A program made the translations under genes and the position numbers. Source: Malus domestica (taxonomy: Eukaryota; Streptophyta; Magnoliopsida; Rosales; Rosaceae). From it: 64,000 nucleotides of DNA. Of the stretch, positions 1 through 64,000 are shown piece by piece. The stretch spans positions 35,919,001-35,983,000 of the forward strand of contig NC_091663.1 of NCBI RefSeq assembly GCF_042453785.1. The letters are read 5' to 3'. Position 1 is the stretch's first letter. The number at the start of each line of letters is the position of its first letter. The notes below the pieces were generated by a model. It had not been told where the DNA came from. It worked only from the letters and a program-made list of their open reading frames with translations, and ran no database searches.

Positions 1-251
1 TTTTTTAGAGGTACTGAATTAGGCATCGAAGGTCCATTGACCAAACTCCCCCTTCCCTCGCCCCCCCCCTCCACACCCTACCTTATGATTGCATAAACTT
101 TTGGTCTTTGATCAAATGTGTTGATTGTTTTGTATATACAAATTCGTCAAAACTGAAGACAACGAATTTTTGCTACCACACTTAGTACATAAAAAACAAT
201 CCCACTTATTTGGATAATAGTATAATACTTGTTTGGTGCACTATTTTTTTG
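1..251. other. Intergenic, no feature recognised
   Basis: AT-rich sequence with a C-rich stretch near 60-75. I see no gene and no repeat end before the TIR element that starts at about 252. Confidence 0.5.
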
Positions 252-816
252 GGGTAAATTATACAAAACTACCTCAATTTTGGGTCGAACCACAATATCA
301 TACCTCAAGTTTTAAACATTGTAATGTCATACCTCAGTTGCAATGTTAGACTTCCGTTAAATTTTCTATTAATAGGCAACTCAATCCCCTAAGAGCACTT
401 CCAGTGTAGGAAGGCCCCTTGAGCAAATGCAACTCAATCCCCTGAAATGAACAGTAACTGCCTGTTATGAATAGTAACTGCCCCAAGTGCATCTCCACTC
501 TTAAATTGAATAGCCTACACAATTCGATATAAAATATTAGTATTTTTTTATTTTATAAAATAATAAAAGATAACTTTATTTTTAATTTTGGATAATAATA
601 AAAGATTAATTAGTTGAAAGTACTCAAAAATATTGAAATGTAGTGTAAAGTGAAAAAGCATGGTTACGTATTTATAGAAAAAAATTTATATTTTTTAATA
701 GTTTTAATTAGTTTTTTTTTTTTATAATTTTTAAATAATTTCAATTGTGGCTTGTGGCTTACGTTACATATGCAGGTGTTGGGTTAGGCGATTATTGCCT
801 AACTTCTCTATCAGGC

Positions 817-2028
817 AAGGTCTAAAATATCGATATTATCGACGATATTTCGCCGATAATATCGTTTTTTTTAGAGGACAATATTTTCACATTTATCCAC
901 TTAATTATCGTCAATATATCGATATTTTTGTCGATATTATCGCAATAATATCGGAGACGATATTTTTAGCATTTTAATACATTATTTGGGCAATATATCG
1001 TGATATTATTGATAATATCGCGACATGAAACCCAAAAATACTTGAAAGAGTTGGAGCCGCTGTCGTCGTGGCGACTGATGAAGACGGACCAAGCCAGGTA
1101 CATATTGGCGGCGGTGAGCGCGTCGCAGCCAACGCCGAAAAGCAACGAAACGACGACGCTCAGGATGTCCTTGGTGCGATCGCACAGGGAGTTGAGGTCG
1201 TAGGATGACAACAAAGAAGCCGTTCCAATGAAAGGAAAGAGCGGTGCCGTCTGAGATCGCTTCTTGCTGTCGTGGTGGTGGTGTGGGACAAAGACGTCTT
1301 CTGAGCGGGCAGGGTGGATGTGGACAGGGCGGAGCTGTCCGATTTCGGTGACGACGGTGACGAAGCCGGAGGGGGAAGAGGAGGAGGGGAGATGGCGGAG
1401 GGAGAAAGAGTAGGAGGAAACGAAGAACGTTTTGCAGGGCCTTGATGCGGTGGCGGAGATGGCGAAGAGGGAAAGGGCGAGGAGAGCGATGAGGAGAATG
1501 AGGGTTCGTTGACTCGTTGACGCCATGGATTTACCTGCACATAGGAAAAGGGAGAGCTTCTCGTTCTTTCAAGTTTCAATTGGCAATTTAGGGATTTTGA
1601 GCAAGTCTCTGGCCCTAAATTACCTCACTTATATTGCCCTCAACAAGTCCAAATGATTACATATATTATAAAGTGTAAAATATTGTACTAATTCATTATA
1701 TATAAATGATTATGGTGTGTTTAAACTTCTTTCATTAATTACTACATATTTTCTACACTTACAATGTTTACCAGCTCGCTATATAATCAACTTAAATCAG
1801 TTAAATCCATCATGCAATGCATTTCCTTCCAATTTTTTGTGATAAACTAATAGATAATTGACTAAATAAACATCCTACAAAGTTTCAATAAAAATTTTCA
1901 AGTTTTTCTTACAATTTCCGCAGTTTTATTCAATTTTTATCGATATTGATAATATCCCGATATTTCCATCGAAATTTCCGTGTTTTTGGACTACCGATAT
2001 TTCCGATATCATCGATATTTTAGACCTT
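817..2028. mobile_element. Pack-MULE-like element with 18-bp perfect outer TIR
   Basis: The first 18 bp (AAGGTCTAAAATATCGAT, 817-834) are the exact reverse complement of 2011-2028. The following approximately 100 bp at each end are rich in degenerate 'atatcgat/ccgatattatcg' repeats. The central part (about 1030-1526) has a much higher GC content and encodes a protein-like frame on the minus strand. A terminal-inverted-repeat element carrying a piece of a host gene is the Pack-MULE pattern. The flanks (tatcaggc / tatcgggt) are only a partial match as target duplication. It sits inside the TIR element 252-2690. Confidence 0.65.
1030..1526 (-). pseudogene. Captured gene fragment: N-terminal part of a small membrane/secreted protein
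   Basis: A minus-strand frame starts with a clear hydrophobic signal-like segment (residues about 7-27, rich in Leu/Ile/Ala). A Ser/His-rich region follows, then a second hydrophobic stretch (around residues 125-150) that looks like a membrane span. The frame runs out into the AT-rich terminal repeat of the surrounding element, so the 3' part of the source gene is missing. Codon and GC content contrast sharply with the flanking repeat DNA. I do not recognise the source family with certainty. Because it lies wholly within a TIR element I treat it as a captured exon, not a functional gene. It could still be transcribed. Confidence 0.5.
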
Positions 2029-2995
2029 ATTATCGGGTTCGCCTTGAGTCCAATTGCACGAATGGGCTGGAGTGTTTCGAAAAGAGAGAAGAGTGGCTTG
2101 GATTATCTATCCCCAAGGCAATAAGTAACAGTAAAGTAACTCTACTCTAAATATCCAAATCGGTGTTTTTATGAACCAAATTAAAGGGGCCTACTCCCGT
2201 CAACCCCTCGAAACCTCTCCACCTCTCCAAAACCTCCCGCCGTCATAGCCTCCACCAAGTCCTCTGCCAATCCACCAGCACGCAAACCATTTCCCAGCTC
2301 GCACATAAGGAACTTCGCGTGATAGCGACAACGAAGGAAAAAAGGGATGGAAATTGGGATGGAAAATTGAAAATGGTGATGTCGCTCAGCAAAGGAAAAA
2401 AGGGGATGGTGATGTCGCTGCAACCCTCCACATCTCCATATTTGGGGCTCATCATTTATTAATATTAAAAATTTATTAAAAAAAAAACCTCAATTTATTA
2501 CTATTTAATTAATTTCTCAATTTAATTGGCGATGGAGTGGGTCCTGACACGTCAGCAGTTAACAGACATATTGACGGATTTTTTAGTGCAACAAATTCAT
2601 AAGATAAGGCATGACATTCAAATGTTTAAAATACGAGGTATAAGATTGTTGTTCGTTCTATAATTAAAGTAGTTTTGTGTAATTTATCTTTTTTTTCCTT
2701 TTTGGTTAGGTCAGGTTGAAATAGTAACTTTCTTTAATTTATTAATTTAATTATGGGAACTTTAACGAAAAGCTCTCGGTACTGTTCACTTTAACGAAAA
2801 ACCACATTTTTACACTAAAAAGTCAATCCTGATACTATTCACTTTACCTTTTATTTTGCCATTATAGTTAAAACTCAAAGTTTTCAAGTCATTTTCATTA
2901 GTTTTCCTTTTAATTATTCATACATATATTATATATAATATTATGGTGCATGTGGCGCAAGCTAGAATGCCTGGATTAACCATGCCTGTCTGTGT

Positions 2996-4621
2996 TTATG
3001 AATATTTCTCAGCAATATTTTGGAGACGGGAGAACAACTCCACGGATTTAGAGAGCATGACCATGTGATCAGAACCTTTTATCACTTTCACTTCAGTTGG
3101 CGGATTGTTTTTTATCATGTAGTTTTGCACATCCAACACTATCGCATGGTCTTGGTCGGACACGATGAATACTCTAGTAACTGATCCATATTTCTCTTCC
3201 GTGAGCTTTATTACATGGTAATTGTATAGAGGAGAAAATCTCACCAACGATAACCCTAGGGTTGAATCCTGCACATTATATAAATCACCAACCAACAGGG
3301 TAAAGAGAGCATGAATAGGTTTCCTATCTATTGCAATAGACACACTTTAAGACTTACCTGTGGTGGTGAGAGCTGGTAAAAGCTTGTCGCCAAGACATTA
3401 GGCCCAAAGAGAAATGAGGTTGCAGGGTTGTTGGTCCCGTTATCATATCTGAACTGAGAGTCCATAAAATCAAATCTTTTGGTAACCTATACATTTTTTT
3501 GAAGAAAATTATTTGTTAGTTAATTACCCTTTTATATCTCATTCAGTAGGATTCGGACAACAATGTACAAGAGATCAGAGATACACACATATAGTCCCAT
3601 TTCACTGAGACATATACCCAAATAAGTTTATTTAAATAATCTCTTGTAGGGCCCAATTTTCAATATATTTCAACGTTCTAGTTGTTTATCTTTAAGGTTT
3701 TCCGTCAAAGATCATTCTACATCGCCCAAATCTAAAACTATATATACGGACTTTGAATTAAATGGTAGCCATTTCATTGTTTTATTAAGAATTGTATTCA
3801 TCTACTTGCTTCACTATATGTAATTTGATTGATGCCTTGGTTTTTTATTGTGTAATTTTTTGCAAGTATGATGTATGCATGATGAACGACAATATAGACG
3901 ACTTGGATGATTGAAAAAAGTTACAAAATGCACACAAGGTGTCTTCTAAATAAGTTTATTTGTGGAACCTTCAATAGAGAGGGATATAGTTATCCCATGC
4001 TTATTCATCACATTTTTTAATTCACAAGATACAATGAATAAGGTATGGCATATGGTCAATTACAACTCCTCGTAGTAAAGCACTATAAAGGACATATAGC
4101 ACAACTGAATCTATGTGTGCGAAATTCATTACCTCTGCAAATATAGTTGAGTAATTAAGAGTTGGACCAGACATGAAAGCCGTCACATATACGGCAGCAG
4201 CAATTTTTTGAGGAAACCTCTCCATGAAAATAGATATTACGGCTCCACCCAAACTGTGAGCTACAAGGATTACCTTCTCCTTTGGTGGTAGTGACACCAT
4301 GAGCTCCGTCAAAGGCTCGACGTATTCCGATAACGAAGGGAGTTGCTGTACCCGGATCGGGTTGATCCCGGATGCTCCTAAGTCTAGAGCTGTGACATTG
4401 TGACCTGAGTCCTTCAGGAGAGTCGCGACCTTATACCAACTCCATGCTCCATGACAAGCTCCATGTATCAACACAAAATGTTTATTCCCGGTTGGAATTT
4501 GGGGTTTGTTGTTGAAGTTGGGTTGGGGTTGGAGGGATGATGTACTATGTTTTGCTAAGCAAATAAATAAAAGAAAAAGCACAAAATGCTTTTTTATCAT
4601 GTTTCCCATTTTCTGTATCAT
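2996..4621 (-). CDS. Methylesterase-like alpha/beta hydrolase (SABP2/MES family), 3 exons
   Basis: Minus-strand gene with exons 4133-4621, 3358-3486 and 2996-3268. All junctions are in phase 0 with GT-AG borders, giving 296 residues. It matches the plant methylesterase / salicylic-acid-binding protein 2 / hydroxynitrile lyase family, which hydrolyses methyl esters of hormones such as methyl salicylate or methyl jasmonate. Visible family marks are HGACHGAWSW near residue 53, the nucleophile in VAHSLGG (Ser123), a likely acid Asp246 in the VSDQD segment, and the catalytic His274 in KGSDHM. Family members are usually about 260 residues. This one has some 45 extra N-terminal residues, including a hydrophobic segment (residues 12-23) that looks like a signal peptide, so it may enter the secretory pathway. 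Two in-frame ATGs (4621 and 4606) are possible starts. Substrate is not determinable here. Confidence 0.85.
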
Positions 4622-4920
4622 TTACCTCTATTTCCTTTGGTTTGTATCATACCTACGTACTATTCCCCTTCACCCACTTACCCTTGTGAAATGCACAGAC
4701 TGGTCCTCTGATTCGTCCTGGTGTTGGACCAGAGGTTTGGCTAATTTTGGTATTGGACGGTAGCTGAAATTAAACGAAAGGACGTAGATTTCTTTGGATT
4801 TATGGACTCTATTTTGACACATGCAGGCAATAAGTTTGCTGTTCTTTTGGTGGAAGGCACTAACTTTGCTGTTATTAAGGGGAACAGGGTTCAAATTACG
4901 AAATGCCTCCAGAATGTTAT

Positions 4921-5159
4921 TATTTAACAGACAAGGATTGTCTGCCCTCCCACTTTCGGTGTCCTCCCGTGCTCTCATGTTTTGCGTAGTCACGGTTAAG
5001 CCACGTTAACAGTTCATATTGTTTTTTTTATAGAGATAATAAGACAAAAATGAATAGTAAAATAAAATGTTGACGTAGCTTAACCGTGACTATACAAACA
5101 GGAGGGCACAAGAGGGCACCGGAAGTGGGAGGACAGACAATCCTTGTCCTTATTTAACA
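4921..5159. mobile_element. Hairpin MITE with 9-bp target duplication TATTTAACA
   Basis: The element (4930-5150) is almost a perfect inverted repeat. The left arm carries ACAAGGATTGTCTG, the CCTCCCACTT block and GTCACGGTTAAG, and the right arm carries their reverse complements. TATTTAACA is present directly outside both ends (4921-4929 and 5151-5159). A 9-bp duplication suggests a Mutator-type MITE. It lies about 300 bp upstream of the methylesterase start. There is no coding capacity. Confidence 0.85.
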
Positions 5160-5269
5160 AGCTGAAAATACAACAATGTCTAGGAATTTTTACAAACATT
5201 TAATCGTAGTGCATATACTTCGTAATGAAATGAAAAAATTGTGAAAACCAAATACAATTATGATTGAGT

Positions 5270-5515
5270 AAATTGTAGCAATGGTCCTTCAACTAAAAAT
5301 TCATTACCATTGGCCCCTCAAGTTATCAAAATGTGTAGCTATAGTATTTTTCATCAATTTCGTCAAAATTTTGTCAAAATAAGTTATGTTGGAATAACCA
5401 TTTATATAATTATGGTCCCTCAACTCATCAAAGTGTGTAATTATTATCATTTTCATCAATTACATCAAATTTTTTGTCAAAACGAGTTATGTTGGAATGA
5501 CCATTGCTACTAGTT
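5270..5515. repeat. Imperfect tandem duplication, about 105-bp unit
   Basis: Two neighbouring segments (about 5306-5405 and 5415-5511) share the order 'cctcaa-tatcaaa-gtgt...catcaatt...gttatgttggaat'. They read as two diverged copies of one unit. Nothing coding is supported. Confidence 0.5.
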
Positions 5516-5587
5516 AAAGTTAAGGGAACATTTCTCCATTTGAATTAAAGTTGAGCGACCCTAATTATATAAATGGTTATTCCATTT

Positions 5588-6566
5588 AACTACCTCAACT
5601 ATTGGTGTCACGACACTTTCATACCTCATTTTTTAAAATTGACAATGTCATATCTCATCTTACGAATTTGTGCCAATGTCAGACCTCCGTCAGTTTTTCT
5701 GTTAATTTCTCTGTTAATGCTGATGTGGCCCAACACGTGACCCACTCACTAATCCAACTAGATTAAAAATAATTAAATATATTTTTAATAATTAAATATT
5801 CAAAATTAAAAAAAAAAAAAAATATATATATATATTAAATCTCTCTCTCTTTCTCTCCCTTCTCTCCCCCCTTTTATTGCCTCTCTTTCTTCTCTGCATC
5901 CCAGAAGACCCAAAACCCCTTCCCACCCGACCCCCCCCGACCCCTTCCCACCCGTCCTCCACCACCCTCTTTCTCCCCTCTATCTCGCCTCTCTCTCTCC
6001 TCCACCGTAGTCTCCTTCCTCCCCACTTATTTCTCGCCGTGCCCAGAACCGCCCAAACCCACTTGGGTTTTTTCATCCGCCAAACTCTTGCCCATTGATC
6101 CGTGTCCCCCCCACACTACCCCACAGACTCGGACTTCGTCGCAAATCAGACCGGTTCCCAGTCCGAGTTCAGGTTGACGCCGTCGTTTTGGGCGTCCATG
6201 TGCAGATCGAGGGTGGCAGAGTGAGGGAGGTAGAATAGTCGAGGAAGATGATGTCGTGGAACAGTGTCATTGCGATCTCCAGATCGAGGGTGGCGGAATG
6301 AGGGAGGCGGAGTAGTCGAGCAATATTGGGTTCTTTGTTTTGGGGTTTTCGAATTGTGGCAACAATTACTGCAATGGGAAGGTGGGTTTTGTTCTTCCGG
6401 GGTCTGGGTCTTCTGGGATGCAAAGAAGAGAGAGAGCCGAGAAAGGGGGAGAGAGATAGAGAGAGAGGAAAGAGAGGGTGGTGGAGGACGGGTGGGAAGG
6501 GGTTTTGGGTTGCAGAGAAGAGAGAGGCGAGAAAGGGGGGAGAGAGAGAGGAGAGAGTGAGAGAGA

Positions 6567-6606
<40 letters not shown>

Positions 6607-6827
6607 TTTTAATTTTTGAATATTTAATTATTAAAAAAAATATTTTTTTAATCCAATTGGATTAGTGAGTGGGACACGTATCGGGTCACGTTAGCATTTA
6701 ACAGAGAAATTAACAGAAAAACTGACGAAGGTTTGACATTGGCACAAATTCGTAAGATGATGTATGACATTGTCAATTTTAAAAGATGATGTATGAAAGT
6801 GTCGTGACACCAATAGTTGAGGTAGTT
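5588..6827. mobile_element. TIR element, same family as 252-2690, terminal repeats about 240 bp
   Basis: The start (ACTACCTCAACTATTGGTGT) is repeated in reverse complement at the right end, and the match continues inward for about 240 bp to the AT-rich stretches at about 5800 and 6600. The centre is polypyrimidine/polypurine rich (ctctct... on the left, gagaga... on the right) with no real gene. Frames seen there are low-complexity. Confidence 0.75.
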
Positions 6828-6884
6828 TTAGCCCTCTGGCCCTTCAAGATATTAATATTTTAATGAACAGTACAATACCATATT

Positions 6885-7420
6885 TGCCTCCATCTCCAAC
6901 CAAGGGCCAAAGGGCCATATGGCTCGTTTTAGCCCTACCACAAAAAACCGTCTCCAACCGAGGGCCAAAGGGCCATATTGTTTAATATTGTTATTTAATA
7001 TTGTTTCATATTGTTTAATGTTGTTTCATGTTACTTAATTTAATTTAATGTTGTATAATGGCTTAGGAAGTTATAGGAAAAAAGTAGAATTTAAAAAAAA
7101 TATGAAACAAATTTTGTAAAATAGAAGTTATAGGAAAAAAGTTATAGGAAAAAAAATAGAATTAAAAAAAAATATGAAACAAATTTTGTAAAATAGTAGA
7201 AGTTATAGAAAAAATAGAATTAAAAAAAAATATGAAACAAATTTTGTAAAATAGAAGAAGTTATAGAAAAAAATAGAATTTAAAAAATGAAGTTATAGGA
7301 AAAAATTTTTGTAAAAAAAAAAAACATAAAAATTAAAATTGTAAAAAAAAAAGATTAAAAAATAACGGTTAGCTGACGTTAGCTAGTCGTTGCATTTGAA
7401 TTTTAGCCTAGAATTCCTGT
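6885..7420. mobile_element. MITE-like element beginning 'catctccaacc', with internal microrepeats
   Basis: It starts with 'ccatctccaaccaagggccaaagggcc', which is repeated once at about 6951. Near its other end is a block (7366-7400) whose reverse complement occurs at about 33398-33435 in the related element 31489-33614. Between 7069 and 7300 a unit of about 65-70 bp (gttatagg...gaaacaaattttgtaaaatag) occurs roughly four times. Confidence 0.5.
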
Positions 7421-7704
7421 CGGTTATATCTGACAGGATTGGTGAGTTTTCTGTCCACAAACACCGACATGATTGGTGAGTTTTCTGTCCACCAACTTTA
7501 GTTTGTTAAAACCAAGGTCTGCCCAACCTACAAACCCACAACTTAAACCAAACATATGTAAAAGCCCAATCCGAAGTTCCGAACCATAATTACGATAAAC
7601 AAAACGGGAAGACATCTTCTCCGGATCTCTCACACTAAAAACACAATCAATTAATTTGGGTTCTTGAATTTTGATTTAACGGTTAAAATTATTATAATTT
7701 TTAA

Positions 7705-7803
7705 AAAAGTTCCCTGTTTGTAGCCGTTTGATCAAATTTTACGGATCCGGATTAATTGATTGTGTGGCTTTGGTGGGAGAGATCCTGAGGGGATCTCTTC
7801 CCA
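7705..7803. repeat. Repeat end just upstream of the H2A.X promoter
   Basis: This stretch (gtttgta-ccgttt-atcaaatttta...ccggatt...gagaggatc) resembles 26975-27070 in the same orientation. I read both as copies of one short interspersed element or MITE end. It lies about 100 bp upstream of the histone promoter motifs. Confidence 0.45.
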
Positions 7804-7907
7804 AACAAAACGACGACGTTACGAAATCGAATGACAAAAAGTCCGTCCAACCAAATTTCGGCTCCCGCGCTCCCGAAACATTTAAAATCCACAAAAATCT
7901 CCTCCTG

Positions 7908-7983
7908 CCACGTCATCGATCCCCGTGAAACCCCTTCCACCAATCAAATCGCTCCCTGCACCGTCCCCTTCCTTCTATATAAT
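7908..7983 (+). promoter_or_regulatory. H2A.X gene 1 promoter: ACGTCA hexamer, CCAAT box, TATA box
   Basis: CCACGTCA at 7908-7915 contains the plant histone hexamer core ACGTCA. A CCAAT box is at 7940-7944 and TATATAAT at 7976-7983, about 85 bp before the start codon. The spacing fits a compact histone promoter. Confidence 0.65.
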
Positions 7984-8066
7984 CCCCACAAAGTCCAGAA
8001 CCACTACAAGATTTCAACACCTTCGAATCCTCCGAGCCTAAAATTCAAAATTTCCAAATCGAAATC

Positions 8067-8592
8067 ATGAGCTCCACCGCTGAGACCACCACCAAAGCCG
8101 GCAGGGGCAAGCCCCGCACCACCAAGTCGGTCTCAAGATCCCAGAAGGCCGGCCTCCAATTCCCTGTCGGCCGAGTCGCCCGGTTCCTGAAGACCGGCCG
8201 CTACGCTCAGCGAGTCGGCGGTGGCTCCCCCGTCTACCTCTCCGCCGTCCTTGAGTACCTCGCCGCTGAGGTACGTCGTTTTGTCCAATCAATTTCTCTT
8301 TTCTCTTCTCGTTTTTCTACTCCCAATTTTGCAGGCTAACTTTTTGATTTTATTTTTGAATTTCGTATAGATTTTGGAGTTGGCCGGGAATGCGGCTAGG
8401 GACAACAAGAAGAACAGGATTACTCCTCGGCACATCCAGCTTGCCGTGCGAAACGACGAGGAGTTTACGAAGCTTTTGGGGTCTGTGACGATCGCCAACG
8501 GCGGCGTTCTGCCCAACATTCATCAGAATCTGCTTCCGAGCAAGGCCGGCAAGGGGAAGGGCGAGATTGGGTCTGCCTCCCAGGAGTTCTAA
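8067..8592 (+). CDS. Histone H2A.X (gene 1), 2 exons
   Basis: Exons 8067-8270 and 8371-8592 with a 100-bp GT-AG intron give 141 residues. The histone fold is complete, with the AGLQFPVGR start of helix 1, LEYLAAE, and the acidic NDEE patch region. The C-terminus SASQEF carries the SQE-phi phosphorylation motif that defines H2A.X, the variant phosphorylated at DNA breaks. The core differs from gene 2 at several places ([19 protein letters not shown] versus [24 protein letters not shown] versus IVPRH; NDEEF versus NDEEL). The intron position in the protein is the same as in gene 2. The product acts in nucleosomes, in DNA damage signalling. The ATG at 8067 is the only in-frame candidate near the TATA box. 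Confidence 0.95.
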
Positions 8593-10100
8593 GGTTCTAG
8601 AAAAGTAAAGTGGTATCCTTTGTAGATGAAGGATCTGGGTTTCTGATGGGTAGTTTTAGGAAATTAAAATTAATTAGGCTTTTGGTAATATTGTAAAGCT
8701 TTTGGGTTACCGGAATATTGCTCGCTTGTACTGTTCTTCCTTCAATGCAGATTTAATTTCGGATAATTGCTCCTGTGGTTTTTTTTATTAATTTTATTAT
8801 GTTGTGCTTTTTTATATTTTTGCCCATTTTTCTTGGATTTGATTTTTGAATGGTCGAGTAAAGTGAATTATTATTGTTTTTTTTAAAAGGGAGAAAATTG
8901 GTGGTAAGTTATGATTATTCATATGTTTTAGGGATTGGAAAGATTTATAGAAGTATTTTAACCTTTTTTTGTTTATAAGTAAAGTGATTTTTTTTTAAAT
9001 TTTATTCGAGTTAACTAAAATGTTTTTAAAATTCAACTCAAAAAATAGGTACAAAGTATGAAATAAATGATATTTTCCCCTACAAAAAGAATAAGGAGTC
9101 TTGGACTCATTCACTTTCATGTCACAGGAAGGTACTGCATAAGAAACAAAATGATAAATGTAATCGAGTTTATAATAATTGATTAGTTAATATGTTGGTT
9201 ATGTTGTTCTCTAAAACAGAGAAAAAAAGTATGGCTGATCTCATTTTGTATTGAGCAATGGAAAATGTTCAAGCAATATTTGGAGTTTATTCAAACACAT
9301 ACTTCTTTACAAAAAAAAAAAAAGTTTTAACGAAAAATTATATTTTTATCTTTTTATAATACTATTTACTATATCTTTATTTGTTATCTTTCATTAAAAC
9401 AAAAGTTTTTTATTTTTTATTTTTCATTAGTTTTCCTAAAAAAAAACTATTAATTTTGTCAATTTTGAATATAGTACATTATAAAATTTATATATCATGC
9501 TGAGCAATTCACAATTTATATTGGGAGAAATATTTTTTGCTTGCTATTTTATCGTGGTTAGATAAACTTAAATTTCAAAATTTATGTAGTGAATAGACGT
9601 AAAAAATGCACCCGAAATTGGGTGACCAAACTACAAAATGGTGTGGTTTTTAATTTGAGTTGTTTATTCCAAATATTATTTTATAAAAAATTAAGAAAAC
9701 TAGTAGCATTTTACGGTCTCGTAAACAGTAAATCCAACAAGATTCTCTCCAGATCATTTTGGTGAGGATTATGGGAATCCGTGAATTGTGTTCATTTCTC
9801 GTACATCGTGCGGTCAATTTTTGTCAAGTATTGTTTATGTTTATTTTTATATAAAAATATTTAAAATAATTTATAACCGAACGAACTCAATTCACGTATT
9901 CTCACAAAAGGTTCTGACGAGGATATGGACTCCTTGTAAATTAGTAAGTAGCTAGCCCAGCTTTTTGGGTTTTTAGAGTGGCGCTAAACGCAACTAAAGC
10001 CCACCGTTTTGGGAATAACAGTTTCTTTTGAGGCATGGTCACACTTTTCGGATTTCCCTCGTCCTAAAAAATTCTCCCTCCTTTTTTAATTTCCGCCGAA
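8593..10100. other. Intergenic between the H2A.X genes; 3' UTR and MITE remnants
   Basis: The first approximately 170 bp are probably the 3' UTR of H2A.X gene 1. The rest is AT-rich. About 9530-9620 resembles the left half of the MITE at 27535-27695. A palindromic MITE lies at about 9735-9935. I see no gene. Confidence 0.5.
9735..9935. mobile_element. Palindromic MITE (same family as 15838-16010)
   Basis: The left arm 'gtgaggattatgggaatccgtgaatt' has an imperfect reverse complement at the right end ('aattcacgtattctcac'). The middle (cgtacatcgtgcggtcaat) matches the element at about 15880-15900 with few changes. No coding capacity. Confidence 0.6.
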
Positions 10101-10120
10101 ACTCAAATTTACAAGCTGGC

Positions 10121-10174
10121 GATCCGCGCCTAACCTCATCGTCCAATCAAAACACAGCACCCACTTCTATATAA
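10121..10174 (+). promoter_or_regulatory. H2A.X gene 2 promoter: histone octamer, CCAAT box, TATA box
   Basis: GATCCGCG at 10121-10128 is the reverse complement of the plant histone octamer CGCGGATC, linked to S-phase and meristem expression. CCAAT is at 10143-10147 and TATATAA at 10168-10174, about 115 bp before the start codon. Confidence 0.75.
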
Positions 10175-10286
10175 ACCCACTCCCTTCCCCAAACCCTTCA
10201 ACCATCGAAACCCACGCCGTTCGCATTGTCCGTTATTTTTATCGTTTTTTCGCTTCTAGGGTTTCAGATTCGATCCCGATTCCGAT

Positions 10287-11080
10287 ATGAGTTCGCCGAC
10301 TTCTAAGGGCGGCAGAGGCAAGCCCAAGGCATCCAAGTCCGTCTCCCGATCTTCCAAGGCCGGCCTCCAGTTCCCCGTCGGCCGTATCGCTCGGTTTCTT
10401 AAGTCCGGCAAGTACGCCGAGCGTGTCGGCGCCGGTGCCCCCGTATACCTCTCCGCCGTCCTCGAGTATCTCGCTGCTGAGGTTTGTTATCTTCTCTGCT
10501 TCATTCCGATTGTTCATTGCTCTTTTCGTTTTTCGATCTTAATTGCCGTTTGGCTTCCGAGAAAATGCTGGAATCGAGTTCTGTTTGGGATGCGATTGTT
10601 GACATTTTGACTCGTTCTAACTGCCAATGCGGTTTGATGGATTTGATTGTGATGATGTTGAATTTTCTTAAGGATTTACTGCTGATTTTGGTTGCTGTTT
10701 GGCTTCTGAGAAAATGCTGGAATCGATTTCTGATTTTATCAAAAATGTTCTTCGATCATATGATTCACATTCAATTTATGGTTGCTTACTGATTTTCTCG
10801 AACTGGTAATTTTTTTTTAATTCGCAGTGAATTCATTTGGATTGATTGGATATTACAGGTGCTTGAGCTCGCCGGAAACGCAGCCAGAGACAACAAGAAG
10901 AACCGAATTGTGCCGAGGCACATTCAGCTGGCTGTTCGAAACGACGAGGAGCTGAGCAAGCTTTTGGGATCTGTTACGATCGCAAACGGTGGCGTCTTGC
11001 CGAACATTCATCAGAATCTGCTGCCGAGCAAGGCTGGGAAGGGGAAAGGTGACATCGGATCTGCCTCACAAGAATTTTAG
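10287..11080 (+). CDS. Histone H2A.X (gene 2), 2 exons
   Basis: Exons 10287-10481 and 10859-11080 with a 377-bp GT-AG intron give 138 residues. The sequence is very close to the typical plant H2A.X, with [33 protein letters not shown] and an end in [10 protein letters not shown] with the SQEF phosphorylation motif. It lies 1.7 kb downstream of gene 1 in the same orientation, with the intron at the homologous position, so the two are an old tandem duplicate. The intron contains a short repeated segment ('gtttggcttc-gagaaaatgctggaatcga', about 10549 and 10700). This is the more conserved of the two copies and probably the main H2A.X gene here. Confidence 0.96.
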
Positions 11081-12737
11081 GGTTGTATTGTAATAGTCTG
11101 GATTTTAATGGGTTGTAAAATTTTGGGAAATTCCAGGCTTAATACAAAATTATTATGATCTTGTTTGGTATCTGTGTCTCTGACTATTCTTTTGTCACGA
11201 AGCTTGGAGTAATTTCTTTGAATCTTCTCTTTCCATTGGAGTTTTAATCTGCGCACTAATGCTGTTAAACTTCAACAAAATTGGTTGAATAATTGGGTTG
11301 TTGGGAAGAAAATTTCGCATCAGAAAATGGGAATGATTTTTGTTCAGCTAAGCTGTATCTGTTATCGAATTTCTTATGTATAAGATTTGAATTTAAGATT
11401 TTTTATTTTTAAGCGAAGTGGAATAATATTAGATTGTTGTGTAAGATTATTTCGGATTAGAGGACAAAGTTGGATTGATTTAGACTAGACTAAAAACAAG
11501 ATAATTAAGAAACTATAATATTATATTAATTAATGCATATATTGTAATATTTTATATTATTTTATGTTTATATAATAATATTTTATGTTTTTTAATGCAT
11601 ATTTATTCTCTTTTTACTTTACTCCAAAAAGACTAGCCTCTAGAACTATTTTTCTTTTCTTCTCCCTTTGGCTCCACCTCATTTCTTCTTTCCTCCATCT
11701 TTTTCCTACAAAACACAGGTAAAGTTCATTGCAAATCCTTCAAAACAAGCTTATCCTCTTCACCCTCTTGTCGTTGTTAAAGCATTTCCACTTTCCTTAG
11801 CCTTTTTTTTTCGAAAAAATTTCGGATCTCTCTCCTTTCTCTGATACATGCATTGGCTTTTTCGCCTACAAAGCCATCTCATAATTTTCTAGAAATGGGT
11901 GGATTTTGAATTTTGTTGTTATTTTTTTGCCTTTTTTAATTTATTTTAAAAAATTTTGTGGTTGGATTTTGAGGTTTGGACAGTAGGTGCGGCTTTGTTT
12001 CAGATCTGAGCGGTGATTAAAAGGTGTTGCAGAGGAACACTTGCAGACGACGCAACATGTAAACGATGCAGCGGGCGAATAGTGCAGGTTTGAGGACAAG
12101 ATTAGCAATCCCATACATATTGGGGGTCCTTGTTAAGACTACCTAGTGAAAGACTTAATCAGTGCGAGTCCGATCTAGTCTCATTAATGGTAATCCTTGT
12201 TTGCATCAAATACCGGCTAGCAATCCCAGCTAAGCCAGTCCAATCCAAGGAAGTTTAGTGAGGGCAAACAAATGCCTCCTGAAAGTATTAATCAGGGAAT
12301 AAAATGTAATTTTAGTTATGAAAGTGAGATTAAAAAAATTAAAGGTAGTATAGTGAGAATTTCATAATATTTGAGAGGTAAATTGCGTATGTTTTTGTAG
12401 AATTTTTGTTGTGTGAAGTGTTATGTCATACTTTAATTGGGTTTTTGACGTCTAAAGCTAACACAAGTATGTATTTGAAAGTACTAACTATGAAAGTTAG
12501 GCGAGGAAAAACTAACACTGTGTTTAAACGAAAAAACCTAACATTGGTCTTTGGATGAGGAAAACAATAGAATTTAAATACATAATTTTTTATTTTTAAA
12601 CTCTTCCTATAGAATTTGAAAATGACACTTATTTATATGAAATTTAAAGTTAGAAATTAGAAGTTTCAAATTCCAATTTTTTTTTTTACCTGGTAATATA
12701 ATTTGAATTGCCATTTGGCGGGTGGGTTAAGTGATTT
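11081..12737. other. Intergenic, no gene recognised
   Basis: After the H2A.X 3' UTR the region is AT-rich (11500-11620), then pyrimidine-rich (11640-11850). The block 12000-12270 has higher GC and an internal partial symmetry ('gctagcaatccca...') like a transposon remnant, but I cannot assign it. No reading frame with family features is present. Confidence 0.4.
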
Positions 12738-12900
12738 GTGTTGATGTGCGGTGCAATGAGAAATTTTGTGGGTGCAAATAGTAGCTCCGTTTCATTTTAT
12801 CTTATTCAGCCCCTTAAATCCCCACCAAAACAAGTAAATTCGTTCTCCGCCCTTCGCTCACAATTCACAAACTCCGAGAGAGCTTCTCTGGCGGAAGCAA

Positions 12901-14950
12901 TGGCGGCGCCGCTCGTCAACCTCGCCGCGAATCTAACAGTCTCAAAGCTCTGCTTGGGTTCGCCTGCCTCCTCTCCCAATTTCCAATACTGTCCGTTGCA
13001 TTCCCACTGAGAATCTGACTCATTCTTCTTCGCAGGGACGATGACTTTCGGCGAGCAAAACTCGTCGCCGGAGTCCCTTCAACTCCTCGGCGGAGCTGTC
13101 GAGGCCGGAATCAACTTCTTCGACTCGGCAGAAATGTACCCGGTGGTTCAGCTAGCGGAGACTCAGGGGAGGAGCGAGGAGTACCCCGGCCGCTGGATTA
13201 GGGAGAGCAAAACGATACATCATCGTTTTGGCCACCAAGGTAGTTAATAAGCTCTGGTTTTAAGTTCTAACAAGCCATGCTAATGGTGTTATCAAGCAAT
13301 ATAGTTCAGAATTTTGGTTCTGCTTAAGCACTTTGTTTTATGACTTGCTTAGTGATGGATTATGTAATGTTTAAATGCAATTTAAGGCGGTTGCAGACGG
13401 ATTACATCGATCTTTATCAGATTCATTGGCCCGATCGGTTTGTATGTAGACATATTTTTGTAGTGGTTTGTAAAATTAGTGCAAAATTTAAGTTAATTGC
13501 TATATGATGTTCAAAGTTTAATATTTTTTTCCCAATTAAGTATGTTTACTTTTCAAAGAATTTACTTGACTTCACCGCGGTTTGGAGAAACTTGTGCTTC
13601 AATGCGCCGAGCGTTTAGTACACTTCAGCTGATTAGTGATTGTTTTCGTAGCTATGTTCCCATGTTTGGGGAAACAGAATATGATCCAACGCGGCAGTTT
13701 TGTTCAATTCCTATGGAGGGACAACTGGATTCTCTTGGGAGAGCTGTTGATTCGGGTAAGGTTAATTTCATACTGCTGGTTTATTTTCGCTCTTTGTTGA
13801 TAAGTCGTTTGGTTTGGCGATTTTGTTCTTTATTGCAATGGTTTGAGAACATGGCGATGGCGTAATGCATGAAAAGTTTTGTTTTGTAGATCAGATATGT
13901 TGGTCTCAGTAACGAGGTGTCATGAAGTTTGTTCAGGTAGCTGAAAGGAGCACTTGCCGTCCCAAGATTGTGTCTCTGCAGGTTGTCTATTTGATGGAAT
14001 TCACTCTCACTCAAATGGTTACTGTATTGCTCTATCGATTTTTGGACTAATTCGACTGATTGTTTGTTTGACAGAATGCATACAACTTGCTATGCCGAAC
14101 TTATGATTCTGGATTGGCTGAATGCTGTCATCATGAGAGGTATTCAAAGAGTTTGATTTCCGAAAAAAGTGATAACTGAACTATTCATCACGCATGAAAC
14201 TAAAGGGAAAATTTGTTCGAACTTTGAATTGCCTATGCCAATTTCTTGATAAAGTTCAATTCAACGTTTTAGGATCAGTTTACTAGCTTACAGCCCCCTC
14301 GCAATGGGTATACTCTCTGGGAAAGTATTTTTTGCATGATGAGGGTCCGGCAGATGCTTGGTTGAATGTTTTTAGAGGTCACTTCTCAAGATTTTCCATC
14401 TAATATTTTAGAATGTACGAGTTTCTGCACTCTATGCGATGATATTGTATTGATTAAACTGTTATGTTTCTTCACCAGGGGAAATATTCGGAAGGGGAAT
14501 CCAGATACAACCTGTCCAATCACATCATAAGAGCAGCAGCCATGGTACAGATTTTCGTCTGTTAACTTTGATAGGTTTACTGAAAGATTTCTGAATTCTG
14601 AATCCAGGGTTTAAAACTCCGATAAAAGTCTCGGTATGATGATGGTCTGTAATTATAAATGAAGTATTAGTTCTAAAGAGTTTCTGAAATTTCCTCGTCC
14701 CTTTTTCTCGACATGGTTGCTGAAACCATACAGCCATCTACTGATTGCAGCATGATTGTTGGCTCTCAGTTGTTGGATTAAGATCGTAGTTCTTTTAATT
14801 TCTTGAGCTAAATATCTACGTTTACGCATTTGGCAGCCTTTGTTTTGAGCTGCCTCCTCGTTGCAAGTGTTATTTTCGGAGCAACCAAGTCACGGCAGCT
14901 TCAGGAGGTTCTAGACGGGTGCAAGAAGGTCGAGCTCAATTCATTCTGCT
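12901..14950 (+). pseudogene. Tas-like aldo/keto reductase, decayed gene with recognisable exons
   Basis: Exon pieces match the plant/bacterial Tas family of NADPH-dependent aldo/keto reductases. They run in order: start and LTVSKLCLG (12901-12960), GTMTFGEQN to the AEMYP region (13037-13200), LQTDYIDLYQIHWPDR (13388-13438), YVPMFGETEYDPTRQF to VDSGK (13650-13756), the IRYVGLSNE block (about 13886), AERS..PKIVSLQ (13935-13980), AYNLLCRTYDSGLAECCHHE (14074-14140), LLAYSPLAMGILSGK (14283-14322), GKYSEGESRYNLSN to AAAM (14479-14545) and VASVIFGATK with QLQEVLDGCK (14830-14930). The gene is broken. A frameshift lies near 13205-13225 between the WIRES and IIVLATK segments, and another near 14322 after LSGK. 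The segment between LATK and LQTDY is missing, and an early stop follows the RYVGLSNE block. Typical family length is about 350-410 residues. The exon order and splice-like borders (for example 12960/13036) show an unprocessed relic, not a retrocopy. Confidence 0.8.
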
Positions 14951-15837
14951 AAATTTCTTCCTCGTCGGGAATATGTTATCTTCTTGTTTCTGGTATGTAT
15001 CGCATCAGCTGTAGAATTAGTCGAATTGATGTTTAATGATGACATTGGTCTAGAAAAGTTCATGAGAACACGGTAGGCTGTCTTTTTGGTAACAAAAGCA
15101 TGTGGTGGATGCTGATATATATGGCCCATATGCCTACCCCTTTTAGTCTGTCTGTTCGAATCCTTGGGGACCGGTGGATCTTGGTATGAACTATAAATTA
15201 CATTTCAAAGTCGAATGCGGTGATTAAGTCACAAGTTCAGAGTCCGATTCCCTTAAAAGCACCATGTAACTTAAGGTAACTTAAGGAAGTGCGCTTATTC
15301 TCTCGTACTGAAAAGTATGCCACTTGTACATTCTTTCTCCCTAGTTTCCGAAAACTTTGAAGGCACCCCGGTCTGTGCTACCTGACCGGTGGCGTTGACT
15401 GACCGGGGTTGTCGGAGGTGAAAAATGTTGTGCAGGGAATTTTTAGATAGTGAGAGCTACTTGTTGCAGGCATGAAACATGGATCCTTGGATATGAACGC
15501 CTTCGGCAGAGTCTTTATGTTGTTACATTTTGTGGACAATATGGACAAGAAAAAGAAAGCCTCGCTGAAATTAGAGAAATAAATGGGCGGATATTCAAAA
15601 GACTAACACCTTTAGGCCATTCTAGAACGAATAAGATTTATTCTGGATTTCTGTGTTTAAAGTTTGTATATCGAGAGATTCAGACTATTTAAGAGAATGA
15701 AAAAAAGATTTGAATTGTTCAAGTTTTTGGATTTTGTGAAGTGTAGTAGTCAAATGCGCTTATATGATATAAACCCATATTCGACACATCAGAGCACCCA
15801 CCACTCCCCATGGTTTGGGAAGATATACTTTGCCGAT
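14951..15837. other. Intergenic, no gene recognised
   Basis: Between the reductase relic and the MITE I see only short non-family frames. A TACTGAAAAG... region around 15300-15440 has moderate GC but no recognisable product. Confidence 0.4.
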
Positions 15838-16010
15838 CCTCTTTGTGGGAATTCGGAGGATTAATTAATCATATTCGTTCATCGTATATCGTGCGATCAA
15901 TTTTTGTTAGGTACTATTTATATTTAATTTTAAATTATAATTTCTGACCGTATAATGTATGATGAACGAACATGATTGATTGATCATCTGAATCCTCACA
16001 AAGTGGATCC
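15838..16010. mobile_element. Palindromic MITE
   Basis: The left arm (ctttgtgggaattcggaggatt...cgttcatcgtatatcg) is mirrored by the right arm (...tgatgaacgaacatgattgattgatc...gaatcctcacaaag). It belongs to the same family as 9735-9935. It lies about 540 bp upstream of the BSL1-like start codon. Confidence 0.65.
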
Positions 16011-16546
16011 TTTTCCCATGGTCTGGACGCTTTTGTGCTTGGTGCCCGGGAGTTTCTGAAAAATGAGAAACACTAATACTACCGTCAAATCATATTATAA
16101 CATGTGTACTGATTATAGCGGGATATTTTCTAGTGTGTAATCTACTAGTACTCAACTCCAAACACAGAAATTGTATAGTTTTGACTTTTGAGATTCCCTC
16201 TACGGAAAAATGGAGCCGTTGACTTTCTGCGCTGTCTAGAAGACCCAAAGTCCGAAACCCCTACGGACCTCTACGATTATTCAATTCAATTTCCATCAAA
16301 TAAATAATTAAAAATAAATTAAAAAAATTATAAAAAAAAGAAAAAGAAAATTGAAGTGCCTGCAGCCTAAGGCCGGGCCCCACAGAGAAGCACGACAATC
16401 TCAGCGATCAAAGCTTCATCATCGTCACCGCGTAGAAAGTTGAGAGAGAGAAAAAAGTAGAGAGTAGAGAGAGGGAATCAGGAGATCAAATCAGACGGCT
16501 CTAGCGGTGGTGGTGGTGCTGCTTCTGCTTCCGGGTTTGGGTTTTG

Positions 16547-19500
16547 ATGGGTTCGAAGCCATGGCTGTACCCGGCGCCGACCTATCGTACTCTCGAGACC
16601 TATTGGGATTGCGACGACGACGCCCCTGGTCCCCGCTGCGCTCACACCCTCACCGCCGTCGCCGCCACTAAGACCCATGGCCCCCGTCTCATCCTCTTCG
16701 GCGGTGCCACCGCCATTGAAGGCGGCGCTGCCTCCGCCCCTGGCATCAGTTACCATCTCTGTCCCTCCTCGATATTTGTACTACTGTTTCAATTCGAATC
16801 TCGGTTTTGCTTTTCTTTGGAATTTGATCTGATTGTGAATGTAGGGTTAGCTGGGGTGACCAATTCGGTGCATTCGTACGATGTTCTCACCAGGAAATGG
16901 ACTAGGTAATTTCTAATTGCTTTATCAATTTTTGGTTTCTGTATTTTGCAAAACTTGTGGGAATTGAATTGGATTCTTACTGATCGTTCTTCTGCTTTGG
17001 GGGTGGTTCAAATTTTGAAGAATGAGGCCTGCAGGTGAGCCACCGTCTCCGAGGGCAGCTCACGCTGCGGCTGCGGTGGGCACTATGGTTGTATTTCAGG
17101 TGAATTGAGTAATACATTTCAAGGAATGATTCGAAAACTTCTTACTGGGTTGAATGAGTGTTAAAGTTGATATGTGTTAATCTCTATGTTTAGGGTGGTA
17201 TAGGTCCTGCTGGGCATTCCACAGATGATCTATACGTGCTGGACTTGACCAACGATAAGTTTAAATGGCACAGGTGAACATAACTGACCTTAACTGAGCT
17301 TATCCTACTGGAGAGTTTACTGATTAATCTTCAAAGATACGGTACAAATGATCTGTTTTTGGTTTTTGTTCTCTGTCCGTAGAGTGGTTGTACAAGGACA
17401 AGGTCCTGGGCCTCGCTACGGCCATGTAATGGACTTAGTTGCTCAAAGATATCTTGTTACTGTCAGTGGAAACGATGGTGGGTGTATTCTTTAAACCCTA
17501 TTTGTTCGCTATCCATCCATAGATTCCATGCACTTCACTGTTGTCAAATGCAGTTACTTTTTGAAGCATTGACGTTTACTATCTTTACCTAATATTTTTT
17601 TTAAAGGAAAAAGAGTCCTTTCTGATGCCTGGGCTCTGGATACTGCTCAGAAACCTTATGCATGGGCTAGGCTGAGCCCAGAAGGTGATAGGCCTTCTGC
17701 TAGAATGTGAGTAGTATTCATATTTCAATAAGTGAAAAGTTATGAAAGTGGTGGTGAACTTTGTTTTTATGAACCAACCTTATTTTGCAGGTATGCAACA
17801 GCCAGTGCCCGCTCAGATGGTATGTTTTTGCTTTGTGGTGGAAGAGATATTTCTGGAGCGGTATGTGAAATCTGAGTCTACCTCTCTATCATTCTTGTAT
17901 ATTGCCTCTGTCAATTTATACTGGAGGCCACTTGAGCTAAACGAGTTATCTGATTTTGTTTGCTTTGCTCATATCTATGCTCCCACAGCCACTAGCAGAC
18001 GCTTATGGACTGCTTATGCATAGAAATGGTCAGTGGGAGTGGACCCTTGCACCTGGAGTATCACCTTCACCAAGGTATCAACATGCGGCGGTAAGTGATA
18101 ATATATAAACTAGGAATGCAGAGTTACCCATTTGTGTGTTGCATGATTATTTTATATGTTTTTTTTTTTTTTTTTACTTTTTTCTTTGGAGTGAAGCACT
18201 TAGGTTACTGAACATATTTTGATAGAAGAAATCATATAATGTTTGTGGTACTAATGCATTTTGCATTTTCTACACACCTAGCTGCCTATCTTCTGAGTTA
18301 CCTTTACCCTTTTGAGTTTGAACCTTATTTTAGCACCTAATTGACTATTCTGCTATCAGGTTTTTGTTGGGGCAAGATTACATGTTACAGGAGGTACTCT
18401 TAGGGGAGGCCGTTGTATAGAAGGCGAAGCAGCTGTTGCAGGTAATTTTTTGGTTGCGAATTTTGTTACCACATGATTATGTAAGTTCATTAAATTTTCT
18501 TAATATCTTTTGTTTCTATCTTCCTTTCTTCTTATTTGATAGTATTGGACACTGCTGCTGGAGTTTGGTTAGACAGAAATGGGCTTGTGACTTCCTCACG
18601 CACAGGAAAGGGACAGAATGATTATGATCCTCCTTTGGAGCTCATGCGTCGTTGCCGCCATGCAGCTGCATCTCTTGGTGTTCGTATATACATTTATGGT
18701 GGTCTTAAGGGAGGTAAAGAGTTTAGAACCCAAATGAAAATGTGAATAATGTAATTGAATAATGGATGCAGCCTTCCTCTGCTTACGTGGTTCTATCATG
18801 TTTAAGGTCTTTTGTTTATCTTCTTGTACAGACATCCTGTTAGATGACTTCCTAGTTGCAGAAAATTCATTATTTCAGTCTGAAGGTAATTCGCCTGTTT
18901 TAACTTCTGAGAGACCCCCAACTGTATCAAGTCCCAGAATGTTTCATGCCAACACAAGTACTTTTGGAACATCATCTGATGGTGAACATGAGAGTCCCTC
19001 ATCAAGTCGCTCAAGGTATTATTCTGTTTCGTCTTTTCCCTCTCTACCAAGTACTTTGACTGAGCCACGTGCTCATAATTTGTGCCATAAATCGTTATTT
19101 TTGGCAGCATGGACAAAAGTTCAATGGAGAAACTCCGGGAGGCTTCTGCTGCCGAAGCTGAGGCAGCTAGTGCTGTTTGGCAAGCTGTGCAGTCAACATC
19201 TGCTACTCCTGCTGAAGAAACATCTGTTTCAGATGATAACTCGCAAGTTGCAGAAACATTGTCGGATGGTAGTGACACTGAGGCTGATGTTCGCCTTCAT
19301 CACAGAGCTGTATGTCCTTTGCATCAAAACTTAATTGAGGGATTTTTTCTTCTTTGAGCGGCATAAATTATAATTTGCTGTTGTTGTAGGTTGTTGTTGC
19401 CAAAGAGGCTGTAGGTAACTTGGGTGGGATGGTAAGACAGTTGTCTTTGGACCAATTTGAAAATGAAAGCAGACGAATGATTCCAATGAATAATGACTTA

Positions 19501-21941
19501 TCATATCCCAACAAAAAGTTCACCAGGCAGAAGTCTCCACAAGGGCTACATAAAAAGGCAAGTGTCAATTAACATTTGAGCCACCCTCTCTCTCTCTCCG
19601 TAATTTTTTTTACTTGAAGGATTTTTTTGTTATGTGTTAATTGACAGGTTTTGGTCTGGTTATTTGTTTCCTTGCAGGTTATATCTACATTGTTGAGGCC
19701 TCGAAACTGGAAAGCCCCTGTCAATAGGAAGTTTTTCATGGATTCTTATGAAGTGGGAGAACTTTGTTATGCTGCTGAGCAGATCTTTATGCAGGAGCAA
19801 ACAGTTCTTCAGCTGAAAGCCCCTGTTAAAGTATTTGGCGATCTTCATGGACAGTTTGGTGATTTAATGCGCTTATTTGATGAATATGGATTTCCATCTG
19901 CTGCCGGAGACATAACGTAAGTTGAATATTTTTGCTTATGCTATATCTGTCAATGTACTTGTAGAAAGAATTTGTTTTGCACCAGAACTGTGACTCTTGA
20001 GTTTTACTGAAGAAATAAAGTCGAATATGAAAGAATTCACTCCAATTCTTTGTTTAATAATTTTTCTAAATGTTACAGCTATATAAACTATGATTCAAAA
20101 AATAAAACAGACTTTTCAGCTAGGCTAGCTATTGTTACAGGTATATCGACTACTTGTTTTTGGGGGATTATGTCGATCGAGGACAGCACAGCTTGGAGAC
20201 CATAACTTTGCTCCTTGCACTGAAGGCAAGTGCTGCTTTAAGTAACCTAATTTATAAATTTTTGTACTCCCCACTTTTATATTTGACCATATGCCCTGAT
20301 TGTTTTTGCAGATTGAGCATCCTGACAATGTTCACTTAATACGTGGAAACCATGAAGCTGCTGATATAAATGCACTCTTTGGTTTTCGTATTGAATGCAT
20401 TGAGAGAATGGTACGGGTTTTAATTATACGGACATGATGCAGTCTTCTCTGGATTTCAAAATATTAAAAGTTATACTGATTTATGTGCATGTAGGGCGAG
20501 AATGATGGAATATGGGCATGGACTCGATTCAATCAACTTTTCAACTATCTCCCACTTGCTGCTCTAATTGAAAAGAAAATTATCTGTATGCATGGAGGCA
20601 TTGGGAGATCCATCAATTCTTTAGAACAGATAGAGAAGCTTGAAAGACCCATTACAATGGATGCTGGGTCTATAGTTTTAATGGATCTTTTGTGGTACAC
20701 TCTTGCTCAATTCATCTGTCCGTTTGCTGTTAAATTAATCGCTCATGTTTATGATCTTATTGACATCTATGTACACAGGTCTGATCCCACAGAAAACGAT
20801 AGTGTAGAGGGCTTGAGACCAAATGCCAGAGGGCCTGGTCTTGTCACCTTTGGGGTACGCAGTTTTGGGTTATTTTTCCCTATTTCTACTCTTGCATTAC
20901 TCTTCATATTGCTTTGTTTTCCCCCTTCTGGCATTGATAGTGCACGGAAGTATCTGTTAGGGTTTAGGTGGGGGCCACTTATCAAAAACAAAAAGTAGGA
21001 GCCACTGATATGATGTTAAGTTTATAGCAATTTTGACAATTCACATACAATAGTAAAGATATAGCTGTTTATGATTTACTGAAAAAGCCTAACACCTTGA
21101 GAACTGTAGTCCAAGCGACGGTATAGGCAATTGATTGAAACCACATTCTTTAACATCAAACAAACTGGACATTTGATGATATGAGAGCAGGTTTGTTATA
21201 CCTAATCACCATTACTGTAGTGACATTACATCAGTATCGATTTTCTTTTGGAATACCGACAGTGTCGACTCCTTTAAAATCTTGTTGTTGGGGACAACCC
21301 TTTTGTATGGTCACCCCTTTCATGTGCATAATTTTAAGTCTTAAGATATACATGTACTACCATACTAATATATTCTTGCTACTTGCAGCCTGATCGTGTC
21401 ACGGAATTCTGTAAAAGAAACAAATTACAACTCATTATACGAGCTCATGAATGCGTCATGGATGGATTTGAAAGATTTGCCCAGGGACAGTTGATCACTC
21501 TTTTCTCTGCAACCAACTATTGCGGTAAGCAAAATCTTTGTAAGTTTCTTTCCCATGTTGTGGTGCTTGCTGTCTCATATGGCCTTTTCATGCAGGGACG
21601 GCAAACAATGCTGGTGCTATACTGGTTGTTGGCAGAGGTTTGGTTGTGGTTCCGAAATTAATCCATCCTTTGCCACCTCCTCTTCAGTCACCGGAGACAT
21701 CTCCTGAACGGGTCATAGACGACACATGGATGCAGGTAAGCACATGTATAATGTCGTTAAATATGTATGTGCCTTTAATGGGTTATTATTTCTTGTATCG
21801 TAAAATCTGTCACCCGTTGCCTCTCTCATACTCTCATATGTTTCTGTTGTTCTGCAGGAGCTCAACATTCAAAGACCACCAACACCTACTCGTGGCCGAC
21901 CACAGCCTGATCTTGATCGAAACTCACTTGCATATATATAG
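16547..21941 (+). CDS. BSL1: BSL1-like Ser/Thr phosphatase with Kelch repeats, 21 exons
   Basis: Exons: 16547-16748, 16845-16905, 17021-17099, 17194-17273, 17383-17477, 17607-17706, 17791-17860, 17989-18090, 18360-18441, 18543-18713, 18832-19015, 19108-19309, 19390-19557, 19678-19916, 20141-20225, 20312-20410, 20495-20694, 20779-20854, 21389-21524, 21596-21735, 21858-21941. These keep one frame throughout and give 884 residues, close to plant BSL1. The N-terminal half holds Kelch blades ([36 protein letters not shown]). The C-terminal half is a PPP-type phosphatase with [28 protein letters not shown] and SATNYCG, which are the metal and catalytic motifs. BSU1/BSL phosphatases dephosphorylate BIN2-type GSK3 kinases in brassinosteroid signalling. 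Start chosen at the ATG that opens [11 protein letters not shown]. Two introns (after 19557 and 20225) begin with GC. The gene looks intact. Confidence 0.95.
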
Positions 21942-23301
21942 CTGACAGATTTCTGTATTTTACAACTACTGAATGTGACAATCCACATTTCTCTAGAGGT
22001 ATGATCCTTTTCCAATTCCCACATTCTGGATTGCCTCGCTCAACACAGCGCGCTGTCGTGTTCTCATCGAAGTTGCAGAGGTTGAAGCCTTGTCTAGTGT
22101 ACACAATCTGAGAATGCTAGAAATTTAGATGTTTCGGGACCGAATTATTCATTCCTAGTTGATCGATTTTGTAACATATGTACAACAACATGGTTTGTGG
22201 AAGAGATGTAAAAGTGTTTTCAAGTTTTTGAAGCTAAATAGATAGAACTTATAGGGAAGGGAAATTGGTTAATTTAGTTTCACTGTGATATATGTAACAT
22301 AAATAATATCGTACATTTGATTCATTTTAAAGTGTTTATTCTCTTGTGGAAAATCATGTTTCAGAACAACCTTAGATTTGCAATTGTATAATTGTTCTCT
22401 TGATACAAGCGATATTGGGAGCGGGTCGATTACTAGAAGCACTTGAAGTGCATTTTGGAAGAAGCACTAGTTATTTGCTTCTTGTAGGACATACTTAAAG
22501 TGTTTTTTGAGGATTTACCTTCACTTCTACAAATGATTGATTTCAAAAATACTCTTACCAAAAACACTTTCGGCAGTTTTAAAAGAACTTCCAAACAAAC
22601 CTAGTGACTAAATTATGCAACTTCTTCTGCTCCTTGTGGAACTAGTGTCAATTTTGCTTGTTAAGGAAGTTATGGCAAGGATTATCATCTTTATATTCAA
22701 AACCCATATACAACCATATCCCCTTGGCCCACTCCACCCCCGTGTTATGTCAACTTGGTTCTCTTCTTTGCAGGTGTGTTGGTTCTAGACAGCTTGGTCG
22801 GTTGCAGCGCTCCAAATCTGATTTTGCTATGGATTTTCCTTTTTTTTTTTGTTACTTAAGCTGTGCTTGACCCTTCTCCATTCTGGTTCCTACATGATTG
22901 TCACTCCGGTGGTTGCTGGCAAGAGTTTGGCAACGGCGGGCTGCTTCTTCGGGTTGGATTTTATGTTATTTTTATCTTTGTCATGTGTTTTCAAATTCAG
23001 GCATTTGTCGTTGTGGGATTGTGCCTCCCACTGTTTGTCTTGGGTCGTTGGCTGGCTTTGTAATTTGCTTTAAACTTAATGAATTCTCACTTTTCGTCTA
23101 GAAAAAAGGGGGTGTGCTGTCCACATATCCCTTTTTATTTTATACATACTCTCTTAATTTACGGCCGTCGAATCAATTAAATTAAAAAAGAATAAAGGAT
23201 AAAAATTAACAAGGATGTGTGAATAGCACACCAAAACCAAAAAAACCCGTAGACAACTATGCGTTTTAAGTTCCAAAAAATAATTCTCTAATTAAAATTT
23301 T
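21942..23301. other. BSL1 3' UTR and intergenic repeat remnants
   Basis: The 3' UTR probably extends to about 22350. The stretch 22420-22605 ends in 'aacttccaaacaaacc' and carries 'gaagcac...gcttctt' inverted pieces, and looks like a hAT-type MITE related to 33850-34020. The stretch 22650-23100 has higher GC and ends in 'taatgaattctcac', and may be a retroelement 3' remnant. No gene is supported. Confidence 0.4.
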
Positions 23302-24687
23302 GGGTTAATCTCTGTTTACTATCCTAAAGGTTCGTGGTTTTCAACATTTGGTACATGAAGTTTTCCCAGAGTCATACCTCAAGTCTTAAATTTGGGACAA
23401 TTTCATACCTCTGTTAGTCAAACTGTTAAGTTTACCGTTAACTGATGACGTGGCACCCATGTGGATAATAACGGGACGCCACGTGTCATTCGCGTGGAAA
23501 TTAAAAATAAATTATTTATAAAATAAAATAAAATAAAATAATTAATTAATTAAAAAAAAAACCCTTCTTCCCCAAATCCCACTTGTACCCACCCTACCAC
23601 CCACCCCTTCATCTTCCCCAAATCCCTCCTCCCTCTGCAACAACAACGACCCGAGGCACCACCTCGCCTCGCCCCTCCGACGAGCTTCACCGCCACTAAC
23701 AACCATCACTGTCTACCTCGCATATCCCCGTTCCCCTCGTCCCGCTCTCTCTCCTCTGTGCTTGAGGACCACCTTGCCTCACCCTTCCGACGAGCTTCAC
23801 CGCCACCAACAACCATCACTGTCTACCCTACACATCCCCGTTCCCCTCGTCCCGCTCTCGTTCCTCTGTGCTCGAGGCACAGCTACAGCAATGGCATCCA
23901 CCATCGCCATACTTCCCGATGAGATTTCACGGTGCTTCAACCTGGGAAAGCCTCGGGATGCTAATATTCTTTCATTTTTGTCATGGTGGTTTAATTTTAA
24001 CCTAGAGTTTGCGATTTAAACGTCGGATTTACACATGAACAGAGAAAGCAAGAAACTCATTTTTCCGGCGAAGGTCAGACGGCTTTTGAGCCGTTTTCAG
24101 GCCACTTTCCGGTTACGGCATGGCCAAATATTGGTATATTTATACTCCACTCCTCCGTAGCTTCAATTTGGTATATAATATGTCTAGGTTTTGGGGTTGA
24201 TCGGAGCTCGGGGAGCTTTGGCGTTCTTCTTCGTGGAGTCATTTTAACTAAATTTACAATGGACTCATTAGTGATAAAATGTTGGGGTGTGGGTGCGAGA
24301 GAAAGAGTGTTAGGGGGGGGTGGGAGGGTCGGCATGGGTGGGATTTGGGGAAGAAGGTTTTTTATTATTATTATTATTATTATTTTTTAATTTTTTAAAT
24401 TAATTAATTATATGTTATAAATAATTTATTTTTAATTTTCACGTAGATGACACGTGGCGCTTAATTATTGTCCATATAGACGTCATGTCATCAGATGACA
24501 CGTGGCGCTTAATTATTGTCCATATAGACGTCATGTCATCAGTTAACGGCAGACTTAGCAGTTTGACTAATAGAGGTATGAAACTGTCCCAAATTTAAGA
24601 CTTGAGGTATGATTCTGGAATGAAAAAAATTTTATGTACCAAATGTTAAAACTACAAAACTTTGGGGTAGCAAACAGATATTAACCC
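23302..24687. mobile_element. TIR element with near-match 9-bp flanks, same type as 252-2690
   Basis: The left end GGGTTAATCTCTGTTTACTA and the reverse complement of the right end (agggttaatatctgtttgctacccc) match and continue for about 150 bp to the 'ccacgtgtca' blocks. The flanks TAAAATTTT / TAAAAATTT suggest a 9-bp target duplication with one change. The interior holds a pyrimidine-rich region with a tandem duplication of about 110 bp (about 23672-23768 and 23782-23880). The element ends about 130 bp upstream of the UTP15-like start, so it forms part of that gene's promoter region. Confidence 0.75.
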
Positions 24688-24752
24688 TAAAAATTTAGTA
24701 ATAAGAGTTAAATACAGAACGGCGTCGTCCAGCGATCTCCCATCAAAAGCCA

Positions 24753-24810
24753 AAACCCTAACACCATCGAAACCAAAACCCTCAGCGACCCCAAGAGTGC
24801 CAAAACCCTA
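24753..24810 (+). promoter_or_regulatory. Two telo-box motifs (AAACCCTA) upstream of the UTP15-like gene
   Basis: AAACCCTA occurs at 24753-24760 and again at 24803-24810 within a short direct repeat (ccaaaaccctaacaccatc). Telo-boxes are typical of plant ribosome-biogenesis and translation gene promoters and 5' UTRs, which fits the downstream gene. Confidence 0.6.
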
Positions 24811-24819
24811 ACACCATCA

Positions 24820-26469
24820 ATGGCGGAACACCAAATCTCTAAGACCTTCCCTGTGAAACCCAAGCACAAGCCTAAGCCCCGAACCCCCAAACAAACCTCC
24901 GAATCCAAATACTGGTCCTCCTTCAAAACCAAGCAAATCCCTGACCTCATCTCCTCCATCTCCTCCCTCACCTTCTCCCCCACCGCCCCACACTCTTTCG
25001 CCGCCGCCCACTCCGCCTCCCTCACCCTCTACAACCCCCTCAACCAATTCTCCCCCACCGCCACCATCTCCGCCTTCCGCGACGTCGTTTCTTCTGCCTC
25101 GTTCCGCTGCGATGGCCTCCTCGTTGCCGCCGCCGACCTCTCCGGCCTCGTCCAGGTCTTCGATGTCAAAACCCGAAACCCGCTTCGGAAACTTAAATCC
25201 CACACGCGCCCAGCTCGATTCGTCAAATTCCCAGCAGCGGACAAGCTCCATTTGGTCTCTGGCGGCGACGACGCGATTGTCAAGTATTGGGATGTCGCCG
25301 GGGAGACCCCGATTTGCGACTTGCTCGGCCACAAGGACTATGTGCGGTGCGGCGATTGCTCGCCGGTCAGTACGGATATGTTCGTAACTGGTTCTTATGA
25401 TCACACAGTGAAGCTTTGGGATGTGAGGGTTAGAGATTCGGGGTCGGTGATGGAGGTGAATCACGGAAAGCCGGTGGAGGACGTGATTTTCTTGCCATCC
25501 GGTGGGTTGATTGCGACGGCCGGCGGCGATTCTGTGAAGATTTGGGATTTGATGGCAGGTGGGAAAATGGTGTATTCAATGGAGAGCCACAACAAGACGG
25601 TTACTTCGATTTGTGTTGCGAAAATCGGGAAGGATAGCGGAGAGGAGGCGCAGCAATATAGGATTTTGAGTGTGGCATTGGATGGTTACATGAAGGTGTT
25701 TGATTATGCGAAAATGAAGGTCACTCACTCAATGCGGTTCCCTGCACCGCTTATGTCCGTAGGGTTTTCGCCCGATTGTATGACGAGGGTGATTGGAACT
25801 TCGAATGGGATGATCTATGCTGGGAGGAGGAAGTACAAGGAAGACGCCGGGGGTGGTTCTGATGAGGAGCTAGATAGGCCGCTTTCGAAGTATGAGAAGA
25901 GGGAGAAGAGGTTGAAGGCCTTAGGGGACGCTGGGGGTTTGGGACCTGTGATGGAGGAACCGCAGATTCGGGTTTTAAGGCCTTCGAATTTTAGGTATTT
26001 CCATAGAGGGCAAGGGGAGAAGCCGTCCGAGCGGGACTATGTGGTAATGAGGCCAAAGAAAGTGAAATTGGCCGAGCACGACAAGCTATTGAAGAAGTTT
26101 AGGCACAAGGATGCTCTGGTGTCTGTCTTGCGCAGCAAGAATCCGGAGAATGTCGTGGCAGTGATGGAGGAATTGGTGGCGAGGAATAAACTGCTGAAGT
26201 GCGTGTTGAATTTGGATTCAGAGGAGCTGGAATTGCTGCTGAAGTTCTTGCAGAAGCACTTGACCGTGCCGAGTTACTCGAGGTTGTTGATGGGGTTGAC
26301 AGAGAAGGTTCTTGAGATGAGGACTGAGGACATTAAAGCTTCCGACGCGTTGAAGGGCCATATTCGAAACCTTAAACGGTCAGTTGAGGAGGAAATTCGG
26401 ATACAACAGTCGTTGCAAGAGATGCAGGGTATAATTTCTCCCTTGTTGAGAATTACTGGAAGAAGATGA
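24820..26469 (+). CDS. UTP15: UTP15-like WD40 protein, small-subunit processome, single exon
   Basis: One uninterrupted frame of 549 residues. The N-terminal Lys/Pro-rich segment (about 1-30) is followed by WD40 repeats over about residues 40-335. Visible blades include LVSGGDDAIVKYWDV, FVTGSYDHTVKLWDV and LIATAGGDSVKIWDL. The C-terminal third (about 370-525, including YFHRGQGEKP and the KKFRHKDAL region) matches the UTP15 C-terminal domain. UTP15 belongs to the t-UTP/UTPA part of the U3 snoRNP processome in the nucleolus, needed for pre-rRNA transcription and 18S processing. Length agrees with plant orthologues (about 530-550). The start is the first ATG after the telo-box repeats. No damage is seen. 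Confidence 0.92.
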   Translation: MAEHQISKTFPVKPKHKPKPRTPKQTSESKYWSSFKTKQIPDLISSISSLTFSPTAPHSFAAAHSASLTLYNPLNQFSPTATISAFRDVVSSASFRCDGLLVAAADLSGLVQVFDVKTRNPLRKLKSHTRPARFVKFPAADKLHLVSGGDDAIVKYWDVAGETPICDLLGHKDYVRCGDCSPVSTDMFVTGSYDHTVKLWDVRVRDSGSVMEVNHGKPVEDVIFLPSGGLIATAGGDSVKIWDLMAGGKMVYSMESHNKTVTSICVAKIGKDSGEEAQQYRILSVALDGYMKVFDYAKMKVTHSMRFPAPLMSVGFSPDCMTRVIGTSNGMIYAGRRKYKEDAGGGSDEELDRPLSKYEKREKRLKALGDAGGLGPVMEEPQIRVLRPSNFRYFHRGQGEKPSERDYVVMRPKKVKLAEHDKLLKKFRHKDALVSVLRSKNPENVVAVMEELVARNKLLKCVLNLDSEELELLLKFLQKHLTVPSYSRLLMGLTEKVLEMRTEDIKASDALKGHIRNLKRSVEEEIRIQQSLQEMQGIISPLLRITGRR

Positions 26470-28142
26470 AGACTTTGGTTGTTTTGTTCTTCGATTTTAC
26501 GAGGCAGCTAGGTTCTTCCGATGTGTTTGCTTAATAGTTGCCTGAGGTCACTTGTCATGGCGAAGACAGTATCTGCAATTTTGTTTCTTTATAATCTACT
26601 GTATGTTGTTTTTCTCATGTTCTTTCTATGTTTTAAGCAATCTCAGATTTTCGTGATAGAAAATGTTTGGTTCATGTCAAGTATTCCGAACTTTTTTTTT
26701 TCCCCTTGCGGTCTCAACCTCCCGCCGTCTCCACCGCGGTCTCAGCCTCTTTCGCCCCCCTCGTGCTCTTGTAGTCTTCATTCACACCTACAACGCCGTC
26801 GTCCACAAGTTGTTGTTTCTCTGAGTTTGTTGATGGATTTGTGTAGTGCAGTTGGAGCACAAACCGAACCAAAATAGTTTATACGGTTCGGTTTTCAGTT
26901 TTGGTGTGAAGCAAACTGAACCAAAACATGCCCAACCCTAAGTCCAAATCGAATTTAACATAACTTTTTAAAGTGAGCTCCCGTTTGTAACTGTTGGATT
27001 AAATTTTAATGGTCCGGATTTCCGAGCTTGGTAGATTAGGAGGAAGGGATCTGAGGAGGATCCCTTTCCTTAAAAATGTATAAAAAAATTACGCAAAGAT
27101 ATTTCTTTGATAAGTTGTCGCCTCTATTGCAATTTTAGAGCAAATATATCACCATCAATTTTTATTTGAAATTATGCGACTAAACATCACGTGTTAAGCA
27201 AATTTCAGACTTGTATTTCACACGGTTGGATGTGGATTCGATTCTTAACATTAGTGAACTACACAACAGTGACTAGAAAATGCCTAAATACCTTTATGAG
27301 ACTTCCCAACCCTCACAAAGGTGGACTGGCCGAGGTTTCGTCACCAGCTTGTCCTATTTTTCAAACAAAAAAGTACCTTTTATTTAGTAATATTTTCACC
27401 ACTTCTTTGAGCTATGGATCACTTAGGTTAAACCTTGCGTTTGACTTTATTTGACTTCGTTGTGGACTTTATTTGACATCGTTGTGGTCACGAATTTTGG
27501 CAAACGTGATTCTAACCTAAATTCCTTGTGGGGAGCATTTTTTCTCTCCACCCTATTTATATTTATCACTGTTAGATGAGTTTAAATTTCGAGATTCGTG
27601 TAGTGGATAAGCACAAATCTCAAAATTCAAACTCATCTAACGATAATAAATAGGATGTTGAACATATACCACACAATGATGGTGAGCAAAAATACACTCA
27701 TTCCTTGCGACTCGTGAAACGAAGACAATGCTCTAGACACAGAGGACGCACGACGTGTTTTTGCCTCACTCACAAAAGTTGCACGACTCTCATCGGTGCT
27801 CAACTCCGACAACCGACATGCACATCAAGGAATCGACAACCGATAAGCAACAAGCACCATGGTTTAGAAGATCAGTTTATACATCGTAAAATTATAATAC
27901 ATGGACAACGACTCAAGCCTAGTTCTGGCAAGCATAAATATCCAGACCAGAAACTTTTACTGCATGACTTGAACTGCCCGAGAAAAGACGCGTTAAAACT
28001 TAAACTACTCAGGTGCTAAGTAACCTTTTCGGGTGGTTCATGGCATTGCGTGGGAGCTAACCACGACAAAGGATCACTGGTTAGCCACAATCATTTGAGA
28101 TCATAGGAGGTATCAGTTTCCGAAAGAGCATGCAAAGCAGCA
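26470..28142. other. Intergenic; UTP15 3' end and short repeats
   Basis: About 26470-26690 is the likely 3' UTR. The segment 26975-27070 resembles 7705-7803. A hairpin MITE lies at about 27535-27695. The short frames near 26700-26880 and 27705-28019 show no family features. Confidence 0.45.
27535..27695. mobile_element. Hairpin MITE
   Basis: The segment 'ctatttat...gttagatgagttt(a/g)aat' on the left is mirrored on the right ('aattcaaactcatctaacgataataaatag'). The loop contains 'gtagtggataagcacaaat'. A half copy of the same kind is seen at about 9530-9620. Confidence 0.6.
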
Positions 28143-31051
28143 CTAACAAGTGTTGGCCATAGTCTCGATCAGTAACTGGTAGCCTTCTGGTATGGGTGAT
28201 TGCTTATGGACACACACTGCCAAAGCAGGAACATCATTAGCAACGTCTAGAAACCTGGCGAGTAAGAGCAGCAAATGGAAATCCGAAATTCTCTTCACAA
28301 GTGGAAGATTCTTAGCACGATCCAGATGAGTTTTCAGAGCCTTCAAAATCACTGGGGTGTTACGATTCTCAATAGGAAAAGATGATGAAAGTGGTCCCTG
28401 CATTGTAATACAAGTTCATGTCAGAACAATGGATGTCTTCTTCACAGCGAGAAACACAAGTAAACAGATATGATTTTATTATAATGCAGAACGCAGTAAG
28501 TAGGTTAACCTATGCAGCAAAGTGACCGTACAACAACAGTAAACATCGTATACAGCAAATGCTTCCCAGATAATGATTATAATTCATGCATCCCGACACT
28601 CCTGTCATTTTGATTCCTTCAACCTAATCAATCCATAATACTTACGGGACAAGTGCCCCGCTAAAGGTATTTCAATGAATTTGGCCATAGATAAATTAGA
28701 TATTCAACAATACTTGCTAAAGGATCCTAGTACGGTGAATCCTATAGGGTCATTACTATAACCCTTTTCGAGATCACTTTCACAAATTATTAAAGTGCTC
28801 TTTTGTCCCTTTTTTATTTTATCTTAGTTTTTCTTCCCCTCCCGAAATATGTTTCCACTAATCATTACACCGAGAATAGGTCATCAGTGCTATCACCCAC
28901 TTGCTGAATCGAAACATTTTTTTGTTCTTGTTCCTTGTCTACCAAAGAGGTAGTTGAAGCAACTTCAAGAGAAAATTTGCTCACATGGCAAAAGTATGGC
29001 ACTAAACGGTTGAGAACCAAAAGACAGCCAAGAGTTTTTGGAGAAGAGAACGTTCACTCAAGATATGTACTCTATAGCACATTTACCCCAAACAAAACAC
29101 AGGTTCTGGAAAGAAAAATAACACTAAGAACTGCAAAAGTGTGGGAGATCTGAAAAAGCTCATCTCTGGTCATGGAAATGTTGCATACACATATAACACA
29201 TCCAATAATGCTTTACCAATTCAACCAAATCTTATGACTCTAGTGACAAGCTAGAAAGCCACAAAACCCCAAGTCCTTGCAGGCCACCCAAAACCTAAGT
29301 AAACAACTGAAATCAACCCGATTCCAGCCGAAAGAAATGACAAATGCTTATATAAAAAAGAGTGAATAAATTAAACAAGAAAAACATTACACTGCTCGAA
29401 ATTGCAAACACTCAAACTGCAAGCATTAGGAATGAACACTACACCCTCAACTAACCGGTAAACTGGCATAACTTCAGTGTCAGAGGTAAGTATGGGAATC
29501 TAATTCTTGGAAATAAAAATTGGTTCAGCAGAACTAATGCTTGTGTAGCCCTATAATATACACCCATACACCCCAGAACCTTATCAACAGCCAAAAACAC
29601 AACATTAACTAGGAAGTGGAATCTCCAATACCCACATGCATACAACGGCAACAAAATTTCCTCCACATCCAGTCTTAAACATCACAGGCAATTCAAAACC
29701 AAAGTTAGCAGTTGAATACAACTAGAATAAACATGGAATCAAGCTACACAATTGCCTTGATTATAGCATGATTTTGGCCCCGATTTTCTAATTTCCTACC
29801 ACATTTTCACATTCTTTCCATGACTTTGATAATACCTATTCAAAAGATTTCATTGCCTATTTCACAAAAAATACAATGTTCTACAGAGTTCAATGCCACA
29901 CCAGGTTATAGACATGCTTCAACTATTGTCCGGGACGTGATTGTTAGAGGGAAACCGAAAAGTAACAACGATCAGCAAGATAAACAACAATCTAAACAAA
30001 TATTGCAATTCAAATTGTCCAAGTAAACTAAGATAAAACAAAACAAAACAGGAGAATCGTAGCGCACCTGGTGATCGAAGATCTTTACTACCACCAAGAA
30101 AAAATCGTTGTCCACTTCCTTAGTATCCTTCACTCCAAGGACAACATCCTTCTGCATCTTGGACAATTTGGGATCATCACCCTCTCCAATCTCGGTCTCG
30201 AACCACCCTTCCTTAAACAATCTAATACAGATATCACTCATCTGAAAAGCTTCGAAATGCACATCAGCACCACCATCCTCATTCACCTCCAACTTAACCA
30301 TGGCGGTCACCCACTCCTTCAAGCCGCTCTCTGCGTGGAACTCCGCCGCCTGAAGCACCTCCCTATTCGACAAAGTATAATCCTTTTTGTCCTGGCTCAC
30401 TGACTGGGTGAAGATAAACCCAACCCGTCTCATCCCCAAACCCATTGCTATAGCCTCCACCGCCTTTTCCTCCTCCGGGTCTCTGTAAAACACCAAATTG
30501 TCCTCCGTCCCCTGCTGCGGAGGCTCATAGATGAAATCCACCTCCACCTTACCCTCCTCCGACACCGTCCCGTACATAAATCCTCCCCGCTTAGTTGCGA
30601 AAGCCAGCGTATCATTCACATAATGCTGGAACGCATTAGCACAATCTCGATCGAACGACACCAGTTCACAGTGCGGGTTCTCCTGGCGCGTGACCTTCAT
30701 CTGCTTGGCGATCAAATCATCCATAGTCATCTTCCTCCCGAAAGAGCCCGCTGGGTGGAAAGCCGGCCCGGCGACTCTGCGCTCGCCGTCGTAAGCCAAG
30801 TAAACAATCGACCCATGTGCGAGATTCAGCGCCGTCAGAGACGTATTGGGATTCGCCATATCGGTGAATCGAGCAATTTCTTCCTGGGTTTTGGCCAAAA
30901 GAAGATTCTGACTGGTGGAGATTGTCTGGTTCTGGAAAGGGATTCGGAGCTGGGTTTGTATCAAGGATTTGAGTTCGGAGACGGTGGTGCTCTGTGGGTT
31001 CTCCACCGTGACTCGTTCGAGCCCGTCTCTGCTGCGAACTCGGAGCATCAT
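28143..31051 (-). CDS. NPL4-like protein, 2 exons with a 1.67-kb intron
   Basis: Minus-strand exons 30068-31051 and 28143-28397 (phase 0, GT-AG) give 412 residues, as expected for plant NPL4-like proteins (about 413). The N-terminal approximately 80 residues form the ubiquitin-like part (MMLRVRSRDGLERV...). The NPL4 core follows, with AGSFGRKMT, FDRDCANAFQHYVN, GGFMYGTV, VDFIYEPPQQGTE and GLGMRRVGFIF. The core has the MPN/JAMM fold but no catalytic metal site in this family. The last exon carries VKRISDFHLLLLLARFLD and ends PEGYQLLIETMANTC. NPL4 acts with UFD1 as a CDC48/p97 cofactor in extracting ubiquitinated proteins, including ER-associated degradation. The start codon is the first of two adjacent ATGs. 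The intron (28398-30067) contains only short non-family frames. The gene looks intact. Confidence 0.94.
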
Positions 31052-31488
31052 CTTTGCGATTCGGCGGCGGATGGGTTGTGGGTTTTGAGGTTTTTATATT
31101 GGGGTTGGTTGAGGACGCGGTGGCAGGACGGTGGGGATTGGAATCGGAAACGGATTCCTGGAGAGCGTAGGATTTGGGAAAGGGAGAGAAAAGGTGGGGA
31201 ATTTACAGATACTTGGGGAAGGGGAAAGAGTTGTGGAAGTGGGAGACTGTCAGAGAAGCGGAGAAGAAGAGAGTGCCTTTGTAATTGGGCTTTTGATTGG
31301 TCCTTTTGTTTTGGGCCCCCGCGTAATTGTTCTTACGCTATTTCCCGAGTGGATTTGGACTTTGGGTTGCAACTTGCACCCGACAATAACTAGATAAGGT
31401 GAACTTTAACCGAAAGGGCTATGTTTAGCTCTAATCCAGATTATAGTCTTGCGAGAAATTATTTTTTAATTAACAATATCCGGCCATA

Positions 31489-33614
31489 TTTATATATCAT
31501 CTCCAACCGAAGGGGGCTATTTTTTAGCCCCCTCAATAATTTATTATTTTTAAGTTTGTTATTTAACTTTATTGGTTAATTGAATTAAACTGGCATACTT
31601 AGAAATGAGTAACTCTCTATATTTCTGTTGACCCTAAAAACTACAAAGCCTACGTGGCGCGCATGCCGAGTAATCTATGAGCTAACTACGTCATTCGGTT
31701 GAATGCGGGGCATGCCAACTCGTCGGCCGAGCTTGGCCGAGGAGTAAAATATGTTGATGTTGCGTTGGGGCGCGGCCGACTTCTATGTCTTGCGATTGTG
31801 ACTGAGGAAGGAACACATCTCGGCCTTTTGGGTTCTCGAACTTGAAGACAAAGCTACTATTCTTACAAAGTTCACAAATTGTCGTCGTCAGATTCAGCCA
31901 CAGTGATAGTATTCGTCAGAATAAACTCACGCCGAATCGACACCAAAGTATAAGGGCACAAATACTGAAAGTGAATATAAGTTTTAAGAGTAAACGTTGT
32001 TCGGCCGTTGGAATGCCGAACTCTAAATCCCACTTGTGAGTATCCAATCATAAAATAACTCAGTGTCGAGCCCAATAAACCGTAACACCTCATTTTGCCA
32101 AGAAGGCTGATGAGATGACCTCAACCAACAAGGACTCGAAAATCATTCTCGATCGAGACTTGGATAGATAACCAGTCGCCCTCGACGCAGTGCTGTTTAT
32201 CCAAACTGAAGATGCTGCGAGGTCGGCTGATTCTATGGCGACAGTGTTATCTATGCCGACTGAAGATATCACCGATTGCCTTCAGAGTGCTGTTTATCCA
32301 AACTGAAGGTGTGTCGGCGAAAATAGAAAAGGAAAAAATCTCAAGGTTGTTGTTAGAATTTGCGCGTGGTAGTTGTGTGTTGAATTGAAGGTCCATTTTT
32401 CCGTTGTTTGTAGCCTTGTATTTATAAGGATGAGCATGCCTGACGTGGCTTGATCTTCAAAGGATTGTATTTGATCTTTGGCGTGGTTTGCATGTGCAGA
32501 TTAATCTCCCATCAGCCCTTATCTCAAATTGGATCAGTACCAATTTAAAAAAACCACGAAAAAGCATCCATGTTTGACGGGATCAAAACAAATATAATCG
32601 CATGAGGTTATCATGCAGTTATCCAACCAAATAAAATTCTGTTTAATTCAAAATCTCCACATCCTTATTGGTCCTTGGCCGTAGGATATGATGGAATCAG
32701 ACCACCAATTTGCATACGCATGAAACTCTTTTTATCACATCCGTGCTCATTCCTGAAGAATATGCTAATTATTAGCATATATTTTTATGCTAATAATTAT
32801 CCCAATCTAGGATATGAGCGGCTCCATTATTTTTGGTGACCATCAGAGATTTCATCTTGGCATCCCACGCATAGAAGAAGACCATGCATCTTGACAATTC
32901 TAATCACACCCATCATGTTATCCCAATCTGATAACAAGAATTCCAAGCCCACTTGAACTGTACTGCTTGCTTGGAAATATAATTTGCAAATTTAAGAATA
33001 TGCCAAGAGTAATTAATATTAACAGATAAATATTACGATAAAAATCATAATATTATCCTTTAAAATTATCTTTACTATTCCATCCGACGATCTAGAACCA
33101 TGCTCACCCAACGACCTCGATTACATGGGCCGATGGTGTAAAATCGGGTCCAAACAATTTCTTATCTTTATGTAATCTTAATAATTTTTTGGAATATGTT
33201 TTTCTTGCTTCAAAAAAAAAAAGATTAATTTTTCGGATAGGAGTTTAAAGAATGTGAAGAATTGAAATAAATGAGGTAAGATAATACGGAATGATGAAAA
33301 TGATGTGAGAAATGGTGTAGAAATGACTTAGATATTTATAGGAAAAAAAATCAGAATTTTTAGTTTTTATTTTAAATTTCATCTTAAAAGAAAATAAAAT
33401 TCAAATCCAACGACTAGCTGACGTCAACTAGCATGTGGGTTACTAACAGCTGGGCCCAGCTTTTCGAGCTGGTTGGCTGGCCATATGGTTGGAATTTTGG
33501 CCTGGTGGGTCCCAAATTTATTTGGCCTAACCCTCCATTGAAGATGAATTTTGTGTCAAAAAGAGTCATATTTTGACATATAGCCCTTTGGCCGGCCTCA
33601 TTGGAGATGGCCTA
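31489..33614. mobile_element. MITE-like TIR element split by a solo LTR
   Basis: The left end 'catctccaaccgaaggggg' (about 31499) is mirrored at the right ('ggccggcctcattggagatgg', ending about 33614). The inner block 33398-33435 is the reverse complement of 7366-7400 in the related element at 6885-7420. The solo LTR at 31626-33156 is inserted in it, so the element itself is about 590 bp. Confidence 0.5.
31626..33156. mobile_element. Solo LTR (LTR retrotransposon fossil), target duplication ATTTC
   Basis: It starts TGTTGACC and ends CAAACA, with the 5-bp sequence ATTTC immediately outside both ends (31621-31625 and 33157-33161). Length is 1531 bp. Internal sequence has several 'cggccga' motifs and a TATA-like 'tatttataagg' near 32410. 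There is no internal coding region beside it, so it is what remains after recombination between two LTRs. The superfamily cannot be set from the LTR alone. It is unrelated by eye to the LTRs of the cluster further right. Confidence 0.85.
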
Positions 33615-34614
33615 AACGAATGATTATTGAACTATTTGAGAATTTCAAGAAAAGCATCTCCAAGAGTCTCTTCAATTTTTTGTTAAATTACCTTATTGAA
33701 TAAGTGTTGAAAAAATTATTTCAGCTATCTAGTTAAACTTAACATCTTTAAAAATTCTTGTTATTTTAACAAACCTCTAACATTTTATTGTTTATCAAAT
33801 TCTTAAAAATATATATATAAATTCAAAGAGAACGTGTGTAGATAGCTAAAGAGTTTTAGGGCTCGTTTGGAAGTGTTTTTGAAATGACTGAAAGCGTTTT
33901 TAAAGAAAATGTTTTTGGGTTCCAAAAGTACTTAAAGTGTTTTTTAGAAGAAATACATAACTGATGTTTTCTGGAAGAAGCACATAACTTGTGCTTCTTG
34001 CAAAAAACACCTCATATCAAATTTGTAATTAAATGAAATCACATCAAATCTCTAATTAAGTTAAATCTCTTATAATTTCCAACCGCTCCTTTTATCTTGA
34101 TGGATTATAAACCCAAGCCCTAGCTTAGTGCATTTTTCACCGGCGGATATATAACTCATCGTGCTCCAAATGTAACAAGTAGAGTATTGCTTGTACGACA
34201 ATAAAATCTTCTACTTCATAATATAGAAAGAACAAAAATTACGTTATAATTGTATGCATGCTTCTTTTAGAGCAGGTTTCGACTTGGACCATCCATAAAC
34301 CCGTTAATAATCTTCAATCTTGGGTGCATTCGAATTGAAGTGAAGTCTTTTTCAACCGCCCTCACCCGTCCATTTAGTTACTACACGTGTGAGCACAAAT
34401 GAAAACGTAATATCATTTTTTTTAGGGTTATTATAAAAATGGTCCATGAGATTTGCATGATCAATAGAATTGGTCTCTGAGATTGAAAATCAATATAAAT
34501 GGTCCCTGAGATTGTCCACTATCCATGATTTTGGTCATTCCGTTAAAAACTCTTTGGGCAATTTTCAAAGCTTCGTAACTCAATCGATTATTAACCAAAT
34601 TCAACCCATAATAT
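33615..34614. other. Intergenic; hAT-like and other MITE remnants
   Basis: The stretch 33855-34020 (gggctcgtttggaagtgttttt...) looks like a hAT-type MITE end and resembles 22420-22605. From about 34430 an element with 'aaatggtccctgagattg' appears and stops where the LTR cluster begins at about 34615. No gene is seen. Confidence 0.4.
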
Positions 34615-35478
34615 ATCAAATGGACTTTATTTCTCTCAATGTTTTTTTTGTTTTTTTGTTTTTCATGTAGTGCAATCCGCACCATCCCTCTTTTTTTTTT
34701 ATATTATTATTTTTTTTCTTTTTAGATGGTGCAATCCGCACCATCCTTTTTTTTTATATTTTTTTTTCTTTTCAGATGGTGCAATCCGCACCATACCCCT
34801 TTTTTTTATATTTATTATTTATTTATTTTATTTTATTTTATATATATATATATTTTTTATTATTATTTTATATTTTTTTATTTTATTTTTTTCTTCTTTT
34901 CAGATGGTGCAATTCGCACCATACCCCTTTTTTATATATATTTATTATTTATTTATTTTATTTTATTTTATATTTATATTTATTATATTTTTTTCTTCTT
35001 TTCAGATGGTGCAATCCGCACCATAGCCCTTTTATTTATTTATTTATTTATTTATTATATATATATATATTTTATATTTTTTTATTTTATTTTTTTCTTC
35101 TTTTCAGATGGTGCAATCCGCACCATCCCCTTTTTTTATTTTTAAATTTTTTTTTATTTTTTATTTTTTTATTCTTTTCAGATGGTGCAATCCGCACCAT
35201 ACCCTTTTTTTTATTTTTATATTTATTATTTTTTTATTTCATTTTATTTTATATATATATTTTTTTTATATTTTTTTATTATATTTTTTTTTCTTTTCAG
35301 ATGGTGCAATCCGCACCATCCCCTTTTTTTATTTTTTTATATTATTTTTTTATTCTTTTGCAGTCCGCACCATCCCCTTTTTTTTTATATTATTTTATTT
35401 ATTTATTTTTTCAGATGGTGCAATCCGCACCATCTTTTTTTTTTTTTTTTTTTTTTTTTTCAAATCATCACCGTCTTT
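34615..35478 (+). repeat. Hairpin-core array, forward orientation (about 10 units)
   Basis: Each unit has a conserved core: TTCTTTTCAG, then ATGGTGCAATCCGCACCAT, then CCCTTTTTTT, separated by AT-rich spacers of variable length (unit spacing about 50-125 bp). Cores are at about 34670, 34726, 34776, 34901, 35005, 35108, 35182, 35308, 35361 and 35415. The 19-bp core is a 7-bp stem with a 5-nt loop. The outer end (34620-34645) is the reverse complement of 37362-37392. Confidence 0.9.
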
Positions 35479-35559
35479 TTTCTTTTTTCCTATAAATACC
35501 CCCGTATGTTGCTTGGCAATGGACGGAAGATTGAGCAGAGGGAGGATGCAGACATAATG

Positions 35560-36185
35560 TCACCCGTTGCCAAGCGAGGGTATTTATAGGAAAAAAAAAA
35601 GAGAGAGTGATGATTTGAAAAAAAAAAAAAAAAAAAAAAGATGGTGCGGATTGCACCATTTGAAAAGAAAAGAAAAATAAAATAAAATAATATAAAAAAT
35701 TATAAAAAAAAAAAGGGGATGGTGCGGATTGCAACATCTGAAAAGAATAAAAAAATAATATAAAAAAAATAAAAAAAAAGGGATGGTGCGGATTGCACCA
35801 TATGAAAAAAAATATAAAAAATATATATATATAAAATAAAATAAAATAAAAAAATAATAAATATATATAAAAAAAAAGGGGATGGTGCGGATTGCACCAT
35901 CTAAAAACAAGAAAAAAATATAATAAAAAAATATAAAAAATATATATATAAAAAAAAGGGTATGGTGCGGATTGCACCATCTGAAAAGAAGAAAAAAATA
36001 TAATAAAAAAAAATTATATATATATATATAAAATAAAATAAAATAAATAAAAAAAAAAAAAAAAAAAAAAGGGTATGGTGCGGATTGCACCATCTGAAAA
36101 GAAAAAAAAATATAATAATAAAAAAAAAAAGGGAATGGTGCGGATTGCACCATCTAAAAAGAAAAAAAAAAAATATAAAAAAGGC
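35560..36185 (-). repeat. Hairpin-core array, reverse orientation (about 7 units)
   Basis: Cores ATGGTGCGGATTGCACCAT lie at about 35641, 35718, 35784, 35882, 35960, 36075 and 36136, each followed by CTGAAAAG or a variant. It is the mirror image of 34615-35478 around a spacer centred at about 35543, where 'cctataaataccc' and 'gggtatttatagg' face each other. Confidence 0.9.
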
Positions 36186-36815
36186 CATTTTAATGGGAGC
36201 GGTCTCAGTGGTTTGGGTCGAAACTCTCTGCTTGAAAACTCGCAGACGGAGGAGACGTGAAGTCAAGTCAACGACACTCATCCGCCCTTCGGTTGTACAA
36301 TAAATCAAAGTTTTTCCAAGTCTTCTCTATCAGTGTGTCTGAGATCATATTATCTCAACTTCTCCGTACCTCCTCCCGGTGATTGGCCGCGCCCTTTTCA
36401 TGCTCTCCTCGTCAAAGCTCACTTCTGCAGTCTTTGACCACCGTCTCTGTTTGCTATGGGTTTCCGGTGCAGGGGGAGTTGGGTGTCTTGAGAAATTCTC
36501 CTCGATTTCATCCTTGCCGTCTTTGTTGCAACGGATGCGCAATGGTTGTGCTCGGTGACGGTGCAACGAGTGTGCAGTGGTTGTGCTCTGTGGTTGGGCT
36601 CAATGGCTGTGCTCTGGGTTTTAGCTGGATCCGACATCAAGGTCACCTCCACCCTCTCCGTCTTCATCCTTCCCTGCAAAATTCCTCTACCCATCATCCA
36701 AATTTATATAAAAAAATATATAATAAAAAAAGGGATGGTGGATCAAAGATGGGGAACAGCCCCATGGTAGATCAAAAGTTTCTGGTGGTGCATGGGCATT
36801 ATGTGCGGAAAGTAA
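36185..36815 (+). repeat. Internal block shared with copies C and D
   Basis: This block (from 'ggtctcagtggtttgggtcg' to 'catgggcattatgtgcgg') is repeated at about 53155-53735 in copy C and, in reverse complement, three times in the tandem units of copy D. It contains short GTGCAGTGGTTGTGCTC-like internal repeats and reads like exonic host-derived DNA. I do not recognise the source. Confidence 0.6.
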
Positions 36816-36829
36816 AAAAAAAAAAAAAA

Positions 36830-37355
36830 AAAAAAGGGGATGGTGCGGATTGCACCATCTGAAAAGAAGAAAAAAATATAATAAAAAAAAATTATATATA
36901 TATATATATATATATAAATAATAATAAAAAAAAGGGTATGGTGCGGATTGCACCATCTGAAAAGAATAAAAAAAATATATAAAAAAAAATAAAAAAAATA
37001 TAAAAAGGGGGATGGTGCGGATTGCACCATCTGAAAAGAAGAAAAAAATATAATAAAAATATTAAAAAATATATATAAAATTAAATAAAATTAAAAAAAA
37101 AAAAGGGGTATGGTGCGGATTGCACCATCTGAAAAGAAGAAAAAAAATATAATAAAATAAAAAATATATATAAAATAAAATAATAAATATAAAAAAAAGG
37201 GGGTATGGTGCGGATTGCACCATCTGAAAAGAAAAAAATATATAATAATAAAATAATATAAAAAAAAAGGATGGTGCGGATTGCACCATCTAAAAAGAAA
37301 AAAAAATAATATTAAAAAAAAAAAAAAGGAATGGTGCGGATTGCACCACATGAAA
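36830..37355 (-). repeat. Hairpin-core array, reverse orientation (about 7 units), second block
   Basis: Cores lie at about 36840, 36937, 37013, 37110, 37205, 37270 and 37330. It has the same layout as 35560-36185 and is followed by 'acattgagagaaataaagtccatt', the putative 3' end of the antisense gene of the family. Confidence 0.9.
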
Positions 37356-37472
37356 AAAAAAACATTGAGAGAAATAAAGTCCATTTCATTGATTTCTCTG
37401 GAAAATTACAAAGGGAACATTTACATACCAAAAAAAAAAAGAAAAAAAAAGAGTGCAAACAAACAAAAGCCT

Positions 37473-37970
37473 TCATTGATCAGGTGGCGCCTCAGTACTC
37501 GGCGGAGCCCCAGATCGGAGAGGCACCAGAGGGTGATTATTCAGAGCCTCAGTACTAGGCAGAACCTCAGGAGGAGTAGTCATCGAAGGTTGATCATTTG
37601 GAGTTTCATTACACGGTACAGCCTCAGAAGACGAAGACAAATGCCCTTGGAACAAACCCCCGAACTTCTGATGATCAAGTAAAATCTGACCATCAGATTC
37701 CTGCATCTGGTTAATCTTCCTCTTCATGTTTGTGGCATAGTTATGTGCGAGCTTGTGCAACTGTTTATTCTCATGCTTAAGCCCTCTAATCTCCTGTTTG
37801 AGACTCATCACTTCAGCCGCCAATGATTCAACTTGACGGGTTCGAGCAAATAGGCGTTGGGCCATATTAGACACAGAACCTGCACACTGCACATTGAGAG
37901 CCAGAGAATCCTTAACAGCTAACTCATCAGACCGTTTGGATAGTAGTTTGTTATCTTTGGGAGTGACAAG
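37473..37970 (-). pseudogene. 3' portion of the antisense coiled-coil frame of copy A (fossil)
   Basis: Minus-strand sequence homologous to the C-terminal two thirds of the antisense frames at 44182-44850 and 58961-59632, including the coiled-coil stretch. It is separated from its 5' portion (47739-47911) by the insertion of copy B exactly at the ACAAG target site. Confidence 0.8.
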
Positions 37971-38950
37971 TGTAGACATCGAAATTTTGGTAAATAAATG
38001 TTGACCGATAAATCAAAGTGTCAACGCTCATGTATTACATAAATTTTACACGTAGCGTGTGACTCAACGAAAATTGAAATGAGTTGGAAAAAGTCATCAA
38101 ATAGGACACGTGTCAACACCTGGCAGAAACGACTTATTTCATCTGGGATATTATATTCAAAATTAGGCCTTGATAAATTCTATAAATACAAGCCCATTTC
38201 ATTCATTTGAGGGAAACCAAAAATCATTAGGCAAAACTCTTGAAGCTCTGAAGCTCTGAAACTCCGAAGCTCTCAAGCATCCAGGTTCCCGAAGAATCAA
38301 GAAAGCGTTCTTCGTTCATCGTTCTTCCAAGATCAAGCCCGACGGCCCTTGGATCAACAATCATCCACCTTCAAGCCCAAGCCTCAACGGCCCCTTGAAG
38401 AAAGCGTTCATCGTTCATCAACTGTTCATCCTCAAGGATCAAGCCCCAACGGCCCCTTTGGATCGACAACACCAACAAATCCACTCATCCGCTGTTCATC
38501 AAGCCCAAGCCCCGACGGCCCTTGAAGAAAGCGTTCATCGTTCATCACTGTTCTTTGAGATCAAGCCCAAAAGCCCTCGAAGATCCGTTCAAGCTCAAAA
38601 GCTCTCGAAGATCCGTTCGTCACTGTTCTTCGAGTTCAAGCCCAAAAGCCATCGGAAATCCGTTCATCACTGTTCTTCGAGATCAAGCCTAAAAGCCCTT
38701 GAAGATCCGTCAATCACCATTCTTCAAGATCAAGCCCAAAAGCCCTTGAAGATCCGTTCATCCTCGTTCATCCAAGATCAAGCCTCAACGGCCCTTGGAT
38801 CAATTGCACCTCCCACAAATCAACACCTTACGGAGATCGAATCAGAGGATCAAAATAGAGAGAGATTGTAACCCAAAATCATCAAATACAAATATTTGTT
38901 TGCGCACGTTGTTCTTGTCTCTTTCGTTTCAGGAATTTTCCGTGTTCACA
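37971..38950 (+). repeat. 5' LTR of copy B
   Basis: Begins TGTAGACATC and ends GTGTTCACA. It contains a 'tctataaatac' TATA-like box (about 38180), then many units of the 'caagatcaagcc-ggcccttgaag' minisatellite. The open frame through these repeats is a by-product of the repeat, not a gene. Confidence 0.9.
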
Positions 38951-38953
38951 AAT

Positions 38954-38971
38954 TGGCACGCCCAGTGGGAC
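38954..38971 (+). other. Primer-binding site of copy B
   Basis: TGGCACGCCCAGTGGGAC starts three bases after the 5' LTR. Its reverse complement ends in TGCCA, as a tRNA 3' end would. The same site follows the LTR of copy C (about 51230) with one visible change. Confidence 0.7.
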
Positions 38972-39028
38972 CATCTCTGCCTCTCATCTCTTTCTCCGTT
39001 CAAAGAATCCAAACACACCTCAAAGTCA

Positions 39029-40993
39029 ATGGCATTAAGCAAGGGACAAGCCGTTCTCCCAACCACTGAGGGAAGGATCCTAAGCACTTCTGTCGCAAAC
39101 GGACAATCCATTGGCGCCACAACCGCTCCTCAACATGCTGCTTCAAAATTGGTGCCGCTAAAAGAGCGAGGGGAGCATCAAAGGTGTGAGTCTGTCATCA
39201 ACCTGACCTTGCTGGGGGCACCGAAGCATGCTGCTGAGGCACACAAGTTGACATCCCAAAGCACCCAACGACGTTCTTCATTAGCATCCTGGATGTCTAA
39301 AGGAAAGTCACGTCTATTGGTCGCACAAGTCATGACTATCGGCGTTACCTCCGTTGAAGAACAACTGGCTCAAATGAATGAAGCGATCGCAAGGCTAACC
39401 CGAACTGTGGAAGAAAAAGACTTGCAAATTGCAGCACTAGTCAACCGACTGGAGGCGCAGGACGGCGATAAACCCGACCCAGAGAATGATCCACTAAAGA
39501 GAAGAGATGACGAAGAAGATGAGCCTCAGGTGGAGAAAAACGATGCAAAGCCGAAGCCAGACCAAGCAGCGGCACTCATGGGATCTCTTTCTATCCAGCA
39601 GCTGCAAGAGATGATCACCAACACCATCAAGGCACAGTACGAAGGGAGCTCAAATACCTCCGGGTTGTACTCAAAGCCGTATTCAAAGAAGATCGACGCC
39701 TTAAGGATGCCGAAGGGTTATCAACCACCAAAGTTCATGCAATTTGATGGAAAGGGAAACCCGAAACAGCACGTTGCCCACTTCGTTGAAACTTGCAACA
39801 ACGCAGGAACCGAAGGGGATTACCTCGCCAAGCAGTTTGTGCGCTCGCTGAAAGGAAACGCCTTTGAGTGGTACACGGACCTAGAGCCTGAGTCCATCAA
39901 CAGCTGGGAGCAATTAGAGCGGGAATTCCTCAACCGCTTCTATAGCACCCGCCGCACTGTGAGCATGCTAGAGCTAACGAGCACAAAGCAGTGGAAGGAC
40001 GAGCTAGTCATTGACTACATCAACAGATGGCGCACTCTAAGCCTCGACTGTAAAGACAGGCTCTCGGAAACCTCTTCAATCGAGATGTGCATCCAAGGCA
40101 TGCAATGGGGTTTGCAATACATCCTTCAGGGCATTAAACCACGGACCTTCGAGGAATTAGCCACTCGCGCCCATGACATGGAGTTGAGCATCGCCCATCA
40201 TGGGAAGAAAGAACCGATCACCGACTACAAGAACGACAAAGTTCTTGGGACAAAGGTGGAAAATGCTGCATGGAAACCCACCAAGGAAGCGATGACGGTC
40301 AACACAGCTCCCGTCAAAATCTCCACACGAGGCAAGGCGATTCAAACCGAAGCTTTTCATGATCAAGAGATGCGTAGACGCACTTTGAAGGAGCTTGAGG
40401 AGAAGATTTATCCATTCCCCAACTCTGATGTGGTTGCCATGTTAGAAGACTTGCTGGAAAAGAAGGTGATCGGCTTGCCTGAGTGCAGACGGCCAGAAGA
40501 GATGAATCGCACTGACAGTTCAAGGTACTGTAAATTCCACCGCTTCATCAGTCATCCGACAGAAAAATGTTTCGTGCTGAAAGATCTCATCATGAAGCTG
40601 GCTCAGAAAGGAATCATCGAGCTAGATCTTGACGATGTGGTGAACACAAACTATACCACCTTCGCTTCTGGCTCTTCCGACTCGAAGTTTTCACCTCAAC
40701 CGCTGGGGGCATCCTCCAAGACAAGCAAAATTGAAGGATGGACTCAAGTCACTCCTAAGAAATTGCACAAGAAGCATACGTCTCATCCACAAGTCCGCCA
40801 ATCGGAAAGGGGGCAAAGCAGCTCTTGTCAACCTTCAAAGCAACGTGAACGTGTTGAAGACGATGAAATTGCGACACAAAAATCGTCCGTTGCCATCACG
40901 ATGCGCGACTTCTTGCCCGAAGACTTCTTCAATCACGCGGTCAAAGCTCCTTGCTATGAAAATTGTGAGGAACGCCTCTCCCGGATTGCTTGA
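39029..40993 (+). CDS. Gag protein of LTR element copy B
   Basis: Virus-like element part, open along its length (about 654 residues). A coiled segment is followed by the retrotransposon gag domain of plant Ty3/gypsy elements (key stretches FVRSLKGNAFEWYTDL and WEQLEREFLNRFY). Further on there is a CX2HX4HX4C zinc-knuckle-like motif (from CKFH to EKC). The start chosen is the ATG about 80 bp after the LTR; an in-frame ATG inside the LTR is less likely. No pol follows. Confidence 0.85.
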   Translation: MALSKGQAVLPTTEGRILSTSVANGQSIGATTAPQHAASKLVPLKERGEHQRCESVINLTLLGAPKHAAEAHKLTSQSTQRRSSLASWMSKGKSRLLVAQVMTIGVTSVEEQLAQMNEAIARLTRTVEEKDLQIAALVNRLEAQDGDKPDPENDPLKRRDDEEDEPQVEKNDAKPKPDQAAALMGSLSIQQLQEMITNTIKAQYEGSSNTSGLYSKPYSKKIDALRMPKGYQPPKFMQFDGKGNPKQHVAHFVETCNNAGTEGDYLAKQFVRSLKGNAFEWYTDLEPESINSWEQLEREFLNRFYSTRRTVSMLELTSTKQWKDELVIDYINRWRTLSLDCKDRLSETSSIEMCIQGMQWGLQYILQGIKPRTFEELATRAHDMELSIAHHGKKEPITDYKNDKVLGTKVENAAWKPTKEAMTVNTAPVKISTRGKAIQTEAFHDQEMRRRTLKELEEKIYPFPNSDVVAMLEDLLEKKVIGLPECRRPEEMNRTDSSRYCKFHRFISHPTEKCFVLKDLIMKLAQKGIIELDLDDVVNTNYTTFASGSSDSKFSPQPLGASSKTSKIEGWTQVTPKKLHKKHTSHPQVRQSERGQSSSCQPSKQRERVEDDEIATQKSSVAITMRDFLPEDFFNHAVKAPCYENCEERLSRIA

Positions 40994-41004
40994 CAAAATT
41001 CACA

Positions 41005-41310
41005 AATTCTCCTCGCCCGCACGAGTCTAAACTGCATGGCACAAAGCTCCTGGTCTGCACGAGCATAAAAGGCAACACCAATGCTCCTTGTTCGCACGAG
41101 CCTAAACTGCACGAACCAAAGCTCCTCGCCTGCACGAGCCCAAACTACATGGCACAACGCTCCTGGTCTGCACGAGCATAAAAGGCAACGCCAACGCTCC
41201 TGGTCTGCACGAGCATAAAAGGCAACACCAACGCTCATTGTCTGCACGAGTTGAAACTGCAAACGACACCAACACTCCTTACCTGCATGAGTTAAAATTG
41301 CAAACGGCAC
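41005..41310 (+). repeat. Minisatellite, about 38-40-bp unit, in copy B
   Basis: About seven or eight units with 'ctgcacgagc(a/c)taaa..gcaac.ccaa.gctcct'. The last units grade into 'gcaaacggcaca', which is also seen in reverse at the right end of the window in copy D. Confidence 0.8.
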
Positions 41311-41761
41311 AAAAAAAAAAAATATATATATATATATATATGTATTTGAACTACGTTATGACTTGATCTCTTTTTTTTGGAAGAGTACGTAGGCAACTTG
41401 AAACCTCAAAACTTCAAGTACAGTCGCATCAAAATAAAGAAGAAATATTTTATTAAAAGTTTGAAGATCAATATTATTACAATTACAAAAAAAAAAAAAA
41501 AAAAAAAATATTATATGTAATATATTTTATGTTGAAGTGTCCACTTAAAAGCCACATGGATGGAGCAAAACAATCTTAGTCAAAATCTACCAGCAAGCCC
41601 AGTTACAAATCCATCCTAAGCAGCCATGTTTCAGAAGCCCACACTGGTCTTGGCCCGATCCAAGGCAAGCCAAAATCTCTCATGGTTGGCTGGATTGCTG
41701 AAGACAAAGACCCACTTGTTGATGCACCAAACTCGAGCCATCATCCGCCTTTGTCTTCACC

Positions 41762-42276
41762 ATGATGCAACAACCATCAGGAGGAGTGCACCCACAAGAA
41801 GTTCCGTCGGATCCGCAGCAGCAGTACCAGCAAGCGCCTCAGCAGTACGCGGCCACACAGAATCCTGGCTCCGATGAGATCCGCTCCCTCTGGATCGGTG
41901 ACTTGCTGCAGTGGATGGACGAGGCTTATATCCTCAGCTGCTTTGGTCCCACCGGAGAGGCTGTAAACGCAAAAGGTTATCCGCAACAAGCTTACGGGTC
42001 TGCCAGAAGGTTATGGTTTTATCGAGTTTAGGTCTCGCGCTGCGGCTGAGCAGATCTTGCAGACATACAATGGCACTTTTATGCCTAACACGGAGCAGAA
42101 TTTCAGACTGAATCGGGCAACCCTAGGTGCTGATGAGAGACGACAGGATGATGGTCCAGATTTTACCGTCTTTGTTGGGGATTTGGCTGCTGATGTGACT
42201 GATTATGCTTCAAGAAACATTTAGGCAAAATTACCACTCGGTCAAAGGTGCAAGGGATGTAACTGATAGGACCACA
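41762..42276 (+). pseudogene. Captured RBP45/RBP47-like RNA-binding protein fragment in copy B
   Basis: Conceptual reading matches the N-terminus and first RRM of plant RBP45-type poly(A)/oligouridylate-binding proteins. Matching pieces are the Gln-rich start MMQQPSGG, then EIRSLWIGDL.QWMDE, ILQTYNGT, EQNFRLN.ATLGA, and GPDFTVFVGDLAADVTDY at the start of RRM2. Coding exons are joined without introns, so it probably came from an mRNA. It is a fragment, broken, and sits where pol would lie in an autonomous element. Confidence 0.75.
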
Positions 42277-42599
42277 GCACACCAAGTCTCGAATCCATCC
42301 TCCTTCCACTTCATTCCGTGACCTACATCTCAACATCGACTCTCCCTCGTTCCCCACCGTGGATTCAACTCGTACTCGGGCGATTCAAACGGGCGGTCCC
42401 ACAGGTTCACGGGCTACAGTGAGAAAGCCAACGCTGGCCGCCATATCTTCTCCTCCGATGCGGTCTTCGACCCTTGGCGACCTCCTCCTCCTTAAGATTG
42501 GAATTGCTAATTGGGTTTCTGAATTATGAACAGGATAAAGCGTTCTGGGTTGGGTTCTCTGCGTTTTCTCTCGAAGCATTCGAATTATGGAGGGTTTGC

Positions 42600-43128
42600 A
42601 GAAGTTGATTGGGAAACTCTCAAAAGACCCCCCATAATTGGGCTCCGCTTCAGCTTCCTTCGGCCCTCACCGTGGGATTGAAGGTCTTGCCGTCGCTCTG
42701 TCTTCCTCCGATCAGGCCCGGTGTGGCTGCTGCGTCGCTCAAAACGATTTGCCTCAAAGAGCTCTACAATGGACAGTGCTTTGGTCCTCTGATAATCGGC
42801 GCGAAGAAACTGAGGACTCTGAAGCTCTTCAGGTGCTCCGGCGATTGGGACAAGCTCCTCCAAGTGATATCTGAGCGAGTGACCTCCATGGTTGAGACCC
42901 ATCTCGAAAAGCTTCAGGTTAGCGACGTAGGCCTCACCACCATCTCCAATTGCTTGGATCTGGAGATTCTGCACCTGGTCAAGACCCCTGAGTGCACCAA
43001 TGTAGGATTGGTTTCCGTCGCCGAACGCTGCAAGCTGCTGAGGAAGCTTCACATTGACGGATGGAAGGCTAATCGAGTAGGCGACGAAGGTTTGGTCTCG
43101 GTAGCAAAGAATTGCGCTAACCTTCACA
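42600..43128 (+). pseudogene. Captured F-box/LRR (SKIP2/VFB-like) fragment in copy B
   Basis: Leucine-rich repeats match the VFB/SKIP2 group of F-box proteins (ICLKELYNGQCFGPLIIGAK, LKLFRCSGDWDKLLQVIS, CLDLEILHLVKTPECTN, ERCKLLRKLHIDGWK). The F-box and the C-terminal repeats are absent. The fragment stops at an A-rich junction near 43128. Upstream sequence 42280-42600 may belong to a further host fragment that I cannot name. Confidence 0.7.
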
Positions 43129-43739
43129 AAAAAAAAGTCTCTGTGAGCAGTGAACCAAAAAAAAAGCACCTGCATATCAACAACAGTATTCTTCACAAGC
43201 ATTGGTATTGGCTGGCAGCAGCCCATGTCGCTCTCAAGCAGGATCTCGCCGCGGCCCAGCACGACCTCCGCCGCTCATCCGTCGTCACAGGGACGACCTC
43301 CGTCATCCATCTTCGTCCTCTAGCCTCCAACTTCATCACCATACTCGTGACCTTCTCTGAGCAATAGGATCCTCGAAAGTTGTTGCTTGTGCTGCTATCC
43401 TGTCTTCGTCCTTCCCCCGTCACCCTCTGCATGGCGCAAAAACATCTCGGCTCGTCCTTAGGCAACGGTGTGTCCTCATCTTCGCAGGAAAACAACAACG
43501 GCAGTGCAATGGTTGTGTAGTCGCTGTGCAATGGCGGCGGTGCAGGGCAACAAGAATGCATTGGCGGTGCGATGGTTGTGCAGTGGCAGTGGCAAACAGC
43601 AATGGCGAAGAACCTCAATAACCGCCGTCAAACGACTAGCCGGTCATGAAGCCTCGACTCCAGCTCTACGTCGTCTTCGTCCTCCCTGCAAATTCCCCAT
43701 CCCATCATCAAAATTTATACAAAAAAAACAAATATTAAA

Positions 43740-43876
43740 AAATAGGATGGTGGAACACTGCACCATAATTAAAAATATATATATAATAAAGTAATAAAAA
43801 GATGATGAAGGAACATGGTGCGTCTGGCACCATATGAAAAAAGGGGGAGGGGTGCAGCTGTCACCATAATTAAAGG

Positions 43877-43935
<59 letters not shown>

Positions 43936-43983
43936 AAACAATAATATATTTAAAGAGTTATGGTGCATCTGGCACCATGTGCA

Positions 43984-43985
<2 letters not shown>
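43740..43985 (-). repeat. Short hairpin array of copy B with different loops
   Basis: Cores include ATGGTGCGTCTGGCACCAT (about 43814) and ATGGTGCATCTGGCACCAT (about 43960), plus two weaker copies (about 43746 and 43853). The stem is the same as in the large arrays but the loops are GTCTG and ATCTG. A long TA run (43880-43932) and a 40-bp A run follow. Confidence 0.85.
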
Positions 43986-44023
<38 letters not shown>

Positions 44024-44181
44024 AACAAATGTATTAAGAGAAATAAAGTCCATTTTATTTATGGAAATTTTTACATAAATTTGCATTGTACATAAAAAAA
44101 TAAAAAAATAAAAAAAAAAATAAAAAAAAGAAAGAAAAAAAAAATCAAATCAAATCAAATCAAATTTACAAGAGGGGATCT

Positions 44182-44850
44182 TCAAGGACGATCAGGTGCC
44201 GCCTCACCACTCGGCAGAGCGCCAGAAATGAGAGGCGCTGGAGGTTGACTGTTTGAAGCCTCACCACTCGCCGGAACTCCAGGAAGAAGAGGAGCCAAAG
44301 GTTGATCATTTGGAGCTTCATTACGCAGTACAGCCCCAGAAGACGAAGGCAAATGTTGTTGGAACAAACCCACAAACCTCCGATGATCAAGTAAAATCTG
44401 ACCATCAGATTCCTGCATCTGGTCAATTTTCCTCTTCATGTTTGTGGCATAGTTGTGTGCGAGCTTGTGCAACTGTTTATTCTCATGCTTGAGCCCTCTA
44501 ATCTCCTGTTTGAGACTCATCACTTCAGCCGCCAACGATTCAACTTGACGGGTTCGAGCAAATAGGCGTTGGGCCATGTTGGACACAGAACCCGCACACT
44601 GCACACTAAGAGCCAGGGACTCCTTAACAGCCAACTCATCAGACCGCCTGGAAAGTAGTCTGTTATCTTTGGGAGTGACAAGGTTCCGGGCCACCACCGC
44701 AGCGGTCATATCATTCTTCATCACCGAATCCCCAACAGTAAGAGGACCAGTAGGGGATATGAAGGATGGGCGCCATATGTTATCTGGAGAAGACGGGACT
44801 ACCTCTTCACCAAGGTTCAAATCAAAACGACGGTCGGAGGGTCCAGACAT
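44182..44850 (-). CDS. Antisense coiled-coil protein frame of copy B
   Basis: Frame of about 222 residues on the strand opposite to gag, in the 3' half of the element. It starts MSGPSDRRFDLNLGEE, where FDLNL resembles an EAR-type repression motif. Residues about 92-148 form a clear heptad-rich coiled coil (RQVESLAAEVMSLKQEI, then LKHENKQLHKL). The tail is Pro/Ser-rich (repeated SG-ASNSQPPAPL-like units). A TATA-like box lies upstream at about 44962-44971 and AT-rich 3' sequence with a recurring 'aaataaagtcca' block lies downstream. The same frame is present in copy A (split) and copy D. I do not recognise the protein family. Some plant Ty3/gypsy elements are known to carry extra or antisense ORFs. 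Confidence 0.75.
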   Translation of the reverse strand: MSGPSDRRFDLNLGEEVVPSSPDNIWRPSFISPTGPLTVGDSVMKNDMTAAVVARNLVTPKDNRLLSRRSDELAVKESLALSVQCAGSVSNMAQRLFARTRQVESLAAEVMSLKQEIRGLKHENKQLHKLAHNYATNMKRKIDQMQESDGQILLDHRRFVGLFQQHLPSSSGAVLRNEAPNDQPLAPLLPGVPASGEASNSQPPAPLISGALPSGEAAPDRP

Positions 44851-44960
44851 TTTCAAAGTGTTGAAGGAAGAAGAGATCGGACAAATCAAGACTTTAGAAG
44901 TGCAAGAAGGGAGTTTCTACAAGTGAAAATTCAAGTGTGCTTTGAAACGAACTGCGTGCC

Positions 44961-44971
44961 TCTATATATAA
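44961..44971 (-). promoter_or_regulatory. TATA-like box for the antisense frame of copy B
   Basis: On the minus strand TATATATAGAGGCACGC lies about 115 bp upstream of the antisense start codon. Equivalent TATAGAGGCA(C/T)GC boxes are found at the same place in copy A (about 48021-48030) and copy D (about 58834-58850). Confidence 0.55.
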
Positions 44972-45019
44972 AAAAATCGACACTCGACGGGATTTCAGAG
45001 ATCGAAGAGGTGAGCTCAG

Positions 45020-45265
45020 AGTTCGAAAATGCCGATTCAAAAATCGAAGCGCCGATCCCAGATATCGAAGAGACACCAGTCTTTTCCAGACACGTCAGCA
45101 CCCATCACACGCAAACTCAGCTTTGCGGAAATCACGGGTAATTTGTCGAAGCGCCGATCCCAGTTATTGAAGAAGCGCCAGTCTTTTTCAGCCGCGTCAT
45201 CACCTGTCATATGCACACTCAACTTTGCGCAAATCACGGGCAATTTGTCGAAGATTTTCGGTGAA
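45020..45265 (-). repeat. Minisatellite of about 102 bp upstream of the antisense promoter (copy B, 2 units)
   Basis: Units contain 'cacgcaaactcagctttgcggaaatcacgggtaatttgtcgaag' with variants. Copy A has three units (48120-48415, period 102) and copy D three (58440-58740, reversed). Its constant place next to the TATA-like box suggests a role as upstream regulatory repeats, by inference. Confidence 0.75.
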
Positions 45266-45719
45266 GGAGAAAGCACGTGAAGTTTACTGTTCAATCACGC
45301 GTTAGTTGCCGACACGAGTGAAAGAATAGTACCTCTACAAGTATTAAAGGACCTCCTATAACTGTCCACCTTCACCTTCCATAGCAAGGCAGACATACAG
45401 AGTCTTTCTTCATCTCCAAAGATGTTTTCCCAACGAAGCCTCTCGAGTCATTCAATGTTCCTTATTCCTTGGGGTACCTCCGCAAGCCAATGACTCCAAA
45501 GCAAAAGTATCTCATATCACCAGGGTAGAAAGCAAGAGTATCTCATATCATGCGTTCTCCCTGTCCTTTCCTTTGTCCTTGTTCTTACCTACAAAGACAA
45601 GGATAAAGAAAACAATATGCCGAAACTTCCACTCAAACTCGGGTAAGGAACCGACTGCTCAGAACCCTTCCCTGATTGCCTACCTAGCACTGCTCTCAAG
45701 TACTCGTTTCCCACTGCTG

Positions 45720-45975
45720 CTGTACTTCCAAAGAAGCTGCCACATCTGCCTGGAGAACAGATAAGGCAAGTGAAAATGATACCTTGCAGCATGTGGAGAC
45801 AAGGTGCAGAAGGAACAAGCAGAGAAGAATGCAGTCTGCACAGTCAACTCAGCAGAAGGAGTCCGAGCTGAAGAACTTGAGAAGCTGCCATATCTGCCTG
45901 AAGAAACAAGCAGAGAAGAATGCAGCATGCACAGTCAACTCGGCAGAAAGAGTCTGAGATGAAGAACTCGTTTTG
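45720..45975 (+). repeat. Minisatellite of about 80 bp in copy B
   Basis: Units share 'ctgcctg(g/a)agaa..agcagagaagaatgc..gcacagtcaactc.gcagaa.gagtc'. Related arrays are at 48920-49200 (copy A) and 57700-57970 (copy D, reversed). Confidence 0.7.
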
Positions 45976-46189
45976 ACCCTCAAATTCTTGGGTCGACTTA
46001 CTAGGCCTTGTGGGCTGCACGTGCCGATTCACCACCCTTGAATCAAATCCTTAAAGATCAAGTCACCAACTGGAAGAAGAGCCCATCAATCTTGAAGATC
46101 ATACCGCTGACCAAACTGCTCAGGTGTGAATTAGAAAAATTGAACAAAGCAACAAGTCGTCACCTTCACCTCGTGCCTGCTTGCAATAT

Positions 46190-46680
46190 GTTCGAGTTAA
46201 CCTTCAAGAATCAAGCCTCGACGGCCCTTGAAGAAGTTTCCAGCCAAATTCAAGATCAAACCTCGACGGCCATTGAAGAAATCACAAGTCCGATTCAAGA
46301 TTAAGTGTCTACCACCTTTGAATCAAAACCTAGTTCAAGAATAAGCTGTGGAAAATCAACAATTGGAGGAATCCAGAAAATCCTCCAACCCAGTTCAAGA
46401 TCAAAGTTGTGGAAAGTCAACAAGCGCAACAAAATATGTGCCGATTCACCCACTACCAAAACCAAAGATCATCTACCACATGAAGCTCCTTGTGGTCCAA
46501 TTTCAACCTTCAAGATCAAGCCTCGACGGCCCTTGAAGAAATTTCAAACGAAAGTTCAAGAACAAGCCTCAACGGCCCTTGAAGAAATCTCAAGCCCAAT
46601 TCAAGATCAAGCCTCAACGGCCCTTGAAGAAATCTCCAGCCCAATTCAAGATCAAGCCTCGACGGCCCTTGGATCGACAT
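46190..46680 (+). repeat. ATCAAGCC/GGCCCTTGAAG repeats before the 3' LTR of copy B
   Basis: Many units of 'ttcaagatcaagcctc(a/g)acggcccttgaagaa'. The same repeat fills much of the LTRs and recurs in copy A (49550-50060) and copy D (57260-57340, reversed). Within a unit CTTCAAG and CTTGAAG can pair as a 7-bp stem. Confidence 0.85.
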
Positions 46681-46745
46681 CTACAGTAAAGGACTTCAAA
46701 ACGCATCTCCTACACGTGACAAGCACATGTATACGACGTGCCTTG

Positions 46746-46757
46746 AAGTGGGGGCAT
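46746..46757 (+). other. Polypurine tract of copy B
   Basis: AAGTGGGGGCAT directly precedes the 3' LTR, as expected for plus-strand priming. The same tract precedes the LTR at 50147. Confidence 0.75.
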
Positions 46758-46758
46758 T

Positions 46759-47738
46759 TGTAGACATCGAAATTTTGGTAAATAAATGTTGACCGATAAA
46801 TCAAAGTGTCAACGCTCATGTATTACATAAATTTTACACGTAGCGTGTGACTCAACGAAAATTGAAATGAGTTGGAAAAAGTCATCAAATAGGACACGTG
46901 TCAACACCTGGCAGAAACGACTTATTTCATCTGGGATATTATATTCAAAATTAGGCCTTGATAAATTCTATAAATACAAGCCCATTTCATTCATTTGAGG
47001 GAAACCAAAAATCATTAGGCAAAACTCTTGAAGCTCTGAAGCTCTGAAACTCCGAAGCTCTCAAGCATCCAGGTTCCCGAAGAATCAAGAAAGCGTTCTT
47101 CGTTCATCGTTCTTCCAAGATCAAGCCCGACGGCCCTTGGATCAACAATCATCCACCTTCAAGCCCAAGCCTCAACGGCCCCTTGAAGAAAGCGTTCATC
47201 GTTCATCAACTGTTCATCCTCAAGGATCAAGCCCCAACGGCCCCTTTGGATCGACAACACCAACAAATCCACTCATCCGCTGTTCATCAAGCCCAAGCCC
47301 CGACGGCCCTTGAAGAAAGCGTTCATCGTTCATCACTGTTCTTTGAGATCAAGCCCAAAAGCCCTCGAAGATCCGTTCAAGCTCAAAAGCTCTCGAAGAT
47401 CCGTTCGTCACTGTTCTTCGAGTTCAAGCCCAAAAGCCATCGGAAATCCGTTCATCACTGTTCTTCGAGATCAAGCCTAAAAGCCCTTGAAGATCCGTCA
47501 ATCACCATTCTTCAAGATCAAGCCCAAAAGCCCTTGAAGATCCGTTCATCCTCGTTCATCCAAGATCAAGCCTCAACGGCCCTTGGATCAATTGCACCTC
47601 CCACAAATCAACACCTTACGGAGATCGAATCAGAGGATCAAAATAGAGAGAGATTGTAACCCAAAATCATCAAATACAAATATTTGTTTGCGCACGTTGT
47701 TCTTGTCTCTTTCGTTTCAGGAATTTTCCGTGTTCACA
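46759..47738 (+). repeat. 3' LTR of copy B
   Basis: 980 bp, the same length as the 5' LTR. In all stretches I compared it reads the same, and the 158-codon repeat-derived frame is identical. It is followed by the target duplication ACAAG. Confidence 0.9.
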
Positions 47739-47911
47739 ACAAGGTTCTGGGCCACCACCGCAGCGGTCATATCATTCTTTATCATCGAATCCCCAACGGT
47801 AAGAGGACCAGTAGGGGATATGAAGAATGGGCGCCATATGTTGTCTGGAGAAGGCGGGACTGCCTCTTCACCAAGATTCAAGTCAAAACGACAGTCGGAG
47901 GGTCCAGACAT
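47739..47911 (-). pseudogene. 5' portion of the antisense coiled-coil frame of copy A (fossil)
   Basis: Homologous to the first part of the frame at 44182-44850 (MSGPSDCRFDLNLGEE...). It is cut off at the copy B insertion; the rest lies at 37473-37970. Confidence 0.8.
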
Positions 47912-48119
47912 TTTCAAAATGTTGAAGAAAGAAGAGGTCGGACGAACCAAGATCTTAGAAATGCAAAAAGGGAGTTTCTACAAGCAAAAAATTCAAGTGT
48001 GCTTTGAAACAAACTGCATGCCTCTATAAAAATCAGCATTCAATGGGATTTCAGAGATCGAAGAGGCGAGCTCAGAATTCGAAGAGGCCAATTCAAAAAA
48101 TCGAAGAGGCAAGCTCAGA

Positions 48120-48415
48120 AATCGGAGAGGCATCTTGCTTTTCTAGACGCGTCAGCACCCGTCACACGCAAACTCAGCTTTGCGGAAATCACGGGTAATT
48201 TGTCAAAGCGCCGATCCTAGATATCGAAGAGACGCTAGTCTTTTCCAGACACGTTATCACCTATCATACGCAAACTCAGCTTTGCGAAAATCACGGGTAA
48301 TTTATCGAAGCGCCGATCCCAGTTATCGAAGAGGCGCCAGTCTTTTTCAGCCGCGTTAACACCTGTCACATGCACACTCAGCTTGGCGGAAATTACGGAC
48401 AATTTGTCGAAGATT
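48120..48415 (-). repeat. 102-bp minisatellite, 3 units (copy A)
   Basis: The motif 'acggg(t)aattt.tc.aag' recurs at 48191, 48293 and 48395, an exact 102-bp spacing. Confidence 0.8.
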
Positions 48416-48919
48416 TCTGATGAAGAAGAAAAGCGCGTGAAGCCATACTGATCAACCACTCAATGGTTGCCGACACAAGTGAAAAAATAGTACCTCTACA
48501 GGTATTAAATAACTTCCTATAACTGCCCACCTTCACCCTCCATAGTAAGGCAGACATACAGAACCTTTCTTCATCTCCGAGAACCTTTCTTCATCTCCAA
48601 AAATGCTTTCCCAACGAAACCTCTCGAGTCATTCAGTGTTCCTTATTCCTTGGGGTACCTATGCAAGCCAATGACTCCAAAGCAAAAGTATCTCATATCA
48701 CCAGGGTAGAAAGTAAGAGTATCTCATATCATGCGTTCTCCATGTCCTTTCCTTTGTCCTTGTTCTTACCTACAAAGACAAGGATAAAGAAAACAATATG
48801 CCGGAACCTCCACTCAAACTCGGGTAAGGAACAGACTGCTTGGAACCCCTCCTTGATTGCCTACCTAGCACTGCTCTCGAGTACTCGTCTTCCATTGCTG
48901 CTGTACTTCCAAAGAAGCT

Positions 48920-49200
48920 GTCACATCTGCCTGGAGAACATAAAAGGCAAGTGAAAAATGATACCTTGCAGCATGTGGAGACAACGTGCAGAAGGAACAA
49001 GCAGAGAAGAATGCGGCCTGCACAGTCAACTCAGCAGAATGAGTCCGAGCTGAGGAACTCGAGAAGATGCCACATCTGCCTGGAGAACAAATAAGGAAAT
49101 GCGGCATGCACAATTAACTCAGCAGAAGGAGTCTGAACTGAGGAACTCGAGCATATGCCACATTCTGCCAGAAGAATAGATAAGGCAAGGGAAATGATAC
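48920..49200 (+). repeat. About 80-bp minisatellite (copy A)
   Basis: Several diverged units of the 'cagagaagaatgcggcctgcacagtcaactcagcagaa...ctgcctggagaa' type. The frames seen through it on both strands are repeat by-products. Confidence 0.65.
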
Positions 49201-50146
49201 ATTGAAGCATGTGGAGACAAGCACAACAAAGCACGTGCCGATTCATCCGCTACTTCTTCAAAATTAAAAGTATCTCATATCATCAAAGTTGCAATCATTC
49301 TGGGTGGAGGACTTGTTTTAACCCTCAAATACTTGGGTCGACTCGCTAGGCGTTGTGGGCTGCACGTGCCGATTCACCACCTTTGAATCAAATCCTTAAA
49401 GATCAAGTCACCAACTGGAAGAAGAGCCCATCAATCTTGAAGATCATACCGTTGACCAAACTGTTCAGGTGTGAATTAGAAAGTTTGAACAAAGAAACAG
49501 GCTGTCACATTTACCTCGTGCCTGCTTGCCATGTGTTTGAATCAACTTTCGAGATCAAGCCTCAAAGGCCCTTGAAGAAGCTTCTAGCCAAAGTTCAAGA
49601 TTAAGCCTCGACGGCCCTTGAAGAAATCACAAGTACGATTCAAGATCAAGTGTCCATCACCCTTGAATCAAATCCAACTCCACATAAAGAGTAAATTCAA
49701 ACAATCAAAGGAAGCCAGAAAGTCCTCCAACCCAGTTCAAGATCAAAGCTGTGGAAAGTCAACAAGTGCAACAAAATACGTGCCGATTCATTCACTACCA
49801 AAGCCAAATATCATCTACCACATGAAGCTCCTTGTGGTCCAATTTCAACCTTCAAGATCAAGCCTCGACGACCTTTGAAGAAATTTCAAACAAAAGTTCA
49901 AGAACAAGCCTCAACGGCCCTTGAAGAAATTTCAAACAAAAGTTCAAGAACAAGCCTCAACGGCCCTTGAAGAAATCTCAAGCCCAATTCAAGATCAAGC
50001 ATCAACGGCCCTTGAAGAAATTTCCAGCCCAATTCAAGATCAAGCCTCGATGGCCCTTGGATCGACATCTATAATAAGGGACTTCAAAACGCATCTTCTA
50101 CACGCGACAAGCACATGTATACAACGCGCCTTGAAGTGGGGGCATT

Positions 50147-51226
50147 TGTAGATACCGAAATTTCGGTAAATAAATGTTGACCGATAAATCAAAGTGTCAA
50201 CGCTCATGTATTACATAAATTTTACACGTAGCGTGTGACTTGACGAAATATTGAAATGAGTTGGAAAAGTCATCAAACAGGACACGTGTCAACACCTGGC
50301 AGAAACGACTTATTTCATCTGGAATATTATATTCAAAATTAGGCCTTGGAAATTTCTATAAATAGAAGGCTAATTCATTCATTTGGGGAGGAACAAAAAA
50401 AAAAATCATTATGCAAAATTCTTGAAGCTCTGAAGCTCTGAAACTCCGAAGCCCTCAAGCATCCAGGTTCTCGAAGGATCAAGAAAATGTTCTTCGTTCT
50501 TCGTTCATCGTTCTTCCAAGATCAAGCCCCGACGGCCCTTGGATCAACAATCATCCACCAATTCAAGATCAAGCCCTGACGGCCCTTGAAGAAAGTGTTA
50601 TTCGTTCTTCGTTCATCGTTCTTCCAAGATCAAGCCCCGACGGCCCTTGAAGAAAGTGTTCTTCGTTCTTCGTTCATTGTTCTTTCAAGATCAAGCCCTG
50701 ACGGCTCTTGAAGAAAGTGTTATTCGTTCTTCGTTCATCGTTCTTCCAAGATCAAGCCCCGACGGCCCTTGAAGAAAGTGTTCATTCATTCATCATCCGC
50801 TCATCCTAAGATCAAGCCCTAACGGCCCTTTAGATCAGCAAACGTCGACAAAGCCATACATCCAAACTGTTCTTCAAGATCAAGCTCAAAAGCCCTTGAA
50901 GATCCGTTCATCACTGTTCTTCAAGATCAAGCTCAAAAGCCCTTGAAGATCCACTCATCACCGTTATTCAAGATCAAGCATCAACGGCCCTTGAAGAAAC
51001 ACTCATCCTCAAGATCAAGCCCCAACGGCTCCTTGAAGATCCGCTCAAATCCAAATCAAGCCCACGGCCCTTGGATCAACGAAACATCCACAAATCAACG
51101 CCTTACGGAGATCGAATCAGATGATCAAAATAGAGAGAGATTGTAACCCAAAATCATCAAAATACAAATATTTGTTTGTGCACGTTGTTCTTGTCTCTTT
51201 CGTTTCAGGAATTTTCCGTGTTCACA
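50147..51226 (+). repeat. LTR shared by copies A and C
   Basis: About 1080 bp, beginning TGTAGATACCGAAATTTCGG and ending GTGTTCACA. It is preceded by the 3' internal region and polypurine tract of copy A and followed by the primer-binding site and gag of copy C. It differs from the copy B LTRs by many substitutions and by extra minisatellite units (50470-51060), so it is clearly older or from another subfamily. Confidence 0.85.
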
Positions 51227-51306
51227 AATTGGCACGCCCAATGGGACCATCTTTACCTCTCATTTCTTTCCCCGTTCAAAAAAATTTAAGCACACTTCCA
51301 AAAGTA

Positions 51307-53150
51307 ATGGCATCAAAGAAGGCTCAAACTGTTCCCGCAACCGGCGCAAAGAACAAAAGCGTCCTCGTCACAAGTGGTGTCACTTTAGGCATCACGACTC
51401 GAAGCAAGACAAAAGCTACTTCTGCAGCCTCCTTCACCTCTGCATCCACTCTGCCAAGGGAACAAGAGCACCCAAGGTACGAGCCTGTAATCACCTTAGC
51501 CTCACTAAGGGCACCAGGGGAGGAGAGCCCAATGAAGTACTCTGAATCCATGCTCTCTGATGCCGACTCAAGCGGCAGTTCAACCATGCAAGTTATGACC
51601 ACTGAAGCAACTTTAATCGATGAGCAGCTGGCTCAGATGAATGAAGCAATCGTAAGGCTAACCCGAACTGTGGAAGAAAAAGACTTGCAAATTGCAGCAC
51701 TCGTCAACCGACTAAAGGCGCAGGATGGCGAGAAACCCAACCCGAAGATTGATCCTCTAAAGAAGGAAGACGATGAAGAAGATGAGCCTATAGTGGAGAA
51801 AGCTGAAGAAAAGCTGAAGCTCGACCCAACAACAGCGCTCATGGGATCTCTCTCCATCAAGCAGTTGCAGGAGATGATCGCCAGCACCGTCAAGATGCAG
51901 TACGAATGGAGCTCACATGCCTCCATGTTGTACTCGTAGCTTTACTCCAGGAAGATCGACGCCTTAAGGATGCCGATGGGTTATCAACCACTAAAGTTCA
52001 TGCAGTTTGATGGAAAAAGAAACCCGAAACAGCACGTTGCCCATTTTGTTGAAACTTGCAACAACGCAGGGACCAAAGGGGACTACCTTGCCAAGCAGTT
52101 TGTGCGCTCGCTGAAAGGAAACGCCTTTGAGTGGTACACGGACCTAGAGCCTGAGTCCATCAACAGCTGGGAGTAATTAGAGCGGGAATTCCTCAACCGC
52201 TTCTATAGCACCTGCCGCACTGTGAGCATGCTAGAGCTAACGAGCACAAAGCAGTGGAAGGACGAGCCAGTCATTGACTATATCAACAAATGGCGCACTT
52301 TAAGCCTCAACTGTAAAGACATGCTCTCGGAAACCTCTTCAATCGAGATGTGCATCCAAGGCATGCAATGGGGTTTGCAATACATCCTTCAAGGCATTAA
52401 ACCACGGACCTTCGAAGAATTGGCCACTCGCGCCCATGACTTGGAGTTGAGCATCGCCCATCATGGGAAGAAAGAACCGATCGCCGACTACAAGGACGAC
52501 AAAGTTCTTGGGACAAAGGTGGAAAAGGTTGTATGGAAACCCACCAAGGAAGCGATGACGGTCAACACAGCTTCCGTCAAAATCTCCACACGAGGCAAGG
52601 CGATTCAAACCGAAGGTTTTCGTGATCAAGAGATGCGTAGACGCACTTTGAAGGAGCTTGAGGAGAAAACTTATCCATTCCCCGACTCTGATGTGGTTGC
52701 CATGCTGGATGACCTGTTGGACAAGAAGGTGATCGATTTGCCTGAGTGCAGACGGTCGGAAGAGATAAATCGTACCGACAGTCCAAGATACTCTAAATTC
52801 CACCGCTTCATCAGCCATCTAACGAAAAAGTGCTTCGTACTGAAAGATCTCATCCTGAAGCTAGCACAACAAGGGAAAATCGAGCTTGACCTCGAAGACA
52901 CGGTTGCGGCACACACTACTACTATTGTGTTTGGATCACTTGATCATGTGCCTCTCCGAAGCATGCATGACCATTCTCGTCAATGTTCAAGTCACAAGAC
53001 ACCTCCTACACAACCATCACCGGGGGCAAGCAACCAAGATGCAGCTACTGGTGATAAGAAAGGGTGGACATTGGCGACCTACAAAAAAATGAGGAAGCCA
53101 AGACCACAAGCCACAAGGCCAAAAGAGGAGCCTAAACCCGCCCCTCGAAC
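51307..53150 (+). pseudogene. Gag region of copy C (fossil)
   Basis: Closely related to the gag at 39029-40993 in the central domain but with a different N-terminal part. It is broken, with about two breaks. The C-terminal side joins the block shared with copy A near 53155. Confidence 0.8.
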
Positions 53151-53739
53151 TTCAGTATTCGAAACTCTCTGCTTGAAAACTCGCAGACGGAGGAGACGTG
53201 AAGTCAAGTCAACGGCACTCATCCGCCCTTCGGTTGTACAATAAATCAAAGTTTTTCCAAGTCTTCTCTATCAGTGTGTCTGAGATCATATTATCTCAAC
53301 TTCTCCGTACCTCCTCCCGGTGATTGGCCGCGCCCTTTTCATGCTCTCCTCGTCAAAGCTCACTTATGCAGCTTTTGACCACCGTCTCTGTTCGCTATGG
53401 GTTTTCGGTGTAGGGGGAGTTGGGTGTCTTGAGAAATTCTCCTCAATTTCATCATTGCCATCTTTGTTGCAACGGATGTGCAGTGGCTGTGCTCGGTGAC
53501 GGTGCAACAGATGTGCAGTGGTTGTGCTCTGTGGTTGGGCTCAATGGTTGTGCTATGGGTTCTAGCTGGATCCGATATCAAGGTCACCTCTACCCTCTCC
53601 GTCTTCGTCATTCTCTGCAAAATTCCTCTACCCATAATCCAAATTTATATAAAAATATATATAATAAAAAAGGGGATGGTGGATCAAAGATGGGGAACAG
53701 CCCCATGGTAAATCAAAAGTTTCTGGTGGTGCATGCACC

Positions 53740-55575
53740 AGTCGCATAGGAACCACAGGACAACCCTCTCTCAACATATCATCGCCTAAGTGAGAAGAAT
53801 TGGTACTACTCGCCATCCTCAAGTTCTTGTAATGTGTCCTTAACCACCAGCGTGCGTAAACACGGGTCACCGGATTACTCTTGAACTCATCATTGGCTGG
53901 CAGCGTGATAACAACATTTGTGAATGAACGGGTACAAGACTCCCAGTGCATGTACACGCCTTGCAGGGATGCCGATTGGTTCTTTTCCTTCAGCTTGCCT
54001 GGCATGTTTTGGACAAAACCGAATTGCCTGCTGAAACGGTGGGGACTATATGGCTGAACAATGCATCGGTCTTCTTGCCGCAAAGAAACAAACCCCGAGC
54101 GAAGACTTATAAGATAAGAAAAGTCTGAGAAACGGAGATGCGAATTGTCCACGATGCCTCGCCGCACCGAGCCAACCCTCGCTAAGGGGTCCATCTTCAA
54201 ACCTTCACAACTTTTAAATAGCGCTCGCGCCTGCAAACCATCAAGGCTCTTCGCGGAGAGTACACCTGAATACTTCGTCATCAAAGGCCCCAGTTTGGCT
54301 CCAATCGATGAAGAATGCCTTTACTTGTTAAGAGTCGACAAAGAAAAATGAGTGCCAAAATATTCACCCAACCAACCATACACATAGTGGTAAGGAAGCA
54401 CCGCAACACGATCTTCAGTGTTTGTCGAGTCCGAGACAATGCTCAATCCATTGTAAATGTTGGCTAAAACCGGAATAGCAAGGCTAAAAGGCTCACATGC
54501 AGCCATTCTGCTAGCAACTTTGAAAACTCCAGGACGAACTAAGTTGACATCGCCTGCCGGGAAAACAAACTTACAAAGCCAACAAGCTAAAAAAAACAGC
54601 TAGGTAAGACTCCTCCACATGCTCTGATGCTATACCAAGATCCTCAAACGCTCTCAACTCGTCACAAGAGCGGCACCTGGTTGAGCCAATAACACCGGAC
54701 GGGTCTGAGTCTCCCTTTGGCCTAGTGGTCTTGTTACGACCATTTTTCTTCAAAGGCTTCTTATACCTCATGGCCTCCCAGTACCAAAATCGGATCCACA
54801 AGGAAATCCTCACGCCCGATTCACCTTGAGCATCTTAGAAAAGCTTGTGATACGCCCAAAACAAACAACGGCAACTCGCAGGCAATCCTCGGCTATTACA
54901 AAAAGAAAGTTCATCCGCGCTGGGAACAACCTCGTCATAAAACCTACCTTGGATCGGCAAGCCTCCTATCCTGTGAAGATCCCAAAGTGAAATTGACATC
55001 TCCCATTGCGCCGTGTGAAGTGTGTTGGTCGCTGAACACCAACACTCAAAGAACGCACGAATGACGGAAGGATGGCAATCATAACTAAACAAAGATGCGT
55101 ACACAGCGTGGTAAATGCCCACGTTAGTAAGCACATCTTTAGATCGACTTAAGACATCTTCAAGCCATTCCCAATACAAGTCGTCAAAAACGGCCTCTCC
55201 AACAGTTGACAGGGTACCGTTCCAAGCCATAGCTCCGCTGCGAATGTGATCACCAAGAAGCTTAAACGTGGCCGAATGATTGTCACCAGCATGGTGCGAA
55301 GGATTCAAGATAATAATCTTCGAGATGCACGCCTTCTTCTTCGTATCTGGTTGAATAGAATCTACCACCTCCCAAGATACTTCGGAAGACCACGACTTAA
55401 TATGCATGGAGTTATCTTTTGCGGGAAGAGCAAGCACCTTAGGACCAGTCAGTGGCACATAAAGCTTCAATGTCGTTCCACTATCTTGTGGATCGCATTC
55501 CTTCGCAAGAATGGTGATGGTGTTGTTTTTAAAACACTTGAGAAACACCATGACTGCAACGGAAAAGTCAGCCAC
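53740..55575 (-). pseudogene. Plant mobile domain (PMD) frame, antisense within copy C (fossil)
   Basis: Minus-strand coding sequence related to the plant mobile domain / 'aminotransferase-like' family (MAIN/MAIL1 relatives). Recognisable stretches are GIYHAVYASLFSYDCHPSVI, FFECWCSATNTLHTAQWEMS and LWDLHRIGGLPIQGRFYDE in the upstream part, and FSRQFGFVQNMPGKLKEK with WESCTRSFTN in the downstream part. PMD domains are known in host genes and inside Ty3/gypsy and Mutator elements. Here it lies opposite to gag between the shared block and the hairpin array, so it is cargo of the element. Broken, with a few breaks. Confidence 0.75.
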
Positions 55576-55589
55576 AAAGCTTGAGCAGC

Positions 55590-56015
55590 ACGGCAGCGTA
55601 CCATCGAGGGAAAACTGTGATCAAAGGGCACTACACAGCAAATCCCCGCTGTAGTCTCTATCACAGCACCATACGGCAAAGGCACCGCCGAGGGAAAACT
55701 GTGATCAAATGGCACTACACAGCAAATCCCCGCTGCAGTCTCTATCACAGCATCACACGGCAAAGGCACCACCGAGGGAAAACTGTGATCAAATGGCACT
55801 ACACAGCAAATCCCCGCTGCAGTCTCTATCACAGCACCACACGGCAAAGGCACCACCGAGGGAAAACTGTGATAAAAGGGCACTACACAGCAAATCCCCG
55901 CTGCAGTCTCTATCACAGCACCACACGGCAAAGGCACCACCGAGGGAAAACTGTGATCAAAAGGCACTACACAGCGAAACTCTGCTGCAGTCTATGGCAC
56001 AAGCACTAGGCAACC
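55590..56015. repeat. 84-bp minisatellite, about 5 units
   Basis: CGAGGGAAAACTGTGATCAA recurs at 55605, 55689, 55773, 55857 (with one change) and 55941, exactly 84 bp apart. As 84 is a multiple of three, open frames run through it on both strands (28-residue repeats). It lies directly upstream of the antisense PMD start, overlapping it slightly in an alternative frame. Confidence 0.92.
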
Positions 56016-56440
56016 TGCTCACTCCGCCACCAACAATCACACCTCTGAAAGCTTCATGAAGGTCCCAGCATCATGCTCTGCCTTTTTAAAAATTAAGGAT
56101 TCCTAACGTCACAGCAAAGAAATCCATCAGTGGGAGCACAAACACACTATGCATAAAAATAGATACATTATATGGTATTATATGTGTGTGTGTATATGGG
56201 TGTGCGTATATATATATATGGCTTGAAAAGATGCAAATGGTGATGGTGATGGGATGATTGAAGGAATGTATATATATTCTGGCATCCTAAACAGATTATG
56301 TATATATGAGGTCCAAAAGATTGAAATCGTCATCAACCTAAAGCATACCTAAAAACTTGCTATTGCTGCACCACAATGTCACCCGTCTGCATCCTCCCTC
56401 TGCTCAATCTTCCGCCCATTGCCAAGCAACATACGGGGGT

Positions 56441-56449
56441 ATTTATAGG
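56441..56449 (-). promoter_or_regulatory. TATA-like box facing the antisense PMD frame
   Basis: On the minus strand CCTATAAATACCCCCG lies next to the hairpin array, about 870 bp upstream of the antisense PMD start. The same segment occurs at the centre of the inverted repeat in copy A (35485-35500 and, mirrored, 35575-35592). Confidence 0.4.
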
Positions 56450-56489
56450 AAAAAAAAAGAGAGGGTGATGATTTGAAAAAAAAAAAAAA

Positions 56490-57030
56490 AAAAAAAAAGA
56501 TGGTGCGGATTGCACCATCTGAAAAGAAAAAAAAAATAAAATAAAAAAATATAAAAAATTATAAATAAATAAATAAATAAATATATAAAAAAAAGTGGGG
56601 GATGGTGCGGATTGCACCATCTGAAAAGAATAAAAAATTAATATAAAAAAATTAATAATAATAAAAAAAAAGGGGATGGTGTGGATTGCACCATCTGAAA
56701 AGAAGAAAAAAATATAATAAAATAAAAAATATATATATAATAAAAAAAAAAATTAAAAAAAAAGGGTATGGTGCGGATTGCACCATCTGAAAAAAATAAA
56801 AAAATAAAAAAAGGGGGATGGTGCGGATTGCACCATCTGAAAAGAAGAAAAAAATATAATATATATATATATATATATATATAAAATAATAATAATAATA
56901 AATATAAAAAAAAGGGGTATGGTGTGGATTGCACCATCTGAAAAGAAAAAAAAATATAATAATAAAATAATATTAAAAAAATAATAATATAAAAATAAAA
57001 GGGATGGTGCGGATTGCACCATCTAAAAAG
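56490..57030 (-). repeat. Hairpin-core array of copy C (about 7 units)
   Basis: Cores lie at about 56502, 56604, 56676, 56768, 56818, 56919 and 57005. Two have TGTGGATT instead of TGCGGATT, which turns one G-C stem pair into a T-C mismatch. Spacers and the CTGAAAAG flank are as in copy A. Confidence 0.9.
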
Positions 57031-58439
57031 AAAAAAAAATAGTATAAAAAAAAACATTGAAAGAAATAAAGTCCATTTCATTGATTTCTCTGGAAAATTA
57101 CAAAGGGAACATTTACATACCAAAAAAAGAAAAAAAAGAAAAAAAAAAGAGTGCAAACAAACAAAAGCCTTCATTGATCAGGTGGCGCCTCAGTACTGAA
57201 CTTACTCTTTATGTGGAGTTGGATTTGATTCAAGGGTGATGGACACTTGATCTTGAATCGTACTTGTGATTTCTTCAAGGGCCGTCGAGGCTTGATCTTG
57301 AACTTTGGCTAGAAGCTTCTTCAAGGGCCTTTGAGGCTTGATCTCGAAGGTTGATTCGAACACATGGCAAGCAGGCACGAGGTAAAGGTGACAGCCTGTT
57401 TCTTTGTTCAATCTTTCTAATTCACACCTGAGCAGTTTGGTCAACGGTATGATCTTCAAGATTGATGAGCTCTTCTTCCAGTTGGTGACTTGATCTTTAA
57501 GGATTTGATTCAAAGGTGGTGAATCGGCACGTGCAGCCCACAACGCCTAGCGAGTCGACCCAAGTATTTGAGGGTTAAAACGAGTCCTCCACCCAGAATG
57601 ATTGCAACTTTGATGATATGAGATACTTTTGATTTTGATGAAGTAGCGGATGAATCGGCACGTATTTTGTTGTGCTTATCTCCATATGCTTCAATGTATC
57701 ATTTCCCTTGCCTTATCTATTCTTCTGGCAGAATGTGGCATATGCTCGAGTTCCTCAGTTCAAACTCATTCTGCTGAGTTGATTGTGCATGCCGCATTTC
57801 CTTATTTGTTCTCCAGGCAGATGTGGCATCTTCTCGAGTTCCTCAGCTCGGACTCATTCTGCTGAGTTGACTGTGCAGGCCGCATTCTTCTCTGCTTGTT
57901 CCTTCTACACGTTGTCTCCACATGCTGCAAGGTACTTGCCTTATCTGTTCTCCAGGCAGATGTGACAGCTTCTTTGGAAGTACAGCAGCAGTGGAAGACG
58001 AGTACTCGAGAACAGTGCTAGGTAGGCAATCAGGGAAGGGTTCCAAGCAGTCGGTTCCTTACCCGAGTTTGAGATGAGGTTCCGGCATATTGTTTTCTTT
58101 ATCCTTGTCTTTGTAGGTAAGAACAAAGACAAAGGAAATGACAGGGAAAAATCATGATATGAGATACTCTTGCTTTCTACCCTGGTAATATGAGATACTT
58201 TTGCTTTGGTGTCATTTGTTTGCTGAGGTACCCCAAGGAATAAGGAACATTGGGTGACTCGAGAGGCTTCGTTGGGAAGGCATTCTCGGAGATGAAGAAA
58301 GGTTCTGTATGTCTGCCTTGCTATGGAAGGTGAAGGTGGACAGTTATATGAAGTCTTTTAATACCTGTAGAGGTACTATTCTTTCACTCGTGTCGGCAAC
58401 TAACGCGTGATTGATCGGTATGGCTTCACGTGCTTTCTT

Positions 58440-58740
58440 CTTTATCAAAAAATCTTCGACAAATTGTCCGTAATTTTCGCCAAGCTGAGTGTGCCTGTGA
58501 CAGGTGTTGACGAGGCTAAAAAAGACTGGCGCCTCTTCGATATCTGGGATTGGTGTTTTGACAAATTGCTTGTGATTTCTGCAAAGCTGAGTTCGCGTGT
58601 GACGGGTATTGACGAGGCTGAAAAAGACTGGCGCCTCTTCGATATCTAGGATCGACGCTTCAACAACTTGCGCGTGATTACCGCAAAGCTGAATTTGCGC
58701 GTGACTGGCGCTGATACGTCTGGAAAAGCAAGATGCTTCT
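58440..58740 (+). repeat. 102-bp minisatellite of copy D (3 units)
   Basis: Reverse complement of the repeats at 45020-45265 and 48120-48415, again just upstream of the coiled-coil frame in that frame's own direction. Confidence 0.75.
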
Positions 58741-58833
58741 CCGATTTCTGAGCTTGCCTTTTCGATTTTTTGAATTGGCCTCTTCGAATTCTGAGCTCGC
58801 CTCTTCGATCTCTGAAATCCCGTCGAGTGTTGA

Positions 58834-58850
58834 TTTTTATAGAGGCACGC
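58834..58850 (+). promoter_or_regulatory. TATA-like box of the coiled-coil frame in copy D
   Basis: TTTTTATAGAGGCACGC lies about 110-125 bp upstream of the ATG at 58961, at the same place as in copies A and B. Confidence 0.5.
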
Positions 58851-58960
58851 ATTTCGTTTCAAAGCACACTTGAATTTTCGCTTGTAGAAACTCCCTTTTT
58901 GCACTTCTAAGATCTTGATTTTTTTTTGTCTGACTTCTTATTTCTTCAACACATTTGAAA

Positions 58961-59632
58961 ATGTCTGGACCCTTTGACCGTCGTTTTGATTTGAACTTTG
59001 GTGAAGAGGCAACCCCGCCTTCTCCAGATAACATATGGCGCCCATCCTTCATATCCCCTACTGGTCCTCTTACCGTTGGGGATTCGATGATGAAGAATGA
59101 TATGACCGCTGCGGTGGTGGCCCGGAACCTTGTCACTCCTAAAGATAACAGACTACTTTCCAAGCGGTCTGATGAGTTGGCTGTTAAGGATTCTCTGGCT
59201 CTCAGTGTGCAGTGTGCAGGTTCTGTGTCTAATATGGCCCAACGTCTATTTGCTCGAACCCGTCAAGTTGAATCATTGGCGGCTGAAGTGATGAGTCTCA
59301 AACAAGAGATTAGAGGGCTTAAGCATGAGAATAAACAGTTGCACAAGCTTGCACATAACTATGCCACAAACATGAAGAGGAAGATTAACCAGATGCAGGA
59401 ATCTGATGGTCAGATTTTACTTGATCATCAGAAGTTCGTGGGTTTGTTCCAACAGCATTTGCCTTCGTCTTCTGGGGCTGTACCGCGTAATGAAGCTCCA
59501 AATGATCAACCTTCAGTGCCTCCTCCTCCTAGAGTTCCGCCGAGTGATGTGGCTTCAAACAGTCAACCTCCAGCGCCTCTCATTTCTGGAGCTCTGCCGA
59601 GTGGTGAGGCGTCACCTGATCGTCCTTTGTGA
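58961..59632 (+). CDS. Coiled-coil protein frame of copy D (antisense to the element)
   Basis: About 223 residues, open along its length and close to the frame at 44182-44850: FDLNFGEE near the start, the same heptad-rich coiled coil, and the same Pro/Ser-rich tail with a few changes. A TATA-like box is upstream. Downstream are T-rich sequence and 'aaataaataaaatgg' (59700-59735), which could serve as a poly(A) signal region. The product is unrecognised. The EAR-like motif is less perfect here. Confidence 0.75.
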   Translation: MSGPFDRRFDLNFGEEATPPSPDNIWRPSFISPTGPLTVGDSMMKNDMTAAVVARNLVTPKDNRLLSKRSDELAVKDSLALSVQCAGSVSNMAQRLFARTRQVESLAAEVMSLKQEIRGLKHENKQLHKLAHNYATNMKRKINQMQESDGQILLDHQKFVGLFQQHLPSSSGAVPRNEAPNDQPSVPPPPRVPPSDVASNSQPPAPLISGALPSGEASPDRPL

Positions 59633-59874
59633 AGGCTGCCTATTGTTTGATGCTTGCACATTTGTAATTTTTTTTTGTTTGCATATAGAATGCAATTTTA
59701 TGTAATCTTTCCAGAAAAATAAATAAAATGGATTTTATTTCTCTCAATGCAATTTTTTTTTTCTTTTGGTGCTGGATGCACCAAGTTCCATCATCATTTT
59801 TTTTTATTATATTTTTTTTTCTTTTCCGTCTGCTTTCGGTGCCATTACCTTTCTTTACAATTTTTTTTCTTTCC

Positions 59875-62800
59875 GCACATAGTGCCCATGCACCACCAGA
59901 AACTTTTGATTTACCATGGGGCTGTTCCCCATCTTTGATCCACCATCCCCTTTTTTTATTATATATTTTTTTATATAAATTTGGATGATGGGTAGAGGAA
60001 TTTTGTAGGGAATAACGAAGACGGAGAGGGTGGAGGTGACCTTGATGTCGGATCCAGCTAGAACCCAAAGCACAGCCTTTGAGCCCAACCACAAAGCACA
60101 ACCACTGCACACTCGTTGCACCGTCACCGAGCACAACCACTGCGCATCCGTTGCAACAAAGACGGCAAGGATGAAATCGAGGAGAATTTCTCAAGACACC
60201 AAACTCCCCCTGCACCGGAAACCCATAGCGAACAGAGACGGTGGTCAAAAGCTGCAGAAGTGAGCTTTGACGAGGAGAGCATGAAAAGGGCGCGCCCAAT
60301 CACAGGGAGGAGGTACGGAGAAGTTGAGATAATATGATCTCAGACACACTGATAGAGAAGACTTGGAAAAACTTTGATTTATTGTAAAACCGAAGGGCGG
60401 ATGAGTGCCGTTGACTTGACTTCACGTCTCCTCCGTCTGCGAGTTTTCAAGCAGAGAGTTTCGACCCAAACCACTGAGACCGCTCCCATTAAAATGGCCT
60501 TCGTAAAAAAAATACAAAGTTCATGGCCACCAACCAAGCATCTTCACTCTGTGAGGCTGATCCGTATACTCTTTGTGCAATCTGTCACATATGTGTTACT
60601 TCCGCATCAACTTCAACATCACATGTGAATGATTTCTCATCACTTGGGCAGCTAAGGAAGAGAAGTGGAGAGCTTGGAACTTGACACAGCCGTAGAGGAA
60701 GATGAGCCATCCGTGTTTCTTGCTGCTGACCATTGATTCAACAAGACTTGGCATTTTGTGTGTTAAACCAAGAGAGCGGCAGAGCTCAGGTGTTGAGCTG
60801 GAAGTGAAGGAGTTGCAGCGGCAATAGCGTCGAGCTCATCGGCGTTCTTGCTCGGAGGAAGAAGAAGAAAGCCGGTATTTTTTTTTTGCACATAGTGCCC
60901 ATGCAACACCAGAAACTTTTGATCTACCATGGGGCTGTTCCCCATCTTTGATCCACCATCCCCTTTTTTTATTATATATATTTTTATATAAATTTGGATG
61001 ATGGGTAGAGGAATTTTGCAGGGAAGGACGAAGACGGAGAGGGTGGAGGTGACCTTGATGTCGAATCCGGCTAGAACCCAAAACACAGCCATTGAGCCCA
61101 ACCACAGAGCACAACCACTGCACACTCGTTGCACCATCACCGAGCACAACCACTGTGCATCCGTTGCAACAAAGACGGCAAGGATGAAATCGAGGAGAAT
61201 TTCTCAAGACACCCAACTCCCCCTGCACCGGAAACCCATAGCGAACAGAGACGGTGGTCAAAATCTACAGAAGTGAGCTTTGACGAGGAGAGCATGAAAA
61301 GGGCGCGGCCAATCACCGGGAGGAGGTACAGAGAAATTGAGATAATATGATCTCAGACACACTGATAGAGAAGACTTGGAAAAACTTTGATTTATTGTAC
61401 AACCGAAGGGCGGATGAGTGCCGTTGACTTGACTTCACGTCTCCTCCGTCTGCGAGTTTTCAAGCAGAGAGTTACGACCCAAACCACTGAGACCGCTCCC
61501 ATTATAATGGCCTTCGTAAAAAAAATACAAAGTTCATGGCCACCAACCAAACATCTTCACTCTGTGAGGCTGATCCGTATACTCTTTGTGCAATCTGTCA
61601 CATATGTGTTACTTCCGCATCAACTTCAACATCACATGTGAATGATTTCTCATCACTTGGGCAGCTAAGGAAGAGAAGTGGAGAGCTTGGAGCTTGACGC
61701 AGTCGTAGAGGAAGATGAGCTCTCCGTGTTTCTTGCTGCTGACCATTGATTCAACAAGACTTGGCATTTTGTGTGTTAAACCAAGAGAGCGGCAGAGCTC
61801 AGGTGTTGAGCTGGAAGTGAAGGAGTTGTAGCGGCAATAGCGTCGAGCTCATCGGCGTTCTTGCTCGGAGGAAGAAGAAGAAAGCCGATATTTTTTTTTT
61901 TGCACATAGTGCCCATGCAACACCAGAAACTTTTGATCTACCATGGGGCTGTTCCCTATCTTTGATCCACCATCCCCTTTTTTTATTATATATTTTTTTA
62001 TATAAATTTGGATGATGGGTAGAGGAATTTTGCAGGGAAGGACAAAGACGGAGAGGGTGGAGGTGACCTTGATGTCGGATCCAGCTAGAACCCAGAGCAC
62101 AGCCATTGAGCCCAACCACAAAGCACAACCACTGCACACTCGTTGCACCGTCACCGAGCACATCCACTGCGCATCTGTTGCAACAAAGACGGCAAGGATG
62201 AAATCGAGGAGAATTTCTCAAGACACCCAATCCCCCTGCACCGGAAACCCATAGCGAACAGAGACGGTGGTCAAAAGCTGCAGAAGTGAGCTTTGACGAG
62301 GAGAGCATGAAAAAGGCGCGCCCAATCACCGGGAGGAGGTACGGAGAAGTTGAGATAATATGATATCAGACACACTGATAGAGAAGACTTGGAAAAACTT
62401 TGATTTATTGTACAACCAAAAGTCGGATGAGTGTCGTTGACTTGACTTCACGTCTCCTCAGTCTGCGAGTTTTCAAGCAGAGAGTTTCGACCCAAACCAC
62501 TGAGACCGCTCCCATTAAAATGGCCTTCGTAAAAAAAATACAAAGTTCATGGCCACCAACCAAGCATCTTCACTCTGTGAGGCTGATCCGTATACTCTTT
62601 GTGCAATCTGTCACATATGTGTTACTTCCGCATCAACTTCAACATCACATGTGAATGATGTCTCATCACTTGGGCAGCTAAGGAAGAGAAGTGGAGAGCT
62701 TGGAGCTTGACGCAGCCGTAGAGGAAGATGAGCCCTCCGTGTTTCTTGCTGCTGACCATTGATTCAACAAGACTTGGCATTTTGTGTGTTAAACCAAGAG

Positions 62801-62912
62801 AGTGGCAGAGCTCAGGTGTTGAGCTGGAAGTGAAGGAGTTGCAGCGGCAATAGAGTCGAGCTCATCGGCGTTCTTGCTCGGAAGAAGAAGAAGAAAGCCG
62901 GTATTTTTTTTT
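59875..62912. repeat. Three tandem units of about 1013 bp
   Basis: GCACATAGTGCCCATGCA starts units at 59875, 60888 and 61902. The third ends near 62912 after 'gaagaagaaagccggta' and a T run. Units are very similar. Each contains the reverse complement of the block 36185-36815 plus about 400 bp of additional sequence (for example 'ccaccaaccaagcatcttcactctgtgaggctgatcc'). Frames seen in each unit are the same few frames repeated. Confidence 0.92.
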
Positions 62913-63078
62913 GTCGCGCCTCTGCATCTCGAGAAACAAAACAAGCTCTTCGTCTCTATCATTTGCGTTCACCACCTTCCCGAAGCTCCGTTCTCGCGCC
63001 CTCGACTCCAATGTAACTTCCATGGTTGTCTCTGCAGCTCAGCAAACACAGAAGCTGCTACGAGGAGAGAGAGAGAGA
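62913..63078 (-). pseudogene. Possible second captured host fragment in copy D
   Basis: On the minus strand the stretch reads ARERSFGKVV, then DEELVLFLEMQRRDK, and after a T/A run the 1-kb unit gives LLLPPSKNADELDA. This resembles the N-terminal region of a plant Ser-rich protein family with an 'EELALFLEMRKREKE..NLLL' motif. It is weak, short and inside an LTR element. Confidence 0.3.
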
Positions 63079-63366
63079 ATAAACATTGGCCATTCGGATA
63101 AAGACGACGAAGCGAGGGTTGCCGTCGTCTTCAATCTTAGGCATGGCAGGAGGCAGAGGCCTCTTGGGTTGAAACTGGCGGGCCATCATTCCCCTTTTGC
63201 CCTTTGATTCAACCACTAGCGCGCGGCGGACCTGCCTTTGCTCAGCCGTTTTCTGGGTCGTCGTCTTTGTGGAAACCAATGAGTGCCTGACGAGACCATC
63301 TTCGTGGGTCCTCGAGCTCGACAATGGAAGCCGAACCGCTGCGTTTAGAGACAAACCCACCTCCAT
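63079..63366 (-). pseudogene. Captured first-exon fragment of an HHL1-like chloroplast protein in copy D
   Basis: Minus-strand frame of about 96 residues starting MEVGLSLNAAVRLPLSSSR. It runs through a transit-peptide-like Ser/Thr/Arg-rich region to MARQFQPKRP, MPKIEDDGNPRFVVFIRMAN. That last stretch is typical of HHL1 (hypersensitive to high light 1), a thylakoid protein that protects photosystem II. After MANVY the similarity stops. It lies in the same direction as gag of copy D and is a fragment carried by the element, not a complete gene. Confidence 0.6.
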
Positions 63367-64000
63367 TTTTCCCTTGGGTTTTTGCAGAGTCCTGGATTTC
63401 TCAGTGTGTGAGCGAGAAAAGGAAGCCGTCGGCGTTGTCTTCTTCAGTGGGATCCTCGTCCTCGCCGTTGGTCGGGTGCGCTGAGAAGAATGAGAGAGGG
63501 TTAAGAACAAGTGGATGAGGTGGGGGGCATAGCAGACCCGAGGAGGTGACGGATTGGGCTTGGAGGCTGCCACTTGGGCCTGGATGGCCTCCTTTTGATA
63601 GGCTTCCTGCTGATGGATATACATACATATATATATAGATATATATGTATGTAAAAGAAATCCTTTTTTTTATTATTATTTTTTTATTCTTTTTTTTTAA
63701 AACAAGGAATAACGTATGTATTCCCTTTTTTTTTTTTTTTTTTTTTTTTTGTAAATACATATGTATTCATTTTTTTTCTTTTTGTAATAAAATTGACTCT
63801 ATTTAATAAAACATTTATTTTTTATTATTATTTTTTTATTTTGATGTGACTGAACTCAAAGTTGAATGTTCAAGCTGCCTACGTACCCCTCCAATGAAGG
63901 AGATCAAGTCCAAACGTAGTTTAAATACATACATATTTTTTTTGGTATTTTCTTTTTTTTTGTGCCGTTTGTAGTTTCAGCTTATGCAGGCAATGAGCGT
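63367..64000. other. Right end of the window, internal region of copy D
   Basis: GC-rich sequence to about 63600 (possible 5' UTR of the captured HHL1-like gene), then T-rich and TA-rich runs. The stretch 63845-64000 matches in reverse the sequence after gag in copy B ('ctacgtac', 'gatcaagtc', 'gtgccgtttg'). Confidence 0.55.

Follow-up and report, generated by a model that had tools for sequence, protein, structure and literature searches.

A palindromic core with a changing loop ahead of a TATA box in LTR retrotransposons of Malus domestica: a putative two-fold-symmetric DNA site

Does a palindrome whose arms stay constant around a changing loop owe its constancy to pairing in an RNA, to a protein that binds the DNA, or to recent copying? 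The question is raised by a 64-kb window of the Malus domestica genome (the whole stretch of 64,000 nucleotides analysed here), in which a sequence-only reading had pointed out dozens of 19-bp cores made of a 7-bp stem (ATGGTGC/GCACCAT) and a 5-nt loop, and had proposed selection on a structure or on a palindromic binding site. A search for ATGGTGC-N5-GCACCAT with at most two mismatches recovers 33 sites in the window (27 exact, four with one mismatch and two with two), whereas 100 shuffles yield a mean of 0.12 and at most 2; 23 of the 33 fall within 34667-37349 (Table 1). The abundance of cores is therefore real, and the loops had also been read correctly, namely AATCC for the big arrays (read antisense), GTCTG or ATCTG (on the sense strand) for copy B, and TGGAT for copy D, whose core TTGGTGC-TGGAT-GCACCAA does carry an outer pair altered on both sides. 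Loop AATCC is found in 29 of the 31 array cores, two of the 31 being partial, and the right array, with 14 cores in total, is interrupted by a module. The stem is 6-7 bp long, a longer one being ruled out because in the 29 full array units the eighth pair is G-C in only 14 (G-A in 11) and the ninth is A-C in 25 (A-T in three). A splice-acceptor-like CTTTTCAG ahead of the core is frequent in AATCC units; none was seen in front of the cores of copies B and D, and the motif was set aside.

Table 1. Coordinates of the cores, their neighbouring motifs and the carrier elements in the window
Feature	Position	Strand	Remark
polyA-like motif, left copy (anchor)	34618..34640	+	position converted
Left array, 10 cores	34667..35433	+	8 exact, 2 partial; AATCC loops, + strand giving the antisense reading
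CTATAAATACCC box beyond left array	35490..35501	+	
TATAAATA beyond right array	35581..35588	-	
Right array, first part, 7 cores	35641..36153	-	6 exact
Module dividing right array	36181..36734	-	resembles copies at 53159-53735 and 59948-62527 (94-97%)
TATAAAT within right-array module	36702..36708	-	
Right array, second part, 7 cores	36840..37349	-	6 exact
polyA-like motif, copy A	37364..37386	-	
Antisense ORF, copy A	37473..37970	-	broken by E1
Element E1	37971..47738	+	inserted in copy A's antisense ORF
E1 gag ORF	38795..40993	+	PF03732, E 2.1e-13 (Pfam)
TATAAAT beyond copy B cores	43713..43719	-	
Copy B cores	43747..43978	-	inside E1; 2 exact with antisense-reading loops CAGAC, CAGAT, and 2 degenerate
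polyA-like motif, copy B	44033..44055	-	
E1 antisense ORF	44182..44850	-	222 aa
TATAAATA beyond copy C array	56440..56447	-	
Copy C array, 7 cores	56500..57022	-	5 exact
polyA-like motif, copy C	57056..57078	-	
Antisense ORF, copy D	58961..59632	+	
polyA-like motif, copy D	59726..59748	+	
Copy D core	59766..59784	+	TTGGTGC-TGGAT-GCACCAA
TATAAAT beyond copy D core	59974..59980	+	

Two further repeats were observed around the cores. The left and right arrays together form an imperfect inverted repeat (34967-36130, 78% over 1245 aligned columns, centre at about 35548), the junction of which is fold-back-like, with two TATA boxes facing one another. The core of copy D is followed by three tandem copies (95-97% alike, 59862-62912) of a unit some 1013 bp long, which contains a second hairpin, ATGGGG-CTGTT-CCCCAT, intact in two of the three.

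Counted over the 651-Mb assembly (19 contigs), ATGGTGC-N5-GCACCAT occurs exactly 457 times against once for its control, and the shorter TGGTGC-N5-GCACCA 864 times against 10 for the reversed control; pooling all spacings of 0-12 between the arms TGGTGC and GCACCA gives 1700 sites genome-wide and 214 in the control. Since the sample of copies should not be chosen by the core itself, we anchored it on the polyA-like motif, which lies outside the core and has 320 sites genome-wide with at most two mismatches (control 5), taking 70 of the 100 sites listed out of these 320, with 570 bases beyond the motif. The 70 anchor copies hold 308 units with at most three arm mismatches, present in 69 copies, and 115 of these units are perfect, as against 22 units in the same sequence after letter shuffling, none with fewer than two mismatches, and 104 units with reversed arms, none perfect and 19 with one mismatch; 58 of the 70 have a unit when no more than one arm mismatch is allowed. 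In 85 distinct perfect-arm units, the arms are separated by 5 nt in 70 cases, 4 nt in eight, 3 nt in three and 2 nt in four, none having a spacing of 0, 1 or 6-14, and the anchor-copy sample holds no everted and one direct arm pair. Tandem arrays are found in 10 of 59 representative loci. Neither the exact 19-mer core nor the polyA-like motif occurs in the viral contigs, a match of the motif in one bacterial contig (L001), without core, was dismissed as chance, and in the openly licensed literature we found neither a description of the palindrome nor the letters of its core.

The cores sit in nested LTR retrotransposons that have a gag and an antisense ORF, with no pol ORF seen. E1, the youngest of the elements seen, is bounded by two identical LTRs, each about 980 bp long (an exact repeat of 981 bp, at 37971-38950 and 46759-47738), which start with TG and end with CA; it has a target duplication ACAAG and a polypurine tract preceding the 3' LTR, and it carries two intact and two degenerate units. 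Apart from the Pfam domain listed in Table 1, its gag resembles PF19259 (Ty3_capsid) at 21.8 bits, under the cut-off of 29.1, and no pol ORF was seen in E1, Pfam having covered three of its seven ORFs of at least 150 aa; judged by the gag domain and the lack of a visible pol ORF, the carrier would belong to a gag-only, non-autonomous family of Ty3/gypsy type. The protein of the antisense ORF is 91% (copy B) and 85% (copy A fragment) identical to that of copy D; its profile matches are weak and to coiled-coil families, and in three copies TRP28 (PF04195) gave no match up to E 10. Another ORF inside E1 (42609-43367, +), for which Pfam gave no match, may resemble an F-box/LRR protein. In the stretch from the antisense ORF to the 3' LTR side, copies A and B carry further tandem repeats, of about 102 bp (45044-48412).

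Within these elements the place of the units is regular. Read in the antisense direction, the order is antisense ORF, polyA-like motif, cores in a T-rich spacer and a TATAAAT-type box, and all five polyA-like motifs of the window (left, A, B, C and D) are followed by cores and then by a TATAAAT or CTATAAATACCC box. When the module was located by the sequence 3' of the TATA box alone, it was found in 33 of the 59 representative loci, and TATAAAT stands 10-12 nt ahead of it in 30 of these 33 as against none of 212 control windows; the gap from the end of the closest unit to the box is 18-254 nt (median 78, n = 29). In seven of 70 loci, all amplified, CTATAAATACCC replaces TATAAAT. Of 29 loci picked by the core, four have both the polyA-like motif (at most four mismatches) and the TATA box in place, three the motif only, 14 the box only and, against this order, eight neither. 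Downstream of the copy C box, two Plant mobile domain fragments run in its direction (53628-55575, -; 31.5 and 32.8 bits, slightly under the Pfam cut-off of 34.9); collinear with the TATA box after the array, they possibly represent a captured gene.

Older, unamplified units keep their arms steadier than their loops, and amplified arrays do not. The 29 full array units show four changes at 406 stem sites and one at 145 loop sites (Fisher p = 1.0; 9/434 and 2/155 when two partial units are included), so that the loops there are as conserved as the stems, an outcome that the sequence-only reading had itself named as speaking against its claim; a kept stem with a changing loop is thus not what the arrays cited for it display, and it is what unamplified units display genome-wide. 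Recent amplification accounts for much of the equality of loop and stem in these arrays, since no more than 3 of 139 sites differ in the unique sequence adjoining copies A and C. Counted over 30 units, variant states number 5 at the 19 core positions and 29 at 28 flank positions (p = 0.002), the flank rates including slippage because the flanks are slippery T-runs.

The contrast in unamplified units emerges from two kinds of comparison. In an alignment-free test on 49 unamplified representative loci (spacing 5, at most three mismatches), units with an exact left arm mismatch at 9.1% per site in the right arm and 26% in the loop (n = 57), and units with an exact right arm at 6.2% in the left arm and 22% in the loop (n = 48), whereas 10 amplified loci have arms (1.3-3.6%) and loops (2.6-3.0%) alike. 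If any spacing is admitted and units with four mismatches are kept, arm mismatch stands at 90/636 and 90/558 (14% and 16%). Within the loop, variability peaks at position 5 (C or T), with 42-47%. In an aligned test, a third copy defined the units at which two other copies were compared (identity 0.86-0.985); here unamplified units differ at 9/936 stem, 66/385 loop and 175/2642 flank sites, this being what is left after 153 of 274 unamplified candidates were dropped because of gaps, and AATCC units at 61/2148, 17/895 and 538/5748, respectively. Ungapped three-way comparisons are too few to use, be it for unamplified units (eight comparisons; stem 0/96, loop 0/40, flank 10/224) or for AATCC units (six; stem 6/72, flank 16/168). 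GC-rich upstream control windows differ at 7.0% and 8.2%; a stem-like rate of at most 1% is seen at 13 of 228 window positions of this control, and its combination with a loop-like rate of at least 15% at none of the 228.

Were the cores stem-loops in sense or antisense RNA, whether for 3'-end processing, for packaging or as small-RNA precursors, the stem would be kept for pairing, and four intact units do fold well on their own (minimum free energy -11.1 to -14.8 kcal/mol). The covariation check for which the sequence-only reading had called turned out otherwise, because in 64 distinct units (spacing 5, at most two arm mismatches) 84.4% of cells are paired against 83.5% in shuffles, 61 of 500 shuffles being as high, and two pairs are altered on both sides against 1.5. 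Among 34 cores of the window, the 10 altered stem pairs comprise seven broken, two G-U and one that is Watson-Crick after change on both sides (copy D); in the widest set, inner pairs are altered one-sidedly 69 times and on both sides twice. Stem pair 4 is exact at 457 sites genome-wide, altered on one side at 52 and on both at 28, of which nine are Watson-Crick and four have a loop known from the family, one of these four being paired; a unit type GTGTTGC-AATCC-GCAACAT, in which pair 4 is paired through a double change, speaks for the hairpin. One-sided G-to-A changes at this pair, in units with a family loop read as antisense RNA and sorted by eye, give 11 G-U against 16 A-C, and another count gives 8 against 11, so that G-U is not favoured, and Rfam has no match at its gathering threshold in 34000-63000. 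The strongest result on the structure side is the association within the outer pair, which in 84 distinct perfect-arm units is A-T in 52, G-C in seven, A-C in six and G-T in two (p = 6e-5; 60 Watson-Crick against 49.5 expected). Genome-wide this pair is altered on one side at 242 sites and on both at 165, and 46 of the first 50 both-sided sites listed are Watson-Crick; since these 46 fall into two kinds only, GTGGTGC-CAGAY-GCACCAC and TTGGTGC-TGGAT-GCACCAA (one copy TGTAT), we read the association as mostly two inherited unit types spread by transposition. TTGGTGC-TGGAT-GCACCAA and GTGGTGC-CAGAT-GCACCAC are neighbours 163-211 bp apart seven times among the matches listed (e.g., C2:15499289/15499452), and such recurring neighbours are likely a subfamily signature. 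RNA structure, unsupported as it is by pair counts, by the balance of one- and both-sided changes, by G-U preference and by Rfam, we therefore consider unlikely. More doubtful still is an upkeep of the hairpin by mutation, whereby template switching would copy one arm from the other without any selection: the process is known for hairpins, together with compensatory changes and loop inversions (PMC8794818), and it would account for lone paired changes such as that of copy D, but it predicts flipped loops, of which 102 perfect-arm units of spacing 5 contain none, and paired changes, which are nearly absent from the inner pairs, and as the force of upkeep it was rejected on both grounds. A loop inversion relating AATCC to TGGAT, which requires a one-base shift, was likewise rejected given those 102 units.

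The main rival, which we regard as possible though on the doubtful side, is a neutral spacer repeat, the palindrome being incidental to the hypervariable repeats of a Tat/Retand-like element. Recent amplification would then explain the arm constancy, together with the fact that nothing else in the T-rich tract escapes slippage, and loops would appear fast partly because of sites prone to methylation, for example the CG in CAGAC-G. The likeness of loop and stem in the amplified arrays, the near identity of the unique sequence next to copies A and C, the unfiltered arm mismatch, the variability of loop position 5 and the occurrence of tandem repeats in this region of Tat elements all agree with such a repeat; on the other hand, unamplified units have arms steadier than the loop they enclose, units hold their place before the TATA box, and no upstream control window reproduces the combined stem-like and loop-like rates.

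A symmetric DNA site fits better than RNA structure or template switching, and the explanation that we put forward, seeming to us about equally apt to be right or wrong, is that the core TGGTGC-N5-GCACCA is a putative two-fold-symmetric protein site upstream of an inferred internal antisense promoter, and not an RNA structure. Of the two targets of selection proposed at the outset, structure thus falls for want of covariation above shuffles, and the binding site gains support from arms that vary less than the loop and the outer flanks, the prevailing spacing of 5 and the TATAAAT lying 3' of the units. Constant symmetric arms around a free spacer are indeed found in unamplified units, and the position of the units, their genome-wide enrichment, the steadier arms and the absence of inner-stem covariation are observations; the symmetric site supposes in addition an active TATA box, a bound protein and arms preserved by selection rather than by mutation bias. 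A dimeric DNA-binding protein, either a host factor or a product of the element, would bind the two arms, half-sites whose centres are separated by 11 bp or roughly one helical turn, and the bound core would act in cis on the internal antisense promoter at the TATAAAT box. In one subfamily, that with loop AATCC, the unit would recently have been amplified into arrays, which would make loops and stems alike there. That the palindrome is an operator for the antisense-ORF product, a possible dimer binding next to where its gene ends on the 3' side, we deem improbable; if it were so, the product would control antisense transcription in the direction of gag, and the element would use array amplification for dosage or as a decoy. 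A palindrome with arms that outlast the loop, placed regularly before a conserved TATA box, provides a testable cis-element for that region, and also a caution that a hairpin with stem kept and loop changed may suggest RNA structure even if its inner stem is without covariation.

Part of this architecture is familiar from known retrotransposons. Tat-lineage Ty3/gypsy elements such as Ogre and Retand have tandem repeats in a hypervariable 3' region (PMC7004042, PMC11963269), about half of Tat/Retand elements have 3' internal tandem arrays and 97% of clusters have a TRP28 domain in the antisense ORF (PMC11963269), and the antisense gene of Grande has its own promoter (PMC7264820); on these accounts, tandem repeats and antisense ORFs are already known features of Tat/Retand elements. 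The elements described here share with Ogre and Retand the short tandem arrays downstream of gag, the long internal 3' region and a copy number that varies between copies, and with Retand and Grande an antisense ORF that in E1 is oriented against gag and stands between coding region and 3' LTR; two Tat/Retand traits, the position of this ORF and the 3' tandem arrays, are hence present, and the third, TRP28, is not found up to E 10 in the antisense ORF of three copies. The big arrays are best read as the outcome of recent tandem amplification, something that Tat/Retand elements are known for. E1 is also like the gag-only non-autonomous LTR elements known as TR-GAG in having identical LTRs, a gag and no pol ORF seen, but differs from them in its antisense ORF, its palindromes and, in copy C, the Plant mobile domain fragments. 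What sets these elements apart from Retand and Grande is a TATA box placed 3' of the antisense ORF and directed away from it, and from Ogre and Retand a repeat unit organised around a palindrome that has arms steadier than the loop and stands before that TATA box.
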